From positions 1-64,000 of the forward strand of contig CANKZR010000003.1 in the NCBI GenBank assembly GCA_947488625.1: a DNA stretch of 64,000 bases. The letters run 5' to 3'. The position numbers and the translations under genes are program-made. The stretch comes from an uncultured Sphingomonadaceae bacterium. Lineage in GTDB: Bacteria; Pseudomonadota; Alphaproteobacteria; Sphingomonadales; Sphingomonadaceae. The notes beneath the pieces were generated by a model. It saw nothing but the letters and a program-made list of their open reading frames with translations. It made no database searches and was not told the origin of the DNA. This document shows, piece by piece, positions 1 through 64,000 of the stretch. Numbering within the stretch: the stretch's first letter is position 1; every line of letters starts with the position of its first letter.

Positions 1-247
1 GTTCTCTTCATCTCGTCCGTCCTTCTGTCAGGGCCGGACTCTAATCATACTTGGAGGAATATCAGGGGGTCACGTCATCTGTAGGCTACACTCCAGACAG
101 AGTGGAAAGGCCGTGATTGGGGCCGAAGCCCGGTCGGGCAAGAAGGCATAGTCTGAAACCCCTTTCAGTTTGAAGGGGGACAACTTCGTTTCATTTCGTT
201 TCTCTTTACACTTCTATGGGTTAGGTTCCATTGAATAGGAAAGTAGA

Positions 248-1876
248 ATGGCTCAAGAGCCCGAAAAGAAGATCAAATATTCGATTCACCTCGCGACGGA
301 GTCCGTGAAGGACCTCGCCGATTTCCTCACAGAAAATGCAAGAGCTAAGTCGATTCAGATTGAATTGCGCAAGGCCTTTCCGTTCGAGTGCGCCTTGTAT
401 CACAAGCCGACTATCAACTCGGTGCCCGGCTGGGCAACGAAGCTCGATGATTTCTTCGAAATTGACGGGAAGATTCGGTCGGCTTCATCGGCCGCTGTGG
501 TGCTGTTCAAATACAAGAACAGGGTATTCGCCTGCTCGTACGGGCATGGTCATACCATGCTCAACAGCGATAGGCGGGAGAATGATTTCGGGTTGTTGGT
601 GGCGGCCAATTCACTTTCAGACGAGAATGTAAAACTGGTCGAGAAAGCCAACCTCGGTAGTGTCATCCGCGATGCTACTCAGGCGGCGGGTATTACGAGG
701 CTTCAGGAGTTCAATGTCGATAGAGCGTTGAGCCTTGTTCGGAAACTTAGCGGCAACGCGAAGGACGGTAACTCCGCGCTTAGTGGAGCCAGTTCGATTA
801 CACTCATATCCGACAAAGATGTCGGCGAACTCCATGAGCTCGGAGAAGCGCTCCTAGATTTATATACCGCGACCAGCTACAAAAAAACGGCGTTTGGGAT
901 TATCGACAAGATCAAACCCGTTCTTGATGTGGAGCTCGTAAAAAAGCTCGACCAGGCGCTTCTGGACGATTTGAATTCCGAAGGTCCGTCCTTCGAACTT
1001 GGGGCACCAGAAATCGATACCGAGCCAATCGGCTACATGACGATATCGGGAGCAAAGTCTCGGGCACAATACCCCGACATCTCGCTAGCTACGTTTCTGG
1101 ATGTGGTTGGCGATCTGGAAACGACAGACGATCTTCACGCGTACTGCGTTGTGACCCACAACATCGATGGAACGCATCGCTTGAAGGAATGGACGCTTTA
1201 CAGGGGGCTCGTTGGTTCAATCGTCGATGGGACGAAAAGATATGCTCTGAATGAGGGGAAATGGTACCGGATCGATGAGGCTCTACAAGAGTCGGCCAAC
1301 GACGCTTTCGCGAAGGCATCGAAGGGTTGGGACAAAGCATACTTGCCGTGGCCAATCATTACGCGCGGGAAAAAGGGTAAGACCTCTGTTTATGAACCAG
1401 AGGGCGACTTCAACAAGCGTGTAGCGAACGCCGATCCTAACTTGTTGCTATTTGACGCGGACCTCGTTCCAATTCCCAACACGCCGGGGCCGGGTGTCGA
1501 AATTTGCGACCTATTCGACGTGAAGCAAAAAAGGCTCATCCACGTCAAGAAGAGCGGTCGGCGATCGAGCGTGATCAGCCACTTCCTCACTCAGGGCATG
1601 AACTCAGCCAAATTTTTGCGAACATATGACCAGATACGGAATGAGTTTTTCAACCGCTTGGAGAAGCTCGTCGACCCAGCGACACTCGCTGATCTTCAGA
1701 ACTCATTCCCATACGATTGGACCGTCGAATTCAAATTTGGGGATTTCCCCAATCAATCAGGTGACTACACGATCCCCTTCTTTTCGCGTGTGACGCTCGA
1801 TGAAACGAAGCGCGAAATCGAAGCCCTTGGGTACAAGGCCGTCGAGGTGTCGTTCATCAAGCTATCTAATCCGTAA
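248..1876 (+). CDS. TIGR04141/DUF6119-like sporadically distributed protein (putative defence)
   Basis: The 542-residue product resembles the TIGR04141/DUF6119 family: it has the family's length, a YGHGHTML segment near residues 98-105, a DFGLLVAANS segment near 113-122, and a mixed alpha/beta body without membrane segments. The biochemical role of this family is not established; members occur patchily among restriction and phage-defence genes, and this one stands next to a restriction-modification set. The start is supported by an AGGA ribosome site about seven bases upstream. It converges on the nuclease gene that ends at 1892. Base composition appears lower in G+C than the catabolic genes further right, which suggests acquisition by transfer. 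Family assignment is by memory of the motif pattern. Confidence 0.7.
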   Translation: MAQEPEKKIKYSIHLATESVKDLADFLTENARAKSIQIELRKAFPFECALYHKPTINSVPGWATKLDDFFEIDGKIRSASSAAVVLFKYKNRVFACSYGHGHTMLNSDRRENDFGLLVAANSLSDENVKLVEKANLGSVIRDATQAAGITRLQEFNVDRALSLVRKLSGNAKDGNSALSGASSITLISDKDVGELHELGEALLDLYTATSYKKTAFGIIDKIKPVLDVELVKKLDQALLDDLNSEGPSFELGAPEIDTEPIGYMTISGAKSRAQYPDISLATFLDVVGDLETTDDLHAYCVVTHNIDGTHRLKEWTLYRGLVGSIVDGTKRYALNEGKWYRIDEALQESANDAFAKASKGWDKAYLPWPIITRGKKGKTSVYEPEGDFNKRVANADPNLLLFDADLVPIPNTPGPGVEICDLFDVKQKRLIHVKKSGRRSSVISHFLTQGMNSAKFLRTYDQIRNEFFNRLEKLVDPATLADLQNSFPYDWTVEFKFGDFPNQSGDYTIPFFSRVTLDETKREIEALGYKAVEVSFIKLSNP

Positions 1877-1891
1877 TCGGACGAAGACCGG

Positions 1892-2680
1892 TCAGTCACG
1901 ATAATCCCGTATCGCGTGCTGATCGAGCTTCTTTGCCGGTACGAGCTTGTAGTGGCGCTCTTCCACGACTTTGATTTCCTCATCCTGTATCGTCAACTCG
2001 AAGAGCGCGACGATATCGTCGTCCATGAATTGCGCCGCAATCGCCTTGCACCGCATGCCTGGGAATTTCTGCTCAACGAACTTGATATCTTGCGTCGCCT
2101 GCACGATGCCGATCTGGTCCTTCCCGCCTTTGGCCTGGACAGGAATGATGTAATGGCAGCCGCGCTTGTCGATCCCGACATAGAGCTCATCGATCTCGAT
2201 CTGGCCGATCCCTTTGACGGTCGTGCGTAGATGGTTTTGCAGGCTGTAGGTGGTGAGGCTAAGAAAGGTGTCTATCAAGCGATTATACCGGACAATCGCC
2301 AAGAGCGCTTGCTCGTCGTCAAGCGCGTAGGCGCGAATGACCTCGGGCGTGGCATCGGGGATATCGATGCGAGCAAGATCATCGCGCGGAATGACGCGGC
2401 TGATCTTGACGAGCGAAAAGCGGTAACGTGACCGCCCCGCAAGCTCGATAATCCATTCCATCCCTTCAGGCTGGGTCGCGATGATCTTGGAAGGCAGATC
2501 GTTCCTGAACCGGAAGGAATAGATCACATCGCCAACATTGTCCGGCAGTGCGATATCCAATGTCACGGCAGCGTCTTTGATTTCCTGCCGGGTGAAATCC
2601 AACGCGGTTGCCCCAGGGCTATAGTGATCTAAGAAAATCTTCTCGATCAGCGCCTCGTAGCGGTTTGGACTCTTAGGCAT
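1892..2680 (-). CDS. Putative type II restriction endonuclease, PD-(D/E)XK fold with QxK variant
   Basis: A 262-residue protein encoded directly after a C5-cytosine methyltransferase, whose stop it overlaps by eight bases, so the two are probably co-translated as a restriction-modification pair. Near the C-terminal third the sequence has IDELYVG (acidic residues 164-165), then a strand ending VQAKGGKD with Q182 and K184. This fits the PD-(D/E)XK core in the QxK variant used by Mrr-type nucleases. The N-terminal 150 residues are helical and not recognised; they may bind DNA or dimerise. It would cut the site that the methyltransferase protects. The recognition sequence cannot be read from the gene. 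Confidence 0.65.
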   Translation of the reverse strand: MPKSPNRYEALIEKIFLDHYSPGATALDFTRQEIKDAAVTLDIALPDNVGDVIYSFRFRNDLPSKIIATQPEGMEWIIELAGRSRYRFSLVKISRVIPRDDLARIDIPDATPEVIRAYALDDEQALLAIVRYNRLIDTFLSLTTYSLQNHLRTTVKGIGQIEIDELYVGIDKRGCHYIIPVQAKGGKDQIGIVQATQDIKFVEQKFPGMRCKAIAAQFMDDDIVALFELTIQDEEIKVVEERHYKLVPAKKLDQHAIRDYRD

Positions 2681-4004
2681 ATGCAGTCTGCTCAGCGATG
2701 CGTTCGCGTTCGATATCGACCTGCTTGCGCTTAGTGGCTCCGCTTTTGCGGTCGCGGCGGCTAGGTAGCGGTTCGACGCCGAAATAATCGGATGCGCCGG
2801 TCAGATCGAAAGACAGCAGCTCTTCCTCGCCAAGTGGCAAGACTTGTTCCGGCCTGAGCGGCATGGCACCGAGTGCCTTCATCACTTGTGCCGCAATGGC
2901 CCTTGCGAGAGGCGGGGGCACTGCATTTCCGATCTGCCGCGCGCCATGCCACTTGGTGATATTGAAACGAAACCAGTCGGGAAAGCCGTGCAAGCGCGCC
3001 ATTTCTCGTACAGTTACGCAACGATCATAGCGATAATGGATCGGCCTCGGGCTCGTGAAGGCTCCTCGTGCGCCGTCCGTACCGGCGCGCAGCGTATTCG
3101 ATACGCCGTCATGCGCGAGCTTGTAAAAGCGGCTGATCGGTTCAACTGATCCGGGTTCGGTTTCGGCAAAGCGATTACGGGAAATGTCAGTATGCTGCGT
3201 GCGGTAGCTCGATGTCAGGCTGGTCGGATCCCAATCTCGAACATATCCGAAGTGCCACGCATCGTTTGTTAAACAACGCAACTCAGCGGCGTAATCCGAA
3301 GGAGGGCCGAATGAAGTTGTCCGGACAGAATCGGTATTGGCCAGCGTTTGGAACCGGTCGGCATCAGGAAGATCGTCAAGCGCGTCCTCGGCAGTCGGGC
3401 CGGCCGGAAGGCCTGCAATTGCCTTGTTGCGTCCAGCAAGATTGGTGAATGGCGCAGGATACTCCGGCAATTTCTCTCCCTTGCGGCACCCGAAGAGAAT
3501 GAGGCGCTCGCGGAACTGCGGCGTGCCATAGTGACCGGCATTAAGCACCTTCCAGGGCAGGCGCACCTCGTATCCAACATCATCGAAGGCCTCGACTAGC
3601 TCCTTTAGGAAAGCCTTATGTTTTCCTACCGTCAATCCTTTGACGTTCTCGAAAACGAACGTGCGTGCGCGAAGCTCAGAAACGATCCGCACAAAATCCA
3701 GCACAAGCTTGTTACGCGGATCGGCAAGGACACGGTGACCGATGAGCGAGAATCCCTGGCACGGCGCGCCGCCAAACACGCAATCGACAGTCGTGTTGCC
3801 GATCCCGGCGAACTTGCGGATGTCATCGCCGCTGAGTCCAGCGACAGATTGCGGAATGACAGCGGTGTCGGGGAAATTGTATTTATGGACTGCGCAATGA
3901 ACGGGATCGATTTCGACCGCTGCGGCAATATCGAATCCGGCCTGCTCGAAGCCGAGGCTCAAGCCTCCCGCCCCTGCAAATAAGTCTATCCCCACCGGTC
4001 TCAT
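2673..4004 (-). CDS. dcm: DNA (cytosine-5-)-methyltransferase
   Basis: A 443-residue C5-cytosine methyltransferase that transfers a methyl group from S-adenosylmethionine to cytosine in DNA. Motif I (DLFAGAGG) lies at residues 7-14, the catalytic Pro-Cys of motif IV (GGAPCQGFS) at 81-82, motif VI (ENVKG) at 119-123, and the C-terminal GNAVPPPLA of motif X follows the target-recognition region. The last 60 residues are a basic extension outside the catalytic fold. The gene sits between vsr upstream and the nuclease gene downstream, all on the minus strand, and is therefore the modification enzyme of this cassette. Target specificity cannot be inferred from sequence alone. Confidence 0.95.
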   Translation of the reverse strand: MRPVGIDLFAGAGGLSLGFEQAGFDIAAAVEIDPVHCAVHKYNFPDTAVIPQSVAGLSGDDIRKFAGIGNTTVDCVFGGAPCQGFSLIGHRVLADPRNKLVLDFVRIVSELRARTFVFENVKGLTVGKHKAFLKELVEAFDDVGYEVRLPWKVLNAGHYGTPQFRERLILFGCRKGEKLPEYPAPFTNLAGRNKAIAGLPAGPTAEDALDDLPDADRFQTLANTDSVRTTSFGPPSDYAAELRCLTNDAWHFGYVRDWDPTSLTSSYRTQHTDISRNRFAETEPGSVEPISRFYKLAHDGVSNTLRAGTDGARGAFTSPRPIHYRYDRCVTVREMARLHGFPDWFRFNITKWHGARQIGNAVPPPLARAIAAQVMKALGAMPLRPEQVLPLGEEELLSFDLTGASDYFGVEPLPSRRDRKSGATKRKQVDIERERIAEQTAYA

Positions 4005-4082
4005 GCACTGCTGTCCTTCAATTTGATTTTCGTCGATTCATCATTCAGTCTATCGTGGGCTGCCCGGCCTGTCGATCGAAAT

Positions 4083-4490
4083 TTAGGATTCATCCACAAA
4101 GGCTTGAAGGCGCGCTGTGAGCTGTTCGGTTTCCTTGATTTCACACTGCCAGACGACGAGCACTTTCCATCCCAACGACTCAAGATGTTCTTTTTTCGTT
4201 CTATCACGTTCCACGTTACGTGCAAGCTTGGGAAGCCAATAGTCTGATCGGGATTTGGGCGGTTGGCCTTTGGCACATCCATGGGCATGCCAAAAGCAGC
4301 CATGAACGAAGATTACCTTCCGGTGGCGGGGTAGGACGATATCAGGTTTGCCAGGTAAGTCTTTGCGGTGAAGTCGGAAGCGAAGGCCCAAGGCGTGCAG
4401 TATCCGCCTAACCTTCATTTCCGGCCCGGTGTTCTTGGTGCCAACGGCCTGCATGATGCGCCGACGCTGTTCTGGGCTGCGCGTATCCAC
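4083..4490 (-). CDS. vsr: Very short patch repair (Vsr) mismatch endonuclease
   Basis: A complete 135-residue Vsr protein. Vsr nicks DNA at T:G mismatches that arise when 5-methylcytosine deaminates, so it normally accompanies a C5-cytosine methyltransferase, as here. Visible hallmarks are TGPEMKVRRILHALG near the N-terminus, GKPDIVLP with catalytic Asp50, FVHGCFWH at 61-68, and the zinc ligands expected in CFWHAHGC (Cys65, His70, Cys72) and VWQCE (Cys116). The gene is transcribed toward the methyltransferase, 78 bases upstream of it, and probably shares its promoter. Confidence 0.95.
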   Translation of the reverse strand: MDTRSPEQRRRIMQAVGTKNTGPEMKVRRILHALGLRFRLHRKDLPGKPDIVLPRHRKVIFVHGCFWHAHGCAKGQPPKSRSDYWLPKLARNVERDRTKKEHLESLGWKVLVVWQCEIKETEQLTARLQAFVDES

Positions 4491-4540
4491 CGGAACAGTC
4501 TACCTTCCGGCCAATACCAAATGGAAGATAGATTTCAAAT

Positions 4541-5419
4541 TCAGTCCGAACACAAGAACTCAGCAGCCTTAGCCGCCGCGCTCGCGGCAGTGAAGATCGC
4601 CCGGTTGTCGGCCTTGAGCACCTTCAGCCAGCTGGCGAGGTAGCTGGCGTGATCCGGGCGCGGGCTGGTGGAAAGGCCAAGGTCGCCGCAAAGGAAGGCT
4701 GAACCAAGCTCGGCCACCAGCTCTTCCATGGCATAGGCATCGTCACCGAACCGCTTGCCGAACGTCCGCGCCAGCCGGTGGTCAGCGCCAGACCAATGGA
4801 CGAGCTCGTGCAGCAAGGTGGCATACCAGTTCTGCGCCGCGCTGCCGCTGGCCGTTGCGAAGAACCGCTCGCGGTCTGGCATGGTGATCGTGTCGGTAGA
4901 AGGGGTGTAGTGAGCGCTGTCGCCATGGATGCGCACGCTGGCACCTGTGCCCGTAACGAAGCTGTCCGCCTGCGGGATAGGGTCGAAGTCTCCACCGTCC
5001 GGCACTTCGGGCAGAGCGTAGCCTTCGACTTGGCTGGCGTTGAACACATGCGATGCCTGCGCAAAGATGCGGGTCGAACTGTCTCTTTCCTCGGCCTGAT
5101 CGTCCTCGCGCTTGTCGATGATCTTGTAGAACACGATGGGCGAAGCCTTTTCGCCCTTGCGAACCTGGGCACCAAGCGACTGCCACTGGCGATAGGTTGC
5201 CCAGAGACCGTGCCCGAAGTCCTGCGCTTCGGCGCTGGCCCAAAGGGCGAGCACGTTGACGCCGCGATAGGCTTTGCCGGTCGCTGCATTCACGGGGCGC
5301 GAAAGCGGCGCGGAGCTGCGATGCCAAGGGAGCGAGAACTTGTCGGTACCGCGTTCAAGGGCGGCGATGATCTGGTTGGTGATCGTATCGTAGATGCTGG
5401 CGGTTGTGGTGCTGGCCAT
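4541..5419 (-). CDS. ArdC-type antirestriction protein with zincin-like peptidase domain
   Basis: The 292-residue product has an N-terminal ArdC/DUF1738 single-strand-DNA-binding region (about residues 5-130, including NPATGK-like and RGVNVLALW segments) and a C-terminal zincin-like metallopeptidase region with HELVH at 204-208 and a downstream glutamate in EELVAELG. Proteins of this family are carried by conjugative plasmids and islands and protect incoming DNA from host restriction. Its position between restriction genes and the relaxase supports that role in this island. Whether the peptidase is active is unknown. Confidence 0.85.
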   Translation of the reverse strand: MASTTTASIYDTITNQIIAALERGTDKFSLPWHRSSAPLSRPVNAATGKAYRGVNVLALWASAEAQDFGHGLWATYRQWQSLGAQVRKGEKASPIVFYKIIDKREDDQAEERDSSTRIFAQASHVFNASQVEGYALPEVPDGGDFDPIPQADSFVTGTGASVRIHGDSAHYTPSTDTITMPDRERFFATASGSAAQNWYATLLHELVHWSGADHRLARTFGKRFGDDAYAMEELVAELGSAFLCGDLGLSTSPRPDHASYLASWLKVLKADNRAIFTAASAAAKAAEFLCSD

Positions 5420-5643
5420 GGTGAAAGTCCTTCGTCCAATCGTTGGGAACGCGGATGAAGGGACGGGCCGGATTGGTCGGGCGGGTCAGCGGTTACGCGG
5501 AACAGGCAACACGGGAGGGCTTCAGCCCGAATGGAGCGGGCAGGCTGTTGATCCCGTCCGGCACGGTCTGTCGAAGAGGAGCAGTTCATTCCAACGGCAG
5601 GGCGAAGGACGCCATGGCCTGCCACCCCAGAGCTATTCGATCA

Positions 5644-8391
5644 TCATCCCATCCCGGCACCTATTGCCTTTGACTTTCCGGATTCGGGAGTGCTCGCGGT
5701 CATGGCTGTTTGCTTCTCGCCAGCGCGCTCGTAGATTGCGCGGACAAGCAGGTTCTTATCGTCGGTGACAACCACAGCCTCTGCCCTGGCGCGTGACAGC
5801 GCGACATAGAGCATCTTCTGGTCGACCAGATTGCTGGAGCGGCTGTCGGCGTGAATCAGGACACGCTCGGCAGTCTGGCCCTGGGCTGCGTGAGCGGTCT
5901 GAACATAGGCATGGCGCAAATGGGCGTCGCGAGGATCGGAGAGATCGAGCTTCTGCTCTCGTCCGTTGGCGAGGTTCACGGTTGCCCGCCCTCGGTCCGA
6001 ATCGATGCTTGTGACGGTTCCGCCAAGGCCATTGACCCGTCCGGCATGGCGGTCGTTGCGGGTGAACTGCACGCGGTCGCCGGTGCGCAGTTCCATGGGT
6101 TTCGGCTCGAACACCTCGGCTTTGCCAGCACCCCACTGCCGGGGCTGCCAGTCCAGCGAACGACCGTCGCGGCCTTCCAGAGCTATGCGCCCGCGGTCTG
6201 GATCGACAGCGGCAATCGCGAAGCTCTGACCCCTCCGCACGCCCTTGGCGGCATAGTCGCGGCTGAACCGGACGACATCGCCAATGGCATAGCTTGCTGC
6301 CTCGCGCGCCTCGGCACGGGTGAGGCCTTTCGCTTCAAGAGCGTGGAACCGGACCGCATCAGCAGACAGCTCGCCGCGCCCGGTCAGCTTTGCGCGGATC
6401 ATGCCGGTTAGCCTGTCCCGGCCTTCGCGCGATGGTTCGATAACCAGCGTTTGCGCGCGCTCTGAGGATGACAACGCCAGATAGTGCCGGGCCATCGCCA
6501 CAAGGCGCTCTTCCGGCGTCGTGCCCTCGATCACCTTGCCGCCGCCTCGTTCCAGCGCGGCCAGTGCCTTGCCCGCATGGCCCTCGATAGAGGCCATGAC
6601 GGCTTCGCGGGTGTCGGCGTTGGTCTGCCGGACCACTTCAGCAAGCTTCGCGGTGGCCATGCCTGCCTGCTGCAATTGAGCGAAGGCCGCGCCAGCGCCC
6701 ACCGAACCCAGCTGCCTCACATCGCCGACCAGGACAAGCCTGGCTCCGGCCTTGTCGGCGCGGGTCATGAGTTTCGCCATATCGTGCGCCGAAAGCATTG
6801 AGGCTTCATCGACGATCCAGACGGCGTCCTTCCCCGCTGTTTTCGCCTCGGGCGCGAGCAATTGCCGCGCCACGGTATCGCCGCGCAGTCCCAACGCCTC
6901 GCCCAGCACGGTCGCCGCCGATGCGGTTGGCGCGAGCGCAGCCACGGCAAGTCCTCCCCGCTGGGCCTCGCGAGCATAGGTTGCAAGCACGGTCGTGGTC
7001 TTGGCGGTCCCGGCATAGCCCTGGACGGCAGCAACGCGATCCCGCGAGGTAAGCAAGTCGGCGGTTGCGTGCCTCTGGTCATCGGTCCAGGCATAGCCGG
7101 ATCGGGCTGACTGCCGTGCCGCGCGCTCGATGGTCCGTGCTGCCGCCACCGGACTGGCGAGCGCTTGCGCCATGCCGCGTCCCGCCTCCTCAAGGCCCAG
7201 CATTGTGCGCTCGGTTGCGATAGCCTGCGGCGTCGTGAACCCGGCAAACTCCGCGTCGCGCCGGTCAAGGAAGGTGCGCGGGACTAGCTCACCGCGTTCT
7301 CCGGCCTCGGCAATCGCAGCACTGATGGCGCCGTGCCCGGCTTTGCCAAAGGCAAAGTCTCCGGCTTCGCGCGCAAGTGCGCTGGCAGAGAATACGGCCT
7401 CTCGTTCGGACAGCTTGGCAGCGGCCCAGGTCACCGCCTGTCGCGCCAGCAATTCCGGGCTGGCAGTTGCTTTGCTGCTCTTGGCCCGCTCCCTCGCTTG
7501 CCCGATCAGCCTGTCTCGCGCTTCCTTGTCGAACCCGTTGGCATCGGCAGTCGCCCGCCAGTCGGCCCGCAAGGTGCGATGATCCGCACTGGTCTTGGCT
7601 TCCCGCGTATCGAGCGCGGCGATCTGCTTTTCGGCGGCGCTCGCTTCCGCGCGATTGGTGCCGCGCTCGGCAAGCCGGGCATCGATTGCTGCTGTGCGCT
7701 GGCTCAGCGCTTCAACGGCCTTTTCCGGAACACCTGCGATCTCGAACAGCGAGTCCTTGCCCGACTCTATCCGGTAACCGAGTGCAGCAACGCTGTGCGC
7801 CAGCTCCTGCCGGTAGATCGCGCCGATTTCCTTTTGCAGCTGGTAAAAGGCGCGCGGCTCGAGGCTGCGCCAGTTGCCATCCTTGTCCTGCGTCGCGTTG
7901 AGGATAACGCCGTGGGTGTGCAGCTGCGGGTCCTGTGCCCTGCTTGTGGCATGGCGAAAGGTGGCAATGGCGAGATTGCCGGTCGTTTCGCGCCGCACCT
8001 CGCCGCCATGTCTGATCCGGGTTGCTGCCATGTGCGTTTCGACATGGGCGAGCGCCACTTTCACCGCCGCGCCATGCGCCTTGATGAGCCGCTTGTCGCC
8101 CGCAACCTCGGCCATGATCGAGACTGACTTGGGCGCGGACAGGGTGATGTCCCAGCCTGGCCGGTGCTCGACCTTGCCATCGCGCGTGGTGCCGAGCTGC
8201 TGTCCGGCAGCGCGGCCTTCGAGCAATTCGGCAAATTTCTCTCGATCGACCTCGCCCGACAGACCCAGCTTTTCGGCTGCCTCACCGAACCATTCGGACG
8301 GAGCCATGCCGCCTTCGGCATAGTAGTCATCGGCTTCGTAATAGCTGGCAGCCTGACTGGCACTCGACAGGGCCGAGACCGATGCGACCAT
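5644..8391 (-). CDS. MobF-family conjugative relaxase/helicase (TrwC/TraA-like)
   Basis: The relaxase would nick oriT, attach covalently to the 5' end and unwind the transferred strand. The N-terminus has paired tyrosines (SYYEADDYY) and the three-histidine motif in QLHTHGVILN, as expected for a TrwC-type HUH nuclease. The C-terminal helicase has Walker A GYAGTAKTTT and Walker B WIVDEASML. The start is taken at the ATG at 8391, because that ATG shares one base with the stop of the coupling-protein gene (TGATG); the longer frame would run into that gene. Length is 915 residues, close to TrwC (966). It is last in the trwA-trwB-trwC-like order. Confidence 0.93.
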   Translation of the reverse strand: MVASVSALSSASQAASYYEADDYYAEGGMAPSEWFGEAAEKLGLSGEVDREKFAELLEGRAAGQQLGTTRDGKVEHRPGWDITLSAPKSVSIMAEVAGDKRLIKAHGAAVKVALAHVETHMAATRIRHGGEVRRETTGNLAIATFRHATSRAQDPQLHTHGVILNATQDKDGNWRSLEPRAFYQLQKEIGAIYRQELAHSVAALGYRIESGKDSLFEIAGVPEKAVEALSQRTAAIDARLAERGTNRAEASAAEKQIAALDTREAKTSADHRTLRADWRATADANGFDKEARDRLIGQARERAKSSKATASPELLARQAVTWAAAKLSEREAVFSASALAREAGDFAFGKAGHGAISAAIAEAGERGELVPRTFLDRRDAEFAGFTTPQAIATERTMLGLEEAGRGMAQALASPVAAARTIERAARQSARSGYAWTDDQRHATADLLTSRDRVAAVQGYAGTAKTTTVLATYAREAQRGGLAVAALAPTASAATVLGEALGLRGDTVARQLLAPEAKTAGKDAVWIVDEASMLSAHDMAKLMTRADKAGARLVLVGDVRQLGSVGAGAAFAQLQQAGMATAKLAEVVRQTNADTREAVMASIEGHAGKALAALERGGGKVIEGTTPEERLVAMARHYLALSSSERAQTLVIEPSREGRDRLTGMIRAKLTGRGELSADAVRFHALEAKGLTRAEAREAASYAIGDVVRFSRDYAAKGVRRGQSFAIAAVDPDRGRIALEGRDGRSLDWQPRQWGAGKAEVFEPKPMELRTGDRVQFTRNDRHAGRVNGLGGTVTSIDSDRGRATVNLANGREQKLDLSDPRDAHLRHAYVQTAHAAQGQTAERVLIHADSRSSNLVDQKMLYVALSRARAEAVVVTDDKNLLVRAIYERAGEKQTAMTASTPESGKSKAIGAGMG

Positions 8392-10211
8392 CAAACCGGT
8401 CCCGGCTTGGCGTCGGGCTCGGCACCTTTTGCAATCTCGCTGACCCGGCTCCACAGCGTGCCCGCCGGATCGCCTGGAACGTAGCCGGGCTGACGCGGCT
8501 CGCCACGCCGGGTGATGTGATCGGCGGTGAGACCGATACGCGCGACCGGCAGGCCATCGGGGAGCAGCAGATAGCCCTGATGCGGGCTTAGCCGTAGCTC
8601 GCTTTCAAGCACGGCGGGACGGAATTGCCGCTGGGTCGCGATGGTAGTGCGCGGCACTTCGCTGCCAATCGAGAGCGTATCGGTGGCGACACGCAATTCC
8701 ACCTCGCACTGGCCGATTGTCTCGCTCGCCCATTTGCGGGTTTCCTGATCGACGGTTTGCAGAAACAGCTTGGTATTGCAGCATGCCAGCATGGCCTCGG
8801 CGATGTTGGCACCGTAGCGGTTGCGCATCTGCCCGAGCGCCTGAAAGGTGAGCACGATCGCAGCGCCAAACTTGCGGCCCTCTGGCAGGAGCCGGGCAAG
8901 ATTCTCGACGCGCGGCAGGTCGGCCAGCTCGTCGAGCACGAACCAGATGCGGCGGTCCGGCGATGGCGACAGACCCAGCACCGCACTCGCCGCACATTCG
9001 AGCCAGCACGCCATGAGCGGCTTGGACGCTTCGAAATAGTCTTCCTTGCGAGGAACGAAAATCCAGGGCCTCGCACCCTCACATTTGTCCAGGTTGGCAA
9101 TGAAGTCGCGGAAGGCGAAGCGGTCCTCTTCCTCATCTTCGACCTTGAGGAACTGGATCAGGTTAGCCGCCTTGGCGAGCATGAACAGAACGCTGCCGGT
9201 GGCACGGTCAGCGTCATTGGCAAAGGTGCGGGCGGACGACGTGTGCCCCAGCCATTCCTTCAACTGCTCCTTGTCCTTGACCTGCAAGGCTTCGAGCAAT
9301 GCTTCGAGGCTGCAGTTCTTTTCAGCCCAGAGCGAGCGGATCATGTTGGCGACAAGGATACGGCTGGTTTCCAGCCAGACATCGTCATCCTGGCTGCTGG
9401 TTTCCGATACCAGCTGGCGAGCTATCCGATCCGCGTCGGCGGGGTGCGATATCTCGTCGAAGGGCGTCCAGAAGGAGCAGCGCGCATCGAAGGGATTGAG
9501 GATGATGTCCCCGCGCGCGGGGTTGTAATAGTGCGCGATGAACTCGCCCGATGTGTCATAGACCAGCGCTGCTTCGCCGCGTCTCTCGATTCCGTCGAGC
9601 ATCTGGCGAAGGGCAGTGGTCTTGCCGCTGCCGGTGGTGCCGAGAAAAGCGAAATGACGGGTCTCGATCCGGCGCGGGATCGGCACCGGCCCGATGCGCA
9701 AGGCATTCGTGGCACAATACTGCGCGGTCTGCGAAGCGACGTCGTCTTCGCTCGCAAGGCGAGTCCCGCCAAGAACCCGGTCGGCCAGCGTATCCTTGCC
9801 CTGCGCGGACATGGTGCGCTGGATCAGCCAGACGGCCAGAAAGCCAATGACGAGTCCGAGGAACGCGCCTCCGCTCGATACTCTCACGGCTTTCCAGAGC
9901 GCGCCTTCAATGAACGGATCGCTGGCAAAGCCGGACGCGGACACGGTCCAGTACTTGCCTTCCATCGACACGTTCATCATCATGTCCTTGCCCGCCATTT
10001 CACCAAGCAGGGTGAGCAGTTTCGCGCCAAGGCACTGGCTCGCAACCTTGAGCTCTGCGGGGAGCATCTTGAACTGGGGTGCGATGATCGCCCCGGCCCC
10101 GGTCGAGGCCAGGATCAGCTTCGAAAAGAAGCCGAAGCGCTGCTGCCATTGCGCCATGCGCACGCGCCACAAGGCGTGTGCGCGGGTAACAAAATCTACT
10201 CCCGTGCTCAT
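8391..10211 (-). CDS. Type IV coupling protein (TrwB/TraD/VirD4 family)
   Basis: A 606-residue inner-membrane ATPase that would link the relaxosome to the type IV secretion channel. Two hydrophobic segments lie in the first 150 residues (around ASTGAGAIIAP and GGAFLGLVIGFLAVWLI). Walker A is GTTGSGKTTALRQ, preceded by FAFL, and Walker B is IWFVLDELADLP; the TraM-recognition region follows. The start overlaps the stop of the upstream small gene by four bases (ATGA), and its stop overlaps the relaxase ATG, so the three genes form one translationally coupled unit. No type IV secretion genes are visible in the window. Confidence 0.93.
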   Translation of the reverse strand: MSTGVDFVTRAHALWRVRMAQWQQRFGFFSKLILASTGAGAIIAPQFKMLPAELKVASQCLGAKLLTLLGEMAGKDMMMNVSMEGKYWTVSASGFASDPFIEGALWKAVRVSSGGAFLGLVIGFLAVWLIQRTMSAQGKDTLADRVLGGTRLASEDDVASQTAQYCATNALRIGPVPIPRRIETRHFAFLGTTGSGKTTALRQMLDGIERRGEAALVYDTSGEFIAHYYNPARGDIILNPFDARCSFWTPFDEISHPADADRIARQLVSETSSQDDDVWLETSRILVANMIRSLWAEKNCSLEALLEALQVKDKEQLKEWLGHTSSARTFANDADRATGSVLFMLAKAANLIQFLKVEDEEEDRFAFRDFIANLDKCEGARPWIFVPRKEDYFEASKPLMACWLECAASAVLGLSPSPDRRIWFVLDELADLPRVENLARLLPEGRKFGAAIVLTFQALGQMRNRYGANIAEAMLACCNTKLFLQTVDQETRKWASETIGQCEVELRVATDTLSIGSEVPRTTIATQRQFRPAVLESELRLSPHQGYLLLPDGLPVARIGLTADHITRRGEPRQPGYVPGDPAGTLWSRVSEIAKGAEPDAKPGPV

Positions 10212-10579
10212 GGCTCCATCTCCAGGGCAAGCGAGCGCTGGCGCTCGAACGCGGCCCGCGCTTCGGCTGCAATTGTCTCGTCGGATTTCTTCGTCCCCAG
10301 CGCTGCATGGCGAGCGTAAGCGTAGGCCGCACAGGCAGTGAACAGGGTGCGGTCAAGCACCCGTTCAGCCTCTGCCAGGCGCTCCGATATTGCCCCGATC
10401 TCGCGCGCCAGTTCGGCGAGATCGGTCTCCTTGTCGGTGCCGTGGAGCATGGCGAGAAAGCCTGCTTCCACGACCCGCCCCAGCATGGCGTAGTCGCTCA
10501 GGCCTCTGCGCCTGGCGAAGTCAGCCAGCACCCGATATTGCGACGGACTGAGGCGCACCGTCTGCGCCCGCGAGCTCAT
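10208..10579 (-). CDS. Small relaxosome accessory protein, TrwA/MobC-like
   Basis: A 123-residue protein whose N-terminus (RAQTVRLSPSQYRVLADFARRRG) looks like a ribbon-helix-helix or MobC-type DNA-binding segment, followed by a helical, probably coiled region. By size (TrwA is about 121 residues) and by place, immediately upstream of the coupling protein and relaxase, it fits the oriT-binding accessory protein of a Trw-type system. The ATGA overlap with the coupling-protein gene supports co-expression. The assignment is from gene order as much as from sequence. Confidence 0.7.
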   Translation of the reverse strand: MSSRAQTVRLSPSQYRVLADFARRRGLSDYAMLGRVVEAGFLAMLHGTDKETDLAELAREIGAISERLAEAERVLDRTLFTACAAYAYARHAALGTKKSDETIAAEARAAFERQRSLALEMEP

Positions 10580-10783
10580 CGGTCCGCTCCGGTGGCGATG
10601 CTATCCGCCATCGCGAAGAATGGCGGAATTGCGCGGGTTCTGGACAACGGACTTGAACGAGATGCTATACGCATCCCCTCAAACCCGCAGAAATCCTCGA
10701 TGCACGCGTGCGTGGGGTGTGTATGAAAATTCCGGGTCCGATACGAAGTATCGTGGCCCTTTCCTTCTCCCGTTTTTTTCCGG
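10580..10783. other. Candidate origin of transfer (oriT) region
   Basis: This 204-base stretch has no gene and lies directly upstream of the trwA-trwB-trwC-like operon, the position of oriT in R388-type systems. It contains a perfect 10-base palindrome GCACGCGTGC (10702-10711) and an inverted repeat CGATAC/GTATCG with a three-base loop (10739-10753). No nic site can be assigned without comparison with a known relaxase target. It must also carry the promoter of the operon. Confidence 0.4.
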
Positions 10784-11299
10784 TCATTTGGCATGGGCGT
10801 CTTGCTCCATGCTTGCCGTTGGAGGCGTCGCAGACAGGATCAGATTTTTGGCAACATGATCGTCGTAGTAGCGCTCGCGCGATGGGCGGCAGGGCAATTG
10901 GCGACCCGCCATATCCGGGCGTGTAAACCAGCGGTAAAGGACCAGATCGATCGCAGACCGTACCTCAACCGCGAGCAGGTTGGTCTCTGCAGGCGTGAGG
11001 TCCAGCCACCCGAATTCGGTGCGAAGCTGGCTGCCAAGCGGATACCCGGTCCCGTCTCTGCCCAAGTAGACGGGGCCTTCAACGGTGAGGCCGCAATCGT
11101 GGCCCTCAAACCGCTCGCGGACCGGGCGCTCGTACCAGAGCCAAGGGTGCAAGGTGAGCCGTCGGGCGCGCCCATCGGCGTTGTCTTCAACGAGCAATTC
11201 GACGAGCTGGGCCGCGCGCTCTTCTTCATCGCTCGGAAGGCGAGCAATCAGCCAGCCATGCTTCTGCAGGGCCGCGTTGATAAGGGAAAGGATGGACAT
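10784..11299 (-). CDS. Hypothetical island protein
   Basis: The 171-residue product is not recognised. It is soluble, with an acidic helical N-terminus (ALQKHGWLIARLPSDEEERAAQL) and a tryptophan-rich middle (HPWLWYERPVRERFEGHD). It lies between the alpA gene and the conjugation operon, all on the minus strand, and is the kind of conserved cargo or accessory protein found in such islands. Amino-acid composition is natural, and it is preferred to the overlapping plus-strand frame for that reason. No convincing ribosome site is seen, so the start is uncertain. Confidence 0.55.
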   Translation of the reverse strand: MSILSLINAALQKHGWLIARLPSDEEERAAQLVELLVEDNADGRARRLTLHPWLWYERPVRERFEGHDCGLTVEGPVYLGRDGTGYPLGSQLRTEFGWLDLTPAETNLLAVEVRSAIDLVLYRWFTRPDMAGRQLPCRPSRERYYDDHVAKNLILSATPPTASMEQDAHAK

Positions 11300-11341
11300 G
11301 GGGGAGATGCTTTCTGCGGGCCATTGCCCGCCTTGGGGGGG

Positions 11342-11533
11342 TCAATAGCTGCGCAGGGGGAGGGCCTCGATCCACTCCTCGATGTCAGTGGAACGCCAGC
11401 GGATACGTCCGCCGCCAATGTCTATGGGATGAGGAAAGGCACCCCGGCGAATGCGTCGCCAGATCGTTGTCCGGCTGCGAATGCCAGTCAGGCGCATGAC
11501 CTCATGGCAGGTGAGTAGTTCGATATTCGACAT
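11342..11533 (-). CDS. AlpA-family transcriptional regulator / excisionase-like
   Basis: A 63-residue MerR-like helix-turn-helix protein of the AlpA type: LLTCHEVMRLTGI, then SRTTIWRRIRRGAFPHP and the C-terminal wing GGGRIRWRSTDIEEWI. AlpA proteins regulate or direct excision of integrated elements and are typical of genomic islands. An unusually good ribosome site (AAGGAG, about seven bases before ATG) marks the start. No integrase is in the window; it would be expected elsewhere in the same island. Confidence 0.9.
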   Translation of the reverse strand: MSNIELLTCHEVMRLTGIRSRTTIWRRIRRGAFPHPIDIGGGRIRWRSTDIEEWIEALPLRSY

Positions 11534-11881
11534 GACAGACTCCTTCGTCTCAAGGTTCTGTCACCGTTGCCGCACTCCCCTGCGACGATGGGTTGCTTTC
11601 AGTTTGCCGTTACGGATCGTGCAATCAGATGTTCAACTCAGCGCCACCCTTGGCTTAGGTGACGCTGGCCAAGCTATGCGAATCGCAATGCTGTAGGAAA
11701 GAACAAAAAGAGAACCAATGCCGTTCCGCATTGGCGGGTGGACGATGTTGGATCGCTATGGACAGTCCGGGACTGAAAGAATTTTTCCCGCTGGTGTCCG
11801 CTCCGGGCCAATGCAGAACCGATTCTATGGTTCTGGTGCAGCGGGAGACCGGTTTTCACGCGAATCGCAGCTTGAACCGAT
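11534..11881. other. Intergenic region with two inverted repeats
   Basis: A 348-base region between the divergent alpA gene and a plus-strand hypothetical gene. It must hold both promoters. Two inverted repeats are visible: CCAATGC/GCATTGG (11715-11721 and 11728-11734) and CAGAACC/GGTTCTG (11814-11820 and 11829-11835). The second lies about 50 bases before the hypothetical gene and could be an operator. No small gene is convincing. Confidence 0.4.
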
Positions 11882-12463
11882 ATGACAAACAAACGCGCTT
11901 TCGCTTTGCACGTTGATGCGGACATGCAAAGAAAACGCGGAAATCTTTACACGTTAGCGGAATTGCCGATGCAGCAACTTGGGCCGGACAATGCCATCTG
12001 GGACGATGGCGAATGGATCAGCTGGGACGAGATCAACGAGCAAATCCAGTACAAGGAATGGCGGGCAAAATATCCCAATGCCGATCTGTCGCTGGTCTCG
12101 ATATTCGAGGACCTGATCTGCACCGCAGAGCAGTATCACATGCACACGGGCAAGCACCTGCAGGTGTATGGCGATATCGGAGAACTCTACGGGGCGATTA
12201 CGCACGGCATCAAGCTGCATCGCAACTACGCTCAAGGATCTGACGGACGGCTCGGCAATGACCTGGTCGAGGTCAAGACAATCACGCCTTTCAAGAGCAA
12301 TGACCGGGTTACGCTGAACCTCAGACGGAATTTCAGTATGGTGTTTCTGGTTAAGATAACGTCCGACTTCGAGGTGCGCGGGAAGCTCATTCCACGCAAA
12401 TCCTTGCCGCGTGTGAAGGGTGACAAACTGGTTCTTGAATGGGCTGATATCGGGACTGAGTGA
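11882..12463 (+). CDS. Hypothetical protein with PD-(D/E)XK nuclease-like core
   Basis: The family is not recognised. The 193-residue product contains a pattern typical of restriction-endonuclease-like folds: a helix with Glu101 in GELYGA, then GRLGNDLVEVKT with Asp127 and the E130-V-K132 pair, followed by a strand of hydrophobic residues (FSMVFLVKI). It could be a nuclease or a defence-associated hydrolase of the island. No clear ribosome site precedes the ATG; a second in-frame ATG lies at 11924. Confidence 0.55.
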   Translation: MTNKRAFALHVDADMQRKRGNLYTLAELPMQQLGPDNAIWDDGEWISWDEINEQIQYKEWRAKYPNADLSLVSIFEDLICTAEQYHMHTGKHLQVYGDIGELYGAITHGIKLHRNYAQGSDGRLGNDLVEVKTITPFKSNDRVTLNLRRNFSMVFLVKITSDFEVRGKLIPRKSLPRVKGDKLVLEWADIGTE

Positions 12464-12489
12464 ATCCCGAATTCAGCTGTCCTTGGCCT

Positions 12490-12753
12490 TCAAGGTGCCA
12501 GAGGCAACGGGTATCCGGCCATGTCCGCAAATTGACGTGCGACTGCCCTCACCTTGGCCTCATCGACATCCATTTCTGCGATGAAGGCCAACTGGACTGC
12601 CAGTGCAATCTCTGAGAAGAAAGCGAAAGCAGCGGCATTGTGTGCCTGCACGCTCGAAGGGTCTGCGATAAGCGCTGCGAGCTGATGAGCGGATTGCTCG
12701 GTCCGATAGGGACCGTTCACCGTTGCCAACACCTGTGCAGTTAGTTTGCTCAT
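12490..12753 (-). CDS. Small hypothetical protein divergent from the nucleotidyltransferase
   Basis: An 87-residue, alanine-rich helical protein starting MSKLTAQVLA. It is the credible 3' part of a longer minus-strand frame whose 5' part overlaps the nucleotidyltransferase gene antisense and is rejected. An alternative ATG lies 27 bases upstream. It is transcribed away from the nucleotidyltransferase gene with a shared 147-base spacer containing an inverted repeat, so the two might be co-regulated. Function unknown. Confidence 0.4.
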   Translation of the reverse strand: MSKLTAQVLATVNGPYRTEQSAHQLAALIADPSSVQAHNAAAFAFFSEIALAVQLAFIAEMDVDEAKVRAVARQFADMAGYPLPLAP

Positions 12754-12850
12754 CGCAGCTCTCACCGAAAGAGTTCCCATCAGGGAAGATGCATCCGGTT
12801 GGACCGTCAAGGCAAGGATGGGCTGCGGGGAATGTGATGCCAAAAGGGCA

Positions 12851-12892
12851 TTTATCCCGCGTTTATTGAAAATTGGATATTTGTGGGATAAA
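12851..12892. promoter_or_regulatory. Inverted repeat in the promoter spacer of the nucleotidyltransferase
   Basis: Perfect eight-base arms TTTATCCC (12851-12858) and GGGATAAA (12885-12892) are separated by 26 AT-rich bases and end eight bases before the nucleotidyltransferase ATG. The position suits an operator for autoregulation. It is not followed by a T run, so it is unlikely to be a terminator. Confidence 0.45.
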
Positions 12893-12900
12893 TCGCAGCG

Positions 12901-13881
12901 ATGGCTGTGATCCAACCATTCTCTGCCGAACAGGAACGCGCGCTCATCAACATGCGCCAGCGCTATGACGCGTGGATCGAGGCCGAGCGCGAACTCTATG
13001 CGATGCCATACGACCTGAGGCGCAAGAAGGTCGGCGAATACGAGTATCTCTATGAGATATTCGATCGCAGCGGGAACGGGAAAAGTCTCGGTGCCTGGGA
13101 CGACGAAAAGGAAGTCCAGTTTGAGGATTACAAGGCAGCAAAAGCTTCCTTGAAGGAGCGCCGCGACGGCGCACAGGATGCTCTTAATGAGAGCAGCCGG
13201 ATTGCTCGCGCACTGCGCTTGCCGATGCTGTCTGCGGACGCCGGCCCCATTCTCCGTGAGGCAGACAGACGGTCGCTTCTCGGTAGTCACCTGCTTGTCG
13301 TCGGCACCAACGCAATGGCAGCCTATGCCATCGAAGCTGCTGGCACGTTCCGCGATGTGCCCGATGAAACCGAAGACTTCGATCTCGCCTGGACGGCTGA
13401 CGAACCGGAAGACGGAACGCAGCTTTGGGACATGCTCAAGGCGGTCGATCCGACGTTTACGATCAACACCGAGCGGGAATTCCAAGCGCGCAATGCGAAG
13501 GCCTATGAAGTTGAATTGCTGGTCGCGCCATCGCGCGTTGCTACGCTTGCCGGGAAGGATCGGCCAAGACCCGTTCCGCTACCCGAACAGGAATGGCTCC
13601 TGCCGGGTCGACGGGTAGATCAGGTTGTCCCATGCCGCGATGGCAGCCCGGCGCGTATCGTCGCACCTGACCCCCGCTGGTTCGCGCTCCACAAACTTTG
13701 GTTGGGCGCTCAGGCCAAGCGGAACCCGCTTAAGCGGCGCAAGGACACGGTGCAGGGAGCAGCGCTACTGAACGCGGTTGCCGAGGCGATGCCTCACTAT
13801 TCGCTGGATCATGTGTTTGTGGAATGCCTGCCTGATGAGCTAGTGCCCTATTGGGAGGAGTGGGCGAAGGCGCGCGGATAA
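12901..13881 (+). CDS. Nucleotidyltransferase of the GSU2529 / NTP_transf_8 type
   Basis: A 326-residue protein with a charged, partly coiled N-terminal half (residues 1-110) and a minimal nucleotidyltransferase domain: VVGTNAMAAYA near 139-149, then the metal-binding DxD-like DFDLAW near 160-165. Basic residues and KRRKDTVQGA near the C-terminus resemble the substrate-side helix of this group. Related nucleotidyltransferases act in toxin-antitoxin and phage-defence systems, but the role of this family is not established. It is the last gene before the presumed island edge. Confidence 0.75.
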   Translation: MAVIQPFSAEQERALINMRQRYDAWIEAERELYAMPYDLRRKKVGEYEYLYEIFDRSGNGKSLGAWDDEKEVQFEDYKAAKASLKERRDGAQDALNESSRIARALRLPMLSADAGPILREADRRSLLGSHLLVVGTNAMAAYAIEAAGTFRDVPDETEDFDLAWTADEPEDGTQLWDMLKAVDPTFTINTEREFQARNAKAYEVELLVAPSRVATLAGKDRPRPVPLPEQEWLLPGRRVDQVVPCRDGSPARIVAPDPRWFALHKLWLGAQAKRNPLKRRKDTVQGAALLNAVAEAMPHYSLDHVFVECLPDELVPYWEEWAKARG

Positions 13882-14082
13882 CTGCTGAATTCAGTTACTC
13901 GGTTGGGGCAAAATGGCTGGTTTTTCCCGAAAATTTGCTGTAAAGAAGGAGCATTGAAATTATTGAGTTTTTTCGGGGATGGGACCCAAATCCTCTGGCA
14001 AAAATACATTCTGGGGGCACCGACGGGGGCCTCACTTAAGTAACCAAGGTCAAGATTCTCGCAGTTTTGCGACATTCTGAGA

Positions 14083-14109
14083 GCGGTTCGAGTCCTCTTC
14101 TGGGCACCA
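14083..14109 (+). other. Partial tRNA 3' end, probable attachment-site remnant
   Basis: The sequence has a T-arm with the invariant TTCGAGT loop, then the 3' half of an acceptor stem (TCTGGGC), a discriminator A and an encoded CCA (14107-14109). No anticodon or D arm precedes it, so it is not a functional tRNA gene. Such 3' fragments mark where an element integrated into a tRNA gene. The tRNA identity cannot be given; an intact gene would begin with an acceptor strand GCCCAGA. Confidence 0.6.
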
Positions 14110-14113
14110 GCAT

Positions 14114-14131
14114 TTCTCAAGGGTTTGAGAA
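14114..14131 (+). terminator. Hairpin just after the tRNA fragment
   Basis: Seven-base arms TTCTCAA and TTGAGAA enclose a GGGT loop. It stands directly behind the tRNA 3' end, where a tRNA terminator would be expected, but lacks a T run, so termination activity is uncertain. Confidence 0.3.
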
Positions 14132-14530
14132 GTCAATAATACCCTGACAACCCTGAAATTATGGCTGACTGCTACATTTGCACCGGCAGCGACTAGCGTG
14201 CGTGGCGACCTCCATTACCGCGGCGCGCTCTGACGTTTCCGTAAGATCGTGATCAGTGGGATTAGCACCCTTTCCCTCATGGTCGGTTAGACCGCGATCA
14301 GATAGGGTGGTCCTTACAGCGAAGGACTGCCAGCCGGCGAAGCGCAGGATGATCGCAAAGAAGATTTCCGCCTTTTTCTGGTGAAGATCACTCCGGTTCG
14401 CCGGGGTCGAACGACGCTATGATCCGCATCATGGCTACTTCTGCCTCGTGAATAACAAAAGATGGGTTTGGAACGGCTGGCGCCGGTCATTCCTTCATGC
14501 AGTGTTCCAAAGCATTGCGAAGGGAAACAG

Positions 14531-16594
14531 ATGCATATTTTGGCTATCGCTTTGGGGGGGTGTGTCCGAGGAGAACCACGTTACGGAATTACGGAGGATA
14601 CCGGCGGACATATAACCTATGTGCTGGGTGCCATGCGCGCTCTTGCGCAGCGCGATGATGTTTCCCGTGCCGAAATCGTTACACGCCTGTTCGAAGATGC
14701 CGAACTGGGCGGTGTGCACAATGAAAGTAGCGAACGGCTATCCGCAAAACTGTCGATTACGCGCATAGACAGTGGAAACCGCCGCTATCTTTCCAAGGAA
14801 GCACTCGCTGCTGACCTGCCAAATTTCACGCAAGCTCTGATTGCGCAATTGCGCGGCAGAGAACGCTTACCCGACGTGATTCACGCGCATTTCGCCGATG
14901 CGGCCGAGGTGGCCCGCGCCGTGCGCGATGCTCTTGGTATTCCTTTCATCTACACGGCCCATTCGCTTGCGATCGATAAGCGCGAGGCCGATCATAGCGC
15001 TTGCCTGGATCTGGAGAACCGGATCTCGCAGGAAAACCGTGCGATAGGCTCCGCCGACGCAGTTGTCGGGTCTTCGCGCGACGAATGCGAGCGGCAGCTT
15101 CTCCAGTATCCGGCGGCGGACGAGACGCGCATTCACTGCATCCGCCCCGGGATCGAACAGGTGTCGGCAGCGCCTGAGGATATCGTCGAGGCCGAGAAGC
15201 TGATTGCACCGTTCCTGCGCGATCCCCGCAAGGCCATCATTCTCGCCATAGCAAGGCCAGTGCGGAAGAAGAACCTGGTCACCCTGGTGGAGGCCTACGC
15301 GCGCAACCCACGATTGCAGGAACGTGCGAACCTGGTGATCCTTCCCGGATTGCGCCGGTCGATCGGTCGTGGAGAAGCGGAACAGGTGGCGGTCCTTCGT
15401 GAACTGGTCGATACGATCGACCGACACGATCTGCATGGCAAGGTGGCCTATCCGCGACAGCACGACCCGTCCCAGGTGCGCGGATTGTATGCCCTGGCAC
15501 GCAAGACGGGAGGTGTTTTCGTAAATCCCGCCCTCATCGAGCCGTTCGGACTGACTATCCTGGAAGCTGCTGCCAACGGCCTGCCCGTGGTTGCTACCTG
15601 CCGTGGAGGCCCGAAGGATATCGTGGGTGAAATCGAACATGGCATACTCGTCGAGCCGACGGACCATGTTGCGATTGGCGAGGCAATCGAGGCACTGCTG
15701 TCGAACCCGTCGGCATGGCAGATCGCTTCGCGCAATGCGCAGAAGAACATCGTTGGTCTAACCTGGAGCGCTTATGCCAGCAGCTTGCGAAAGGTTGCTG
15801 GCAGCGTGGTGCGCTCTGCCGTTGTCCGTCGGGGCTCGCATGCACCGCGCACTTTGCTGGTATGCGACATCGACAACACGTTGACGGGGTGTCGCAAGTC
15901 GGCTGATCGCCTGTCGCGCTACCTCGCAAAGCATGATGATATTGCCTTTGCAGTGGCGACGGGCCGATCCCTGGTCGAAGCGCGCCGCCTGGTGCGCGAT
16001 TGGGACCTGCCCGAACCGATGGCATGGATCACGTCGGTCGGCACCGAGATTCACTGGTCGCACGGTAGGCAGCTCAAGGCGGACCACAGCTATGCAGAGA
16101 GGATTGCGGATCGCTGGAATGGAGACGCGGTGAGAGTTGCGCTGCAATCCAGTGCTTTCCTGACTGCACAGGGTACGGTTGACCAACGTCGTTTCAAGGC
16201 AAGCTATTTCCTCGACGACCCGAGCAAGTTGCTTGCGGTTCGCCACGCCGTTTCTGCGACAAATGTAGCCGCGCGCATCGTGTTCAGCCATGAACGCTTG
16301 CTCGATATTCTCCCGGCCAAGGCAGGCAAGGCCGCGGCATTGTCGCATGTGGCCGAACAGCTTGGGCTGCCCATGGACCGCGTCATCGCGGCAGGAGACA
16401 GCGGGAATGACCTTGATATGCTGCAGGAATGTCCGAACGCTATCGTAGTCGCCAATTGCGAACCCGAACTTCGAACGTTGAGCACGCGCGGCCGGGCCTA
16501 TCAGGCGCGTAGCAATCACGCGGCTGGCGTGCTGGAGGGGCTTGAGGTCTATCTGGACAAGATGAACACATCGCCGATGGAGCAGGCCGCGTGA
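14531..16594 (+). CDS. Sucrose-phosphate-synthase-like glycosyltransferase fused to HAD phosphatase
   Basis: A 687-residue fusion. Residues 1-440 form a GT4 (GT-B) glycosyltransferase, with a glycine-rich acceptor loop ITEDTGGHITYV near the start and the nucleotide-sugar motif PALIEPFGLTILEAAANGLPVVAT in the second half. The last 240 residues are a HAD-IIB phosphatase with DIDNT (motif I) and GDSGNDLDML (motif IV) intact. The layout is that of two-domain sucrose-phosphate synthases that make and then dephosphorylate a sugar phosphate. The start at 14531 follows AAGGGA; an upstream ATG adds 23 unlikely residues. It heads an operon of three glycosyltransferase genes. The exact sugar product is unknown. 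Confidence 0.85.
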   Translation: MHILAIALGGCVRGEPRYGITEDTGGHITYVLGAMRALAQRDDVSRAEIVTRLFEDAELGGVHNESSERLSAKLSITRIDSGNRRYLSKEALAADLPNFTQALIAQLRGRERLPDVIHAHFADAAEVARAVRDALGIPFIYTAHSLAIDKREADHSACLDLENRISQENRAIGSADAVVGSSRDECERQLLQYPAADETRIHCIRPGIEQVSAAPEDIVEAEKLIAPFLRDPRKAIILAIARPVRKKNLVTLVEAYARNPRLQERANLVILPGLRRSIGRGEAEQVAVLRELVDTIDRHDLHGKVAYPRQHDPSQVRGLYALARKTGGVFVNPALIEPFGLTILEAAANGLPVVATCRGGPKDIVGEIEHGILVEPTDHVAIGEAIEALLSNPSAWQIASRNAQKNIVGLTWSAYASSLRKVAGSVVRSAVVRRGSHAPRTLLVCDIDNTLTGCRKSADRLSRYLAKHDDIAFAVATGRSLVEARRLVRDWDLPEPMAWITSVGTEIHWSHGRQLKADHSYAERIADRWNGDAVRVALQSSAFLTAQGTVDQRRFKASYFLDDPSKLLAVRHAVSATNVAARIVFSHERLLDILPAKAGKAAALSHVAEQLGLPMDRVIAAGDSGNDLDMLQECPNAIVVANCEPELRTLSTRGRAYQARSNHAAGVLEGLEVYLDKMNTSPMEQAA

Positions 16595-17736
16595 GCCGCG
16601 CTGATGGCCCGATAGGGTATTTCGTTCATCATCAGGGCCGCGGCCATGCAGAGCGAGCCGCCGCAATCGCCAACGAATTGGCGCGTGATCGCGACATTGT
16701 CCTTTTTTGCGCGCGAACCGACATTTTTCCCGAACTGTCGAGCAGCGTCGAGATCAAGAAAATCCCGTCCTTGTTCGAAGCGGAAGACGAGAGCGGCGAG
16801 CAGATCGAAGCGGACCTGCCCGATACACTGCATTGCGCGCCGCTGGGGTGGCCATCCATCAGCACAGCCATTGCGACGATTACCGGCTGGTTTGCCGCAG
16901 CGAAACCGGCGCTCTTCATTACCGACGTGTCGGCAGAACTGGGGCAACTGGCGCGCATAGCTTCTGTGCCGCACATGGCGGTTTTGCAGCATGGGGATCG
17001 CGACGACCCCGGACACATGGCCTCCTATCGCGGCGCGGTAACCCTGCTGGCGCCCTATGCGGCTGAATTGGAGCAATCCGATCGACCGGCCTGGATGCGC
17101 GAGCGAACGATTTATGCCCCCGGCGTGGGCGTCGATTGTTCACGGATCAAGGACCGAGAAGCTGCGCGGGCCAGGCTCGGCCTTGATCCGGATCTTGATC
17201 TTGTCGTGGTGGTCGGCGGCGGTGGCGGTACCGGCCTGCCTTCCGCTCCTTTAACATTGGGTGCGCGGGCAGAGCCGGCGAGTGAATGGGTTACGTTGGG
17301 CAAGATCCAGACTGAATGGCACGAAACCGCGCCATCCAATCTGCGCCATCTGGGCTGGGTCGAGAACCCGGAAGACTGGATCTCGGCCGCTGACAGGCTG
17401 GTGTCCAGTTGCGGTAATACCACGGTTCACATGATAGCGGCGGCGGGCAAGCCATGGGTGGTCGTCCCCGAGTGGCGTTATTTTGCCGAACAATTGCGCA
17501 AGGCAGAGGCGCTCGACGCTGCAGGGGCGGCGGCCATGGCACGGCAATGGCCTGCCAGCGCGGCCGACTGGCAACGGCTATGGATGGCTGCGGGCGCGAT
17601 CGTTCCAGAGACCCAGCGCGCCCTGGTGAAAAGCGATGCGGCGAAAATTGCCGCGAGCGAGATCAACGGCGTGATCGACAGGATCTGGCTCAAGATGCAA
17701 GGACGGACGAACCTAATCGAGGTTGCCGGATCGTGA
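16591..17736 (+). CDS. GT-B fold glycosyltransferase (MurG/GT28-like)
   Basis: A 381-residue protein starting with GTG in a GTGA overlap with the previous gene. The N-terminus (GYFVHHQGRGHAERAAAIANELA) is the GxGH-type loop of MurG-like or glycosyl-transferase-28 enzymes, and the C-terminal half has DLVVVVGGGGGTG followed by VSSCGNTTVHMIAAAGKPWVVVPEW, the nucleotide-sugar site. Acceptor and donor are unknown. Translational coupling to the sucrose-phosphate-synthase-like gene and to the GT2 gene indicates a single pathway, perhaps a glycoside or compatible solute. Confidence 0.8.
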   Translation: MSRADGPIGYFVHHQGRGHAERAAAIANELARDRDIVLFCARTDIFPELSSSVEIKKIPSLFEAEDESGEQIEADLPDTLHCAPLGWPSISTAIATITGWFAAAKPALFITDVSAELGQLARIASVPHMAVLQHGDRDDPGHMASYRGAVTLLAPYAAELEQSDRPAWMRERTIYAPGVGVDCSRIKDREAARARLGLDPDLDLVVVVGGGGGTGLPSAPLTLGARAEPASEWVTLGKIQTEWHETAPSNLRHLGWVENPEDWISAADRLVSSCGNTTVHMIAAAGKPWVVVPEWRYFAEQLRKAEALDAAGAAAMARQWPASAADWQRLWMAAGAIVPETQRALVKSDAAKIAASEINGVIDRIWLKMQGRTNLIEVAGS

Positions 17737-18665
17737 ACATTTCGGTCTGTACGTTGGCGTTCGGACGTCAGGAACACCTTGCAAATCTCGTGCGCGGCCT
17801 GTGCCAGAGCACCTGTGTGCCGGATGAGCTTGTCATAGCCGTTATGCAGGATGAACCCTACATTCTGCCGGAAACCGGTTTTCCTGTCCGCCAGATCATG
17901 CTGGGTAGCAGCGGTATCCCTCTTGCACAGGCGCGCAACACAGCTGCCGCTGAAGCGTCGGGCGACCTGCTGATTTTTCTGGACGTGGATTGCATACCTC
18001 ATCCTGAACTCGTGGAAGACTATGCCAGCAACGCGGTCCGGGTAGGCGGGGTGCTCATGGGGGAGGTTTCCTATCTTCCTGACGGGGCAACAGGAGACGG
18101 CATCGACTACGCCGCTTTCGAACGGGTCAGCGTGCGCCATAGCGAACGCGCGGGGCCACCAGCCGCACCCGCTCGCCCGTGCGAGGACTACAGGTGTTTC
18201 TGGTCGCTCAACTTTGCCATGTCGAAAGATGATTTTGTAGCCAGCGGCGGGTTCGATGAAAGTTTCGTAGGATATGGCGCAGAAGATACCGACTTCGCGC
18301 GGACCGTTGCCGTGTCGGGCATCCCGATCTGGTGGGTGCGCGGTGCCAAGGCCTATCACCAGTACCATCCTCACCACATGCCCCCAGTGCATCATCTCGA
18401 CAGCGTGCTCGCCAACAACTGGCGCTTTATCGAGAAATGGGGCGAACCGACCATGCAGCACTGGATGCGCGCATTCGTGCTGATGGGACTGATCGAACGG
18501 CGCGGCGAAGGATGGGTGAAACTCCGCGATCCCTCGGAAGACGATCTCGCGCTAACCCGTCAGCAGGCCGACCAGCCCTATGCGAGCTCAGCGACGGTCC
18601 TCGATTGGCTTGAAGCGCGTGAACGGGACGCTCCCGAACAGGCGCTTGCCATGACGGTGCGGTAG
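17733..18665 (+). CDS. Family 2 glycosyltransferase
   Basis: A 310-residue GT2 enzyme, start GTG in a GTGA overlap with the preceding gene; the longer upstream frame lies inside that gene and is rejected. The GT-A fold signs are ISVCTLAFGRQEHL at the N-terminus, the DxD-like LDVDCIPHPEL that binds the metal-nucleotide sugar, and the C-terminal GGFDESFVGYGAEDTDF. It is third in the plus-strand sugar operon. Its last 88 bases overlap tail-to-tail with the opposite-strand GT4 gene. Confidence 0.85.
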   Translation: MNISVCTLAFGRQEHLANLVRGLCQSTCVPDELVIAVMQDEPYILPETGFPVRQIMLGSSGIPLAQARNTAAAEASGDLLIFLDVDCIPHPELVEDYASNAVRVGGVLMGEVSYLPDGATGDGIDYAAFERVSVRHSERAGPPAAPARPCEDYRCFWSLNFAMSKDDFVASGGFDESFVGYGAEDTDFARTVAVSGIPIWWVRGAKAYHQYHPHHMPPVHHLDSVLANNWRFIEKWGEPTMQHWMRAFVLMGLIERRGEGWVKLRDPSEDDLALTRQQADQPYASSATVLDWLEARERDAPEQALAMTVR

Positions 18666-19693
18666 CAGGCTTCATAACCATCCAGCATCCGGTCGACCGA
18701 GAAATACGTTTCGATACGCTGGCGACATTTCGAACCATCAAGGCGGGCAGCATCTGCCATCGCCCCGGCCAGCGCCACGATATCACCGCCAGGCACCAGA
18801 ATTCCGCAGTCACCCAGCACTTCGCGCATCGCCCCGCGGTCGAACGCGATTACCGGCACTCCGCAGCTCATCGCTTCGGCCGCAACAAGGCCGAACGGTT
18901 CGTCCCATAGCGGGGTCACCACTGCCGCCAGCGCTCCGGCAACGCATTTTCGCAACGCGCTTCCCATCTTGTGACCGCGGTATCGGATGGTCTCGCTCAA
19001 CCATGGTGCAACGGCATCGGCGAAATAGGTCTCGTCCTCTATTGTGCCGATGATATCAATTGGAATGCCGGACAGCAGTGCGGCCTGAACCGCTTCGCGC
19101 AGACCCTTGTTTTCGGTAATGCGACCGAACCAGACGAGCCGATTGCCGCGCGTCTTTGCGACGGGCCAATTACCGGTATCGATCCCGTTGTGCACCACGG
19201 CAAAATTCGAAAGGTTGCAGCCCTCCCACAAATCAAGCTGCTGGTGCGACGTGACCGTGAAACGCTGCCAGTCGCAATGCGAATGCTGCCGGACGGCGGC
19301 GCGCATCGCGCCGAAGGGTGGCACATGCTGCGAGGTTACCATCGCGATACCGTCAGCCGCTGCCCATTCGATAAGCGGCGGAAACAGCGCATTGTTGTGC
19401 ACGACATCGAACCGGCCATCGCGCACTGCATTCCACGCCTTTAAGAATGCGGCATTCTGATAGGCGCCAAGTTCGCGGGTGCCGTGCCAGTCTTTCCAGG
19501 GCAGCACCTGCTCGTACGGCTTGTCGCAAATCGGCTGCGCTTGCGCCAAGGGGCATCCCCCGGCTGCGAACAGGGTAACATCGTGCCCACGCCGCGTCAG
19601 CGCGGTTACCAGTTGGTGGCAATGCGATTCCATTCCACCCATGAACGGTTCGGCAATAGGGTGCCGAATGTGCGCAATTACGGCGATTTTCAT
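18578..19693 (-). CDS. Family 4 glycosyltransferase
   Basis: A 371-residue GT-B enzyme. The N-terminal acceptor loop is RHPIAEPFMGGMESHCHQLV and the donor-site segment is WDEPFGLVAAEAMSCGVPVIAFDRGAMREVLGDCG, the standard EX7E pattern of GT4. The start at 19693 (MKIAVIAHI) follows GGAG on the minus strand; an upstream extension is rejected. It faces the three-gene sugar operon and overlaps its last gene by 88 bases. Probably works on a related glycoside. Confidence 0.88.
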   Translation of the reverse strand: MKIAVIAHIRHPIAEPFMGGMESHCHQLVTALTRRGHDVTLFAAGGCPLAQAQPICDKPYEQVLPWKDWHGTRELGAYQNAAFLKAWNAVRDGRFDVVHNNALFPPLIEWAAADGIAMVTSQHVPPFGAMRAAVRQHSHCDWQRFTVTSHQQLDLWEGCNLSNFAVVHNGIDTGNWPVAKTRGNRLVWFGRITENKGLREAVQAALLSGIPIDIIGTIEDETYFADAVAPWLSETIRYRGHKMGSALRKCVAGALAAVVTPLWDEPFGLVAAEAMSCGVPVIAFDRGAMREVLGDCGILVPGGDIVALAGAMADAARLDGSKCRQRIETYFSVDRMLDGYEACYRTVMASACSGASRSRASSQSRTVAELA

Positions 19694-19847
19694 AAAAAAA
19701 GCAGCTCCGGCCTTTGTGCTCGCAAGGGTCAAGGAACCAAGGTGTCGGTAGAAGCGTAAGTTCCGCACATAACAAAGGCTAAGTTGTCCACGCTGGATTC
19801 TGTTCTAGGACGTGCCTTCGCTTTACCCGTGGAACGGAAAGGACGTT

Positions 19848-20639
19848 ATGAGCATCGACAACCATCCGAATACCGGACGGTTTCTGCAGGGGCGCTTGCG
19901 CCATGCAATGGCAGACCGCGAGAAAGACCTAGTGGAAGGTCTGATTGTGCGGACCGAAGAACTGCGTGGTGAACAACTTTTGCTGAAACGTGGCGATTTT
20001 TGCGAATTCTCGACGATCCTGATCGAAGGGCTAATGCTTCGCACGATCCATGAGAACGGACAGCGCAGCATCGTGGGCTATCAGGTTGCAGGCGATTTCG
20101 TGGACCTTCACGCTTTCGCGCTAAAACGGCTCGATCATGACTTGATGGTGATCGGAAATGTCACCGTGGGCTACGTCCCGCATGAGCGTCTGCGCGAAAT
20201 CATGGAAGCAGAGCCGCATCTGGCACGCATCTTCTGGTTCTCGACCCTGCTCGATGCAGCGATCCACCGGGAATGGATCATGAAAAGCCAGCAGTTGCGT
20301 TCGATGGGGCGGCTCGCGCACCTTTTCGCGGAGTTATGGTACCGCCTTCGGATGGTTGAACTGGGTAACAGCAGCGGATTCCAGACGCCGCTCAACCAGA
20401 TACATCTTGGTGAGATGTGCGGCATGTCCACGGTCCATGTGAACCGATGTCTGCGCGACCTGCGGGAGGCGGGTATCGTCGAATTCCGGCGCGGTCGGAT
20501 TACCGTTCTGGATGCAGAGAAGCTAAAGGAATGTGCTCGTTTCGAGCCGAGCTACCTTTACGGCGAAGGGGGCCTTTCTGTCGGTCACGCGCTGGACAAG
20601 GGGACAGGCGAAACCGTGCCAGTGCGGCGGGCGGGGTGA
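19848..20639 (+). CDS. Crp/Fnr-family transcriptional regulator
   Basis: A 263-residue regulator with an N-terminal cyclic-nucleotide-binding-type beta barrel (residues 15-140) and a C-terminal winged helix with LGEMCGMSTVHVNRCLRDLREAGIVEFRRGRI as the recognition segment. No FNR-type cysteine cluster is visible, so it is probably not an iron-sulfur oxygen sensor. ATG at 19848 follows AAAGGA; an ATG 36 bases upstream lacks a site. Its stop overlaps the GTG start of a sulfotransferase gene by four bases, which is unusual for this family. Confidence 0.88.
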   Translation: MSIDNHPNTGRFLQGRLRHAMADREKDLVEGLIVRTEELRGEQLLLKRGDFCEFSTILIEGLMLRTIHENGQRSIVGYQVAGDFVDLHAFALKRLDHDLMVIGNVTVGYVPHERLREIMEAEPHLARIFWFSTLLDAAIHREWIMKSQQLRSMGRLAHLFAELWYRLRMVELGNSSGFQTPLNQIHLGEMCGMSTVHVNRCLRDLREAGIVEFRRGRITVLDAEKLKECARFEPSYLYGEGGLSVGHALDKGTGETVPVRRAG

Positions 20640-21430
20640 CCACGCGTTTTGAGGGACGCTATGTGTTCGTTGCGGGCCTGCACCGCACGGGCACCAGTAT
20701 GCTGGCCTGCTTGCTGAAAGACCATCCGGAAATTGCCGCGATATCCGATGCCCCCGTTCCCGAGAACGAAGGCTGTTTCCTGCAAGGCGCAATTGCGCAC
20801 ACGGCGCACAGCGGAATACCGGGACGCTACGCAACCGATCCCGCACAGCACCTGATCGAGGAATGCCGCTTCGATACCCTTGCCACACGCGAAAGGCTGG
20901 AGGCGGACTGGCAGCCGTGGTTTACACCCGGCGGGCAATGGCGGCTTGAGAAATCGCCGGTCAACCTAACGCGGATGCGGCTTTACCAGCAGCTCTTTCC
21001 TCTGTCGCAGTTCATCGTGATCCTGCGCCACCCCGAAGCCATGGCCGCCGCTCTTGCAAAATGGACCGATGTTCCGGCAAACGATCTCATCGATTACGCG
21101 CTCGACGCCTACGACATCGCACTCGCCGATATGGAATATCTTCATTCGTCCTATCTGCTGCGATACGAGGATCTGGTCCAAGCACCCAATTCATATCTGG
21201 AGAGCCTTTTTGCGTGGCTTGACCTGGCACCCATCGCTGCGACGCAAGACCTGCGCGACGGGAACGCGGATTATGGAGGCGCACAACCTATGACGGCAGC
21301 ACAGGCGCAGCGCGCCCGGAGACTGGGATATTTTCCCGAGTTGCAGGCTGACGCTTTCGATCCTGCCATAACCCATCCCTTGCGCCTGGTGCGCGAAGCT
21401 GCGGAAAGTGTGGTTCCCCACAAAGATTAA
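20636..21430 (+). CDS. Sulfotransferase family protein
   Basis: The 264-residue product has the 5'-phosphosulfate loop FVAGLHRTGTSMLACLL near the N-terminus and the 3'-phosphate segment FIVILRHPEAMAAAL in the middle, so it should use PAPS to sulfate a hydroxyl or similar group. The start is GTG, coupled by a GTGA overlap to the Crp-like regulator; the longer upstream frame is inside that regulator. The substrate is unknown. The next gene follows after 76 bases in the same direction. Confidence 0.82.
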   Translation: MTTRFEGRYVFVAGLHRTGTSMLACLLKDHPEIAAISDAPVPENEGCFLQGAIAHTAHSGIPGRYATDPAQHLIEECRFDTLATRERLEADWQPWFTPGGQWRLEKSPVNLTRMRLYQQLFPLSQFIVILRHPEAMAAALAKWTDVPANDLIDYALDAYDIALADMEYLHSSYLLRYEDLVQAPNSYLESLFAWLDLAPIAATQDLRDGNADYGGAQPMTAAQAQRARRLGYFPELQADAFDPAITHPLRLVREAAESVVPHKD

Positions 21431-21506
21431 ACTATGTTGGATTTGCGAGAAACCTCGCAACGATCTGCGCTTCTTCTTGTTGTGTTCCTGAATAACGAGA
21501 TGAGCG

Positions 21507-22187
21507 ATGATAAACGTAGAACAAGAGGAAGAGGAGCGGCTGGCTGCCGCTTTCAACGACCATGTAAGTGCACGAGATTTCCCCTGCGTCGGCGCAAAGG
21601 CGGCAATGGGGCGCGGACGTTTGGCGACGCTGGTGTGCAACGACATCGCCAGCGCCTGGGACGACATGCGTATCCACGAGAAGCTGCTGGACTGGTCTCA
21701 TGCATATGCACGCGAGCCTCAGCTGTTCCGCTCTCTGGCCGTTATCTTCGGTCGACCGCGAGCGTTGAGCGAAGCGCAGTTCGAGCACCACATGTGGGAG
21801 CGGATCCAGTCGCTGGCCGACAAGGATGAATGGCGGGGCCAGACATACGATCATGCCGTAAGCCCCGATCCGTCCGATCCGCATTTTGGCTTGAGCTTTG
21901 GCGGCCAGGCCTATTTCGTCGTGGGATTGCACCCCAACGCATCGCGGCTTGCCCGCCGCTTTGAACGGCCCGTGCTGGTGTTCAATCTGCACGACCAGTT
22001 CGAACAGCTCCGCGCAGATCAGCGCTATGAACGCATGCGCGAGACTATCTTGGAGCGTGACGTCGCCCTGGCGGGCGACATTAACCCGATGCTGGCGCGC
22101 CATGGGGAGGTGAGCGAGGCCTCGCAGTATAGCGGGCGCCTTGTCGATGGTGACTGGCAATGCCCCTTCAAGGACAAGCGCGCGTGA
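21507..22187 (+). CDS. YqcI/YcgG (GntA-like) haem-dependent N-hydroxylase family protein
   Basis: A 226-residue member of the YqcI/YcgG family, recognised by DFPCVGAKAAMGRGR near the N-terminus, SFGGQAYFVVGLHPNASRLARRF in the middle, and QWQCPF-like GDWQCPFK near the end. One characterised relative, GntA, is a haem enzyme that N-hydroxylates a guanidino substrate in guanitoxin synthesis. Here it overlaps the start of a DUF1989 gene by four bases, so the two products probably act in sequence. No other guanitoxin genes are present, so a different amine or guanidine substrate is more likely. Confidence 0.82.
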   Translation: MINVEQEEEERLAAAFNDHVSARDFPCVGAKAAMGRGRLATLVCNDIASAWDDMRIHEKLLDWSHAYAREPQLFRSLAVIFGRPRALSEAQFEHHMWERIQSLADKDEWRGQTYDHAVSPDPSDPHFGLSFGGQAYFVVGLHPNASRLARRFERPVLVFNLHDQFEQLRADQRYERMRETILERDVALAGDINPMLARHGEVSEASQYSGRLVDGDWQCPFKDKRA

Positions 22188-22786
22188 CGCAAACCATAGA
22201 AATTCCGCCACGCACCGGTGTAGCTTTCGAACTGAAACGCGGCGAGCGCCTGCGGGTGATCGACCCTGAAGGCAGCCAGGTTTCCGACATGCTTGCATTC
22301 GCGCTCGACGACATCGGTGAAGTGATTTCCAATGGGCGGACCTTCGATTACGAGGAAACCATTGCGCTAACCACCGGCAACACGCTGTGGTCCAACCGGT
22401 CCAACCCGATGCTCAAGATCGTGGCGGATAGCGTCGGCAGCCACGATTTTCTGCTGACGCCGTGTAGCGAGGACACTTTCCGGCATTTCTATCCCAACAA
22501 GCCTGTCCACCGTGGCTGTTTCGGCAATCTTGCCGCCGCACTGGAGCCATACGGCGTTGTTCCCGATGCGATCCCCGTGGCGTTCAACATTTTCATGAAC
22601 GTGCCGGTGGATGGCGGAACGGGGCGGCTTTCGGTCGATCCACCTACAAGCAAGGCCGGCGATCATATCGAGTTCGAGGCGCAGATGGATCTCGTTATCG
22701 GTCTGACCGCGTGTTCCGCCTATGCTTCGAACGGCGGGGCGTTCAAGCCGATCGACTACGCAATCGTCAGGGCGCACGCCGGGTGA
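22184..22786 (+). CDS. DUF1989 / urea-carboxylase-associated family protein
   Basis: A 200-residue DUF1989 protein with the family's cupin-like core: GERLRVIDPEGSQVSDMLAFAL near residues 22-43, ANGRTFDYE-like SNGRTFDYEETI, CSEDTFRHFYP and a late NIFMNVPVDGGTG. Two-subunit members form carboxyguanidine deiminase in guanidine breakdown; here only one gene is present. It starts at a GTG overlapping the GntA-like gene (GTGA). The coupling suggests that it processes the N-hydroxylated product, but this is inference. Confidence 0.85.
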   Translation: MTQTIEIPPRTGVAFELKRGERLRVIDPEGSQVSDMLAFALDDIGEVISNGRTFDYEETIALTTGNTLWSNRSNPMLKIVADSVGSHDFLLTPCSEDTFRHFYPNKPVHRGCFGNLAAALEPYGVVPDAIPVAFNIFMNVPVDGGTGRLSVDPPTSKAGDHIEFEAQMDLVIGLTACSAYASNGGAFKPIDYAIVRAHAG

Positions 22787-22814
22787 GCACAGTACCGACG
22801 GAACCGGTCAGGCC

Positions 22815-23402
22815 GTGAACCTCCAGGAAATAGCAGAATGGGTGGCACCTGCCGCCACCATGATCGCAGCCACGATGACGGCGGCGAACCTGGGCACGCG
22901 CGTGACCGGGTGGGGCTTTGTCGTGTTCACGATCGGCTCCATCTCCTGGTGCGCCATCGGGAGCCTGACGGGCCAGACGGAACTGCTTGTCACCAACGTG
23001 TTTCTCACAATCGTCAACGTGATCGGCGTCTATCGCTGGCTTGGAAGACAGGCACGGTTCGAGGACGGGGGCAAGGCTGCCAGCAAAGAGAGCGAGAAGG
23101 CCGGAATGGCCTGTCTGTTCTCGGCCAGCAGTTCGATAGGTGCAAAAGTCGTCGCCGAAGGTGATGAAGAGGTCGGGACGATCGTCGACCTTATGATGGA
23201 GGCAGAATCCAACGATGTGAACTACGCCGTCGTCACCGATGGCGGGGTGGCCGGCATAGAGGAGAAGCTGCGCGCAGTCGCCGCGGCCGACCTCCACTTG
23301 GCAAATGGCACGATATCGTACCGAGGGACTGCAGAGCAATTCTCGAATATCGCGATCATCGACGATGAGGCCTGGCCTGCGGGCACGTCCATGCACGGCT
23401 GA
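22815..23402 (+). CDS. Membrane protein with C-terminal PRC-barrel domain
   Basis: A 195-residue protein starting at GTG 22815, 28 bases after the DUF1989 gene. Residues 10-85 hold three hydrophobic stretches (APAATMIAATMTAA, WGFVVFTIGSISWCAIG, LLVTNVFLTIVNVIGVY), followed by a PRC-barrel (GAKVVAEGDEEVGTIVDLMME... NYAVVTDGG). PRC-barrels bind RNA, photosynthetic or cell-division partners; no specific role is seen here. The start is chosen because earlier codons lie inside DUF1989. Confidence 0.7.
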   Translation: MNLQEIAEWVAPAATMIAATMTAANLGTRVTGWGFVVFTIGSISWCAIGSLTGQTELLVTNVFLTIVNVIGVYRWLGRQARFEDGGKAASKESEKAGMACLFSASSSIGAKVVAEGDEEVGTIVDLMMEAESNDVNYAVVTDGGVAGIEEKLRAVAAADLHLANGTISYRGTAEQFSNIAIIDDEAWPAGTSMHG

Positions 23403-23526
23403 CGCACTGTAATTCGGGCGGGCCGCGGAAACATCCTGATCACGTGCATGAGTGCTGGACGCGCCACGCTGGAGGTCTAGGGATGCCCATACCGATGGTG
23501 CTTTGGTTGAGAAGGACACTAGACCT

Positions 23527-23979
23527 ATGCCCGGCAAGTTTTTCGACGAATGGGAAATCGGCGAAACCATTGCGCACGACATTCGCCGAACGGTAACGCA
23601 GACGGACAACCTGCTGTTCTCCACCATGACGCACAATCCGCAACCCCTGCACCTGGATGCCCACGCCGCCGCCGAGAGCGAGTTCGGGCAGATCCTCGTG
23701 AACGGTACTTTCACCTTTTCGCTTATGGTAGGTCTGAGCGTCGCCGATACGACTTTGGGCACACTGGTCGCCAATCTTGGCTGTGACAAGTTGCTGCATC
23801 CCAATCCCACGTTTCTGGGCGATACGCTGCGCGCCGAAACCGAAATTATGGACAAGCGCGACAGCAAGTCGCGCCCCGGTTCCGGCATCGTGACTTTCAG
23901 GCATCGTCTGCTGAACCAGCGGGACGAGGTTGCCTGCGAATGTCTTCGCATGGCGCTGATCAGGGGTAGCGGCAAGTGA
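23527..23979 (+). CDS. MaoC-family acyl-CoA hydratase
   Basis: A 150-residue hot-dog hydratase. The catalytic segment TQTDNLLFSTMTHNPQPLHLD contains the Asp and His of R-specific enoyl-CoA or mesaconyl-CoA hydratases. ATG at 23527 is preceded by AAGGA; the longer frame adds a region without coding character. Its stop overlaps by four bases the start of a decayed CoA-ester lyase, an arrangement known for mesaconyl-CoA hydratase with a citramalyl/malyl-CoA lyase. With the lyase dead, its present substrate is unclear. Confidence 0.85.
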   Translation: MPGKFFDEWEIGETIAHDIRRTVTQTDNLLFSTMTHNPQPLHLDAHAAAESEFGQILVNGTFTFSLMVGLSVADTTLGTLVANLGCDKLLHPNPTFLGDTLRAETEIMDKRDSKSRPGSGIVTFRHRLLNQRDEVACECLRMALIRGSGK

Positions 23980-24155
23980 GGCTGTACAGCCTGCTGTTCG
24001 TACCTGCCGAAAGGCCGGATGGCCGCGCGGTGGTCGCGGGGTTAGAAGCAGCGTCCGATGCCGGTGCGCTGTAGTTGGGCGGCAAGATGATCGATCGTCC
24101 TCACCTGGTGCAGGCGCAGAACTTGCTCGAACGCGCCGCGCCCGACAGGATATGA
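23976..24155 (+). pseudogene. Remnant of HpcH/HpaI (CitE-like) CoA-ester lyase
   Basis: Starting at a GTG that overlaps the MaoC stop (GTGA), the frame reads RLYSLLFVPAERPDG, the normal N-terminus of CitE-type lyases, then jumps after some 30 codons, through an in-frame TAG (24072-24074), to LGGKMIDRPHLVQAQNLL, the normal C-terminus of the same family. The intact enzyme is about 280 residues, so roughly 220 codons have been deleted internally. The preserved ends and the overlap with MaoC show that the gene was once functional here. Confidence 0.75.
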
Positions 24156-24333
24156 AGCCATGAGCGACGTAAGTCGCCAGCGAGCATGGCCGTTCGTGAA
24201 CCATTCTCGCCCGACATACGGGTACCACCAGCGAATACGAATAGCCCTTCAGGAACCGATCTCCGCGTGGATGCCTCTATTTCAGTAGGGGCGGTGCGAA
24301 GCTGCGCGCCCTTAAACGAGCCGAGGAGCGTGA

Positions 24334-25683
24334 ATGTCTGCCCAGTGCCCCGATTTCGAAACCTTCATGGAAGGCGTGAAGAAGCGCAATCCCCACCAGG
24401 ACGAATTCATTCAGGCCGTGCACGAGGTGTCGAAGGACATATTCGGCTGGATCGAGGACAAGCGCGAATACCACGAAGCGGAGATACTGCGCCGCATGGC
24501 GGAGCCCGATCGCATCGTCTCGTTCCGGGTGTGCTGGGAGGATGACGATCGCAACGTTCGCGTGGAGCGTGGCTGGCGGGTGCAGAACAACAACGCCATC
24601 GGGCCGTACAAGGGTGGCCTGCGCTTCGATCCTTCCGTCACCGAGAGCGTGCTGAAATTTCTCGCGTTCGAGCAGACCTTCAAGAACTCGCTTACCGGCC
24701 TGCCCATGGGCGGCGGCAAGGGCGGCGCCAACTTCAACCCCAAGGGCAAGAGCGATGCGGAAGTCATGCGCTTTTGCCAGAGCTTCATGACCGAACTTTA
24801 TCGCCACATCGGCACCGACATGGACGTGCCCGCTGGCGACATTGGCGTGGGTGGCCGCGAGATCGGGTATCTGTTCGGCCAGTACAAGAGAATTACCGGG
24901 CGTTGGGAAGGCGTGCTGACGGGCAAGGCCATCGAATTCGGCGGATCTGCCGTGCGCGTGGAGGCGACGGGTTATGGCGCGGTGCACTTCCTGCAGAACA
25001 TGCTGGAGGGCATCGACCGCGACATCGAGGGGCAGAAGGTTATCATCTCCGGTTCCGGCAATGTCGCCTTGCATGCGGCGGAGAAGCTGATCGAACTCGG
25101 CGCGAAAGTGCTAACCCTTTCCGATAGTGATGGCTGCATCCACGATCCCGACGGACTGGACGAGGACAAGTTGCACTGGGTGAAGGAACTGAAACTGGAA
25201 CGGCGCGGTCGCATCAGCGAATATGCCGACAGGTTCTCGTCCGCCTCATTCAGCGAAGGCGGCGAGCCCTGGGGCCTGGACGCCGATATCGCCATGCCTT
25301 GTGCGACCCAGAATGAAATCGGAGAGGATGAGGCACGCAAGCTGGTGGACAACGGCATCTGCGCGCTCGTGGAAGGTGCAAACATGCCGACCACGGCCGA
25401 CGCGGTGGACGTTCTGCGGGACGCACGCGTTCTTTTTGCGCCGGGCAAGGCGGCGAACGCGGGCGGTGTCGCCGTTTCCGGCCTGGAAATGAGCCAGAAT
25501 GCGGAGCGCGTCAGCTGGGAGCGTGACCGGCTGGAGGACATGCTGGCAGACCTGATGCGCGATATTCACGGCAAGTGCGTGAACTATGGCGAGCAGGACG
25601 GATATATCGACTATGCCAAGGGCGCGAACATCGCGGGCTTCAAGAAGGTTGCCGATGCCATGCTGGCCTTCGGCGTCGTGTAG
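24334..25683 (+). CDS. gdhA: NADP-type glutamate dehydrogenase
   Basis: A 449-residue hexameric-type glutamate dehydrogenase that interconverts 2-oxoglutarate plus ammonia with glutamate. Visible are GPYKGGLRFDPSV and the catalytic-lysine segment LPMGGGKGG in the N-terminal domain, DVPAGDIGVGGREIGYL, and the Rossmann segment VIISGSGNVALHAAEKL. The length and the early YHEAEILRRMAEPDRIVSFRVCW region fit the 450-residue NADP family. A strong GAGGAG ribosome site precedes the start. It is a housekeeping gene between accessory regions. Confidence 0.96.
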   Translation: MSAQCPDFETFMEGVKKRNPHQDEFIQAVHEVSKDIFGWIEDKREYHEAEILRRMAEPDRIVSFRVCWEDDDRNVRVERGWRVQNNNAIGPYKGGLRFDPSVTESVLKFLAFEQTFKNSLTGLPMGGGKGGANFNPKGKSDAEVMRFCQSFMTELYRHIGTDMDVPAGDIGVGGREIGYLFGQYKRITGRWEGVLTGKAIEFGGSAVRVEATGYGAVHFLQNMLEGIDRDIEGQKVIISGSGNVALHAAEKLIELGAKVLTLSDSDGCIHDPDGLDEDKLHWVKELKLERRGRISEYADRFSSASFSEGGEPWGLDADIAMPCATQNEIGEDEARKLVDNGICALVEGANMPTTADAVDVLRDARVLFAPGKAANAGGVAVSGLEMSQNAERVSWERDRLEDMLADLMRDIHGKCVNYGEQDGYIDYAKGANIAGFKKVADAMLAFGVV

Positions 25684-25719
25684 CGATCTGAGCTAAGGCC
25701 GTCTCCGCATCCGGCGCTG

Positions 25720-27903
25720 CTATCCGGGCACTGCAGCATCGGATCGTTGCTGCTTTGTGTTCTCGCCTTCGGCCCATGATGCAAGGAGGCTTTCGGTTAC
25801 CTCGCGTGCGCCGTGTATGGCGCCTTCGATAAACGATACGCCGGTCGCATCGCCCAGGACCTGAACCTGGAAACCGCACTCCTTCAATTGCTCGGCAAGC
25901 GACAGGTCCTCCTGTGCGCCCTTCGCGATTATAACCTGGTCGGCGGTAAAAGACGTGTCGTCACCTTGTGAATTGCGGAATTGAACCGCCTGTTCGCTGA
26001 TTGCGATATCGCGAGCACCGGCGTGCATTTCCACTGCATGTTCCTCGAGTTCGGCCAGCAATCGCATCCGTCGAACCAGCGGCAGGCCCTTGCCGAAGCG
26101 CGCAACGTCATCAATCACCGCCACGGTGCGGCCCCGCTCGTGAAGAAACTCTGCAAGTTCCAGGCCCACCAGCCCCCCGCCGATGATTGCTATCCTCTTG
26201 CCCAGCGGCATCCAGGCTCTGCTCGCCCGGCGGACGAAATCGGGCTTGGCCGAAAGGCCGGTCAGCGCGCCGATTTTCAACGCCATGCGAGAGCCCGGGG
26301 CGGTCTTTTCCCGCAGTCTTTCGGATAGCTCTCCAAACATCATCTGACGCAGATCGTCGCCCGAGAGAACGTGCGGCAGCTCGCTACCGGGCAAGTCGAT
26401 GCCCTGACGCCTGGCCCCCGTCGCGACGATCACATGGTCAGGGTTCAGTTCCGCAATCAGGTGCGGGGTGGCCTGGGTGGAAAGCCGCAGATCTACGCGA
26501 CCTGTCTCGACCTGGGAGCGCAGCCAGGCGAGCAGCCGTCCGTTTGGTTCATAAGCCAGGGATGCAAAGCGCAATGTCCCGCCAAGACTATCGGCGCTTT
26601 CGATCAAGGTGACCCGGTCGATCCGGTCCGTCAACCTGCGAGCGGCTTCCATCCCTCCGGGTCCACCCCCGATCACGACGACATGCCCGGCCTGAAGGGG
26701 CTGTTCCGGGCGTGCCTTCTCCAGTTCATGGCCGAGTTCAGCATTAACCGCGCAGCGCACCGGCTGGCCCATGTAGATGGCACTGATGCAGGTGTAGCAA
26801 TAGATGCATGGGCGCACGGCAGTTTCGTTTCCATGGGCCAGTTTGTTCGGCAAAGCGGGATCGGCAAGCAGCTTGCGGCCCATCGAGATGAAGTCGGCTT
26901 TGCCTTCGCCGATCACGCTATCCCCCAGCAGCGGCTCTACCCGGCCGGACGCTATCACGGGTATGGAAACGGCTTTCTTGATCGTGGCAGAAGCCGACAA
27001 GTTGAAACCTTCGATGTGCGGCGTGTGCGATTGCGAGTGCAGCTTTGCATTTCCGGCCTCGTGGTAGGTGGTCACCGTGATTGCATCGGCGCCTGCCGCT
27101 TCAACCGCGCGGGCATGAGCGATGGCGTCGTCCACCGTGATGCCCTCCTTACCGACTTCGCGTGAGTCGAGCTTGACCCAGACCGGGAAGCTGGGGCCCA
27201 CGGCCTCGCGCACCGATGCCAGGATTTCGCGCAGCAGGCGCATCCGTCGTTCGCGGGTGCCGCCGTACCCATCTGTTCTGGTATTGGTGGCTGGCGACAG
27301 GAACGAAGAGATCAGGTAACCGTGACCGGCGTGAATCTCGATACCATCGAAATTCGCCTCGGCAGCGCGGATCGCCGCCGCTCCGAATTGTGCTACGGCT
27401 TCTTCAATCTCGGCGGTTTCGAGAACCTTGATCTCGGGCACTGCGAGCCCCTGCAGCGGTGCCAGTTCCTCGGGCAGGAAATAGTCTGTAAAGTTCCCGG
27501 TAGGAGGGGGCGGGACGGACGGCGCCCAGAGACCGTGCCCCCAACGGGCATGGGAATATGCTGCGACGAGCCCGCCATGATGGAGTTGTGCTGCAATCTT
27601 GGCGCCGTGAACGTGAACACGTTCGGTGAGCCGCTTCAGACCCGGAATATAGCGATCCTGTGATATCGCAGTCTGCCTGGCGCTGACGCTGCCGACCGGC
27701 CAGGCCACGCCGGTCACGCCGGTAATTATCAGTCCTGCGCCGCCTTTCGCCTGTTCCTCATGGTAGGCAATCAGCCGGTCGGAGACGCTTCCATCGTCAT
27801 CGGACAGGCTGACGCCCATCGCGGTAACGGCGATGCGATTGCGCAATTCCATCGTGCCAATCTGACCTGGCGACAGAAGGTGGGGAAAGCGGTTGGATGT
27901 CAT
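25720..27903 (-). CDS. FMN/FAD/4Fe-4S oxidoreductase of the 2,4-dienoyl-CoA reductase (FadH/BaiCD-like) type
   Basis: A 727-residue three-part flavoenzyme. Residues 1-360 are an Old Yellow Enzyme barrel with IEIHAGHGYLISSFLSP and NTRTDGYGG. A cysteine cluster CIYCYTC...RC near 365-385 fits the 4Fe-4S site. The remainder has two dinucleotide folds, VVVIGGGPGGMEAARRL and IAIIGGGLVGLELAEFL. Relatives reduce conjugated double bonds in dienoyl-CoA or in bile-acid/steroid intermediates. It is divergent from the sulfatase gene, sharing a 180-base promoter region with a TGCGTA-type site, and so probably belongs to the catabolic locus. Confidence 0.88.
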   Translation of the reverse strand: MTSNRFPHLLSPGQIGTMELRNRIAVTAMGVSLSDDDGSVSDRLIAYHEEQAKGGAGLIITGVTGVAWPVGSVSARQTAISQDRYIPGLKRLTERVHVHGAKIAAQLHHGGLVAAYSHARWGHGLWAPSVPPPPTGNFTDYFLPEELAPLQGLAVPEIKVLETAEIEEAVAQFGAAAIRAAEANFDGIEIHAGHGYLISSFLSPATNTRTDGYGGTRERRMRLLREILASVREAVGPSFPVWVKLDSREVGKEGITVDDAIAHARAVEAAGADAITVTTYHEAGNAKLHSQSHTPHIEGFNLSASATIKKAVSIPVIASGRVEPLLGDSVIGEGKADFISMGRKLLADPALPNKLAHGNETAVRPCIYCYTCISAIYMGQPVRCAVNAELGHELEKARPEQPLQAGHVVVIGGGPGGMEAARRLTDRIDRVTLIESADSLGGTLRFASLAYEPNGRLLAWLRSQVETGRVDLRLSTQATPHLIAELNPDHVIVATGARRQGIDLPGSELPHVLSGDDLRQMMFGELSERLREKTAPGSRMALKIGALTGLSAKPDFVRRASRAWMPLGKRIAIIGGGLVGLELAEFLHERGRTVAVIDDVARFGKGLPLVRRMRLLAELEEHAVEMHAGARDIAISEQAVQFRNSQGDDTSFTADQVIIAKGAQEDLSLAEQLKECGFQVQVLGDATGVSFIEGAIHGAREVTESLLASWAEGENTKQQRSDAAVPG

Positions 27904-27996
27904 GGATCACCAATTGCCATTTTCCGAATTGTCCTCTCCAAAATCGCGCCTTCAGGAAACGCATTTACCGTCTTGTAATTCGCGGCTTCTCTATAT

Positions 27997-28008
27997 TGCG
28001 TAATTACG
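27997..28008. promoter_or_regulatory. Palindromic TGCGTA-type site between oxidoreductase and sulfatase
   Basis: TGCGTAATTACG contains the perfect 10-base palindrome CGTAATTACG (27999-28008). It lies 76 bases before the sulfatase ATG and 94 bases before the divergent oxidoreductase start. It belongs to a series of TACGCA/TGCGTA-type words in the promoter regions of this locus. Confidence 0.4.
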
Positions 28009-28083
28009 TGCGATATGTATTACGATAATCGATAGTGCACAAGAAGGTGCAACCATGCAGTTTTTCCGCTGGATCGAGGGCCT

Positions 28084-30375
28084 ATGACACACCGACAGTC
28101 TTGTATTGATTGGCTGAAGAGCCCCTTTGTTCTCGTGGCCGCCGGTGCGGCGCTTCTTTCCTCGATGGCTGCGGCGCAGGATTCGGGCGAGGGGACAGGG
28201 ACAATCCTGCCACCTGAGGATGCGCCCAATATCGTGGTAATCCTGCTTGATGATGTGGGCTTCGGGTCAGCCGGTACGTTCGGCGGGCTCGCGCCAACCC
28301 CCAACCTCGATGCCCTGGTGGCAGACGGTTTGAGTTATACAAATTTTCACACGGCCGGCATTTGTTCGCCCACCCGGGCCTCGTTGCTGACAGGGCGCAA
28401 TCCGCATCGCACCGGCATTGGTGCTGTTCTGAACTCGGCCGATGATCGACCGGGATATTCCGGCATCATGAAAGACTCTACCGCGTCGATCGCGACTATC
28501 CTCCGGCAAAATGGCTACGCCACGGCGGCCTTCGGGAAGTGGCATCAGACGCCCGATCACGAGCTTTCGCAGGCGGGACCGTTCGATCGCTGGCCGAGCG
28601 GCCGCGGGTTCGAGCATTTTTATGGTTTCCAAGGCGGCGAGACAGACCAGTTCCATCCGACGCTGTATCGCGGGACACAGCCGGTCGCCGCACCTGCGCA
28701 CGATGACTATCACTTCACGAACGACATGACCGCCCAGAGCGTGGCCTGGTTTCGCAACCAGCGCACCATGCAGCCGGACAGACCCTTCTTTCTCTACTAT
28801 GCGACAGGCGCGGTGCACGCGCCGATCCAGGTTCCAGACAATTATATCGATGCGTTTGCAGGGCAGTTCGATGACGGCTGGGACGTGCTGCGGGAGCGTA
28901 TTTTTGCCCGGCAGAAGGACATGGGTCTTTTTCCCGCAGATGCCAAACTGCCAGAGCGCCCCGCCGAAATTCCGGCATGGGACGACCTATCGCCCAGCGA
29001 GCGTGAGTTCGCTGCACGGTTGATGGAAGCCTACGCGGGTTTCGTGACCCATACCGATGCGCAGATCGGCCAGCTGATTGCAGCGCTGAAGCAGAGCGGC
29101 GAGTACGACAACACCATCATCTTCTTTGTCGGAGGCGACAATGGTGCCAGCCTCGAAGGCGGCATCGAGGGAAGCCTCAACTACCTTGCTGGACTGATCG
29201 GGCTTCCCGAACCCGACGCGGGCCGTCTTTCTCGTATCGACGATATCGGCGGTCCGGAAGCGCATACGCATGTCAATATCGGCTGGGCCTGGGCCAACAA
29301 CGCGCCTTTCCAGTGGGGCAAGGCCATGCCGGCCTGGTTGGGTGCGATCCGCAACCCGCTCGTGGTTACCTGGCCAGAGCGCATCGCGGATGAGGCAAGA
29401 GGCAGCAGACGGAGCCAGTTCGGTCATGTCAACGATATCGCACCGACAATCCTCGAGGTCTTGAACCTGTCGCTTCCCGACAGCGTAGACGGCGTCGCAC
29501 AGCAACCGTTCGATGGCACCAGCTTGCTGTACAGTTTTGACGATGCAAGTGCCCAAGAGCGCCATGATACCCAGTATTTCGAGGTTTTCGGTAGCCGCGC
29601 AATCTATCACGACGGATGGTTCGCCGCAGCCGATCATGGCCGTCTGCCCTGGGCGCCGCCCAGCCCCATGCCATCGTCGCTGGAGGATGATATCTGGCGG
29701 CTCTATAACCTCGACGAAGATCCTACCCAGACGAACGATCTGGCAGCGCAACGCCCCGAAAAGCTGGCCGAGATGCAGGCGCTTTTCATGCAGCAGGCCG
29801 CTGCCAACGATGTCCTTCCCCTGCGAGGGCAGGTGGTCGCCAACAGGGGCATCGAAACGATCGCCGGAGGGCGTACAACCATCGCATACGGACCCGATAC
29901 GCGCGGGGTGCCTGAAAACGGCCTGCCGTCTATGTTCAACCGGTCCTGGCAAATCGACGCGGCCTTGCATCTGGATGGGACTGCCAGCGGCGTATTGGGT
30001 GCAGTAGGGGGCAATTCTGCAGGTTGGTCGTTATGGATCGACGGGGAAGGGCGCCCGAATTTCACCTACGCCCTGTTCGATATCCAGACACTTACCATCC
30101 GCGGCGACACCGCGCTCGGAGCCGGGGACCGTACGGTTACCGTGCAGTTCGATTATGACGGACCCGGCTATGCCAAGGGCGGTGCATTGCGCCTGCTGGT
30201 TGACGGCGTCGCAGTGGCATCCGGAACGCTTTTCGCAACCACCCCCGGCCTGTTCACTATCGACGAAACGTTCGACGTGGGGCTGGACCGGGGTTCACCT
30301 GTAGCGGATTACCCGGTCGGGAATGCTTTCACCGGCGGTCAGATCGAAAGTCTGCGGATCACGCTTGTCGATTAG
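28084..30375 (+). CDS. Secreted arylsulfatase
   Basis: A 763-residue type I sulfatase. A signal peptide-like start (hydrophobic FVLVAAGAALLSS then AAAQDS) indicates export to the periplasm. The metal site begins VVILLDDVGFG (Asp56, Asp57), and the formylglycine motif is CSPTR with Cys94, Pro96 and Arg98, as required for activity. The family's second metal motif GGDNGAS follows near 355. The last 150 residues form a beta-rich extension. It would hydrolyse organic sulfate esters, and next to a TonB receptor and catabolic genes it may desulfate the substrate before or during uptake. Confidence 0.93.
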   Translation: MTHRQSCIDWLKSPFVLVAAGAALLSSMAAAQDSGEGTGTILPPEDAPNIVVILLDDVGFGSAGTFGGLAPTPNLDALVADGLSYTNFHTAGICSPTRASLLTGRNPHRTGIGAVLNSADDRPGYSGIMKDSTASIATILRQNGYATAAFGKWHQTPDHELSQAGPFDRWPSGRGFEHFYGFQGGETDQFHPTLYRGTQPVAAPAHDDYHFTNDMTAQSVAWFRNQRTMQPDRPFFLYYATGAVHAPIQVPDNYIDAFAGQFDDGWDVLRERIFARQKDMGLFPADAKLPERPAEIPAWDDLSPSEREFAARLMEAYAGFVTHTDAQIGQLIAALKQSGEYDNTIIFFVGGDNGASLEGGIEGSLNYLAGLIGLPEPDAGRLSRIDDIGGPEAHTHVNIGWAWANNAPFQWGKAMPAWLGAIRNPLVVTWPERIADEARGSRRSQFGHVNDIAPTILEVLNLSLPDSVDGVAQQPFDGTSLLYSFDDASAQERHDTQYFEVFGSRAIYHDGWFAAADHGRLPWAPPSPMPSSLEDDIWRLYNLDEDPTQTNDLAAQRPEKLAEMQALFMQQAAANDVLPLRGQVVANRGIETIAGGRTTIAYGPDTRGVPENGLPSMFNRSWQIDAALHLDGTASGVLGAVGGNSAGWSLWIDGEGRPNFTYALFDIQTLTIRGDTALGAGDRTVTVQFDYDGPGYAKGGALRLLVDGVAVASGTLFATTPGLFTIDETFDVGLDRGSPVADYPVGNAFTGGQIESLRITLVD

Positions 30376-30391
30376 CAGGCGTTCTGAAGCA

Positions 30392-31240
30392 TCACACCCC
30401 CAGGAGGTAACGCATCTCCTGCGTCAGGGCGGGGGGCGAAAGCTCCTCGAGATATTGTGCGCGCGCGGCTGCGAACCCGGCGGTGGTTTCCGGATCGGTT
30501 GACACCCAGAACTGCCCGGCGGCAATGCCATCGAGAATTCGTCTGCCTGCTTCCTCGATTTCCATACCGCCTTCGACGGCCTGCGCCATTCGCATGCGTT
30601 GCCCCTCGACGAAGGCAGAGCTTCTGTCTGTCTGGGCTTCATCGAAAATGCGGGTGCGAACCGAGGCGGGGAGGACCGCGCTGACGTGTATGGGATGACG
30701 GGCGACCTGCATCTCCAGGTAAACGCATTCGCTGAAAGAGAGGATCGCATGCTTGGTCATGATATAGGGCGCTTGGGTTGGCATGGTCCCCAGTCCCCCA
30801 ACGGACGACAAATTGGCGATATATCCTTCGGTACCTTTGGCGATCATCCTCTTTGCAAACGTTCGGGTCCCATGAACCACACCGCGCAGGTTTATGTCGA
30901 TCACCTTGTCCCAGGTCGTGGTATCGATTTCCCAGCTAAACCCGATCATCTCGATGCCCGCGTTATTTACGGCAAGGGTGATTTCACCGAACCGGTCTTC
31001 TGCCGCATCGGCCAGACGCTCGATCGCGTCGCTATCGCTGACATCGGCCACCACCGCGATCGCTCCGCCCCCTGACGAGCGGATATTTTCGAGAACACGC
31101 TGCAGTCGCTTTTCATCGACGTCAGCAAGCACGACGTTCATGCCTGCCCCGGACGCAGCGCGAGCGATGCCCTCGCCTATTCCGCTGGCAGCACCGGTGA
31201 TTACGGCGGTCTTTCCTGCAAATGCATCCGTGTCAGTCAT
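30392..31240 (-). CDS. Short-chain dehydrogenase/reductase
   Basis: A 282-residue classical SDR: TGAASGIGEG cofactor loop, DVSDSD, NNAG, a serine in NLSSVGGLG, and the YIMTK active-site pair. A C-terminal helical extension is longer than in minimal SDRs. Start chosen at ATG 31240 (MTDTDAFAGK); the longer frame runs into the promoter region. It is convergent with the sulfatase and divergent from the TonB receptor gene. Substrate unknown, likely an alcohol or ketone of the catabolic pathway. Confidence 0.88.
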   Translation of the reverse strand: MTDTDAFAGKTAVITGAASGIGEGIARAASGAGMNVVLADVDEKRLQRVLENIRSSGGGAIAVVADVSDSDAIERLADAAEDRFGEITLAVNNAGIEMIGFSWEIDTTTWDKVIDINLRGVVHGTRTFAKRMIAKGTEGYIANLSSVGGLGTMPTQAPYIMTKHAILSFSECVYLEMQVARHPIHVSAVLPASVRTRIFDEAQTDRSSAFVEGQRMRMAQAVEGGMEIEEAGRRILDGIAAGQFWVSTDPETTAGFAAARAQYLEELSPPALTQEMRYLLGV

Positions 31241-31597
31241 ATTCTCGAATAACTCCTTGGTGTTGCACTCTGCTTGCAGACCGTCCGATTCACATGCGGC
31301 GCCATCCGAGGGATTGCGGCCGCGGCGCGACAACTATGGCACCGGGAATTTCCAGACGTCAATGTTCGACCATCGATTTGCGTTGCGGAAAAGCGCATAT
31401 CTACGCTTTTGGCTATCAAAATAGCTTGTAATTAGAAGATTACGTAGTCATTGTGGCTTGGAAGAGAGTGAAATCACGCTTCGCCACGTTTCGAATGTCC
31501 TGGGAGGCAAGGAGGGGCGGGTCGGGGCGTGATCCAGATCCGACAAGTCGAACAAGAGCCGACACTGTGGAGCCTGGAGAAAATGGGAGAGAAAATT
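31241..31597. other. Divergent promoter region, SDR versus TonB receptor
   Basis: A 357-base stretch without a credible gene. It includes the 22-base dyad described at 31389-31410 and an AT-rich segment near 31410-31450 suited to promoters. A 23-codon in-frame extension of the TonB receptor enters it but lacks signal-peptide character. Confidence 0.5.
31389..31410. promoter_or_regulatory. 22-base dyad AAAAGCG-N8-CGCTTTT, operator candidate
   Basis: Perfect seven-base arms (31389-31395 and 31404-31410) flank an eight-base spacer. The right half contains ATATCTACGC (31397-31406), which recurs exactly upstream of the ten-gene operon at 47422-47431. Located between the divergent SDR and TonB receptor genes. 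Confidence 0.5.
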
Positions 31598-34018
31598 ATG
31601 ACGAGGCAGTTTGAAAAACTGGCGCTTCTGGCTTCTGCGGCCATGATTCCGGGAGTGCCGGCCCTGGCGCAGGATGGTAACGCATCAATAGCGGACGGGA
31701 CGGCTGGCGCAGCTCCGTTGGCTATCCTTCAGGCCAGTTCCGCGCGCGATCTTGAAGAACAGCCAGAGCAGGTACCGGAAGGGCGCGAGGAAGGCGGCTT
31801 GACGACTATCGTCGTGACCGCGCAGAAGCGTGAGGATTCTCTCCAGTCCACGCCGCTCGCGATCAGTGCAATCACGACAGACGAGATCGTTGCGCAGGGC
31901 ATCGCCGACGTGGCTGATCTCAGTGCGGTCGCTCCCAACCTCAGTTCCGCCAAGACGACTTCGGCTACGACCAATGTGGCGATCTTTATTCGCGGCATCG
32001 GCGAGGCCGACCCCGGCTTGACGCTCGATTCCCCGGTGGCTCTGTACGTGGATGGCATCATCGTGGGTCGTTCGGCAGGTGCGGCGTTCGATATTGTCGA
32101 CCTGGAACGGATCGAGGTGCTCCGCGGACCGCAGGGCACGCTTTACGGACGCAACACTACGGGTGGCGCGGTAAACCTGATCACGAAACAGCCCAGCCGC
32201 GATTTCGGTGTCGAGGCGTTCGGCAGCTACGGCAATTTCGACTTCATTCAGGGCCGGGTGAGCGTCGACACCGGCGACTGGGGTGACACGGGTCTGCGAG
32301 CGAAGGTGTCCTATCTTCACAAGCAACGCGACGGCTACTTCGACGATCTCAATTCGCCACCATCAGAAGACCCCGGCGCCTACAACACCGATGCCGTACG
32401 CGCGACGTTGGCTTTCAATCGTTTCGAAGGTTTCAAGGCTGACTACACCTTCAGCTACAACGAGACGGAAAGTTACGCGATTCCATTCCAGCTCGCCGCA
32501 GTCCGTCCGGACATCGCGGCTGCACTGGCACTATCACCTGCACTGGGCGGGTCCGAACCGATTATCTCTCTTGACCGTGTAGACGCGATCAGGCTGGACG
32601 ACGGCCTGATCACCGACGAGGTGACGGGCCATACGCTGGCCATGGAACTCGAACTCAGCGAGAACATCATCGTGCGCTCCTTGTCCGGCTATCGGACCTG
32701 GGACAACACAGCGTTGGGAGGCGATCTTGACGGCAACGCCAACCTGCGCGCATTTACGGTCAGCCCCGCAATTCTCGCCCCGCCTAACCCGTTCATCCCG
32801 ACCGGTGTTCAGGAGATCGAGCTTTTCCTCGCCAACAACGAGCGGAGCCAGAATCAGTTTTCCCAGGAGTTCAACCTCCTTGGTGAATATGATCGCTTCA
32901 ATTTCGTCCTGGGTGGCTATTTCTTCACCGAGGAGGCCGAAGAGGACAATCCGCAGTTCTTCACCATCTTCATTCCGTCTCCGGTGCCCATACCTTTGGG
33001 GCCGGGGCTGAGTACGAACTCGCTTGCCGTACCGGTATCAAGCCGTCTTGCGTATCAGCATGAAAACGAGTCTCTGGCGTTCTTTGGTCAGGGTACCTAC
33101 AACTTCACCGACGCGTTGCGGCTTACGGTCGGTGCACGTTACACCATGGACGACAAGAGCCTTGTCCAGGAATCCCCGATCGTACGCGAGTTGGATCGCT
33201 CCTTCGAGGAACTGACCTATGCGGCCACGATCGACTATGACATCACGCCGGACGTCCTCGTCTACGCACGCTATGCCACTGGTTACAAGGCGGGCGGTTT
33301 CAATGCGCGTTCCGTGAATGACGGGTTCGAGCCCGAAACCATCGCATCCTACGAGGCCGGGATGAAAGGCGAGTTCCTGAACAACACGCTCAGGCTTAAC
33401 CTCGCGGTGTTCTATTCGGACTACACCGACGTCCAGATCCAGCAGTTCCTCGCAGGGAGCGGCGGTGCTACCTCCGTAACGGTCAACGCCGGTTCGGCGA
33501 CCTACCAGGGGATCGAGGCCGAAGTAATTGCAGTTCCGGTTACGGGGCTGACACTCAGCGGATCGATCGGTTACGTCGATCGCGATTACCAAACCTTCCT
33601 GTTCCGCGATCCGGCCACCAACGAAATTATCGATATCGCCGAGGATGCCGCCTTCCGGTATTCCCCGCCTCTTACGGGACAGGCCGGCATCGCCTACGAA
33701 TTCGAGCCGTTCGACTTCGGTACGTTCTCGTTGCGAGCGGATTACAGCTACGTGGGTGCGCGCGGATATGACCCGCTCGATTTCCGCAACCCTCGTGCGC
33801 AGTTGATCCAGGATGATGCGTACCACACGGTGGATTTGCGGGCCACGCTGGGCGATATCCAGATCGGCAATGGCGAGGCACTTGTCGCCCTGTGGGGGCG
33901 TAATGTCCTGGACGAAGTCTATCAGAACTCGGCAATCGATTTCGGCGGCCTTGGCTTTGGCGGTATCTCCTATGCCGAAGGCGCAACCTACGGCATCGAT
34001 CTGCGCTTCCGCTACTGA
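31598..34018 (+). CDS. TonB-dependent outer-membrane receptor
   Basis: The 806-residue receptor starts MTRQFEKLALLASAAMIPGVPALAQD, a signal peptide with an ALAQ cleavage site; the upstream frame is rejected for that reason and because GGGAGA precedes ATG 31598. A TonB-box-like TIVVTAQKRED, a plug domain (VEVLRGPQGTLYGRNTTGGAVNLIT) and a beta barrel ending in YGIDLRFRY with terminal aromatic residue are all present. This is the sphingomonad FecA/BtuB-like type used for uptake of hydrophobic or bulky organic substrates. It is followed by a strong terminator. Substrate inferred from context only. Confidence 0.95.
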   Translation: MTRQFEKLALLASAAMIPGVPALAQDGNASIADGTAGAAPLAILQASSARDLEEQPEQVPEGREEGGLTTIVVTAQKREDSLQSTPLAISAITTDEIVAQGIADVADLSAVAPNLSSAKTTSATTNVAIFIRGIGEADPGLTLDSPVALYVDGIIVGRSAGAAFDIVDLERIEVLRGPQGTLYGRNTTGGAVNLITKQPSRDFGVEAFGSYGNFDFIQGRVSVDTGDWGDTGLRAKVSYLHKQRDGYFDDLNSPPSEDPGAYNTDAVRATLAFNRFEGFKADYTFSYNETESYAIPFQLAAVRPDIAAALALSPALGGSEPIISLDRVDAIRLDDGLITDEVTGHTLAMELELSENIIVRSLSGYRTWDNTALGGDLDGNANLRAFTVSPAILAPPNPFIPTGVQEIELFLANNERSQNQFSQEFNLLGEYDRFNFVLGGYFFTEEAEEDNPQFFTIFIPSPVPIPLGPGLSTNSLAVPVSSRLAYQHENESLAFFGQGTYNFTDALRLTVGARYTMDDKSLVQESPIVRELDRSFEELTYAATIDYDITPDVLVYARYATGYKAGGFNARSVNDGFEPETIASYEAGMKGEFLNNTLRLNLAVFYSDYTDVQIQQFLAGSGGATSVTVNAGSATYQGIEAEVIAVPVTGLTLSGSIGYVDRDYQTFLFRDPATNEIIDIAEDAAFRYSPPLTGQAGIAYEFEPFDFGTFSLRADYSYVGARGYDPLDFRNPRAQLIQDDAYHTVDLRATLGDIQIGNGEALVALWGRNVLDEVYQNSAIDFGGLGFGGISYAEGATYGIDLRFRY

Positions 34019-34036
34019 TCTGAACCACGAAACGAA

Positions 34037-34075
34037 AAGGGGGCGCGCCGGGTTTTCCAGCGCGCCCCCTTTTTG
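34037..34075 (+). terminator. Rho-independent terminator after the TonB receptor gene
   Basis: A GC-rich stem (arms AAGGGGGCGCGC and GCGCGCCCCCTT) with an 11-base loop is followed by a T run. It begins 18 bases after the receptor stop. The A-rich left side means that it may also end transcripts of the convergent monooxygenase gene. Confidence 0.9.
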
Positions 34076-34121
34076 ATTGCATCTGTCATCTGTCAGATTG
34101 GAGAATCTGCAGACGAACCGC

Positions 34122-35714
34122 TTACTTCAACTCGAAACCTTCCCAGCCGTTTTCGGCAGCCTTCCGGCTTAGCTCGGCGAAGCGGGGGAAGCCGCCGACG
34201 TAGATCATGAAGCCGCCCTTCTTGCCCTCGATATTCTTGGCATTGTACCAGGAATCGGCATGCCGGTGCACCATGTGCATGGCCACGTTCTGCGTTTCCT
34301 CATACCACCACTGCTCGGCATCTTCGGTCGTATCGACCCGTGTCTTTCCAGCGGCCTCCATGCTGTCGATCAGCTCGGCGAGGTAATCGACCTGCCATTC
34401 GCCCGTGGTGATCATCTGCGCCTGCGCGCCCGGCGTCATGGGACCGTGAACCATGAGCAGGTTGGGAAAGCCGGCGATCATGTAGCCAAGGTACGTCGTC
34501 GGACCTTCTTTCCACTTTTCGGTCAGCTTGATCCCGTCGATGCCCTCGACATCCATGTTCATGAGTGACCCCGTAACGGCGTCGAAGCCCGTGGCCATCA
34601 CGATAACGTCGAGATCGTATTCGCCTTCTGTCGTCCGCAAACCGGTCCTGGTGAATTCGACGATGGGCGCCGATCTTACATCGACGAGCGAGACATTGTC
34701 CCTGTTGAACGTCTGGTAATAGCCGTTGTCGATGCACATCCGTTTGCCGCCGACAGGATAGGTTTTGGGACAGAGCCGCTCCGCGGTTTCCGGATCGTCC
34801 ACAATTGCCCGAATCTTGTTGCGTATGAATTCGGCGACGACTTCATTGGCGTCCATATCGGTCATCACATCGGTGAAAGCCACTTGCAGCTGGAAAGCGC
34901 TTTTCGAATTCCAGGCTCGCTCCAGTATCTGGGTCCGTTCCTCTTCGGAGCACTCGTGAACCGACTTCTCGCCATATTCCACCATGGAGGTGCCCCAGGT
35001 GTTGAGGATTTCCTCCCGCCGCTCCGGATAATTGGCCTTCCAGTCCCGCTCGTGTTCCTCGTCCATCGCCCGATTTCCTGACGGCATGCTGTATGCAGGC
35101 GTCCGCTGGAAAACGGTCAGGCTTTTTGCTTCTTCTGCCAGAATAGGGGCGGCCTGCACGCCGGTCGATCCGGTGCCGATCAGGCCCACACGCTTGTCCG
35201 AAAGGTCCATCGGCTCGCGGGGCCAGTCCGTGGTGTGATAGATCACACCTTCGTAATCCTCGCGTCCCGGCCATGGTGGCTCGTTGGGGATGGAAAGCGC
35301 GCCGGTGGCCGCGATGACATAGCGACATCTAACGTGGTCGCCAGCTGACGTGCGCACGTCCCACAGGTCGTTTTCCGCGTCGAACCGCAAGGATTCAACG
35401 GCATTCGACAACCTGATATGTTTACGCAGATCGAAGCGGTCTGCCACGTGGTTTGCATACCGTTCAAGATCGGGCTGAGCAGAGAAATACTCGGGCCATT
35501 TCCAGTCTTGCTGCAGGTCTTCGTCGAAACTGTACGAATATTCTACGCTCTGGATGTCCACGCGCGCGCCGGGGTAGCGGTTCCAGTACCAGGTGCCACC
35601 GACGCCGGCTCCCTTCTCGAAACAGATTACCTTGTACTGTTTCGACAACCGATATGTCGCATAGAGCCCCGAGAAACCTGCGCCGATAATAACGACATCG
35701 ACCGTCTCTGTCAT
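34122..35714 (-). CDS. Type I Baeyer-Villiger monooxygenase (CHMO-like)
   Basis: A 530-residue flavoprotein with two dinucleotide loops (GAGFSG at 11-16 for FAD, GTGSTG at 180-185 for NADPH), the GGTWYWNRYPGARVD segment of cyclohexanone monooxygenase relatives, and between them the Baeyer-Villiger fingerprint as YEGVIYHTTDWP (154-165), with Tyr in place of the usual Phe. It should insert oxygen beside a ketone, as in steroid side-chain or ring cleavage. Start chosen at ATG 35714; nine upstream codons are unlikely. It is convergent with the TonB receptor and follows the MFS end of the large operon after 196 bases. Confidence 0.92.
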   Translation of the reverse strand: MTETVDVVIIGAGFSGLYATYRLSKQYKVICFEKGAGVGGTWYWNRYPGARVDIQSVEYSYSFDEDLQQDWKWPEYFSAQPDLERYANHVADRFDLRKHIRLSNAVESLRFDAENDLWDVRTSAGDHVRCRYVIAATGALSIPNEPPWPGREDYEGVIYHTTDWPREPMDLSDKRVGLIGTGSTGVQAAPILAEEAKSLTVFQRTPAYSMPSGNRAMDEEHERDWKANYPERREEILNTWGTSMVEYGEKSVHECSEEERTQILERAWNSKSAFQLQVAFTDVMTDMDANEVVAEFIRNKIRAIVDDPETAERLCPKTYPVGGKRMCIDNGYYQTFNRDNVSLVDVRSAPIVEFTRTGLRTTEGEYDLDVIVMATGFDAVTGSLMNMDVEGIDGIKLTEKWKEGPTTYLGYMIAGFPNLLMVHGPMTPGAQAQMITTGEWQVDYLAELIDSMEAAGKTRVDTTEDAEQWWYEETQNVAMHMVHRHADSWYNAKNIEGKKGGFMIYVGGFPRFAELSRKAAENGWEGFELK

Positions 35715-35869
35715 AAAGCCAAACCCTCTTCCATTTGTCATACGGCCCGCCCGTTCGATATCGGTTTAGCCGATTGAGGAAAAAGCGAGGCCTGGCGCTA
35801 ACCACTTAATGCGCACCTTGTAGCCTATAAATTATCCAGTATCATCAATAAACATGCGAACCGATGATG

Positions 35870-35878
35870 TTTTGCGTA
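35870..35878. promoter_or_regulatory. TTTTGCGTA word upstream of the Baeyer-Villiger monooxygenase
   Basis: TTTTGCGTA (the complement of TACGCAAAA) lies 155 bases before the monooxygenase start. TACGCAAAA recurs exactly at 47427-47435 upstream of the large operon. Part of the shared promoter word set. Confidence 0.35.
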
Positions 35879-35910
35879 TTAGAAGATGCGTCTGTCGGCG
35901 AATTTATCGG

Positions 35911-37098
35911 TTAGTTCGTCGCAAGCGTGCGCCGTTCCCGGTTCATGCGGTAGAGGCTGAAGAAAAAGGCCATAAGCGTGAAACCTCCTACGGCCAGAAA
36001 TGCGCCGTGCCGCGTGAGCACGACGGTCATCGGCTCAATCAGGAGCGGATTCAGGAAATCACCTAGGAAGACGGCCGAATACAACATGGCAATCGCTCGA
36101 TCACGCTGTTCGTCGCTGGCGGTTTCGGCAAGAGTCGTGATCATGTGAGGGAGGAAGAGCCCGGCGGCAACGCCGGTGATACTGCACCCGATTGCCGCAA
36201 CCAGGCCGGAATAAGAAAATCCCAGCATCACCAGTCCAATCGTCCAAATGGCGAATACCAAGGGGAAAATCCGCTGCAAGCCGATCAAGCCCGCCAGGCG
36301 GCCATAACCAAACCCCCCGATCATCGCTCCGACCGATGCCATGACGGCGATCCTGCTTACGGCAGTAGGATCGGAAATTCCTATCTCCCCAAGCAGGAAG
36401 GATAGCTGCGTCGTGGTCATCATCAACACCACGCCGAATGCGACGATAACGACGTAGAACGGCCAGAGCGAAAGCAGGCCAGGTGCTGGCTTGGCAGGAG
36501 CCGGGACAACTTCTGCGGCCCCACCGGTCCTCACGAAGCCCTCGCCACGCGTCAGCCATGCAAGACCGAGCATGACGAATGCGATTGCATATAGCAGGAA
36601 GGGCAGGCGCCAACCGCCAAGCGATCCCAGGTAGCCGCCTATCAGGATACCGCCGATACCCCCGACCGAACCGAGAGCCCCCTTGATGCCCAGGAACTTT
36701 GCGCGCGCCACGGAATCGAAGCGGCTGGCAATGAGGGCAGTAGAGGCAATACCGACAAACGAGGCAGCGATGCCGAGAATGAATCGCACCCCCAGCAGCG
36801 AGGGCGCGCCGGACAGAAAATATCCCGCAGAGCCCGAAATGCCGTACAGAACAAGCCCTACGATCAGCAGGCGATAGGTCCCTACCATGCGCACAGCCGC
36901 TGTGCTGAGCAACCCGCCAGCAATAAGGCCGAGGGCCGGGGCAGTCATCACGGCCTGCGAGAGCTGCGCGCCGCTGGTGCCTCCACCGAATGATTGCGCC
37001 AGCAGCGGCAGCACCGGAATCAGCACCACCAGGACGAGCGCGGTCGTTGCCGAACCGCACAGCAGGACGGCAAGCAGCAGCCGTTCGCGAGCGGTCAT
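35911..37098 (-). CDS. MFS transporter
   Basis: A 395-residue membrane protein with about twelve hydrophobic segments in two halves and a charged central loop (residues 190-215). It fits the major facilitator superfamily, multidrug or metabolite type. Its ATG overlaps the thiolase-like stop by four bases, making it the last gene of the ten-gene operon. It probably imports a pathway substrate or exports an intermediate; direction cannot be told from sequence. Confidence 0.9.
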   Translation of the reverse strand: MTARERLLLAVLLCGSATTALVLVVLIPVLPLLAQSFGGGTSGAQLSQAVMTAPALGLIAGGLLSTAAVRMVGTYRLLIVGLVLYGISGSAGYFLSGAPSLLGVRFILGIAASFVGIASTALIASRFDSVARAKFLGIKGALGSVGGIGGILIGGYLGSLGGWRLPFLLYAIAFVMLGLAWLTRGEGFVRTGGAAEVVPAPAKPAPGLLSLWPFYVVIVAFGVVLMMTTTQLSFLLGEIGISDPTAVSRIAVMASVGAMIGGFGYGRLAGLIGLQRIFPLVFAIWTIGLVMLGFSYSGLVAAIGCSITGVAAGLFLPHMITTLAETASDEQRDRAIAMLYSAVFLGDFLNPLLIEPMTVVLTRHGAFLAVGGFTLMAFFFSLYRMNRERRTLATN

Positions 37099-38267
37099 GC
37101 GCCGTCCAGTATCAATCCGCTTGTCGGAACGCCTGTGCCGGCGGTGACAAGCACAGGACCATCGCCCGGCACCTGATTGACCGAGGTTCCGCGTACTTGC
37201 CGGACAGCTTCCGAGATGCCGTTCATGCCGTGGATGTAAGCTTCGCCCAGTTGTCCGCCATTGGTGTTGACGGGCAACCGCCCGCCAATTTCCAGATTGC
37301 CTTCGCGCACGAAGTCCTTCGCCTGGTTCCTCGGTGTGAAACCGAAAGATTCAAGCTGGGTCAGCACGTACGGCGTGAAATGGTCGTAAAGGGTGGCAGT
37401 GCGAATATCGTCTGGCCTGAGCCCCGCCTGGTCGAACAGTTGACGCGCCACCAGTTCCATTTCGGGAAGCCGGGCAATTTCCTTGCGGTAATAGCTGGTC
37501 ATCATCTGCTGGTCGTCGGCGGCACCCTGTGCGGCTGCACGGATGATGGCCGGCGGTTGGCGCAGCTTCCGGGCGTAATCGGTGCTTGTCACGACGATGG
37601 CCACCGCGCCGTCGGATTCCTGGCAGCAGTCGAGAAGGTGCAGCGGTTCCACGATCCATTTTGATTGCTGATGATCGTCCAGCGTTATCGGTTGTTCGTA
37701 GAACCACGCGGCGGGATTGTTTGCCGCGTGCTTGCGACTGGCGACGGAAACCCGGCCGAAATCTTCGGAGGTTGCTCCACTTTCGTACATGTATCGCTGG
37801 GCGCCCATGGCCACCCATGACGCCGGAGAAACCAGGCCGAAGGGCACGTAATACCCATAGTGCGAGGATTCAGCAGTGGGGACAGGGGGCGGGGTGTGAC
37901 CGGTGCCGAAACGGTATTGCGATCGTTCGTTCATGGCGCGGTAGCAGACCACCACGTTCGCAACGCCGGTGGCGATGGCCATGGCCGCCTGCATGACGGG
38001 CGCGCATGCTCCGCCACCGCCGTAGTGAATCCGGCTGAAGAACTTCAGCTCTCGCCCGCCGATATTCCGGAAGACCTCGATCTCCGGATTGTTGTCCATC
38101 GTGAAGGTGGAAAGGCCATCGACCTCCTCGCGGTCGATCCCGGCATCGTCGAGTGCAGCCGTGATCGCTTCCACGGCCAGCCGCATTTCGGACCTGCCGC
38201 TGTTCTTGGAAAATTCGGTCGCGCCGATACCGGCAATCGCGGCGACATTGCTCAACGAGGATGTCAT
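37095..38267 (-). CDS. Ltp2-like thiolase-fold protein, probable retro-aldolase
   Basis: A 390-residue SCP2-thiolase-like protein. Instead of the thiolase nucleophile segment it has HYGGGGACAPVMQAA near 81-95, and it carries two tyrosines in conserved contexts, ATLYDHFT (Tyr294) and GEAYIHG (Tyr344); from memory, tyrosines at about these positions are catalytic in the actinobacterial Ltp2 aldolase. That enzyme, bound to the DUF35 part of ChsH2, cleaves the hydrated side-chain CoA ester. Start at 38267 overlaps the MaoC stop (ATGA); the longer frame is rejected. The partner ChsH1- and ChsH2-like genes lie directly upstream. Confidence 0.85.
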   Translation of the reverse strand: MTSSLSNVAAIAGIGATEFSKNSGRSEMRLAVEAITAALDDAGIDREEVDGLSTFTMDNNPEIEVFRNIGGRELKFFSRIHYGGGGACAPVMQAAMAIATGVANVVVCYRAMNERSQYRFGTGHTPPPVPTAESSHYGYYVPFGLVSPASWVAMGAQRYMYESGATSEDFGRVSVASRKHAANNPAAWFYEQPITLDDHQQSKWIVEPLHLLDCCQESDGAVAIVVTSTDYARKLRQPPAIIRAAAQGAADDQQMMTSYYRKEIARLPEMELVARQLFDQAGLRPDDIRTATLYDHFTPYVLTQLESFGFTPRNQAKDFVREGNLEIGGRLPVNTNGGQLGEAYIHGMNGISEAVRQVRGTSVNQVPGDGPVLVTAGTGVPTSGLILDGA

Positions 38268-38683
38268 GATGTTTCTCCAAGCTCGAGCGAGACCGTCGCC
38301 CTGACGTGCTCGCCTATCGAGTTGGTTCCCTTGACGTCGATCTTTACTTGACCCTGGCTTGCTTCCACGACCTCGCCGCTCAGCGTCATGGTATCGCCCG
38401 CGAAATTGGGCGCGCCCAGCTTGATGTCGACTGCGGTGATCCGACCGCCTGGGCCGCACCAGTCGGTGACGTAGCGTTGCACCAGACCATTTGTCGTAAG
38501 GATGTTCATGAAGATGTTCGGGACGCCGGTCGCTTTCGCCGCAGCCATGTCGTGATGGACGTTCTCGAAGTCGTTCGTGGCGAGTGCCGCTGCAACGATG
38601 GCAGAAGCGGTTACCGGAAATTCAAGCTCGCCCAGTTTCTGGCCGACCTCGACGTCGCTCATGGTGTTTGCCTGTGTCTTCAT
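38264..38683 (-). CDS. Small MaoC-domain hydratase subunit (ChsH1-like)
   Basis: A 139-residue single hot-dog domain. NDFENVHHD near residues 37-45 supplies the Asp and His of an R-hydratase active site. ChsH1 of mycobacteria is a similar short MaoC protein that pairs with ChsH2 to hydrate the 2-enoyl-CoA of a C3 steroid side chain. Both junctions are four-base ATGA overlaps (with the acyl-CoA dehydrogenase upstream and the Ltp2-like gene downstream), so stoichiometric synthesis is likely. Confidence 0.88.
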   Translation of the reverse strand: MKTQANTMSDVEVGQKLGELEFPVTASAIVAAALATNDFENVHHDMAAAKATGVPNIFMNILTTNGLVQRYVTDWCGPGGRITAVDIKLGAPNFAGDTMTLSGEVVEASQGQVKIDVKGTNSIGEHVRATVSLELGETS

Positions 38684-39813
38684 GTCAGAGCCTCCGTCCG
38701 TCCTTCGGCAATTTCCTTGCCGATTTCGGCCGCCATCGGATTTGCGCCGCCCAGTTCTTCGGAGATGTGGATGGCGTGAAGGAAGAAGCGATGGATCGGA
38801 TAAGTGATATCCGCACCCGTTCCGCCATGCAGGTGCTGCGCGGTATGAACTACGCGGTGCCCGCCCATCGCGGCCCAGTACTTGGCTGCGGCAACGTCAG
38901 CGCTGCTGGATGCGTCGTGGTCGATCTGCCATGCAGCGAGAAGGGCGCTCGATCGCATGGCTTCCACGTCGATGAAGGCGTCCGCGGCTCTTTGCTGCAC
39001 GGCCTGCATCGAACCCAACGGCTTGCCGAACTGTATCCGTTCGCTTGAATAGGCCGCCGTCCGGCGCAACGCTTCGTTTGCGATCCCGACCTGTCGCTGC
39101 GCCAGCGCCACCCGGCTGCGTGCAACGAGATCGGCGATGACATCGCGTCCCGTTTCGATGCTGCCGACCACCGCGTCCCCGGCGAGTTCGACATTATCGA
39201 GTGTTACCAGTCCCAGCGGCTCGCCACTTGTCGATACCTGCGCCTCGACCGTCAGACCGTCGGTGCCCACTTCGACAATGAACAGCGCCGGGCCGCCTTC
39301 GGCCTGGGCCGTCACGATGAATGCATCGGCTTGGGGTGCATAGGGTACGGCTACCTTCGTGCCGGACAGTTTGTACCCGTTTCCGTCTGCCTCCGCCTTC
39401 ACCATGGGCGTCAACGTATCGTGGTTGCCGCATTCCGTGATCGCGGCGGTCATGATGGCGTCGCCGCTGATGATACGCTCCAGCCAGGCATCGCGCTGCT
39501 CGGCAGAGCCATGCCTGTCGATCGTCATTGCCGCCATGGCGATCGTGGCGGTCAACGGAACCGGAGCCAGTGTACGGCCTTGTTCTTCCAGCAGAAGGCC
39601 GAGTTCGACCATGCCGAACCCCATTCCTCCCCCCTGTTCCGAAATGGACATTCCCAGAAGACCGGCGTCAGCCAGCGTGGACCACAAGTCCTTGTCGTAG
39701 GCCGCACCGTCTTGCGGGGGTTCGGGCACAGTATCGGCATTGGTCGCATCGTCGAGGATGCGGGCGGCAAGACTGCGCATTTCGCGCTGATCGTCGGAAA
39801 GGTTGAAATCCAT
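38680..39813 (-). CDS. Acyl-CoA dehydrogenase, subunit of a heteromeric pair (FadE28-like)
   Basis: A 377-residue acyl-CoA dehydrogenase fold, with MDFNLSDDQREMRSLAARIL at the N-terminus, TECGNHDTLTP in the place of the usual TEPxxGSD substrate loop, and HLHGGTGADITYPIHRFF near the C-terminus, typical of the second subunit in alpha2-beta2 steroid dehydrogenases. Start taken at ATG 39813, preceded by GAGGAT; the four-codon TTG extension overlaps the previous gene's stop and is less likely. Works with the 391-residue paralogue two genes upstream to oxidise the side-chain CoA ester. Confidence 0.88.
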   Translation of the reverse strand: MDFNLSDDQREMRSLAARILDDATNADTVPEPPQDGAAYDKDLWSTLADAGLLGMSISEQGGGMGFGMVELGLLLEEQGRTLAPVPLTATIAMAAMTIDRHGSAEQRDAWLERIISGDAIMTAAITECGNHDTLTPMVKAEADGNGYKLSGTKVAVPYAPQADAFIVTAQAEGGPALFIVEVGTDGLTVEAQVSTSGEPLGLVTLDNVELAGDAVVGSIETGRDVIADLVARSRVALAQRQVGIANEALRRTAAYSSERIQFGKPLGSMQAVQQRAADAFIDVEAMRSSALLAAWQIDHDASSSADVAAAKYWAAMGGHRVVHTAQHLHGGTGADITYPIHRFFLHAIHISEELGGANPMAAEIGKEIAEGRTEALT

Positions 39814-39821
39814 GGGTATCC

Positions 39822-40763
39822 TCAATTCAGGCGAAAAGCCGGCAGCAGGTAGTCAGGTTCGACTTCGATGAAATCGACCTCTACCGCCTGGCCGATCGAA
39901 ACATCTTCGGCGTCTGCATCAATCAGGTTGGCGATGATCCGGACGCCTTCTTCCAGTTCAACCAGCACCACGGGCAGGGGATAGTCGAAGTCCGGCAGGC
40001 GCGGCTGGTGCATCACGACGAAGCTGTGAATGGTGCCGCGACCGCAGGATTCGACAATGTCGAACTCCAGGGAACCGCTTACCGGGTCCATCGGACTGGG
40101 CGGATGCCGCAGTCGGCCGTCGGTCGATTGGAACAGGAGCTTGCGATTGTTGATCCCTTCCCAGAAGAAGGCGTTGTCATGCGTGATCGCGGGCCGGGGA
40201 TGGCTGTAGCCGCCCGATGCGTCATCGGATTTACCCTTGTCGGCTTCGGGCTGCGACAGGTTCGGTTTGAACTTCAACACCCTGAAGGTCATCCGGCCCA
40301 CGCGCTTGTCTTCCGCATCCGTGAATTCGAACACGAGCGTGACGAAGTGGCCTATGCCAAGGCCCGTACGTTTCTCTTCCGAGACTGAATCGACGGTAAC
40401 CGACGCGGTCACGACGTCCCCAGGCACCAGATAGCGGTCGTAGGATTGGCCGGTGTTGGTGGCAACAACGCCAGTGTAGCCGGCATCGTCGAAAAGATTG
40501 AGCACCGCCATACTGTCTTCCGCGGTACGCCCCCCGGGCCGGTACGGAGCCATCGTCCATACCTCGAGCATGGCGGGCGGCGCGACGATCCCGGGATGAC
40601 CCGCAGCGCGCGCCGCAGCATCGTCAACGTAGATCGGGTTCGTATCGCCCATCGCTTCGCACCAGCGGCGGATCATGGGTACATTAACCGGATCACGTGC
40701 CGTGGTAGGAGCGGTGGCGGCTTTCCCGACCCATTCGCGGGCTTTTTCCAGAAGGTCGGTCAT
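39822..40763 (-). CDS. MaoC-like / DUF35 OB-fold fusion protein (ChsH2-like)
   Basis: A 313-residue fusion. Residues 1-160 are a MaoC/FAS1-type hot dog with GDTNPIYVDD, in which the His of the hydratase dyad is replaced by Tyr, so catalysis should come from the partner ChsH1-like subunit. Residues 190-313 are a DUF35 domain: FFWEGINNRKLLFQ, the OB-fold GRGTIHSFVVMHQP and a late VEVDFIEVE. The zinc-ribbon cysteines expected after LLFQ are missing. In actinobacteria the DUF35 part binds Ltp2. ATG 40763 shares one base with the upstream stop (TGATG). Confidence 0.87.
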   Translation of the reverse strand: MTDLLEKAREWVGKAATAPTTARDPVNVPMIRRWCEAMGDTNPIYVDDAAARAAGHPGIVAPPAMLEVWTMAPYRPGGRTAEDSMAVLNLFDDAGYTGVVATNTGQSYDRYLVPGDVVTASVTVDSVSEEKRTGLGIGHFVTLVFEFTDAEDKRVGRMTFRVLKFKPNLSQPEADKGKSDDASGGYSHPRPAITHDNAFFWEGINNRKLLFQSTDGRLRHPPSPMDPVSGSLEFDIVESCGRGTIHSFVVMHQPRLPDFDYPLPVVLVELEEGVRIIANLIDADAEDVSIGQAVEVDFIEVEPDYLLPAFRLN

Positions 40764-41938
40764 CAGCGCGCCGCCCTCGGCATGCCGAGGCCGACTTGCG
40801 CCACCATGTCGCGCAGGACTTCGGCGGTGCCGCCGCCAAACGTGTTGATCTGGCACTTGCGGTACTCGCGTTCGATTTTCCCGCGCAGCACGCTGCCCGG
40901 CGAGTCGTCGCGAACAAGGCCGGCAGGTCCGATTACGTCCAGCAGCAGCCGCATGACCTTGATCACGCTCTCCGTGCCGAACACTTTGAGGGCGCTGGCA
41001 AGGTCGGGGCTGGTCTTGCCTTGGGCAACCTCGGCGGCAACGCGATTGCCCATGACTTCCACAGCGCGCAGCAAGGCGTAAGCTTCTCCGAAAGCTGCCT
41101 GAACCCAGGGGAGGGAAATCAGGGCGCTACCGTCTGCTCCTTTGGTGTTGCGGCTCCATTCGACGGTAAGGTCGAAGCATCCCGAGGCGCCATAAGTCAG
41201 CGCGGCAAGACCGATGCGTTCGTGGTTAAGCTGCTCGGCGATCAGCCGCCAGCCGCCATTGACTTCGCCGATGACCATGTCCGCCGGAACGCGCACGTCC
41301 TCGTAATATGTCACGTTCGTGCGGAAGCCCCCGACCGTCCAGATCGGTGAAACCGAGAAGCCCGGCAGGCTGGTGTCGAGCATGAAGATCGTGATGCCCT
41401 TGTGCGGCTTTGCATCGGGATCGGTTCGCGCGGCAAGGAAGATGTAATCCGCACCTTCGGCGCCGCTGGTGAAGACCTTCTGCCCGTTGATGACGTATTC
41501 GTCGCCATCGCGAACGGCACTGGTCTTAAGGTTCGCGAGGTCCGTGCCCGCACCGGGTTCGGTATAACCGATCGCGAACAGCAATTCGCCGCTTGCGATG
41601 CGCGGCAATATCTCCGATTTCTGCTCATCGGTGCCCAGCCTCATGAGGGCGGGGCCGACGGTGTTTACCGTTACGAACGGGAAGGGGGCTTCGGCAAGAA
41701 CGAGCTCTTCCAGAAGGATTTTCTGCGTCAGCGGATCCAGCCCGCGCCCGGAATATTCCTTCGGCCAACCGGGGGTGAGCCAGCCATCCTTGCCCATCTG
41801 CTTGATAACCGCACGATATTCCGGCCCGCTTTCGGCATCGCGAGTAGCCTCGCGTACTTCGGGCGTCATGATGCGATCAAGGTACTCGCGAAATTCCTGG
41901 CGCAGTGCCTTTTGCTCTGCGGTGTAATCGATATCCAT
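40763..41938 (-). CDS. Acyl-CoA dehydrogenase, subunit of a heteromeric pair (FadE29-like)
   Basis: A 391-residue dehydrogenase with WPKEYSGRGLDPLTQKILLEELVLAEAPFP, the substrate/FAD loop GYTEPGAGTDLANLKT, and a C-terminal INTFGGGTAEVLRDMVAQ containing the glutamate at the usual catalytic-base position. These are marks of FadE26/FadE29-type steroid dehydrogenases acting as pairs. It shares one base with the synthetase stop (TGATG) and one with the ChsH2-like start. Paired with the 377-residue paralogue. Confidence 0.9.
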   Translation of the reverse strand: MDIDYTAEQKALRQEFREYLDRIMTPEVREATRDAESGPEYRAVIKQMGKDGWLTPGWPKEYSGRGLDPLTQKILLEELVLAEAPFPFVTVNTVGPALMRLGTDEQKSEILPRIASGELLFAIGYTEPGAGTDLANLKTSAVRDGDEYVINGQKVFTSGAEGADYIFLAARTDPDAKPHKGITIFMLDTSLPGFSVSPIWTVGGFRTNVTYYEDVRVPADMVIGEVNGGWRLIAEQLNHERIGLAALTYGASGCFDLTVEWSRNTKGADGSALISLPWVQAAFGEAYALLRAVEVMGNRVAAEVAQGKTSPDLASALKVFGTESVIKVMRLLLDVIGPAGLVRDDSPGSVLRGKIEREYRKCQINTFGGGTAEVLRDMVAQVGLGMPRAAR

Positions 41939-43752
41939 CAGTCGGCTCCTTGAAATTGCGCAAAGCCCAGGCGATCCAGCGCCTCTTTAGACAATGGCAC
42001 GTATGCCCCGGCGTTCGCATCGGCGACGAACAGCTTATCGTCGCCAACGCGATCCGGAGCGTATCCTTCACGCTGCAGTTCGACCTTTCGCAGCTTGAAC
42101 GTGGTGGTGATGTCTGCGTTGGTGGAAATGCGCACGAACACCGGCACGGCGTAATCGGCCAGCTTGTCGCGTGCGAAACGGTAGAACGACGCGGCATCGA
42201 AGTGGTCCGGATCGTCATAAGTGAGCGCAACCATTCCGGCACGGCCTTCTGTTTCCGGAATTTCCACGCCGTAGACGTTGACGGTCGAGGGCCCGGAAAA
42301 TGCCGACAGCGCGATCTCGACCTCAGCAGTCGCCACGTTCTCGCTTTTCCAGCGAAACGTGTCGCCAACGCGATCGACGAAGTAGAAGTAATCGTCCTCG
42401 TCGAAGGTAACCAGGTCTCCCGACCGGAACCAGGCGTCGCCCGGTTTGAACAGATTGCGTATGAGTTTATTCTCGGTTGCTTCGGCGGAGGTATAGCCTT
42501 CGAAATATCCTGAAACGCCGGTTCCCCCCAGGACCTCTGCCACGAGTTCGCCAACTTCGTTCGGCCCCGCTTCCACCGGAGATCCATCGTCACGGCGGAC
42601 ATGGGTTTCTCTTTCGAGATCCCATTTCAGGATGCGGATGTTGGTCTTGTCCGGGTATGGCAGGCGCCCCACGGACCCTATCTTGTTGTCGACATTGGTG
42701 ATGCCGTAGTTCGCTTCTGTCGAACCCAGGCCTTCGATGATGTTTTCTACGCCGAAGCGGTCCTGGAAGGCTTTCCAGACATCGGGTCGCAGCCCTGCAC
42801 CGCACATTACGCGCAACGTATGGTTGCGATCTTGCGGGGATGGTTCGGGCGTCAACAGGTAGCGGATGACCTCGCCGATGTAATAGGTTGCCGTGATGCC
42901 GTGCCGCCGCACGTCTTCCCAGAAGCCCGAGGTGCTGAACCTGCGCCGCAACACGAACGGACGTCCGGCCCCCAGCGCAACGGAGGGCACCACCATTCCG
43001 CCTGCCCCATGATAAAGTGGCAGAAAGCAATAGAAGGTATCGTCGGCGCCGAAATTCATCAGGCCAATCATCATTTCGCCTGCATTGATGAATCGCAGAT
43101 TACTCATCCGCGCTGCTTTGGGCAGACCTGTCGTTCCCGAAGTGAAGATATAATAGAGCGGATCGCCTGTCTCTATGCCTTCGCGCAGAGTGCGATCCGG
43201 ACGGTTTTCCGAAGCTGCCGACGTCATGGCGTTCCAGTCGCGCCAATCGCTGTCGCTGCGATCCGATCCTTCCTCCGATTGCTCGAATATCATTTCTGGC
43301 AGGTCTGCTGCCGGCAGGCCCGCAACAGATGAAGCCAGTTCGGACCCGACGATGATCGCTCTCGCATCGACCTGATCCAGCGCGTGCGCCAGTATCTCGT
43401 CCGTTGCGCTGGTGTTGATTAGGGCGGTGATGATGCCAGCCTTCGAAAGCCCCAGCCAGGTCAGAACAAATTCGGGCCGGTTCAGCATCAGCAGCGCGAC
43501 GACATCACCCGGTTTCAAACCGGCTTTTACCGCTGCATTGGCAATGCGGTTGGCGTGCCGGTCAGCCTGGGCAAAGGTAATCGCCTGATCCTCGAACAAA
43601 ATGAAATCGACTTCGGCAGAATCCTCGGCCCGTTCCTCCAGCCTGTCGGCAACGGTGTATTCGCCGTCGCGTGAGTAGGACATTACCCGCTGGTAGCCAC
43701 GCATGAGGCGGCCCATGGTTTCCTCGCGTGAGGGTACTTCGAAATTGTCCAT
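41938..43752 (-). CDS. Acyl-CoA synthetase (FATP/FadD-like)
   Basis: A 604-residue AMP-forming ligase. The P-loop is YIFTSGTTGLPKAARM, followed by YHGAGGMVVPSVALGAGRPFVLRRRFSTSGFW, then the hinge-side FRSGDLVTFDEDDYFYFVDRVGDTFRWKSENV. It resembles FadD6/FadD17-type proteins that activate long-chain or steroid side-chain acids. Start at ATG 43752, whose A is the last base of the upstream stop; the TTG one codon earlier is rejected. It supplies the CoA ester used by the following dehydrogenase, hydratase and aldolase. Confidence 0.92.
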   Translation of the reverse strand: MDNFEVPSREETMGRLMRGYQRVMSYSRDGEYTVADRLEERAEDSAEVDFILFEDQAITFAQADRHANRIANAAVKAGLKPGDVVALLMLNRPEFVLTWLGLSKAGIITALINTSATDEILAHALDQVDARAIIVGSELASSVAGLPAADLPEMIFEQSEEGSDRSDSDWRDWNAMTSAASENRPDRTLREGIETGDPLYYIFTSGTTGLPKAARMSNLRFINAGEMMIGLMNFGADDTFYCFLPLYHGAGGMVVPSVALGAGRPFVLRRRFSTSGFWEDVRRHGITATYYIGEVIRYLLTPEPSPQDRNHTLRVMCGAGLRPDVWKAFQDRFGVENIIEGLGSTEANYGITNVDNKIGSVGRLPYPDKTNIRILKWDLERETHVRRDDGSPVEAGPNEVGELVAEVLGGTGVSGYFEGYTSAEATENKLIRNLFKPGDAWFRSGDLVTFDEDDYFYFVDRVGDTFRWKSENVATAEVEIALSAFSGPSTVNVYGVEIPETEGRAGMVALTYDDPDHFDAASFYRFARDKLADYAVPVFVRISTNADITTTFKLRKVELQREGYAPDRVGDDKLFVADANAGAYVPLSKEALDRLGFAQFQGAD

Positions 43753-44597
43753 CAAACCTTCTCGCGCTTGAGAAACGGGATCAGCCCGTCGAGAAACGCA
43801 TCGTTCTCGTCACCGGCAACCATGTGGCGCGCACCTTCGACTTCGACGACCTGGCCATGCGGCAGCAGTTCGCGAAACCGCCGCACACCGGCGTCGGACA
43901 CGATCTCGCTTTCGGATCCTCGCAACAGCAACAGGGGAATGTCGAGCGACAGCACGGCATCGGTCAGGCGTTCATTCATCTTGTCCATGTCCCACCCGTC
44001 CTGCGGAGCGACGAAGGCCGGGTCCCAGTGCCAGTACCAGCGTCCGTCGTCACGCTGCCGCATGTTGCGGGAGAGGCCATCCAGCTTTTCGGGGCGAGGC
44101 CGATGGGGCAGGTAGTCCGCGATCGCGTCCGCAGCCTCGTCGAGAGTATCGAATCCGTATGACGTCCCACGCATGAAACCGACGACCTGCGCGCCGCCCT
44201 TGGCTTCCATCCACGGGACCACATCGACCAGCACGATCGACTTTACCTTGGCGGCCGGATGCTCGCTTGAGGCGAGCAACGAGGCAAGCCCCCCCAATGA
44301 TGCTCCGACCAAAGCAGGCGGGGTGTCGAAGGTCTCGATCACATGGCGCAGGTCGTCGGCAAAGGCGCCAAGCTCATAGCGGCCATCTTCAGCCCAATCG
44401 CTTTCACCGTGTCCGCGAAGATCGACAGCGACCGTAAGGAAGCCATGACCCGCCAGCGTATTCTGGGTAGTGGACCAGGAGTGCCTGGTCTGGCCTCCGC
44501 CATGCAGCAGCAGAACGGGGTCCCCCTGCTCTGGCCCTGCAACGGTCGCACGCAAGGTCACCCCGTTGGCACCTTCGAACGTGGTCGTCTCTTGCAT
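43752..44597 (-). CDS. Alpha/beta hydrolase
   Basis: A 281-residue alpha/beta hydrolase with LLLHGGGQTRHSW (oxyanion side), nucleophile GASLGG, an acid in the LLLLRGSESEIVSD region and the histidine in VEGARHMVAGD, so the triad is complete. Relatives include meta-cleavage product hydrolases and esterases. ATG at 44597, two bases after the previous stop, is preferred over a GTG at 44609 without a ribosome site. In this operon it could open a lactone from the Baeyer-Villiger step or cleave an ester, but no substrate is shown. Confidence 0.87.
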   Translation of the reverse strand: MQETTTFEGANGVTLRATVAGPEQGDPVLLLHGGGQTRHSWSTTQNTLAGHGFLTVAVDLRGHGESDWAEDGRYELGAFADDLRHVIETFDTPPALVGASLGGLASLLASSEHPAAKVKSIVLVDVVPWMEAKGGAQVVGFMRGTSYGFDTLDEAADAIADYLPHRPRPEKLDGLSRNMRQRDDGRWYWHWDPAFVAPQDGWDMDKMNERLTDAVLSLDIPLLLLRGSESEIVSDAGVRRFRELLPHGQVVEVEGARHMVAGDENDAFLDGLIPFLKREKV

Positions 44598-44599
44598 GT

Positions 44600-45406
44600 T
44601 CACGTCCACAGTGCGGATGCCGTTGCGGTATCGGCTTCGCGTACGCCGCGCACGCCAAGTTGCTTGCGCGCCTCCTCGATCGGAAGATCGAGCACGTCCT
44701 CGTACTTCATCAGGTACAGCGGATCGGACTCGCGCCCGACCTTTGCGCCACGCTCCATGCCGTCCTGAACGGTGAGCCAGGTTTGCGGATAATGCAGCAC
44801 GGCCCGCGTGATGATCCGGGTCGATCCCAATATCGAGAATGCCGAAAGCTCCCCTGCCAGTTCGGCTGGCATGTGAACGAACAGGTTCGTCAACCGCATA
44901 TAATACGGCACGATTTCGCCGATAAAGTCGAAACCGCCACCGCCCAGTATATGTTCGAAATCGTGGGTCTGGCCCGACCGAAGCTGGAAGTACTCGAAAT
45001 CGTTCTTCGGTTCGAAGCGCGGGACGATATCGACCGCAAGATCGTTTTCCATAAGTTGCGTGTAGAAGGCGTTGCCCACCGTTCCGTCCGCATATTTCGC
45101 CAGATCGTCGCGTTCGAAGGTGGAAACGAAGCCTTCGTTGAACCAGGCATCCAGCGCGGGGTTGCGGGCGCGTTCTTCGGCAAACAGGGCGTTGATGTGA
45201 TCGACGTCCTGGATCTCGCGCATGATCATCACCAGCTTGATCGAATCCGACGGCGTGGGCACGTCCGCGCCGTTGCGCCGCAAGAGATGCGTGGATACCC
45301 AGTCGCGCAGACGCGGATCGTTGAGATATTTGGAGGAACTGACCAGCACGCTGCTGTCGGTCTCGACCTCTTCGATGCCCTTCATCAGATAGGAATAATC
45401 GTTCAT
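44600..45406 (-). CDS. Coq4-family protein
   Basis: A 268-residue Coq4-like protein. The metal-binding signature HDxxHx11E is complete: His148, Asp149, His152 and Glu164 in THDFEHILGGGGFDFIGE, followed by a hydrophobic helix. COQ4 proteins act in ubiquinone synthesis, where eukaryotic COQ4 is reported to carry out oxidative decarboxylation at C1 of the ring. Here the gene lies inside a CoA-dependent catabolic operon, with two-base gaps on both sides, so a role on an aromatic or polycyclic catabolic intermediate is possible. ATG 45406 follows GGGAG. Confidence 0.82.
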   Translation of the reverse strand: MNDYSYLMKGIEEVETDSSVLVSSSKYLNDPRLRDWVSTHLLRRNGADVPTPSDSIKLVMIMREIQDVDHINALFAEERARNPALDAWFNEGFVSTFERDDLAKYADGTVGNAFYTQLMENDLAVDIVPRFEPKNDFEYFQLRSGQTHDFEHILGGGGFDFIGEIVPYYMRLTNLFVHMPAELAGELSAFSILGSTRIITRAVLHYPQTWLTVQDGMERGAKVGRESDPLYLMKYEDVLDLPIEEARKQLGVRGVREADTATASALWT

Positions 45407-45408
45407 CT

Positions 45409-47232
45409 TCAATCTCCCGCTTGCCGGCGCTCAGCGCTCGGCGATGCTTTCAATTCTCCGGGGATCGCGACCTGGTGCGACAGCAGGAACTGCCCCATTC
45501 CCTTCGCGGCCGGATCGAAACTCGTCCCCTGCAATATCCCCCCGTCCAGAGAGGCGTGAACCACGAAATTCAGCGCGTGAATTCCGGGCACGTGAAACCG
45601 TTCAACGCGCGGCGCCTGCCGTTCTGCCGAGATATGGGCATAGCAAGACGATACTGCGTCCTCGCTCAGCGCGCGGGCAATCCAAGGCAGGAATTCGGGC
45701 TTTCGCGCAATGACTGCGACGTTGAAAAGGTTGCCCTTGTCGCCGCTGCGTGTCCACGCAAGGTCGCGCAATTCAACTTCGACCAGGCCGTCGGCGTTTG
45801 CCGGGGTTTGCAGAGCAGGGGGGATGGTCGCCGCCGTGGAATGTCCGTCGCCATTAGGCACGGTCCAGCTTTCATCACCAAGAGTGACGGTGGCCGTCAC
45901 CTCGCCCCGCTCGAGCAGAAATGCAAAGACGCCGGTCAGGGGCAGTACGGTCGTCGCCAGGTTGATTCCGGTTCCGGGTGCCATCGTCGTGATGCCGGAT
46001 GCTTGCTCGCGGGCGAACAATCCAGCCCCCTGCATGGTGGCATGATCGGCAGTCAGCTTCATCACCACCTCGCGGGAATTACGTCCGGGTGCGTCGGGGC
46101 CGAACGCGCTCTCGTCTCCGAAGACCGCAATTGAAGTGGCAGTGAAATCGGGCATGCCCGCGCGTTCGAGCAACGTTCGCGCCCTTGCGATCAGCGCCTT
46201 GCCCTGTCGTCTCGCCTTCGCGCTCGCATCTCTACCTACAAAGGGGGTAATGGCAGTAGTGCGCCAGCCCAGTTCGGTTGTCGCACTCACCTTGAGATAT
46301 GGGCTGGGCGGACGACCTTTCGCGCCCGTAACACGCACCCGGTCAGGGCCGACATCATCGATCTTCACATCACTGAAGTCGCAGCAGACATCCGCGACGA
46401 TGTAATCGGCAGGATCGCTGACTTCGTAAAGCAATTGTTCCGCTACGGTCCCGCGGCTCACCAGGCCGCCGGTGCCGTGGGGCTTGGTGATGACGACCGA
46501 CCCGTCCGACGAACATTCTCCGATTGGGAACCCGATCGTCTCCCAGCCTTCGACGGTTTCCCAGTCGGTAAAGGTTCCGCCCGTTATCTGGGTGCTGCAT
46601 TCGAGCAGATGGCCTGCCAGCGTGCCGGCAGCCAGAAGGTCGTATTCGTCATGTTTCCAGCCGAATTCGTGAATGAGCGGGCCCAGAACGATGGCACTGT
46701 CCACGATCCGGCCGGTGACCACGATGTCCGCTCCGCAATCCAGCGCTTCGGCTATCGGGAATGCACCGAGATAGGCATTGCATGTCAGGATTGAGTCCGG
46801 GAACGGCGCGCCTGAAAACATATCGCTCTTTCCGGCGCTGCGAAATTCCTCCACCCGTTCGATCAGATCGTCGCCCGAAACGGCGGCCACGGTTAGGGAC
46901 AGATTCTGCTTATCGATCAGCGCTTCGATTTCGCGTGCCAAGGCGCGTGGATCGAGTGCCCCTGCATTGGCAACGATCCTGATGCCTTTGTTCGCGATCT
47001 GAGCGAGATGCGGTCCTACGTGCACGTTGAGAAAGTCGGGCGGATAGGTGGCTGCCGGATCGGCTTTGTGTTGCAGGCCGAGCATGCCCATGCTCGCTTC
47101 AGCAAGGTAGTCGAAGACCAGATAGTCGAGATCGCCATCTGCCAGCAGCTGCGGGACTCCCAAAGCGCTGTCGGCAAAATAGGCCGAGCCGCCGCCGATG
47201 CGAACGACCTTATCTGTCGCCGGTGCACTCAT
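45409..47232 (-). CDS. AtuA-like protein (DUF1446 plus C-terminal AtuA domain)
   Basis: A 607-residue protein whose N-terminal three quarters match DUF1446 (VVRIGGGSAYFADS, LDYLVFDYLAEASMG, NAGALDP, ADIVVTGRIVDSAIVLGPL, YEVSDPADYIVADVCCDFSDV) and whose last 120 residues form the separate AtuA-like domain (LRDLAWTRSGDKGNLFNVAVIAR). AtuA is required for acyclic terpene use in Pseudomonas but has no proven reaction. It is first in the ten-gene operon, which lacks the biotin carboxylase genes (atuC/atuF) that accompany atuA in that pathway, so the role here is probably different. Confidence 0.9.
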   Translation of the reverse strand: MSAPATDKVVRIGGGSAYFADSALGVPQLLADGDLDYLVFDYLAEASMGMLGLQHKADPAATYPPDFLNVHVGPHLAQIANKGIRIVANAGALDPRALAREIEALIDKQNLSLTVAAVSGDDLIERVEEFRSAGKSDMFSGAPFPDSILTCNAYLGAFPIAEALDCGADIVVTGRIVDSAIVLGPLIHEFGWKHDEYDLLAAGTLAGHLLECSTQITGGTFTDWETVEGWETIGFPIGECSSDGSVVITKPHGTGGLVSRGTVAEQLLYEVSDPADYIVADVCCDFSDVKIDDVGPDRVRVTGAKGRPPSPYLKVSATTELGWRTTAITPFVGRDASAKARRQGKALIARARTLLERAGMPDFTATSIAVFGDESAFGPDAPGRNSREVVMKLTADHATMQGAGLFAREQASGITTMAPGTGINLATTVLPLTGVFAFLLERGEVTATVTLGDESWTVPNGDGHSTAATIPPALQTPANADGLVEVELRDLAWTRSGDKGNLFNVAVIARKPEFLPWIARALSEDAVSSCYAHISAERQAPRVERFHVPGIHALNFVVHASLDGGILQGTSFDPAAKGMGQFLLSHQVAIPGELKASPSAERRQAGD

Positions 47233-47400
47233 TGGGTATTGGCCGCGAGGTCGCCAATCACAATGGGTTCGTTTTGGTCGGCATGTGCCATTTCCGCGCC
47301 TCTCCTCTGCAAACGATATTGGCGTACCGTGACGCCTTTATCGTTCATTAAGATCGCTCATATTGCAGATTCGAAGGTTTAAGTCAGCCGCTTTTTGCCT

Positions 47401-47431
47401 TACGCGTAGAATAATCTAGATATATCTACGC
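47401..47431. promoter_or_regulatory. Operator-like dyads before the ten-gene operon
   Basis: Two nested symmetric sites lie 170-200 bases upstream of the AtuA-like gene: the palindrome TACGCGTA (47401-47408) and a larger dyad with seven-base arms GCGTAGA (47404-47410) and TCTACGC (47425-47431). TACGCGTA recurs at 49252-49259, and the right-hand ATATCTACGC (47422-47431) recurs at 31397-31406. Confidence 0.55.
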
Positions 47432-47485
47432 AAAACGTCTCTTGAGATCGCTCGATCGCCGCGCCGGTCCGCCTGAGGTCCGATC

Positions 47486-49105
47486 TTATGCGAGAATCAT
47501 GTCTGCCGCCTTCTCCGCGATCATCATGGTAGTAGCGTTCGTATTCCCGCTGACGATGGTCGGCATGACCGATGCGTCAACAACCCTCAGGCCCGTTACT
47601 CCGCGAAGTCGCAAGTGGTCGTCCACCACGGCATTCGGGTCGCTATCCCGGCCCATCGCGCAAGTGCCGACCGGGTGGAAAATCGTGTTGGAGTTTTCTC
47701 GCAGCCACGCGTCCATGGCCTCGTCGTTATCGATGGAAGGGCCGGGTTCGTCCTCGGCGATCCGCCAGGGGGCAAGCGCCGGCTGCTCGCCAATCTCACG
47801 CGCTATCCTGACTGCTGCTCGTAAAGTCGCCATGTCACCCGGGGTTGCCAGATGGTTCGGGCAGATCAACGGCGCATCCATCGGATCGGCGGAACGAAGG
47901 CCAACGGTTCCGCGGCTTTCGGGGTGAAGCGCAACCATGTCTATCGAAAAGCCATCATAGGGTTGCATGCCCTTGCGGCCATGATTGGCCATAATGCCGG
48001 GAATGAACTGTATCTGCAGGTCGGGCCGGTCGAGCTCTGGCCGGCTGCGCAGGAAGCCGCCTACCTCGAGGGAATTGGTCGCCGCCAGGCCATCGCGTTG
48101 CAGGAGGTAGCGCAAACCGATCAACCCACTGCGCCATCCCTTCGTCCGCGACCAGAGCAGGGGAAGGCGCGAGCGATAGGTAACCGCAACGTCGACGTGA
48201 TCCTGTAAATTTCGACCCACGCCCGGTAAGTCAACGATGCAGGCAACGCCGTGTTCGCCCAGCTTTCCCCCATCGCCGATCCCCGACAATTGAAGGATTT
48301 GCGGCGATTGCATCGTGCCGGCGCACAGAATGATTTCTCGTGTGGCGGCGATGCGATGCGTCTCTTCCGATCCTTCGATACGGTACTCCACCGCCACGGC
48401 GGCAGCTTCCTCGAAAACGATGCGTGTGACGTGTATGCCGGTGGTTGCGATCAGGTTGTCGCGCTTTTCCGCCGGTTTCAGAAATGCACGGCGCGCTCCT
48501 GCGCGCTGCCCGCCTTCGATGTTCAGCTGATATTTGCCGACGCCGAATTGGGATTGTCCATTGAAGTCGGGGTTGAGATCGTGGCCGGCGCTGACGCCTG
48601 CCTCTAGGAAGGCCTGGTATATTCCATCCGAAGATGTGCCGTATCGAACGGCTAACGGGCCATCCGAACCGTGATACTCGTTGGAGCCTTCCGGGCCGTC
48701 TTCCGATTTGCGAAAATAGGGCAGGACATCATCATAGCCCCATCCGGCCAGACCCATCTGCCTCCACTGGTCGAAATCGGCCCTGTTGCCCCTGACGTAC
48801 AGCATTCCGTTTATGGATGAGGAACCACCCCAGCCCTTGCCGCGCGGCACATATGTCTTGCGCCCGCCAAGCGCTTCGACCGGTTCGGATTCGAAAGCCC
48901 AGTTGCTCGCGTTGCGGTCGCGCATCAAGGTGGCCATTCCGGCGGGCATCTTCGCCAGAAGACCATCGTTGCGCCCTCCGGCCTCGAGAAGGACGACGCT
49001 GTTGTTCGGGTCTGCACTGAGCCGGTTGGCCATGACACATCCCGCCGAACCTGCGCCTATGATGACGAAGTCCGCACTGGCCGGAGGTTTGCGATTGCGC
49101 GCCAT
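47486..49105 (-). CDS. GMC-family FAD-dependent alcohol oxidoreductase
   Basis: A 539-residue glucose-methanol-choline oxidoreductase. The N-terminal ADP-binding loop is VIIGAGSAGCVMANRL with LLEAGG, the signature WGGSSSINGMLYVRGN follows near residue 80, and the active-site His region NTIFHPVGTCAMG is near the C-terminus. It would oxidise a primary or secondary alcohol. Start at ATG 49105 has GGAG nine bases upstream; a longer frame is rejected. Divergent from the next SDR, with two dyads between. Confidence 0.92.
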   Translation of the reverse strand: MARNRKPPASADFVIIGAGSAGCVMANRLSADPNNSVVLLEAGGRNDGLLAKMPAGMATLMRDRNASNWAFESEPVEALGGRKTYVPRGKGWGGSSSINGMLYVRGNRADFDQWRQMGLAGWGYDDVLPYFRKSEDGPEGSNEYHGSDGPLAVRYGTSSDGIYQAFLEAGVSAGHDLNPDFNGQSQFGVGKYQLNIEGGQRAGARRAFLKPAEKRDNLIATTGIHVTRIVFEEAAAVAVEYRIEGSEETHRIAATREIILCAGTMQSPQILQLSGIGDGGKLGEHGVACIVDLPGVGRNLQDHVDVAVTYRSRLPLLWSRTKGWRSGLIGLRYLLQRDGLAATNSLEVGGFLRSRPELDRPDLQIQFIPGIMANHGRKGMQPYDGFSIDMVALHPESRGTVGLRSADPMDAPLICPNHLATPGDMATLRAAVRIAREIGEQPALAPWRIAEDEPGPSIDNDEAMDAWLRENSNTIFHPVGTCAMGRDSDPNAVVDDHLRLRGVTGLRVVDASVMPTIVSGNTNATTMMIAEKAADMILA

Positions 49106-49216
49106 CAGACGGCGCTCCGAATGAGAATTACTGAGCTGGTCGATGACCAGCGTGTGTTTGCAACCCGACCTTGCACCCGGCCTCTCCCGAACTTCATTGA
49201 TAAGCACTATTCATAA

Positions 49217-49259
49217 CGCAAAATGTGGTTTGCGCATCCAAATAATTCATATACGCGTA
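49217..49259. promoter_or_regulatory. Dyad and palindrome between GMC oxidoreductase and SDR
   Basis: CGCAAAATGTGGTTTGCG (49217-49234) is an inverted repeat with six-base arms, and TACGCGTA (49252-49259) is a perfect palindrome identical to the one at 47401-47408. Both lie in a 295-base spacer between divergent genes and could serve either promoter. Confidence 0.5.
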
Positions 49260-49400
49260 AAAAAGTACAGGCCGCATTGTGGGTTTCATTCGTCCTGGCA
49301 GATGTCGGCGAATATCCTCAATGGGGCCGACGTCGGGATAACAGAACACGCGCCGCATCCGGTTTTTCCAGAGGCGGGGCCTACGGAAGGAGTGAACATC

Positions 49401-50150
49401 ATGGACTTGGGATTGCGAGGCAAGATTGCTTTCATCACCGGCGGTGCAGGTGGCATCGGGCAGGCGACCGCGATTGCCCTGGCCGAAGAAGGCGTGAAGG
49501 TCGCGGTGACCGATCTCAACGATCCTGTCGAGACCGTGCGCCTCATCGAGGAGGCGGGCGGACAGGCCTATGGATCTGCGCTTGACGTGACCGACGAAGC
49601 ATCGGTGAATGCAGCGATCGATGCCTTGATCGATCGTTGGGGGCATCTCGACATTGGTTTCAACAACGCCGGGGTCTCTCTGGAAGAGATGGCTACGCCT
49701 TGGGATTCGGTCGATATCTATGACCGCGTCGTGGAAGTGAACCAGCGCGGAGTGATGCTGTGCATGGCGGCAGAGCTTCGACACATGGGGCCGCGCAAGA
49801 AAGGGGCTATCGTCAACACCGCCTCGGTCGCCGGGCTCGTCGGTCTTTCGGGTGCGGGCTATTGCAGCAGCAAGCATGCGGTTATCGGTCTTACCCGCTC
49901 TGCCGCCATGCGATATGCCGGAGATGGCATCAGGGTGAATGCGATTTGTCCTGGCGCGATCGAAACGCCGATGACCCAATCACCGCAAACCTCGGAAGAA
50001 AGCCGCGCGTTCATGGCGCAGATGCATCCCATGAACCGCATGGGTACAGCGCGCGAGATTGCCGATGGCGTGGTGTTCCTCGTATCGGACAGGGCCAGTT
50101 TCATCACCGGCCATCCCCTGGCCGTGGATGGTGGCTTCGTTTCCCGCTAG
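49401..50150 (+). CDS. Short-chain dehydrogenase/reductase
   Basis: A 249-residue classical SDR: TGGAGGIGQA loop, DVTDEA, NNAG, NTASVAGLVG with the active serine region, YCSSK catalytic pair, and the C-terminal ITGHPLAVDGGF. AGGAG lies eight bases before ATG 49401, and the longer frame upstream is rejected. Likely acts on a hydroxyl or keto group of the catabolic substrate; 7-alpha or 3-hydroxysteroid dehydrogenases have this architecture but the substrate is not proven. Confidence 0.9.
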   Translation: MDLGLRGKIAFITGGAGGIGQATAIALAEEGVKVAVTDLNDPVETVRLIEEAGGQAYGSALDVTDEASVNAAIDALIDRWGHLDIGFNNAGVSLEEMATPWDSVDIYDRVVEVNQRGVMLCMAAELRHMGPRKKGAIVNTASVAGLVGLSGAGYCSSKHAVIGLTRSAAMRYAGDGIRVNAICPGAIETPMTQSPQTSEESRAFMAQMHPMNRMGTAREIADGVVFLVSDRASFITGHPLAVDGGFVSR

Positions 50151-50215
50151 ACCGCGAAGACGCTACTGCCAATCCACGCGCGTAGTGGGAGCGCGTAGTA
50201 CAGGGACGCGTCGTT

Positions 50216-51310
50216 TCAGCTGTCGATCTTGACGACTTTGGTTTCCGGAACGGGATGATCGGTGGCTCCGATCCATCGCAGCAGCATGGTACCCTGATCG
50301 TGTCCGGCAGTGTCGATCCAGTTTCCGTAACCCGGATTGCGCGCTGCCAGCACGATGGTGATGTTACCATCTGCGTCGTAGCTGGCCGTATGCTTGTTCA
50401 CGTGAATATCGTGATGACGGAAGTCGAGCGATTCCATCCAGACATTGTTGCACTGGAAATTCCAGAAACTGCACTCCGGTACGTGAGTCTGGATAACAAG
50501 GGCCTCGTCCGGCTTCAGCTTCCAGTATCCATGCAGGTAGAAGATGGTCGGGTCGCCGCCAGCCCGGAAGAACATCTCCTGATCGACGGTGGCCAGCTTG
50601 TTGAACTGCTCGTCCTTGAACTGATCGGCCCAGTTCAGGAATGTCTTTGCCGTTCCCTCCACGAAGGCCAGCGATTGGGTCAGGCCCTTGGATAGCCTAT
50701 CGAGCGTAAGGGGATCAGGTGTCGCCTGGGGGGGATCGATCGCTTCGATCTGAACCCTTGCCGGCATTTCCTTTTCGCGGTCGAGGAAGGTCTGCCTGAC
50801 GATCAGCATGGAGGAATCGTCGGACAGCGGCAGCCAGTTGCCTTCTGCCGGTTCACGACTGGCGATCAACTCGAACTGGCCATCAGGACCGAATTCCATG
50901 TCGCTTGCATCGACTTCGCCGGTGGACGCCATGGTCCCGTCAATTGCATAGCGGTTCGCTTTCGAGGCGAAGCTGAGCACGGGCACGCCGCCCCTGTTGC
51001 CGCTGATCCGGTAACGCCGCGAGGCATTTATCGATGCGTTGAGATATATGTTGTCGGGGTTGTCCGCGCCGATCTTGGCCGTTGCGTGCGACGCGGCATA
51101 GAACCCCGGAAAATCGGTGTCCGCATTCTCCAGGTTCATGTCGAGAGCGATGCGCAATAGCCGGGTGAGGTAGCGGTAGCCTTCGGCCTGATCGATCGGC
51201 TCGTCCGCGATTTCGGCCTGGGCCACAATGTTGCCTGCAGCTTCCAGGCCCCGGCAAAAATCGCGCCATTGCTCGGATGCTGCTGTTTTCGCGTTATCGG
51301 ACATGCTCAT
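50216..51310 (-). CDS. DUF1214 domain protein
   Basis: A 364-residue soluble protein without signal peptide, ending in a DUF1214 domain (YWKLKPDEALVIQTHVPECSFWNFQCNNVW... NPGYGNWIDTAGHDQGTMLLRWIGA). Function of this family is unknown. The ATG overlaps the stop of the preceding SDR by four bases (ATGA), so the two are coupled. Such pairs recur beside steroid or aromatic catabolism genes as far as I recall, but that cannot be checked here. Confidence 0.8.
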   Translation of the reverse strand: MSMSDNAKTAASEQWRDFCRGLEAAGNIVAQAEIADEPIDQAEGYRYLTRLLRIALDMNLENADTDFPGFYAASHATAKIGADNPDNIYLNASINASRRYRISGNRGGVPVLSFASKANRYAIDGTMASTGEVDASDMEFGPDGQFELIASREPAEGNWLPLSDDSSMLIVRQTFLDREKEMPARVQIEAIDPPQATPDPLTLDRLSKGLTQSLAFVEGTAKTFLNWADQFKDEQFNKLATVDQEMFFRAGGDPTIFYLHGYWKLKPDEALVIQTHVPECSFWNFQCNNVWMESLDFRHHDIHVNKHTASYDADGNITIVLAARNPGYGNWIDTAGHDQGTMLLRWIGATDHPVPETKVVKIDS

Positions 51311-52086
51311 GGCGCCATGTACTGCCCGCCGTTTACGTCCAGTGAGGCGCCGTTCACGACCTTGGCAAAATCGGACAGGAAGAACAGCACCGCCTTGGCG
51401 CAGTCTTCCTCAGGGGGAATGATGCCAAGCGGAATGCGATCGGTAATTTCCGAGACGACTTCATCGCGATCCCGACCCGCTTCGACCTGGCTGTCGATAA
51501 AGCCCCAGACAGGCGCGCCGCCGATCCACCCCATGCGTGTTACATTCACACGGATACCGTGGGCGCCGAAATCCTTCGCCATATGGCGTGTCAGCGCGTT
51601 CATGCCGCCCTTGCCAGCGGAATAGGCGCCTTCGCCGGGGAAGGGATTGACGGTCGACATCGTCGACACGTTGACGATCGCGGCGTTATCCGCACGTTTC
51701 ATCGATGGCAGACAGGCTTGCGCCATGCGTAGCGCGCCTGCGCAGTTTACATCGAACACCGATGCAAACTCCTCCACGTCGGCAACGTCCACCGGCTTCC
51801 ACTCGCCGTGCATGTATGCGCTGTTGACGAGGCCGGTGATCGGGCCGAACGCCTTTTCCGTTTCCTCTGCCAGGCGGCGGCACTGATCGGCGTCAGTCAC
51901 ATCGGTGGGCACGGCCACGGCATCGCCGCCGGCGGCCTTGATCTCGGCCGCGACCTTGTCGATGAATTCCTTGTTTCTCGCGCCAAGTCCTACCTTGGCA
52001 CCTTCGGATGCGGCGATCTTGGCCAGGCTCTGACCCATTCCGGGGCCGACCCCGCTGATGATGATGACCTTGTCCTTCAGCAACAT
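51307..52086 (-). CDS. Short-chain dehydrogenase/reductase
   Basis: A 259-residue SDR with SGVGPGMGQS as cofactor loop, DVTDADQ, NSAYMHG in place of NNAG, STMSTVNPFPGEGAYSAGKGG carrying the catalytic Ser and Tyr-Lys, and the end GASLDVNGGQYMAP. The changed NNAG motif (NSAY) is notable but is seen in other divergent SDRs. Coupled to the DUF1214 gene and divergent from a sulfotransferase gene. Confidence 0.88.
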   Translation of the reverse strand: MLLKDKVIIISGVGPGMGQSLAKIAASEGAKVGLGARNKEFIDKVAAEIKAAGGDAVAVPTDVTDADQCRRLAEETEKAFGPITGLVNSAYMHGEWKPVDVADVEEFASVFDVNCAGALRMAQACLPSMKRADNAAIVNVSTMSTVNPFPGEGAYSAGKGGMNALTRHMAKDFGAHGIRVNVTRMGWIGGAPVWGFIDSQVEAGRDRDEVVSEITDRIPLGIIPPEEDCAKAVLFFLSDFAKVVNGASLDVNGGQYMAP

Positions 52087-52184
52087 TCCCGCATTCCCTT
52101 TTCTTTATCTCTTGAGCCGTCACAATCGTCGATGGCCGCCCGACTCAAAACCACAAACCGGATCGACACCGCGAACTCGATTAA

Positions 52185-52191
52185 TTACGCA
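52185..52191. promoter_or_regulatory. TTACGCA word between SDR and sulfotransferase
   Basis: TTACGCA lies 99 bases upstream of the divergent SDR start and 159 bases before the sulfotransferase start, inside an AT-rich segment. It matches the core word found in other promoters of the locus, here without a symmetric partner. Confidence 0.3.
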
Positions 52192-52349
52192 TTGTTGGAT
52201 TAGGTGGTTATCTGTGTCAAGATTTGCGTCTTGATTTGGTGCATTTGTTCTGCAATCTACAAACCATGGTGCGGCCGCTTGCAGACGGGACAGATTTTCC
52301 GATCCGGCGCCAGGCACAGGCAAAGAAAATGATGGGATAGGGTTGGCGA

Positions 52350-53552
52350 ATGTCAGATAATCAGAATGCTGCCGAGGTTGCGAGCGATACCCGCGTCCCT
52401 GACCGGGACGTGCTGATACGGCAGGCCGTGGCGGATACCGGGCTGGATGACTTTGGCGATGCCTGGATGCTGGAAAATCTCGCCGCGCTCATCCCCATCC
52501 TCAACAGTGAAGCGCAATTGACCGCTACCGGTGTCGAAGGCGCAAAAACGATGATCCACACCGCGCTTGTCAATCGGTTACGCCATGTCGATCTGGTTAA
52601 GCGTCATCCCGAGATCCTCGAAGAGCAGGTCGATGTTGCAGCGGTTGTCGTCGGTCTTCCGCGCACGGGCAGCACCATGCTTCACCGCATGTTATCGAGC
52701 GCGCCGGGGATGACCGGCGTGAAATGGTGGGAGGCACAAAACTACGCGCCTTTCCCGGACGAGACCGTGGGCGACCCCGCTCTGCGCCGGGAAGCTGCCA
52801 AGGCCTATCTGGACTACTTCCTCGAGCATGCGCCCGGTCTGATGTCGATCCACCCCATGAGTATCGATCAGTCGGATGAGGAACTGATCATTCTGGGGCA
52901 GATGTTTTCCAGCACCATGATCGAGGGCATGTACCACGTACCCAGCTATGCGCGCTGGCTGGTGGAGAACAGCCGGACGCGTTGCTATCCCGATCTCAAG
53001 GAGGTGCTCCAGTCGCTGCAGTGGCAGGACAAGTCGCGCAAGAACGCCCGTTGGGTTCTGAAGACCCCCGGCCACCTGATGGCGCTGGACGGGGTGCTGG
53101 ATACATTTCCCGAAGCCAAGATCGTGATGACCCACCGCGACCCCGTTAGCACGGTGCCATCCTATTGCAGCATGATGGCGACGCTTTACGGGATGGCATC
53201 CACCATTGATAAGGTGAGTATCGCGAAATTCTGGGAGAACCGGCTGGCGGAACTTCTCGGCCTGTTCATGCGGATGCGGGAAAAAACCGGCGACGACGCC
53301 TTCGTCGACGTCCGCTACGAGGATCTCGTCTCAGACCCTATCGACGAAGGCAAGCGCGTCCTCGCCGAAACAGGTGTCGCAGTCACGCCGGAAATTGTCG
53401 CGGGGATGGAGGAATGGATCGAGGCGAACCGCCGCGAAGATCGCGCTCCGCACGAGTACTCCATGGAGGAATTCGCGCTGGAGGAAGAGCAGATCAAGGA
53501 GAAGTTTTCGGAATACCGGACGGCTTACCTCGGTAAAGATAGACAGGCATAG
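52350..53552 (+). CDS. Sulfotransferase family protein
   Basis: A 400-residue protein with a PAPS 5'-phosphosulfate loop VVGLPRTGSTMLHRMLS near residue 97, and a 3'-phosphate-binding IVMTHRDPVSTVPSYCSM near 260, as in mycobacterial Stf-like enzymes. These large sulfotransferase-like proteins are common in steroid-degrading bacteria, where their true reaction is unsettled. It faces the same direction as the flavin reductase gene 70 bases downstream. It is unlike the 264-residue sulfotransferase at 20636. Confidence 0.85.
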   Translation: MSDNQNAAEVASDTRVPDRDVLIRQAVADTGLDDFGDAWMLENLAALIPILNSEAQLTATGVEGAKTMIHTALVNRLRHVDLVKRHPEILEEQVDVAAVVVGLPRTGSTMLHRMLSSAPGMTGVKWWEAQNYAPFPDETVGDPALRREAAKAYLDYFLEHAPGLMSIHPMSIDQSDEELIILGQMFSSTMIEGMYHVPSYARWLVENSRTRCYPDLKEVLQSLQWQDKSRKNARWVLKTPGHLMALDGVLDTFPEAKIVMTHRDPVSTVPSYCSMMATLYGMASTIDKVSIAKFWENRLAELLGLFMRMREKTGDDAFVDVRYEDLVSDPIDEGKRVLAETGVAVTPEIVAGMEEWIEANRREDRAPHEYSMEEFALEEEQIKEKFSEYRTAYLGKDRQA

Positions 53553-53622
53553 ACCGATAGCCGTCGACGCATCCCGAAGGGAGGAGCCTTCCCTTCCTTA
53601 ATGGCTACGCAGGAGCAGCAAT

Positions 53623-54585
53623 ATGGATCTGACACAGTTTCGCGCCGCCTTGGGTAGCTTTCCGACAGGCGTCACCATCGTTACCACTGCGGATGCCGAT
53701 GGAGAGCCGGTTGGTGTAACGGCCAGCAGCTTCAATTCGGTATCGCTCGACCCGCCGATGGTGCTGTGGTCGCTCGCCAAGACGGCACGATCAAAGACGG
53801 ATTTCTGTTCGAGCGGACATTTCGCCATTCACGTCCTCTCCGCCACGCAGGAGGAATTGTCCAATCGCTTTGCGAAGTCGGGCCAGGACAAGTTTGCCGG
53901 TGTCGATTGGGAAAGCGGAGTGCTGGGCTCTCCGGTGCTTGGCCAATATGCGGCGCTGTTCCAGTGTCGTCTGGTACATCAGTACGAAGGCGGCGATCAC
54001 GTTATCCTGGTGGGGGAGGTTGTCGACTACGATCAACGCGACAGCGCCCCGCTCGTTTTCCATGGCGGGCGGTATGCCGAGACGCGCTCTCGTGGAGAGG
54101 GCGGCAATGCCGAGGGCGACACGGTGGATATCGAACATGGCGCTTTCAGCGATGACTTCCTGTTCTACCTCTTGTCCCGTGCACATTTCCAGGCGTCGCG
54201 TCCCGCGCGCGAGACAATGGCAGAGCTACAGCTCAGTCAGACCGAATACCTGACCCTGGCCATTCTCAGCATGGAAGCGCCGGCCAGGTCCGCCACGCTC
54301 ATCGCCAAGCTCGACCATACAGGTCTGGCCCCGGATGAAGCCACTCTCGACGCGATGGTCGAGAAGCAATTGCTGTCGTTATCCGACGATGGTTACGAAC
54401 TCGCTCCGAAGGGGCGCGACTTCCACATCCACATCCTGTCGGTCGTGAAAGCGTTCGAGAATGATCTGCTGGCGCGAATAACGCCCGGCGAGGCGCACGA
54501 GGCGAAACGCTTGCTCAAGAAGATCATCGAATTCACCGGGGCCGACATTCCGATCAGCTGGCGCGATGAGTCTCCGGATCGCTGA
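53623..54585 (+). CDS. Flavin reductase with C-terminal MarR-like domain
   Basis: A 320-residue fusion. Residues 1-155 form the flavin reductase fold (FRAALGSFPTGVTIVTT, GVTASSFNSVSLDPPMVLWSL, FAIHVLS), which supplies reduced FMN or FAD to a separate monooxygenase. Residues 180-315 look like a MarR winged helix (LSQTEYLTLAILSMEAPARSATLIAKLDHTG). The same layout is known in the reductase of p-hydroxyphenylacetate hydroxylase of Acinetobacter, where the tail senses substrate. No oxygenase partner is in the window. The HsaB reductase of steroid ring opening is a possible functional relative. Confidence 0.85.
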   Translation: MDLTQFRAALGSFPTGVTIVTTADADGEPVGVTASSFNSVSLDPPMVLWSLAKTARSKTDFCSSGHFAIHVLSATQEELSNRFAKSGQDKFAGVDWESGVLGSPVLGQYAALFQCRLVHQYEGGDHVILVGEVVDYDQRDSAPLVFHGGRYAETRSRGEGGNAEGDTVDIEHGAFSDDFLFYLLSRAHFQASRPARETMAELQLSQTEYLTLAILSMEAPARSATLIAKLDHTGLAPDEATLDAMVEKQLLSLSDDGYELAPKGRDFHIHILSVVKAFENDLLARITPGEAHEAKRLLKKIIEFTGADIPISWRDESPDR

Positions 54586-54587
54586 TC

Positions 54588-55049
54588 TCAGGTAATCTTG
54601 GCAATCTTGGCGTTGTACTTGATTGTCTTCACCGCGATCGATGTCTCGACGTGATGTATGCCCGGCATTGCCAGGATCTGGTCGGAAGCGGTATCAACAA
54701 GGTCGCCGAGTTCCTTGAACAGGCACAGGGCGGTGATGTTGAATTCGCCCATGGTGATCAGCACACCATTGATCAGCGGAAGGGCAGCGATCTGCTCCGC
54801 CACTTCACGAACCTTGTCGACATCGGCCTGCGCACTGATGAAAGCCAGGCGCGTGCTTTCGGCCATGTCGAAGCTCGTGATCGCGGTGAATGTGATGAGA
54901 CCTTCGTCCTGCAGGCGGCGGATCCTGCCTCGCACCGTGCCTTCTGTCACGCCAAGTTCGGCCGCGATCTTGCGATTGGAGACGCGCGCATCGAGAGCGA
55001 GCAAATCCACAAGGCGGCGGTCCAGATCGTCTAGTCGGGATTCTGCCAT
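54588..55049 (-). CDS. Lrp/AsnC-family transcriptional regulator
   Basis: A 153-residue regulator: N-terminal helix-turn-helix (LDDLDRRLVDLLALDARVSNRKIAAELGVTEGTVRGRIRRL) and a C-terminal ligand-binding domain (ISAQADVDKVREVAEQIAALPLINGVLITMGEFNIT). It lies three bases after a second AsnC-type gene and convergent with the flavin reductase gene. A candidate to control the nearby catabolic genes. Confidence 0.92.
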   Translation of the reverse strand: MAESRLDDLDRRLVDLLALDARVSNRKIAAELGVTEGTVRGRIRRLQDEGLITFTAITSFDMAESTRLAFISAQADVDKVREVAEQIAALPLINGVLITMGEFNITALCLFKELGDLVDTASDQILAMPGIHHVETSIAVKTIKYNAKIAKIT

Positions 55050-55052
55050 CTG

Positions 55053-55523
55053 CTAGGTCCTTGTCTCGATGGGCGCGACGTCGAACTGATACTTCGTGAT
55101 ATCCACGACGATCGCCGGCGTCATCGTTCGTATTCCTCGAATGGTCCCGATCTTTTCGAGAAAGAAGGCCGGCAATTCGTCGAAGTTGCTCAATGCTACG
55201 AGAACGTCGATATCATAACGGCCCGCAACGAGATGCGCGGCATGCACTTCAGGCAGCTGCGCCAGCTCGTCCGCCACTGCCGATGCCTTGCGTCCTTCTA
55301 TCTCGATCGCAATTCGCATGAGGAAGTCGAAACCGTGCGCGGAAAAGTCCGAGACGGCCACGACGCGCATCTGGTCCGAATCCTCCAGGCGCTTGATACG
55401 CGAGGATACGGTAGTGGCAGTCAGGCCGAGACTGTCGGCGATCTGCTGGTTGGTCGCCCGTCCGTCGCGGCGCAGTTCTTCCACGATCGCGCGATCCGTT
55501 GAGTCGATGGTCGTCTGGTTCAT
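55053..55523 (-). CDS. Lrp/AsnC-family transcriptional regulator
   Basis: A 156-residue paralogue of the next gene, with DRAIVEELRRDGRATNQQIADSLGLTATTVSSRIKRLEDS as helix-turn-helix and an effector domain (HAAHLVAGRYDIDVLVALSNFDELPAFFLEKI). The two are tandem and separated by three bases, so they may form hetero-oligomers or respond to related effectors. Divergence is considerable, so it is not a recent duplicate. Confidence 0.92.
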   Translation of the reverse strand: MNQTTIDSTDRAIVEELRRDGRATNQQIADSLGLTATTVSSRIKRLEDSDQMRVVAVSDFSAHGFDFLMRIAIEIEGRKASAVADELAQLPEVHAAHLVAGRYDIDVLVALSNFDELPAFFLEKIGTIRGIRTMTPAIVVDITKYQFDVAPIETRT

Positions 55524-55634
55524 TAAACGAAAGTCCCCGATAGCTTTACCGTGCGCTGCAAAAGTCGAAAGATGCGTGTTACGGCAACGGGCAGCGTAGG
55601 GCTTGGCTCTATGCGGAACAGGTTTTCCCTGCCT

Positions 55635-56576
55635 CTATTGCGATTGCAACCCATCCCTTAGGCTAGCACCCACTTTTTCTATCCAGGGCACCGCGTCCGG
55701 TACCGCTGCGAACAGACTGAAGAAACCATGGACCATGCCAGGCGCCATGTGATGTTCGACGGGAACACCCGTTTCAGCAAAACGCCGGGCGAGCACCTCG
55801 CCCTCGTCGCGAAGGGGATCGTATTGCGCGGTCACGATGGTGGCGGGTGGCAGGTTCGACAGGTCTTCGTGCCGCGCAATCGCCGCCAGGGTCGCCGCGG
55901 CAGGAGCCGTCGAGCCGACATAGGCCTGCCAGAACCACTTCATCATCTCGGTGGACAGGAAACCGCCGCTGGCACCGTTTTCCCGGTAAGACCCCCGAGT
56001 AAAATCATCGTCCGCGACGGGGTAGATCAGCAATTGGTGGCGAATATCCGGGCCATCGCGATCGCGGGCGAGAATGGCGACGGCGGCAGCAAGATTGGCA
56101 CCGGCACTATCCCCCGACACGGCCAGCCGGTCAGCATCAACGCCCAGTTCCTCGCCATTCTTGCTGGCCCACACCATCGCATCGTAGCAGTCGTCCAGCG
56201 GTGCCGGGTACGGATTTTCGGGCGCCAGTCGATAGGCAACGGATAAGATTGCCGAGCCACTGGCATTGGCGATGGCGCGGCAGGTTGCATCGTGCGTATC
56301 CAGTGTACCGATCACCCAGCCCCCGCCATGGTAGAACATCGTCAACGGTGGCGGGCCCGGCTGGGTTCGTGCAGGAATGTAGAGCCTGGCATCCAGTTCG
56401 CGCCCATCCAGCGGAATGCGAAGGTCCTGGCAGGATTCCACTTCCGGGGGTGGGCCGAACGCCAAAGGCTGATCGCTGATTTCCCGCAATTGCGCAGGCG
56501 TGATCGTAGCAAAATCGGGCTGCGGCATATCGGCCATCTGTTCGTAGAGGGCCGCAATCTGGGCGTTCAATGGCAT
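55635..56576 (-). CDS. Alpha/beta hydrolase of the hormone-sensitive-lipase type
   Basis: A 313-residue esterase with the HSL motif FYHGGGWVIG, nucleophile GDSAGANLAAAV, an Asp in the AQYDPLRDEG region and a His in VEHHMAPGMVHGFF. It would hydrolyse a short-chain or bulky ester or lactone. The start precedes an AT-rich promoter spacer shared with a divergent SDR and containing a TTTGCGCAAA palindrome. Confidence 0.9.
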   Translation of the reverse strand: MPLNAQIAALYEQMADMPQPDFATITPAQLREISDQPLAFGPPPEVESCQDLRIPLDGRELDARLYIPARTQPGPPPLTMFYHGGGWVIGTLDTHDATCRAIANASGSAILSVAYRLAPENPYPAPLDDCYDAMVWASKNGEELGVDADRLAVSGDSAGANLAAAVAILARDRDGPDIRHQLLIYPVADDDFTRGSYRENGASGGFLSTEMMKWFWQAYVGSTAPAAATLAAIARHEDLSNLPPATIVTAQYDPLRDEGEVLARRFAETGVPVEHHMAPGMVHGFFSLFAAVPDAVPWIEKVGASLRDGLQSQ

Positions 56577-56624
56577 TGTCTAAACCTTCATTTGCGTTGT
56601 CGGAGGCGAGTTGCGGTTCGCGAG

Positions 56625-56661
56625 TTTGCGCAAAGTCGCTTGTGAACTGCTACTTTGCGTA
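56625..56661. promoter_or_regulatory. TTTGCGCAAA palindrome and TTTGCGTA word
   Basis: TTTGCGCAAA (56625-56634) is a perfect 10-base palindrome, followed by TTTGCGTA (56654-56661). Both fall between the divergent esterase (start 56576) and SDR (start 56718) genes. Confidence 0.45.
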
Positions 56662-56717
56662 TTGTTTTTGCAAATGCCACCCGTTAGTGCGAAAAAAATC
56701 TTAGTGGAGTGGTTTTA

Positions 56718-57503
56718 ATGCAAAGACTGGAAAACAAGGTAGCGCTGGTAACGGGCGGTGCTCGCGGCATCGGCGAAGGTATCGTTCGCCGTTTCGTGGA
56801 GGAGCGTGCGCGTGTCCTGATTACCGACATCCTTGACGACGAAGGCGAGGCCCTTGCCCGCGAACTGGGCGATTCCGTGCGGTTTCTTCACCATGACGTT
56901 ACCAGTCGCGAAGAATGGGCCAGGGCGATCGAGACAGCCGAACGCGAATTTGGCCAGCTCGACATTCTGGTGAACAACGCCGGGGTCCTGTTCTTCAGCG
57001 GATTCGAGGATTTTTCCGATCAGCAAATCGAAACGCTGATGGATGTGAACGTCAAGGGCGTCATCTATGGTTGCCAGGCCGCAATCCCGGCGCTCGAACG
57101 CGCTGGCGGCGGTGCTATCGTCAACATGAGTTCGGCAGATGGCATTGCCGGGGCGAACGCGGTGTCCGTCTACTGTGCAACGAAATTTGCCGTGCGTGGT
57201 CTGACCAAGGCATTGGCACTGGAGATGGGGCCGCGTAAAATTCGCGTCAACTCGATCCATCCTGGTGGCATCTATACGCCGCTGGCCAATCCGATGAAGG
57301 TGCCCAAAGAAGAGTATGACAAGAGTTTCTGGAACTATCCTGCGCAGCACGCCGGAGAGGCGAAGGACATCGCTGCGGCCGCCGCCTTTCTTGCATCGGA
57401 TGACGCGCGCTATTGCATGGGGGCGGAACTGTCGGTCGATGGCGGCATGAATGCAGGCCACTACTACGCCGGGCTTCCGGGCGCTCCTGTAGTCCAGCAG
57501 TAA
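56718..57503 (+). CDS. Short-chain dehydrogenase/reductase
   Basis: A 261-residue classical SDR: TGGARGIGEG, HDVTSREE, NNAGVLFFSGFEDFS, NMSSADGIAG, YCATK, and the C-terminal CMGAELSVDGGMNAGHYY. It resembles 3-alpha/20-beta-hydroxysteroid dehydrogenases in the loop arrangement, though this is a broad group. Start at ATG 56718; a GTG three codons earlier lacks support. It is convergent with the Rieske gene across a strong GC hairpin. Confidence 0.9.
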   Translation: MQRLENKVALVTGGARGIGEGIVRRFVEERARVLITDILDDEGEALARELGDSVRFLHHDVTSREEWARAIETAEREFGQLDILVNNAGVLFFSGFEDFSDQQIETLMDVNVKGVIYGCQAAIPALERAGGGAIVNMSSADGIAGANAVSVYCATKFAVRGLTKALALEMGPRKIRVNSIHPGGIYTPLANPMKVPKEEYDKSFWNYPAQHAGEAKDIAAAAAFLASDDARYCMGAELSVDGGMNAGHYYAGLPGAPVVQQ

Positions 57504-57512
57504 ATGAAAGGT

Positions 57513-57534
57513 GCCCCCCGGGACGCCGGGGGGC
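57513..57534. terminator. GC-rich hairpin between convergent SDR and Rieske genes
   Basis: Perfect nine-base arms GCCCCCCGG and CCGGGGGGC enclose a GACG loop, ten bases after the SDR stop and before the Rieske stop. T runs are weak on both sides, so it may act as a bidirectional terminator or transcript end stabiliser. Confidence 0.65.
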
Positions 57535-57549
57535 CTTACTTCGAAACCG

Positions 57550-58650
57550 TCAGATTTCGACCTTTTCGTCGACATAGAACTGGCTGTACCATTTGCGGAA
57601 TTTCCCGATCGGGCCGTCACCGTCGCAAACCAGCGCATCGGGCAGATATTTCTGCCGATCCCAAACGACCTTGTCCTGGTCGAATTGCTTGCAGATATCC
57701 TTGATGATTGCCTTGGCGGCCCCGCCTTGCGGTCCGTCTTTCTGTGCCTTGGGCTGCGTGAAACAGAAGCGTGCGACGGCGTGATCCTTTTCGACCGGTG
57801 TTATGCATGAGATCAGCACGGTCTCGCAGATACCGGTGAAGCGGGTGTAACTCTGCCCGGGGCCGACGCTTCGATATGAAATTTCGCCCTTCACCACGCC
57901 GCGCGGCGTCCCCAGGTTGACGAACAGCCGCGCGCCGCGTTCGGGACCGCCGTCTCCCCAGTCGAACTCGTAATCCGGGACATCCCCGGCTCCGTGAATG
58001 TATTTGAAATGCGCCGTATCGACACCGTTTTCGGCCATGTTCTGGAGTGACCCCCAGACATTCCATTCAAAGATCTGGTAGTCGGTCCAGTCTTCATCCG
58101 TCGCTTCGGGCACGTGAGCCAGATCCCATTGCGGCTCTTTGCCTTCCGGATGATACCAGAACCATATCCAACGGTTGGCTTCAGCCACGGGCCATTGCCG
58201 TTCGCACGGACGTTTCACCTGGGGAGGAATGCGCTTGGCATAGTCAATCTCCTCCACCACGCCTTCACCATTGTACTTCCAGGAATGGAAAGGGCATTCG
58301 AGAAGGTTGCCGGTCACCTTGCCGCCGAAGCCCATGTGCGCGCCCAGATGGCGGCAATAGGCATCCAGCATTCTTACATCGCCATCCTCACCGCGCCAGA
58401 CGACGAGATCGGTCGAGAAATACCGCAGTGGCTTTACCTCGCCCCGGCCCAGTTCGTCCGAAAGCAACGCAGGATACCAGCCGCAGGGGAAGGGCAGGTC
58501 GAGGTTGCGGTCCTCCACACTCGCCCGGTTCTTCGGCTCGCTAAGCCGCCATTCTTCAAGCTCTTCCCGGCTCATGTTTTCGAGCATGCGCCAGACGAGA
58601 GCCGGCGGGGTGCGGGCATCTTCGTGGGCGGAGTTCGTTTCGGTATGCAT
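57550..58650 (-). CDS. Rieske non-haem iron oxygenase (KshA/Daf36-like)
   Basis: A 366-residue oxygenase component. The Rieske cluster ligands are in CRHLGAH (Cys99, His101) and CPFHSW (Cys119, His122), and the mononuclear iron site is in ENGVDTAHFKYIHG (Asp211, His214, His219). Spacing and the surrounding GNLLECPFHSWKYNGEG resemble KshA and the steroid desaturase Daf36/Neverland group. It would hydroxylate or desaturate a ring carbon, using a separate ferredoxin reductase not found in the window. ATG 58650 follows GGAG; the GTG one codon before is less likely. Confidence 0.9.
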   Translation of the reverse strand: MHTETNSAHEDARTPPALVWRMLENMSREELEEWRLSEPKNRASVEDRNLDLPFPCGWYPALLSDELGRGEVKPLRYFSTDLVVWRGEDGDVRMLDAYCRHLGAHMGFGGKVTGNLLECPFHSWKYNGEGVVEEIDYAKRIPPQVKRPCERQWPVAEANRWIWFWYHPEGKEPQWDLAHVPEATDEDWTDYQIFEWNVWGSLQNMAENGVDTAHFKYIHGAGDVPDYEFDWGDGGPERGARLFVNLGTPRGVVKGEISYRSVGPGQSYTRFTGICETVLISCITPVEKDHAVARFCFTQPKAQKDGPQGGAAKAIIKDICKQFDQDKVVWDRQKYLPDALVCDGDGPIGKFRKWYSQFYVDEKVEI

Positions 58651-58732
58651 CACTTGCTCTCCATTCCGAGGGCCCTGCTTGCCATAGCGTGCAGAACGCT
58701 GGGCGAGATCTCATTTTCGAATGGCTTGCCCA

Positions 58733-60352
58733 CTACCTTTCCCCCGCCAGTTTTGGCCACATTTCGCGCAGCCTTATCTTGTCGACCTTGTCGAGATCGT
58801 TGCGAGGCAGCGGGGCATCTGTGAATACGAGACGGGTCGGCACCTTGTAGCGCGCCAGCCTTGTCTCGACATGCTCGATGATCGCGCCTTCATCCAGATC
58901 GTTCGCCCTTACGACCGCTACCAGCGCCTCACCCATACGTTCGTCAGGTATGCCAAAGGCTGCGCATTCGGATATTCCGGACATTTCGGAAAGCACCCGC
59001 TCGACCTCGGCACAGTAGATGTTTTCTCCGCCCGAGATCACCATGTCTTTCAGCCTGTCGACGATAAACAGATACCGCTCATCATCGAGGTAGCCGATAT
59101 CTCCGGTTCGAAACCAGCCGTCATCGTCCCGTGCGGCGACACCATTCCAGTACCGCGACGCAACCTGCGCGCCTCGAACCACGATCTCTCCAGCTTCACC
59201 GGCGGGCAGGTCGCGCCCGTCCGGCGCCACGATGCGCATTTCGACATTCGGCATGACCCTTCCGGCAGCGGACCGCTTGCGCAGAAAGTCTTCTCCAACC
59301 GCCATGGCAACGCTGCCCGCGGTCTCGGTAAGTCCGTATCCCGTGCCCATCACCGCATCGGGGCAGACCTCCCGGATCTGATCGAGGAGGTTGATCGGCA
59401 ACGCCTGTCCGCCGGTGCCGATATTGCGAAGGCTCGACAGATCGGTCTCGGCATCTTCCGCATGCTTGAGAATGTCCCACAGCATCGTCGGTACGGCAGA
59501 AAACATCGTCACTTTTTCGGCTGCGATCGTGCGCGCTGCTTCGGCTGCATCCCACCGCGGCAGGATAACCACCTTCGATCCCGCCACGAGAGGCGACAGG
59601 AATGACGCACCCAGACCCGAGATATGGAAAAGGGGGTAAACGAGGAGCACCGCCTGCTGCCCTGCGCCCGCCAGCAGTTGCTCTGCCGGAATGCCAAGCC
59701 GCTTGGCCATGTTGTGGATCACCATCAGCCCGGCCATCTGCAAGGTCATGATACCGGACACGATATTGATGTGGGATAGCACCGCGCCCTTCACCTTGCC
59801 GCTGGTGCCGGAGGTGAAAAGGATAGCCGCCGGGTCATCCGGAGACGGCGGGGCGGGGGGATCGAAGGACGCGCCTGCCGCCGGGAATTCGTCTGCATCG
59901 AGGATCCGGCCCTGAAAACCGCTGTCGCGCAGAAGCGAGACCCTTCGGCTATCGGCCAGCACGAGTACGCATTCGATATCATCGATCGCGCGAGCCAGTT
60001 CGCTACCCGAACTGCGGGAGTTCACCAGCACCGGTACGCCGCCTGCGCGCGTTACCGCCATGAAGGCGATGATCCATTCGATGCGGTTGCGCATGCAAAT
60101 GGCGACCCTTTCACCCGCCTCGATCTTGAGGACGTTGGCAAGGGCATCGCGGAGCGCAAAGCAATCGTTGAAGGAAAGCTGGCGCTCGCCTTCGATCAGA
60201 AAGGTCTTTTCTCCGTGTCTCCTGGCGCTTTCGATCAACTGGTCGAGGCTTTGCGGCGCATTTGCGAAATGCTGCGTTCCGTCGCGTTCGACAAGTTCGA
60301 AAGGGGAGCCGTGGGCGGTCAGGGCCTGGATGATGGGGTCGCTGATACTCAT
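58733..60352 (-). CDS. AMP-forming acyl-CoA ligase
   Basis: A 539-residue class I adenylate-forming enzyme: P-loop ILFTSGTSGKVKGAVLSH, GTGYGLTETAGSVAM, then the hinge-side WFRTGDIGYLDDERYLFIVDRLKDMVISGGENIYCAEVE and the catalytic lysine region PRNDLDKVDKIRL. It activates a carboxylic acid to a CoA thioester. Start at ATG 60352, four bases after the previous stop; a 14-codon upstream extension lies in the SDR gene. It is second to last of the minus-strand group 62746-57550. Confidence 0.92.
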   Translation of the reverse strand: MSISDPIIQALTAHGSPFELVERDGTQHFANAPQSLDQLIESARRHGEKTFLIEGERQLSFNDCFALRDALANVLKIEAGERVAICMRNRIEWIIAFMAVTRAGGVPVLVNSRSSGSELARAIDDIECVLVLADSRRVSLLRDSGFQGRILDADEFPAAGASFDPPAPPSPDDPAAILFTSGTSGKVKGAVLSHINIVSGIMTLQMAGLMVIHNMAKRLGIPAEQLLAGAGQQAVLLVYPLFHISGLGASFLSPLVAGSKVVILPRWDAAEAARTIAAEKVTMFSAVPTMLWDILKHAEDAETDLSSLRNIGTGGQALPINLLDQIREVCPDAVMGTGYGLTETAGSVAMAVGEDFLRKRSAAGRVMPNVEMRIVAPDGRDLPAGEAGEIVVRGAQVASRYWNGVAARDDDGWFRTGDIGYLDDERYLFIVDRLKDMVISGGENIYCAEVERVLSEMSGISECAAFGIPDERMGEALVAVVRANDLDEGAIIEHVETRLARYKVPTRLVFTDAPLPRNDLDKVDKIRLREMWPKLAGER

Positions 60353-60356
60353 GGCT

Positions 60357-61229
60357 TTAGTAGATCGCCGCTGGGTTCTTGGGCCGGGGCTCACCCAGCA
60401 TCTCGCGATGCGAAGGCCGATCCTGGCCGTTGTCCTTCACGCCAAGCTCTTTTGCGATCTCGGCTCCGATCAGGGTGCTTCCCGAAAGCTCCTCGCGGTT
60501 CGGCGCCTTGTCGATTGCATCGAATATGCGGGCAGTGAACTCCGGGTTCTCCGCCATGGCAATGAACTCCTTGTATTGTTCCGGGTTGGTCCTGCTGGCA
60601 ATCATCGATCGCTCGGTGACTTGCGGTCCGAGCCAGATGGACACCGCGATCACGCCCGACCCGCGCAGATCGTGCTCCATATCGTGCGCCAGCTTGTCCA
60701 ACCCTGCCTTTTGCGCACCATACGCCGGACCATGCATGTAGCAGCTGGCTCCGAAACTTGAGGTGAAGCCGATGAGCCCGCTACCCTGGCGGACCATGAT
60801 TTTCGCGGCATGCCAGCTTGCAACGTAGGCAGAACGCAGGCCGACATCGAGAATATCGACCGCGTCCAGATCCTTTTCCCAGAAGGGCTTCTTCTCGATC
60901 AGCTGGTGGTGAATGGCTGCAGCGTTGTTGACCAGCAGATCCAGCCTACCCTGTTCCTTTTCGATCTGGTCGAACAGATCTGCGACTTGCGCGTCGTCTG
61001 CATGATCGCAGATGACCCCGATGCCCTTGCCGCCAAGTTGCGTCACCTTGTCGGCCGTCTCCGACACTGTTCCGGGAAGGATCGATCCGTCCCACCCCTT
61101 TGCATCACCAGTCGTTTTCGACCGGCCCGTGACATAGACGGTGTATCCTAGCTCGCCCAGCCCCCGTGCGATACCGGCGCCGGCCCCGCGACTGGCGCCT
61201 GTGACCAGCGCTACCTTGTTGTCTTTCAT
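60357..61229 (-). CDS. Short-chain dehydrogenase/reductase (DHRS1-like)
   Basis: A 290-residue SDR with TGASRGAGAGIARGL, VICDHADDAQ, NNAAAIHHQL, GFTSSFGASCYMHGPAYGAQKAG with the YxxxK pair, and a C-terminal extension reminiscent of DHRS1. DHRS1 enzymes reduce steroids and other ketones. Its ATG overlaps the stop of the EthD gene by four bases. Substrate unknown. Confidence 0.9.
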   Translation of the reverse strand: MKDNKVALVTGASRGAGAGIARGLGELGYTVYVTGRSKTTGDAKGWDGSILPGTVSETADKVTQLGGKGIGVICDHADDAQVADLFDQIEKEQGRLDLLVNNAAAIHHQLIEKKPFWEKDLDAVDILDVGLRSAYVASWHAAKIMVRQGSGLIGFTSSFGASCYMHGPAYGAQKAGLDKLAHDMEHDLRGSGVIAVSIWLGPQVTERSMIASRTNPEQYKEFIAMAENPEFTARIFDAIDKAPNREELSGSTLIGAEIAKELGVKDNGQDRPSHREMLGEPRPKNPAAIY

Positions 61230-61975
61230 GATCTCTCCAATTTCCTGCCCGTTCGTGAATGATCGCCTGCCGTAACAAAGTCGAACTGGCTTGTCGGAAG
61301 GACATCTATCCGGGCAAAATCGATGAACGCGTTGCAGCTATCCGTCATGGCGGCAACGTTGGCCTCGAACCTGGCATTGTCGCCAACCGCGTCGAAGAAG
61401 ACGGCGGGGTCCGTCATCGCATCCAGCGGAAAGCATTCTTCCACGAATGCATCGTATTGCGGCGCGCCTTCGGTCAGCGGCATGACGATCAGGTTCTGGA
61501 TATATTCGAAGTTGGACTGCGTTTCGATCGCCACGCGCGTATGGTGGTCGTGCCAATGCGCGAGCGCCGAAGCTCTTGTCACATCGTCGCGAAAGGTAAT
61601 GAAGGAAGCCTGTGACCACCCGTCTGTTCGTGCGTCGCCAGATGGCGGATGATCGGTGTTGGGTATGATCGTCGACTCGCAAACCAGCCAGGCTGCGAAG
61701 CGGCTGGAATGTCGTGCGAGAGCGGCGTCGCATTTTGTACGAAAACGCGGATTGGCCGACGATAGCCAGAACTGGACTACGGCATCCTGTTGCGGTGCCT
61801 GCCACTGCTGCGCCAGGCCTTGCGCAGGTGCCACGGCGGCATCGCGCAGGTTTATCCTCACGCGGGTGGCTCCCGCCTCTTCCAGTTCAGCCGAAAGCGA
61901 AGACAGCAGGCGGTTGTTGAATGCTTCGGCGGTATCGTCGGGGTTGCGCCACAAGGCGCAGATGACTTTTTCCAT
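61226..61975 (-). CDS. EthD-domain protein
   Basis: A 249-residue protein with two EthD-like dimeric alpha/beta-barrel repeats: residues 1-95 (MEKVICALWRNPDDTAEAFNNRLL) and 110-220 (SQASFITFRDDVTRASALAHWHDHHTRVA). EthD proteins are accessory proteins in oxidative catabolism without a settled chemistry. It is coupled by an ATGA overlap to the downstream SDR and ten bases after the upstream SDR. Confidence 0.78.
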   Translation of the reverse strand: MEKVICALWRNPDDTAEAFNNRLLSSLSAELEEAGATRVRINLRDAAVAPAQGLAQQWQAPQQDAVVQFWLSSANPRFRTKCDAALARHSSRFAAWLVCESTIIPNTDHPPSGDARTDGWSQASFITFRDDVTRASALAHWHDHHTRVAIETQSNFEYIQNLIVMPLTEGAPQYDAFVEECFPLDAMTDPAVFFDAVGDNARFEANVAAMTDSCNAFIDFARIDVLPTSQFDFVTAGDHSRTGRKLERS

Positions 61976-61984
61976 TACCTGTCC

Positions 61985-62746
61985 TCAATCGAAATTGGCT
62001 TGTCCGCCATCGAGCGGAATGGTGGCGCCGGTCAGGTATTGCATGTCCTTTCCGCAAAGGGCGACCACGGCGCGGCCGATATCTTCTTCCAGCCGACCGA
62101 TCCTGCCCAGCGGAATGGTGCGGAAGAATGCTTCCGCCTCTTTGGGATTATGTTCGACCCATGCCTTCAATCCCGGCGATTCTGCATGGGGGGCAATGCT
62201 CAACACCCTGATGCCGTCGCTGCCCCATTCGGATGCGGATGCGCGGGTCAGCGCGCGGATGGCCTGTTTGACAGCGCCATAGGCTCCGTAGCCGGACATG
62301 TCCCAGCGCAGACCTGCTGACGAGGCAAGGTTGATGATCGTGCCGCCCCCGCGTGCGGCCATGTGCGGCTGGACCAGCTTCATGAGGCGAAATGTGGCCA
62401 ATGGTCCGGATTCGAAGCCAGCGCGGAATGCATCTTCGGTAACGTCCGCCAGCTTGCCCAACGGCACCTCCTGCGCATTGTTGACCAGGATATCGAGCCC
62501 GCCGAATTCCTTGACGGCCTGCTCGATAGCAGTCTCGCAATCTTCGGGAGACTTCACATCGCACTTGATGGCGATTGCGGTTCCACCACGCCCTTCAATG
62601 GCTTTCGCGGTTGCTTCGACCTTTTCCAGGGTTCGACCGGCAAGTGCCACCTTGGCTCCGGCTGCGGAAAGGGCCATGGCGATACCTTCACCCACGCCTT
62701 GCCCGGCGCCCGTGACGAAAGCCGACTTGCCTGACAGATCACTCAT
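61985..62746 (-). CDS. Short-chain dehydrogenase/reductase
   Basis: A 253-residue classical SDR: TGAGQGVGEGIAMAL, CDVKSPED, NNAQEVPLGK (the NNAG motif reads NNAQ), NLASSAGLRWDMSGYGAYGAVKQA with the Tyr-Lys pair, and the end GATIPLDGGQANFD. First gene of the minus-strand group that leads to the Rieske oxygenase. Divergent from the KstD-like gene over a 110-138-base promoter spacer, depending on which KstD start is used. Confidence 0.9.
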   Translation of the reverse strand: MSDLSGKSAFVTGAGQGVGEGIAMALSAAGAKVALAGRTLEKVEATAKAIEGRGGTAIAIKCDVKSPEDCETAIEQAVKEFGGLDILVNNAQEVPLGKLADVTEDAFRAGFESGPLATFRLMKLVQPHMAARGGGTIINLASSAGLRWDMSGYGAYGAVKQAIRALTRASASEWGSDGIRVLSIAPHAESPGLKAWVEHNPKEAEAFFRTIPLGRIGRLEEDIGRAVVALCGKDMQYLTGATIPLDGGQANFD

Positions 62747-62771
62747 ATCCGAATCCCATCTTTTCGTATTA

Positions 62772-62792
62772 TTTACGCCGCATAACTACGCA
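62772..62792. promoter_or_regulatory. Two TACGC words between SDR and KstD-like gene
   Basis: TTTACGC (62772-62778) and TACGCA (62787-62792) are direct repeats with a start-to-start spacing of about 13 bases, in the 138-base spacer between the divergent SDR and KstD-like genes. They fit the shared promoter word set. Confidence 0.4.
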
Positions 62793-62884
62793 TGCAGTTG
62801 ACAGTTTGGCAAGATAAGCTGCAAAACGCGTTGTCAATATCAAGGGAAGCAGCAGTTTTGTCCAATATTGAAAAGAGCGCGGAT

Positions 62885-64000
62885 ATGGATATCCAATCGA
62901 AATCGGATTGGGACAAGGTTGTTGACGTTCTGGTCGTGGGCTCTGGCGCAGGTGGGCTGGTTACCGCGCTGGCGGCTTCCCAGAACCATGCCGATGTCCT
63001 GATCATCGAGAAGGCTGAACGCTGGGGCGGCACCTCTGCTACTTCTGGCGGGGGTATCTGGATTCCGGGAAGCCACCTGGCAGCGCAGACAGGCTTCGAA
63101 GACGATCTGGACGATGCCTTCACCTATATCCGCGCGCTGTCTGCCGACAACGTGCCTGACGAGAATATCCGGGCTTACATCGATAACGCCGCGCCGATGC
63201 TTCGCTGGCTTACCGACAACACGGGTGTGCGCTACGCGCCGATGCCCTATCCCGATTACCATGCGGAGAATGAAGGCGGCTCTCCCACGGGGTTTCGCAC
63301 GCATCTGCCCCTAGATTTCGACGGACGCAAACTTGGCAAACATGCGCGAACGCAGAGGGTGTCTTCGCCGGCTGCAAACCTGTTCGGCTATCTCAACTGG
63401 TCATTCGAAGAGACGCACATACTCCTCCATCGGTCGAAAGGGTGGCTCACGGGATTGATGCGCAGCATGGCGCGCTATTGGTTTGACCTGCCGTTTCGTC
63501 TCACCTCGCGCAAGGATCGGCGTCTTACACTGGGCAATGCGCTTACCGGCGCGTTGCGAGAGGCGCTGGATCGCAGGTCCGTGCCGCTTTGGCTGAACTC
63601 GCCGATGTCCGACCTGGTCATGGATGGCAACAGGATTGCAGGTGCCGTTGTATCTCACGAGGGACGAACGATGCGCATCGGTGCCCGAAAGGGCGTCGTG
63701 CTGGCGGCAGGCGGGTTCGACAAGAACCAGGACATGCGCGATCGACATATGGAGCTTTATACGTCCTCCCAATTATCAGGGGGCGTAAGCAGCAATACGG
63801 GGGATTCCATCCGGGCAGGTTCGCGTGTCGGAGCGAAGACCATGAACCTCCAGTCGGCCTGGGCTGCTCCTGTCTTCCATGTTCCGGGAGAAGACCGTGG
63901 ACGGCTGTCCACAATTGAGCGCGCTCTGCCCGGCTGCATCATGGTGAACCAAAGCGGAGAGCGATATATGAACGAGGCGTCGTCCTACCATATCGCCGGC
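62885..64000 (+). CDS. KstD-like FAD-dependent dehydrogenase, partial (runs off window)
   Basis: The first 372 residues of a flavoprotein. The FAD loop VLVVGSGAGGLVTALAA (GSGAGG 19-24) is followed by IEKAERWGGTSATSGGGIWIPG, the standard start of 3-ketosteroid delta-1-dehydrogenases and relatives, and by a YPDYHAE segment near 122-128 likely to include an active-site tyrosine. GVVLAAGGFDKNQ and INQSGERYMNE-like MVNQSGERYMNE further on agree with that family. The C-terminus lies outside the window. ATG 62885 is used; an in-frame TTG at 62858 is possible. It would introduce a double bond in ring A of a ketosteroid-like substrate. Confidence 0.88.
   Translation, partial: MDIQSKSDWDKVVDVLVVGSGAGGLVTALAASQNHADVLIIEKAERWGGTSATSGGGIWIPGSHLAAQTGFEDDLDDAFTYIRALSADNVPDENIRAYIDNAAPMLRWLTDNTGVRYAPMPYPDYHAENEGGSPTGFRTHLPLDFDGRKLGKHARTQRVSSPAANLFGYLNWSFEETHILLHRSKGWLTGLMRSMARYWFDLPFRLTSRKDRRLTLGNALTGALREALDRRSVPLWLNSPMSDLVMDGNRIAGAVVSHEGRTMRIGARKGVVLAAGGFDKNQDMRDRHMELYTSSQLSGGVSSNTGDSIRAGSRVGAKTMNLQSAWAAPVFHVPGEDRGRLSTIERALPGCIMVNQSGERYMNEASSYHIAG

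What the first reader, a model, noticed from the sequence alone, without database searches (positions are those of the whole stretch)
35911..47232. An igr-like side-chain operon in an alphaproteobacterium, joined to AtuA and Coq4-like genes
Seen: ten minus-strand genes; all but one junction are ATGA or TGATG overlaps or two- to eight-base gaps, in the order AtuA, Coq4-like, hydrolase, FadD, acyl-CoA dehydrogenase, MaoC-DUF35, acyl-CoA dehydrogenase, MaoC, Ltp2-like, MFS. Known: FadE28-FadE29, ChsH2, ChsH1 and Ltp2 of the mycobacterial igr operon remove the C3 side chain of steroids by dehydrogenation, hydration and retro-aldol cleavage. Inferred: this operon does the same chemistry on a steroid- or terpenoid-like CoA ester, with extra AtuA and Coq4-type steps not described in igr.
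Basis: partly seen in the sequence, partly recalled or inferred. Interest (0 to 1): 0.78.

Follow-up and report, generated by a model that had tools for sequence, protein, structure and literature searches.

The report
Steroid side-chain operon with AtuA–Coq4
A bacterium of the Sphingomonas family carries a ten-gene operon whose core looks like the known machinery for cutting the last three carbons off a steroid side chain, preceded by two genes of unknown role (AtuA and a Coq4-like gene) that tend to travel with steroid degradation in this family and could be an undescribed step.

The parts
45409..47232 (-). AtuA-family protein, 607 aa; predicted fold of the N-terminal domain matches a citramalate lyase
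44600..45406 (-). Coq4-like protein, 268 aa, with HDxxH-x11-E motif
43752..44597 (-). alpha/beta hydrolase, kept in 8 of 8 family operons; substrate unknown
   Evidence: Abhydrolase_1 90 bits
41938..43752 (-). FadD-type acyl-CoA synthetase, proposed C22-steroid acid CoA ligase
   Evidence: NCBIfam PRK08279 692.6 bits over cut-off 625; a FadD hit over 450 bits lies in 13 of 80 Ltp2 loci
40763..41938 (-). steroid-type acyl-CoA dehydrogenase subunit A (called ChsE1 in my scripts)
   Evidence: 4x28_A 407 bits and 6wy8_B 400 bits against 152 for the next other entry; tree
39822..40763 (-). ChsH2-type MaoC-DUF35 protein; MaoC half lacks the hydratase His; DUF35 half lacks the four zinc-ribbon Cys
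   Evidence: 4wnb_A 167 bits, 6ok1_B 103 bits
38680..39813 (-). steroid-type acyl-CoA dehydrogenase subunit B (called ChsE2 in my scripts)
   Evidence: 6wy8_A 253 bits, 4x28_D 220 bits, next 112; tree
38264..38683 (-). ChsH1-type MaoC hydratase subunit with Asp38-x4-His43
   Evidence: 4wnb_B 119 bits; dyad in 73 of 73 rows
37095..38267 (-). Ltp2-type retro-aldolase with YDHF (Tyr294) and Tyr344
   Evidence: 6ok1_A 568 bits, next 162; roles of these residues from PMC12329534 (passages)
35911..37098 (-). MFS transporter, last gene; an MFS of this cluster ends 4 of 8 family operons
   Evidence: MFS_1 105 bits
34122..35741 (-). neighbour: FMO/Baeyer-Villiger-like flavoprotein
   Evidence: FMO-like, PtlE-like 268 bits, under cut-off
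25720..27903 (-). neighbour: OYE-type flavoenzyme, BaiCD-like
   Evidence: NF041087 405 bits, under cut-off 825
57550..58653 (-). neighbour: KshA-like Rieske oxygenase
   Evidence: KshA_C 111 bits
58733..60394 (-). neighbour: CoA ligase, CasG-like
   Evidence: NF052580 350.6 bits, under cut-off 750
62792..64000 (+). neighbour: KstD-like dehydrogenase, 5' part (runs to contig position 64588); KshA follows at contig 64767-65846

Best explanation
This is a steroid side-chain operon of the igr (ChsE-ChsH-Ltp2) type inside a steroid-catabolism island of a genome of the Sphingomonas family. Proposed route: FadD activates a C22 steroid acid (3-carbon side chain) with CoA. The two-subunit dehydrogenase (A with B) introduces the C17(20) double bond. 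ChsH1-ChsH2(MaoC) adds water at C17. Ltp2 with the DUF35 domain of ChsH2 then cleaves the C17-C20 bond by a retro-aldol reaction, giving propionyl-CoA and a 17-ketosteroid. Family membership and kept residues are shown here; the reactions are inferred from characterised homologues. AtuA and the Coq4-like protein form an accessory module recruited to the front of the operon. From its fold AtuA is most likely a retro-aldol-type C-C lyase for a branched (tertiary) hydroxy acid. The Coq4-like protein is most likely a metal enzyme that binds a hydrophobic acid, perhaps an oxidative decarboxylase. Both would prepare a variant side chain or product for the core; this accessory part is inference at about 0.3.
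For: For all five core proteins the best PDB chains are steroid side-chain enzymes by wide margins (the hydratase and aldolase chains bear those names or are named in PMC12329534, while the steroid role of 4x28 and 6wy8 is recalled). YDHF and Tyr344 are kept at the same numbers as in TcLtp2. ChsH1 has Asp-x4-His and ChsH2's MaoC half has Tyr in place of His. Dehydrogenases A and B lie in clades (SH-aLRT 99 each) made up, but for two actinobacterial rows each, of subunits within 4.3 kb of an Ltp2; the additional pair found further along the same proteobacterial loci lies outside. Steroid island: KstD-like gene and KshA (199 bits) at contig 62.8-65.8 kb, a KshA-like and a CasG-like gene in the window, HsaA/HsaC/HsaD-like cluster on contig C1 (365, 205 and 169 bits, all under the curated cut-offs). 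In C. testosteroni mutants of ORF40-44, the corresponding set, block propionyl removal (PMC12502768, abstract and passages). AtuA-Coq4 module: 12 of 17 AtuA places of at least 48% identity lie within 600 bases of a same-strand Coq4-like gene, 0 of 9 below that; 27 contig lengths are shared between the top 120 hits of each against 0.3 expected; Coq4-like presence tracks KshA, seen again in 2 genomes of another family.
Against: No activity, expression or substrate data. The C. tardaugens igr-like operon is not needed for growth on cholate or deoxycholate (PMC12882949), so the substrate of such operons is open. No Sal-type C5 aldolase was seen in this genome: only two Ltp2-family matches at E <= 1e-5, and the second is Ltp2-like with YDNF; so how C22 acids would arise is unclear. 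The ring-degradation homologues score under NCBI's cut-offs, and the HsaC-like and HsaB-like ones score better to non-steroid families. AtuA and Coq4 are absent from 3 of 8 operons, and 6 of 14 Coq4-bearing family genomes have no Ltp2 of 75% identity or more. ChsH2's zinc ribbon is lost, which may alter the aldolase cleft. The AtuA fold match is 14% identical at rmsd 4.5, and a shared fold does not prove a reaction; a sequence profile of AtuA found nothing in PDB. The Coq4/KshA association uses related genomes, and the 150-bit limit was chosen after seeing the scores.
Confidence: 0.82

Rival explanations
1. The operon degrades a terpenoid or another polycyclic acid that only resembles a steroid side chain, with AtuA as in acyclic terpene utilisation.
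Against: The core enzymes match steroid enzymes far better than other acyl-CoA enzymes. KstD/KshA/Hsa-like genes are present. No biotin-dependent carboxylase (a hallmark of the atu route, recalled) among the 30 window ORFs scanned with Pfam, all from 23.4 kb on. Coq4-like genes track KshA.
Confidence: 0.08
2. AtuA and Coq4 serve another part of steroid catabolism (ring degradation or uptake processing) and merely share the promoter; they are not side-chain enzymes.
For: AtuA-Coq4 pairs and Coq4-amidohydrolase pairs sit away from igr genes in many of the fetched stretches, some Coq4-amidohydrolase ones near KshA and HsaA. Three family operons do without them.
Against: Close coupling at the operon front in three genomes of the survey and the uncultured Sphingomonas locus L008, and Coq4 alone in two more, in each just upstream of the hydrolase-FadD run.
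Confidence: 0.45
3. The operon removes a C5 bile-acid side chain (Sal/Shy type) rather than a C3 chain.
For: CasG-like ligase and BaiCD-like flavoenzyme nearby.
Against: The aldolase has the YDHF and Tyr344 of Ltp2, not YDCY and Gln of Sal (residues from PMC12329534); 9myr_A (taken as CtSal) scores 149 bits against 568 for Ltp2; the dehydrogenases avoid the additional pair of the proteobacterial loci; a bile-acid degrader of the order does not need its igr-like operon for cholate (PMC12882949).
Confidence: 0.05

Closest known systems
ORF40-44 of Comamonas testosteroni TA441 (ChsH2, ChsE1, ChsH1, Ltp2, ChsE2), PMC12502768
   Same: Same five enzymes, with the run H2-dehydrogenase-H1-Ltp2 shared; mutant data there show propionyl removal.
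   Different: Here the other dehydrogenase gene precedes ChsH2 instead of following Ltp2; FadD and a hydrolase lie upstream; AtuA and Coq4 open the operon; the DUF35 zinc ribbon is lost. By gene order (compared on Comamonas sp. L064, not TA441) my subunit B corresponds to ORF41, named ChsE1 there, and A to ORF44, named ChsE2.
igr operon of mycobacteria and Rhodococcus (cyp125, chsE1, chsE2, chsH2, chsH1, ltp2; order recalled)
   Same: ChsE/ChsH/Ltp2 module and residues; the five Rhodococcus ChsH2 rows also lack the zinc-ribbon Cys.
   Different: No P450 in the ten genes; added FadD, hydrolase, AtuA, Coq4 and MFS.
igr-like operon EGO55_03105-03125 of Caenibius tardaugens, PMC12882949
   Same: An alphaproteobacterial igr-like operon.
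   Different: The paper's main text holds neither 'AtuA' nor 'Coq4'; its sequence was not compared here.
Citramalate lyase, PDB 9evf (entry title only seen)
   Different: 14% identity; AtuA has an extra C-terminal ferredoxin-like domain; substrate unknown.
Coq4 (PDB 6e12, 3msq; human COQ4 reported as an oxidative decarboxylase, PMC11495197, passages)
   Different: Sits in a catabolic operon, and related genomes hold up to 8 such copies; role in ubiquinone synthesis not tested.

Membership tests
ChsE-ChsH-Ltp2 (igr-type) C3 side-chain module | Ltp2 aldolase with YDHF Tyr294 and second Tyr344 | tested here: met
   both residues at the same numbers; YDHF/Y in 95 of 105 rows
ChsE-ChsH-Ltp2 (igr-type) C3 side-chain module | ChsH2 with MaoC and DUF35 domains, MaoC half without catalytic His; ChsH1 with Asp-x4-His | tested here: met
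ChsE-ChsH-Ltp2 (igr-type) C3 side-chain module | Two unlike acyl-CoA dehydrogenase subunits that group with the Ltp2-linked pair | tested here: met
   21 of 80 loci picked by hand plus the window, SH-aLRT 99 for both clades; M. tuberculosis FadE28/29 themselves not in the tree
ChsE-ChsH-Ltp2 (igr-type) C3 side-chain module | Activity on 3-oxo-pregnene-20-carboxyl-CoA | not testable with these tools
   None
igr operon in the strict actinobacterial sense | cyp125 within the operon (recalled) | tested here: not met
   No P450 among the ten genes; the genome's three P450 matches lie on contig C1
Sal/Shy C5 side-chain aldolase | YDCY motif and Gln in place of Tyr344 | tested here: not met
AtuA family (PF07287) | Pfam match over cut-off with C-terminal AtuA_ferredoxin domain | tested here: met
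Acyclic terpene (atu) pathway | Geranyl-CoA carboxylase genes beside atuA (recalled) | tested here: not met
   No carboxylase among the 30 window ORFs scanned with Pfam, from 23.4 kb on; the rest of the genome was not searched for it
Coq4 family (PF05019) | Coq4 fold and HDxxH-x11-E motif (motif recalled) | tested here: met
Coq4 family (PF05019) | Role in ubiquinone biosynthesis | not tested
   Gene context is catabolic

The most novel reading that the evidence does not exclude
AtuA and the Coq4-like protein are an undescribed two-protein system of steroid degradation in the Sphingomonas family and at least one other alphaproteobacterial family. AtuA would be a C-C lyase of the citramalate-lyase fold, and Coq4-like paralogues would be metal-dependent partners that handle hydrophobic acids. 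Copies would be deployed for different side chains or ring acids, with AtuA replaced by an amidohydrolase in some, and one copy recruited to the front of an igr-type operon.
Probability: 0.3. Interest if true: 0.78.

Novelty: new variant of a known kind. Interest (0 to 1): 0.52.

Why it matters
Side-chain degradation in Sphingomonadaceae is described in a 2021 review as unknown, with no Ltp2 homologues in strain Chol11 and its bile-acid-degrading relatives (PMC8399759, passages). This operon shows that other members of the family do hold the full C3 module. If the AtuA-Coq4 link is real, it gives a testable role to two protein families whose bacterial function I could not find described (AtuA, catabolic Coq4 paralogues) and a marker for steroid degraders in metagenomes.

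Tried and rejected
Plasmid origin: one record with a 5% match only. Promoter and terminator scan: no more hits than in shuffles. Sequence relatives of AtuA in PDB: none at E <= 1 by phmmer or E <= 10 by profile. First gene calling by longest ORF gave antisense ORFs and was dropped for a codon-score caller trained on window genes. HsaD as a steroid marker: the family rings in 13 of 14 control genomes, so I lean on KshA_C, which rings in 1 of 14 and over its cut-off in 0. A Foldseek listing of AtuA against PDB was never accepted by the busy machine, so the fold match rests on VIA-align alone; most of its rows after the first match only about residues 320-435.

Rows left out or grouped: of 18 genomes with Ltp2 matches at E <= 1e-70 I counted as igr-bearing only the 8 at 75% identity or more; the four at 57-62% have no ChsH1/ChsH2 beside them, and the six below 45% were not inspected. 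The dehydrogenase tree used 21 of 80 loci picked by hand. In the Coq4 tree the L008 row was dropped, and its 34 rows come from stretches I chose, most of them from the places. Rows hold repeats (L007 = L142, L009 = L146; also L002 = L089). The 150-bit KshA limit is post hoc; with all matches of 80 bits or more the split is 14 of 14 against 8 of 135. The c8 cluster is called Amidohydro_3 from one member. The five comparison genomes were picked by hand.
Full report
OBSERVATION. The ten minus-strand genes exist at the stated limits. The next genes on the same strand are a GMC oxidoreductase 253 bases upstream and an FMO-like gene about 170-200 bases downstream. The window is the start of contig C3 of a 3.2-Mb genome rated 100% complete. 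Three surveyed genomes of its family have contigs of the same length as records of Sphingomonas jatrophae, S. laterariae and S. sanxanigenens.

CORE. By sequence against PDB, dehydrogenase A scores 407 bits to 4x28_A and 400 to 6wy8_B (next other entry, apart from 6wy9 of the same protein, 152), dehydrogenase B 253 to 6wy8_A and 220 to 4x28_D (next 112), the MaoC-DUF35 protein 167 to ChsH2 and 103 to the DUF35 chain 6ok1_B, the small MaoC 119 to ChsH1 (next 37), and the thiolase-like protein 568 to 6ok1_A (next 162). The PDB names of 4x28 and 6wy8 say only acyl-CoA dehydrogenase; from recall they are steroid enzymes, 4x28 being ChsE4-ChsE5, so PDB alone does not single out ChsE1-ChsE2. A tree of 70 dehydrogenases from 21 hand-picked loci and the window places A and B in two clades (SH-aLRT 99 each) with the subunits nearest Ltp2 in Comamonas, Pseudomonas and actinobacterial loci. 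Two actinobacterial rows in each clade lie 7-10 kb from Ltp2; the additional pair found further along the proteobacterial loci falls outside. Labels: my scripts call A 'ChsE1' and B 'ChsE2'; by gene order B matches ORF41 of C. testosteroni, named ChsE1 in PMC12502768, and A matches ORF44. Tyr294 and His296 of YDHF and Tyr344, given as catalytic base, oxyanion hole and acid of TcLtp2 in PMC12329534 (passages), are kept at the same numbers; Sal has YDCY and Gln. ChsH1 has Asp38-x4-His43, as in 73 of 73 rows; the MaoC half of ChsH2 has Tyr at the His position. In C. testosteroni, mutants of the corresponding five genes accumulate C22 side-chain intermediates (PMC12502768, abstract and passages).

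STEROID CONTEXT. KshA_C matches: contig 65151-65753 (199 bits), window 57574-58158 (109), two weaker on C1; the family rings over its cut-off in 0 of 14 control genomes. A KstD-like gene precedes the first (528 bits to PRK12844, cut-off 789). In the window lie a CasG-like ligase (350.6, cut-off 750), a BaiCD-like flavoenzyme (405, cut-off 825) and a HsaB-like flavin reductase (148, cut-off 230; its best match is a p-hydroxyphenylacetate hydroxylase reductase, 210). HsaA-, HsaC- and HsaD-like genes lie together on C1 (365, 205 and 169 bits, cut-offs 450, 450, 400; the HsaC-like one scores better, 231, to biphenyl-diol dioxygenase). All are under the curated limits, so they show kinship, not equivalence. 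Only two Ltp2-family matches reach E <= 1e-5 in the genome; the second is 47% identical with YDNF and sits beside a DUF35 protein and a large CoA-transferase.

COMPARISON. Of 80 Ltp2 loci from public genomes (best 80 of 580), 62 hold best hits to all five core genes in the stored flanks; AtuA appears in 2, Coq4 in 4, the hydrolase in 7 (4 of them weak), a FadD over 450 bits in 13. Flanks are 10 kb at most and 49 of 80 loci have 20 kb or more, so these counts are lower bounds. In 149 genomes of the family, Ltp2 of 75% identity or more occurs in 8, the window's included. All 8 have hydrolase-FadD-A-H2-B-H1-Ltp2; AtuA+Coq4 precede it in 3 (window, G084, G057), Coq4 alone in 2 (G071, G139), neither in 3 (G107, G061, G133). 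The uncultured Sphingomonas locus L008 also has both; in L010 a distant Coq4 lies apart. So AtuA and Coq4 are optional.

AtuA-Coq4 MODULE. Coq4-like genes occur in 14 of 149 genomes, in up to 8 copies. Of these 14, 12 hold a KshA_C match of 150 bits or more, against 4 of 135 others (Fisher 1e-12); at genus level 10 of 12 against 3 of 84. The threshold was set after seeing the scores, and the genomes are related. All 8 igr-bearing genomes have a Coq4-like gene, against 6 of 141 others. Of 337 genomes of the class (a few of the same family), 3 have a Coq4-like gene: the window's genome and two of another family, with 7 and 6 copies and 7 and 10 KshA_C matches; five hand-picked comparison genomes have no KshA_C match. 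These two have no Ltp2 match above 48% identity. Of five stretches fetched around their Coq4-like genes, two show AtuA beside it (order reversed in one), one the amidohydrolase and two neither. AtuA occurs in 20 of 149; of 17 places at 48% identity or more, 12 lie within 600 bases of a same-strand Coq4-like gene, 1 of one on the opposite strand, 4 do not (one of them at a contig end); of 9 places below, none. Among the top 120 protein hits of each, 27 contig lengths coincide, against a mean of 0.3 and a maximum of 3 in 2000 jittered trials. Of 34 Coq4 copies in the stretches I chose, 11 adjoin AtuA, 9 an Amidohydro_3-type protein and 14 neither; the AtuA label is clustered on their tree (4 changes, shuffled mean 9.5). 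HDxxH-x11-E is kept in 34 of 34.

A VARIANT FEATURE. Four zinc-ribbon Cys of the ChsH2 DUF35 domain are present in 60 of 75 rows, but none in the window, G084/L007, L008 and G057 and one in G071, G139/L009, L010 and G107; five Rhodococcus rows also have none, and G061 and G133 keep all four (rows include repeats). PMC12329534 (abstract) says the zinc finger of the Sal partner keeps flat cholesterol rings out, so the loss may hint at planar sterol rings; this is speculation.

LITERATURE. An igr-like operon in C. tardaugens is published, with no effect of its deletion on cholate or deoxycholate growth (PMC12882949, abstract, section 13, passages; 'AtuA' and 'Coq4' do not occur in its main text). 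The 2016 survey found a subset of side-chain genes in two Sphingomonas strains (PMC4810484, passages). A 2021 review found none in strain Chol11 and its bile-acid-degrading relatives (PMC8399759, passages); neither text holds 'AtuA' or 'Coq4'. Searches for AtuA with steroid degradation, Coq4 with side-chain terms, AtuA with Coq4 (0 papers) and Coq4 with Sphingomonas (2 papers on coenzyme Q, listing only) gave no report of this module; the library lacks most subscription journals.

VERDICT. A real operon, correctly read in its core; a known kind of system with an optional front module for which I found no report. The core function is likely (0.82 overall); the role of AtuA and Coq4 is the open and interesting part.

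Noticed in passing
39822-40763 (ChsH2 residues 214-229): The DUF35 zinc-ribbon Cys are lost in the window and its closest Sphingomonas relatives, and also in five Rhodococcus rows, but all four are kept in 60 of 75 ChsH2 rows.
   Followed up: partly
L089:12806-16778 (contig C1, about 2004.8-2008.8 kb): A second Ltp2-like aldolase (47% identity, YDNF instead of YDHF) beside a stand-alone DUF35 protein and a large CoA-transferase, with a P450 and a KshA-like oxygenase about 8.5-11 kb on; a DUF35-Ltp2-like pair also occurs in G107 and G011.
   Followed up: partly
L148, L150, L151, L154, L156, L158, L169, L170, L171: Coq4-like paralogues paired with an Amidohydro_3-type protein, in L151 and L169 near KshA and HsaA; an alternative partner to AtuA.
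   Followed up: partly
window as a whole, against G014 and G103: Two genomes of the same genus have no Ltp2 (E <= 1e-70), Coq4-like, AtuA or KshA_C match, so the island is patchy within the genus.
   Followed up: no
25720-34018 and 47486-56576: Further catabolic-looking genes around the operon: BaiCD-like flavoenzyme, sulfatase, TonB receptor, GMC oxidoreductase, DUF1214, sulfotransferase, HsaB-like flavin reductase.
   Followed up: partly
L142, L145, L146, L147, L161: In these relatives a TonB receptor and an AraC-type regulator lie next to the operon; the window has a TonB receptor of the same cluster beyond the FMO gene but no regulator of that cluster.
   Followed up: no
G084:C6:1603545-1605353 and G050:C2:163482-165191: AtuA homologues whose matches contain one internal stop codon, so some copies may be decaying.
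   Followed up: no
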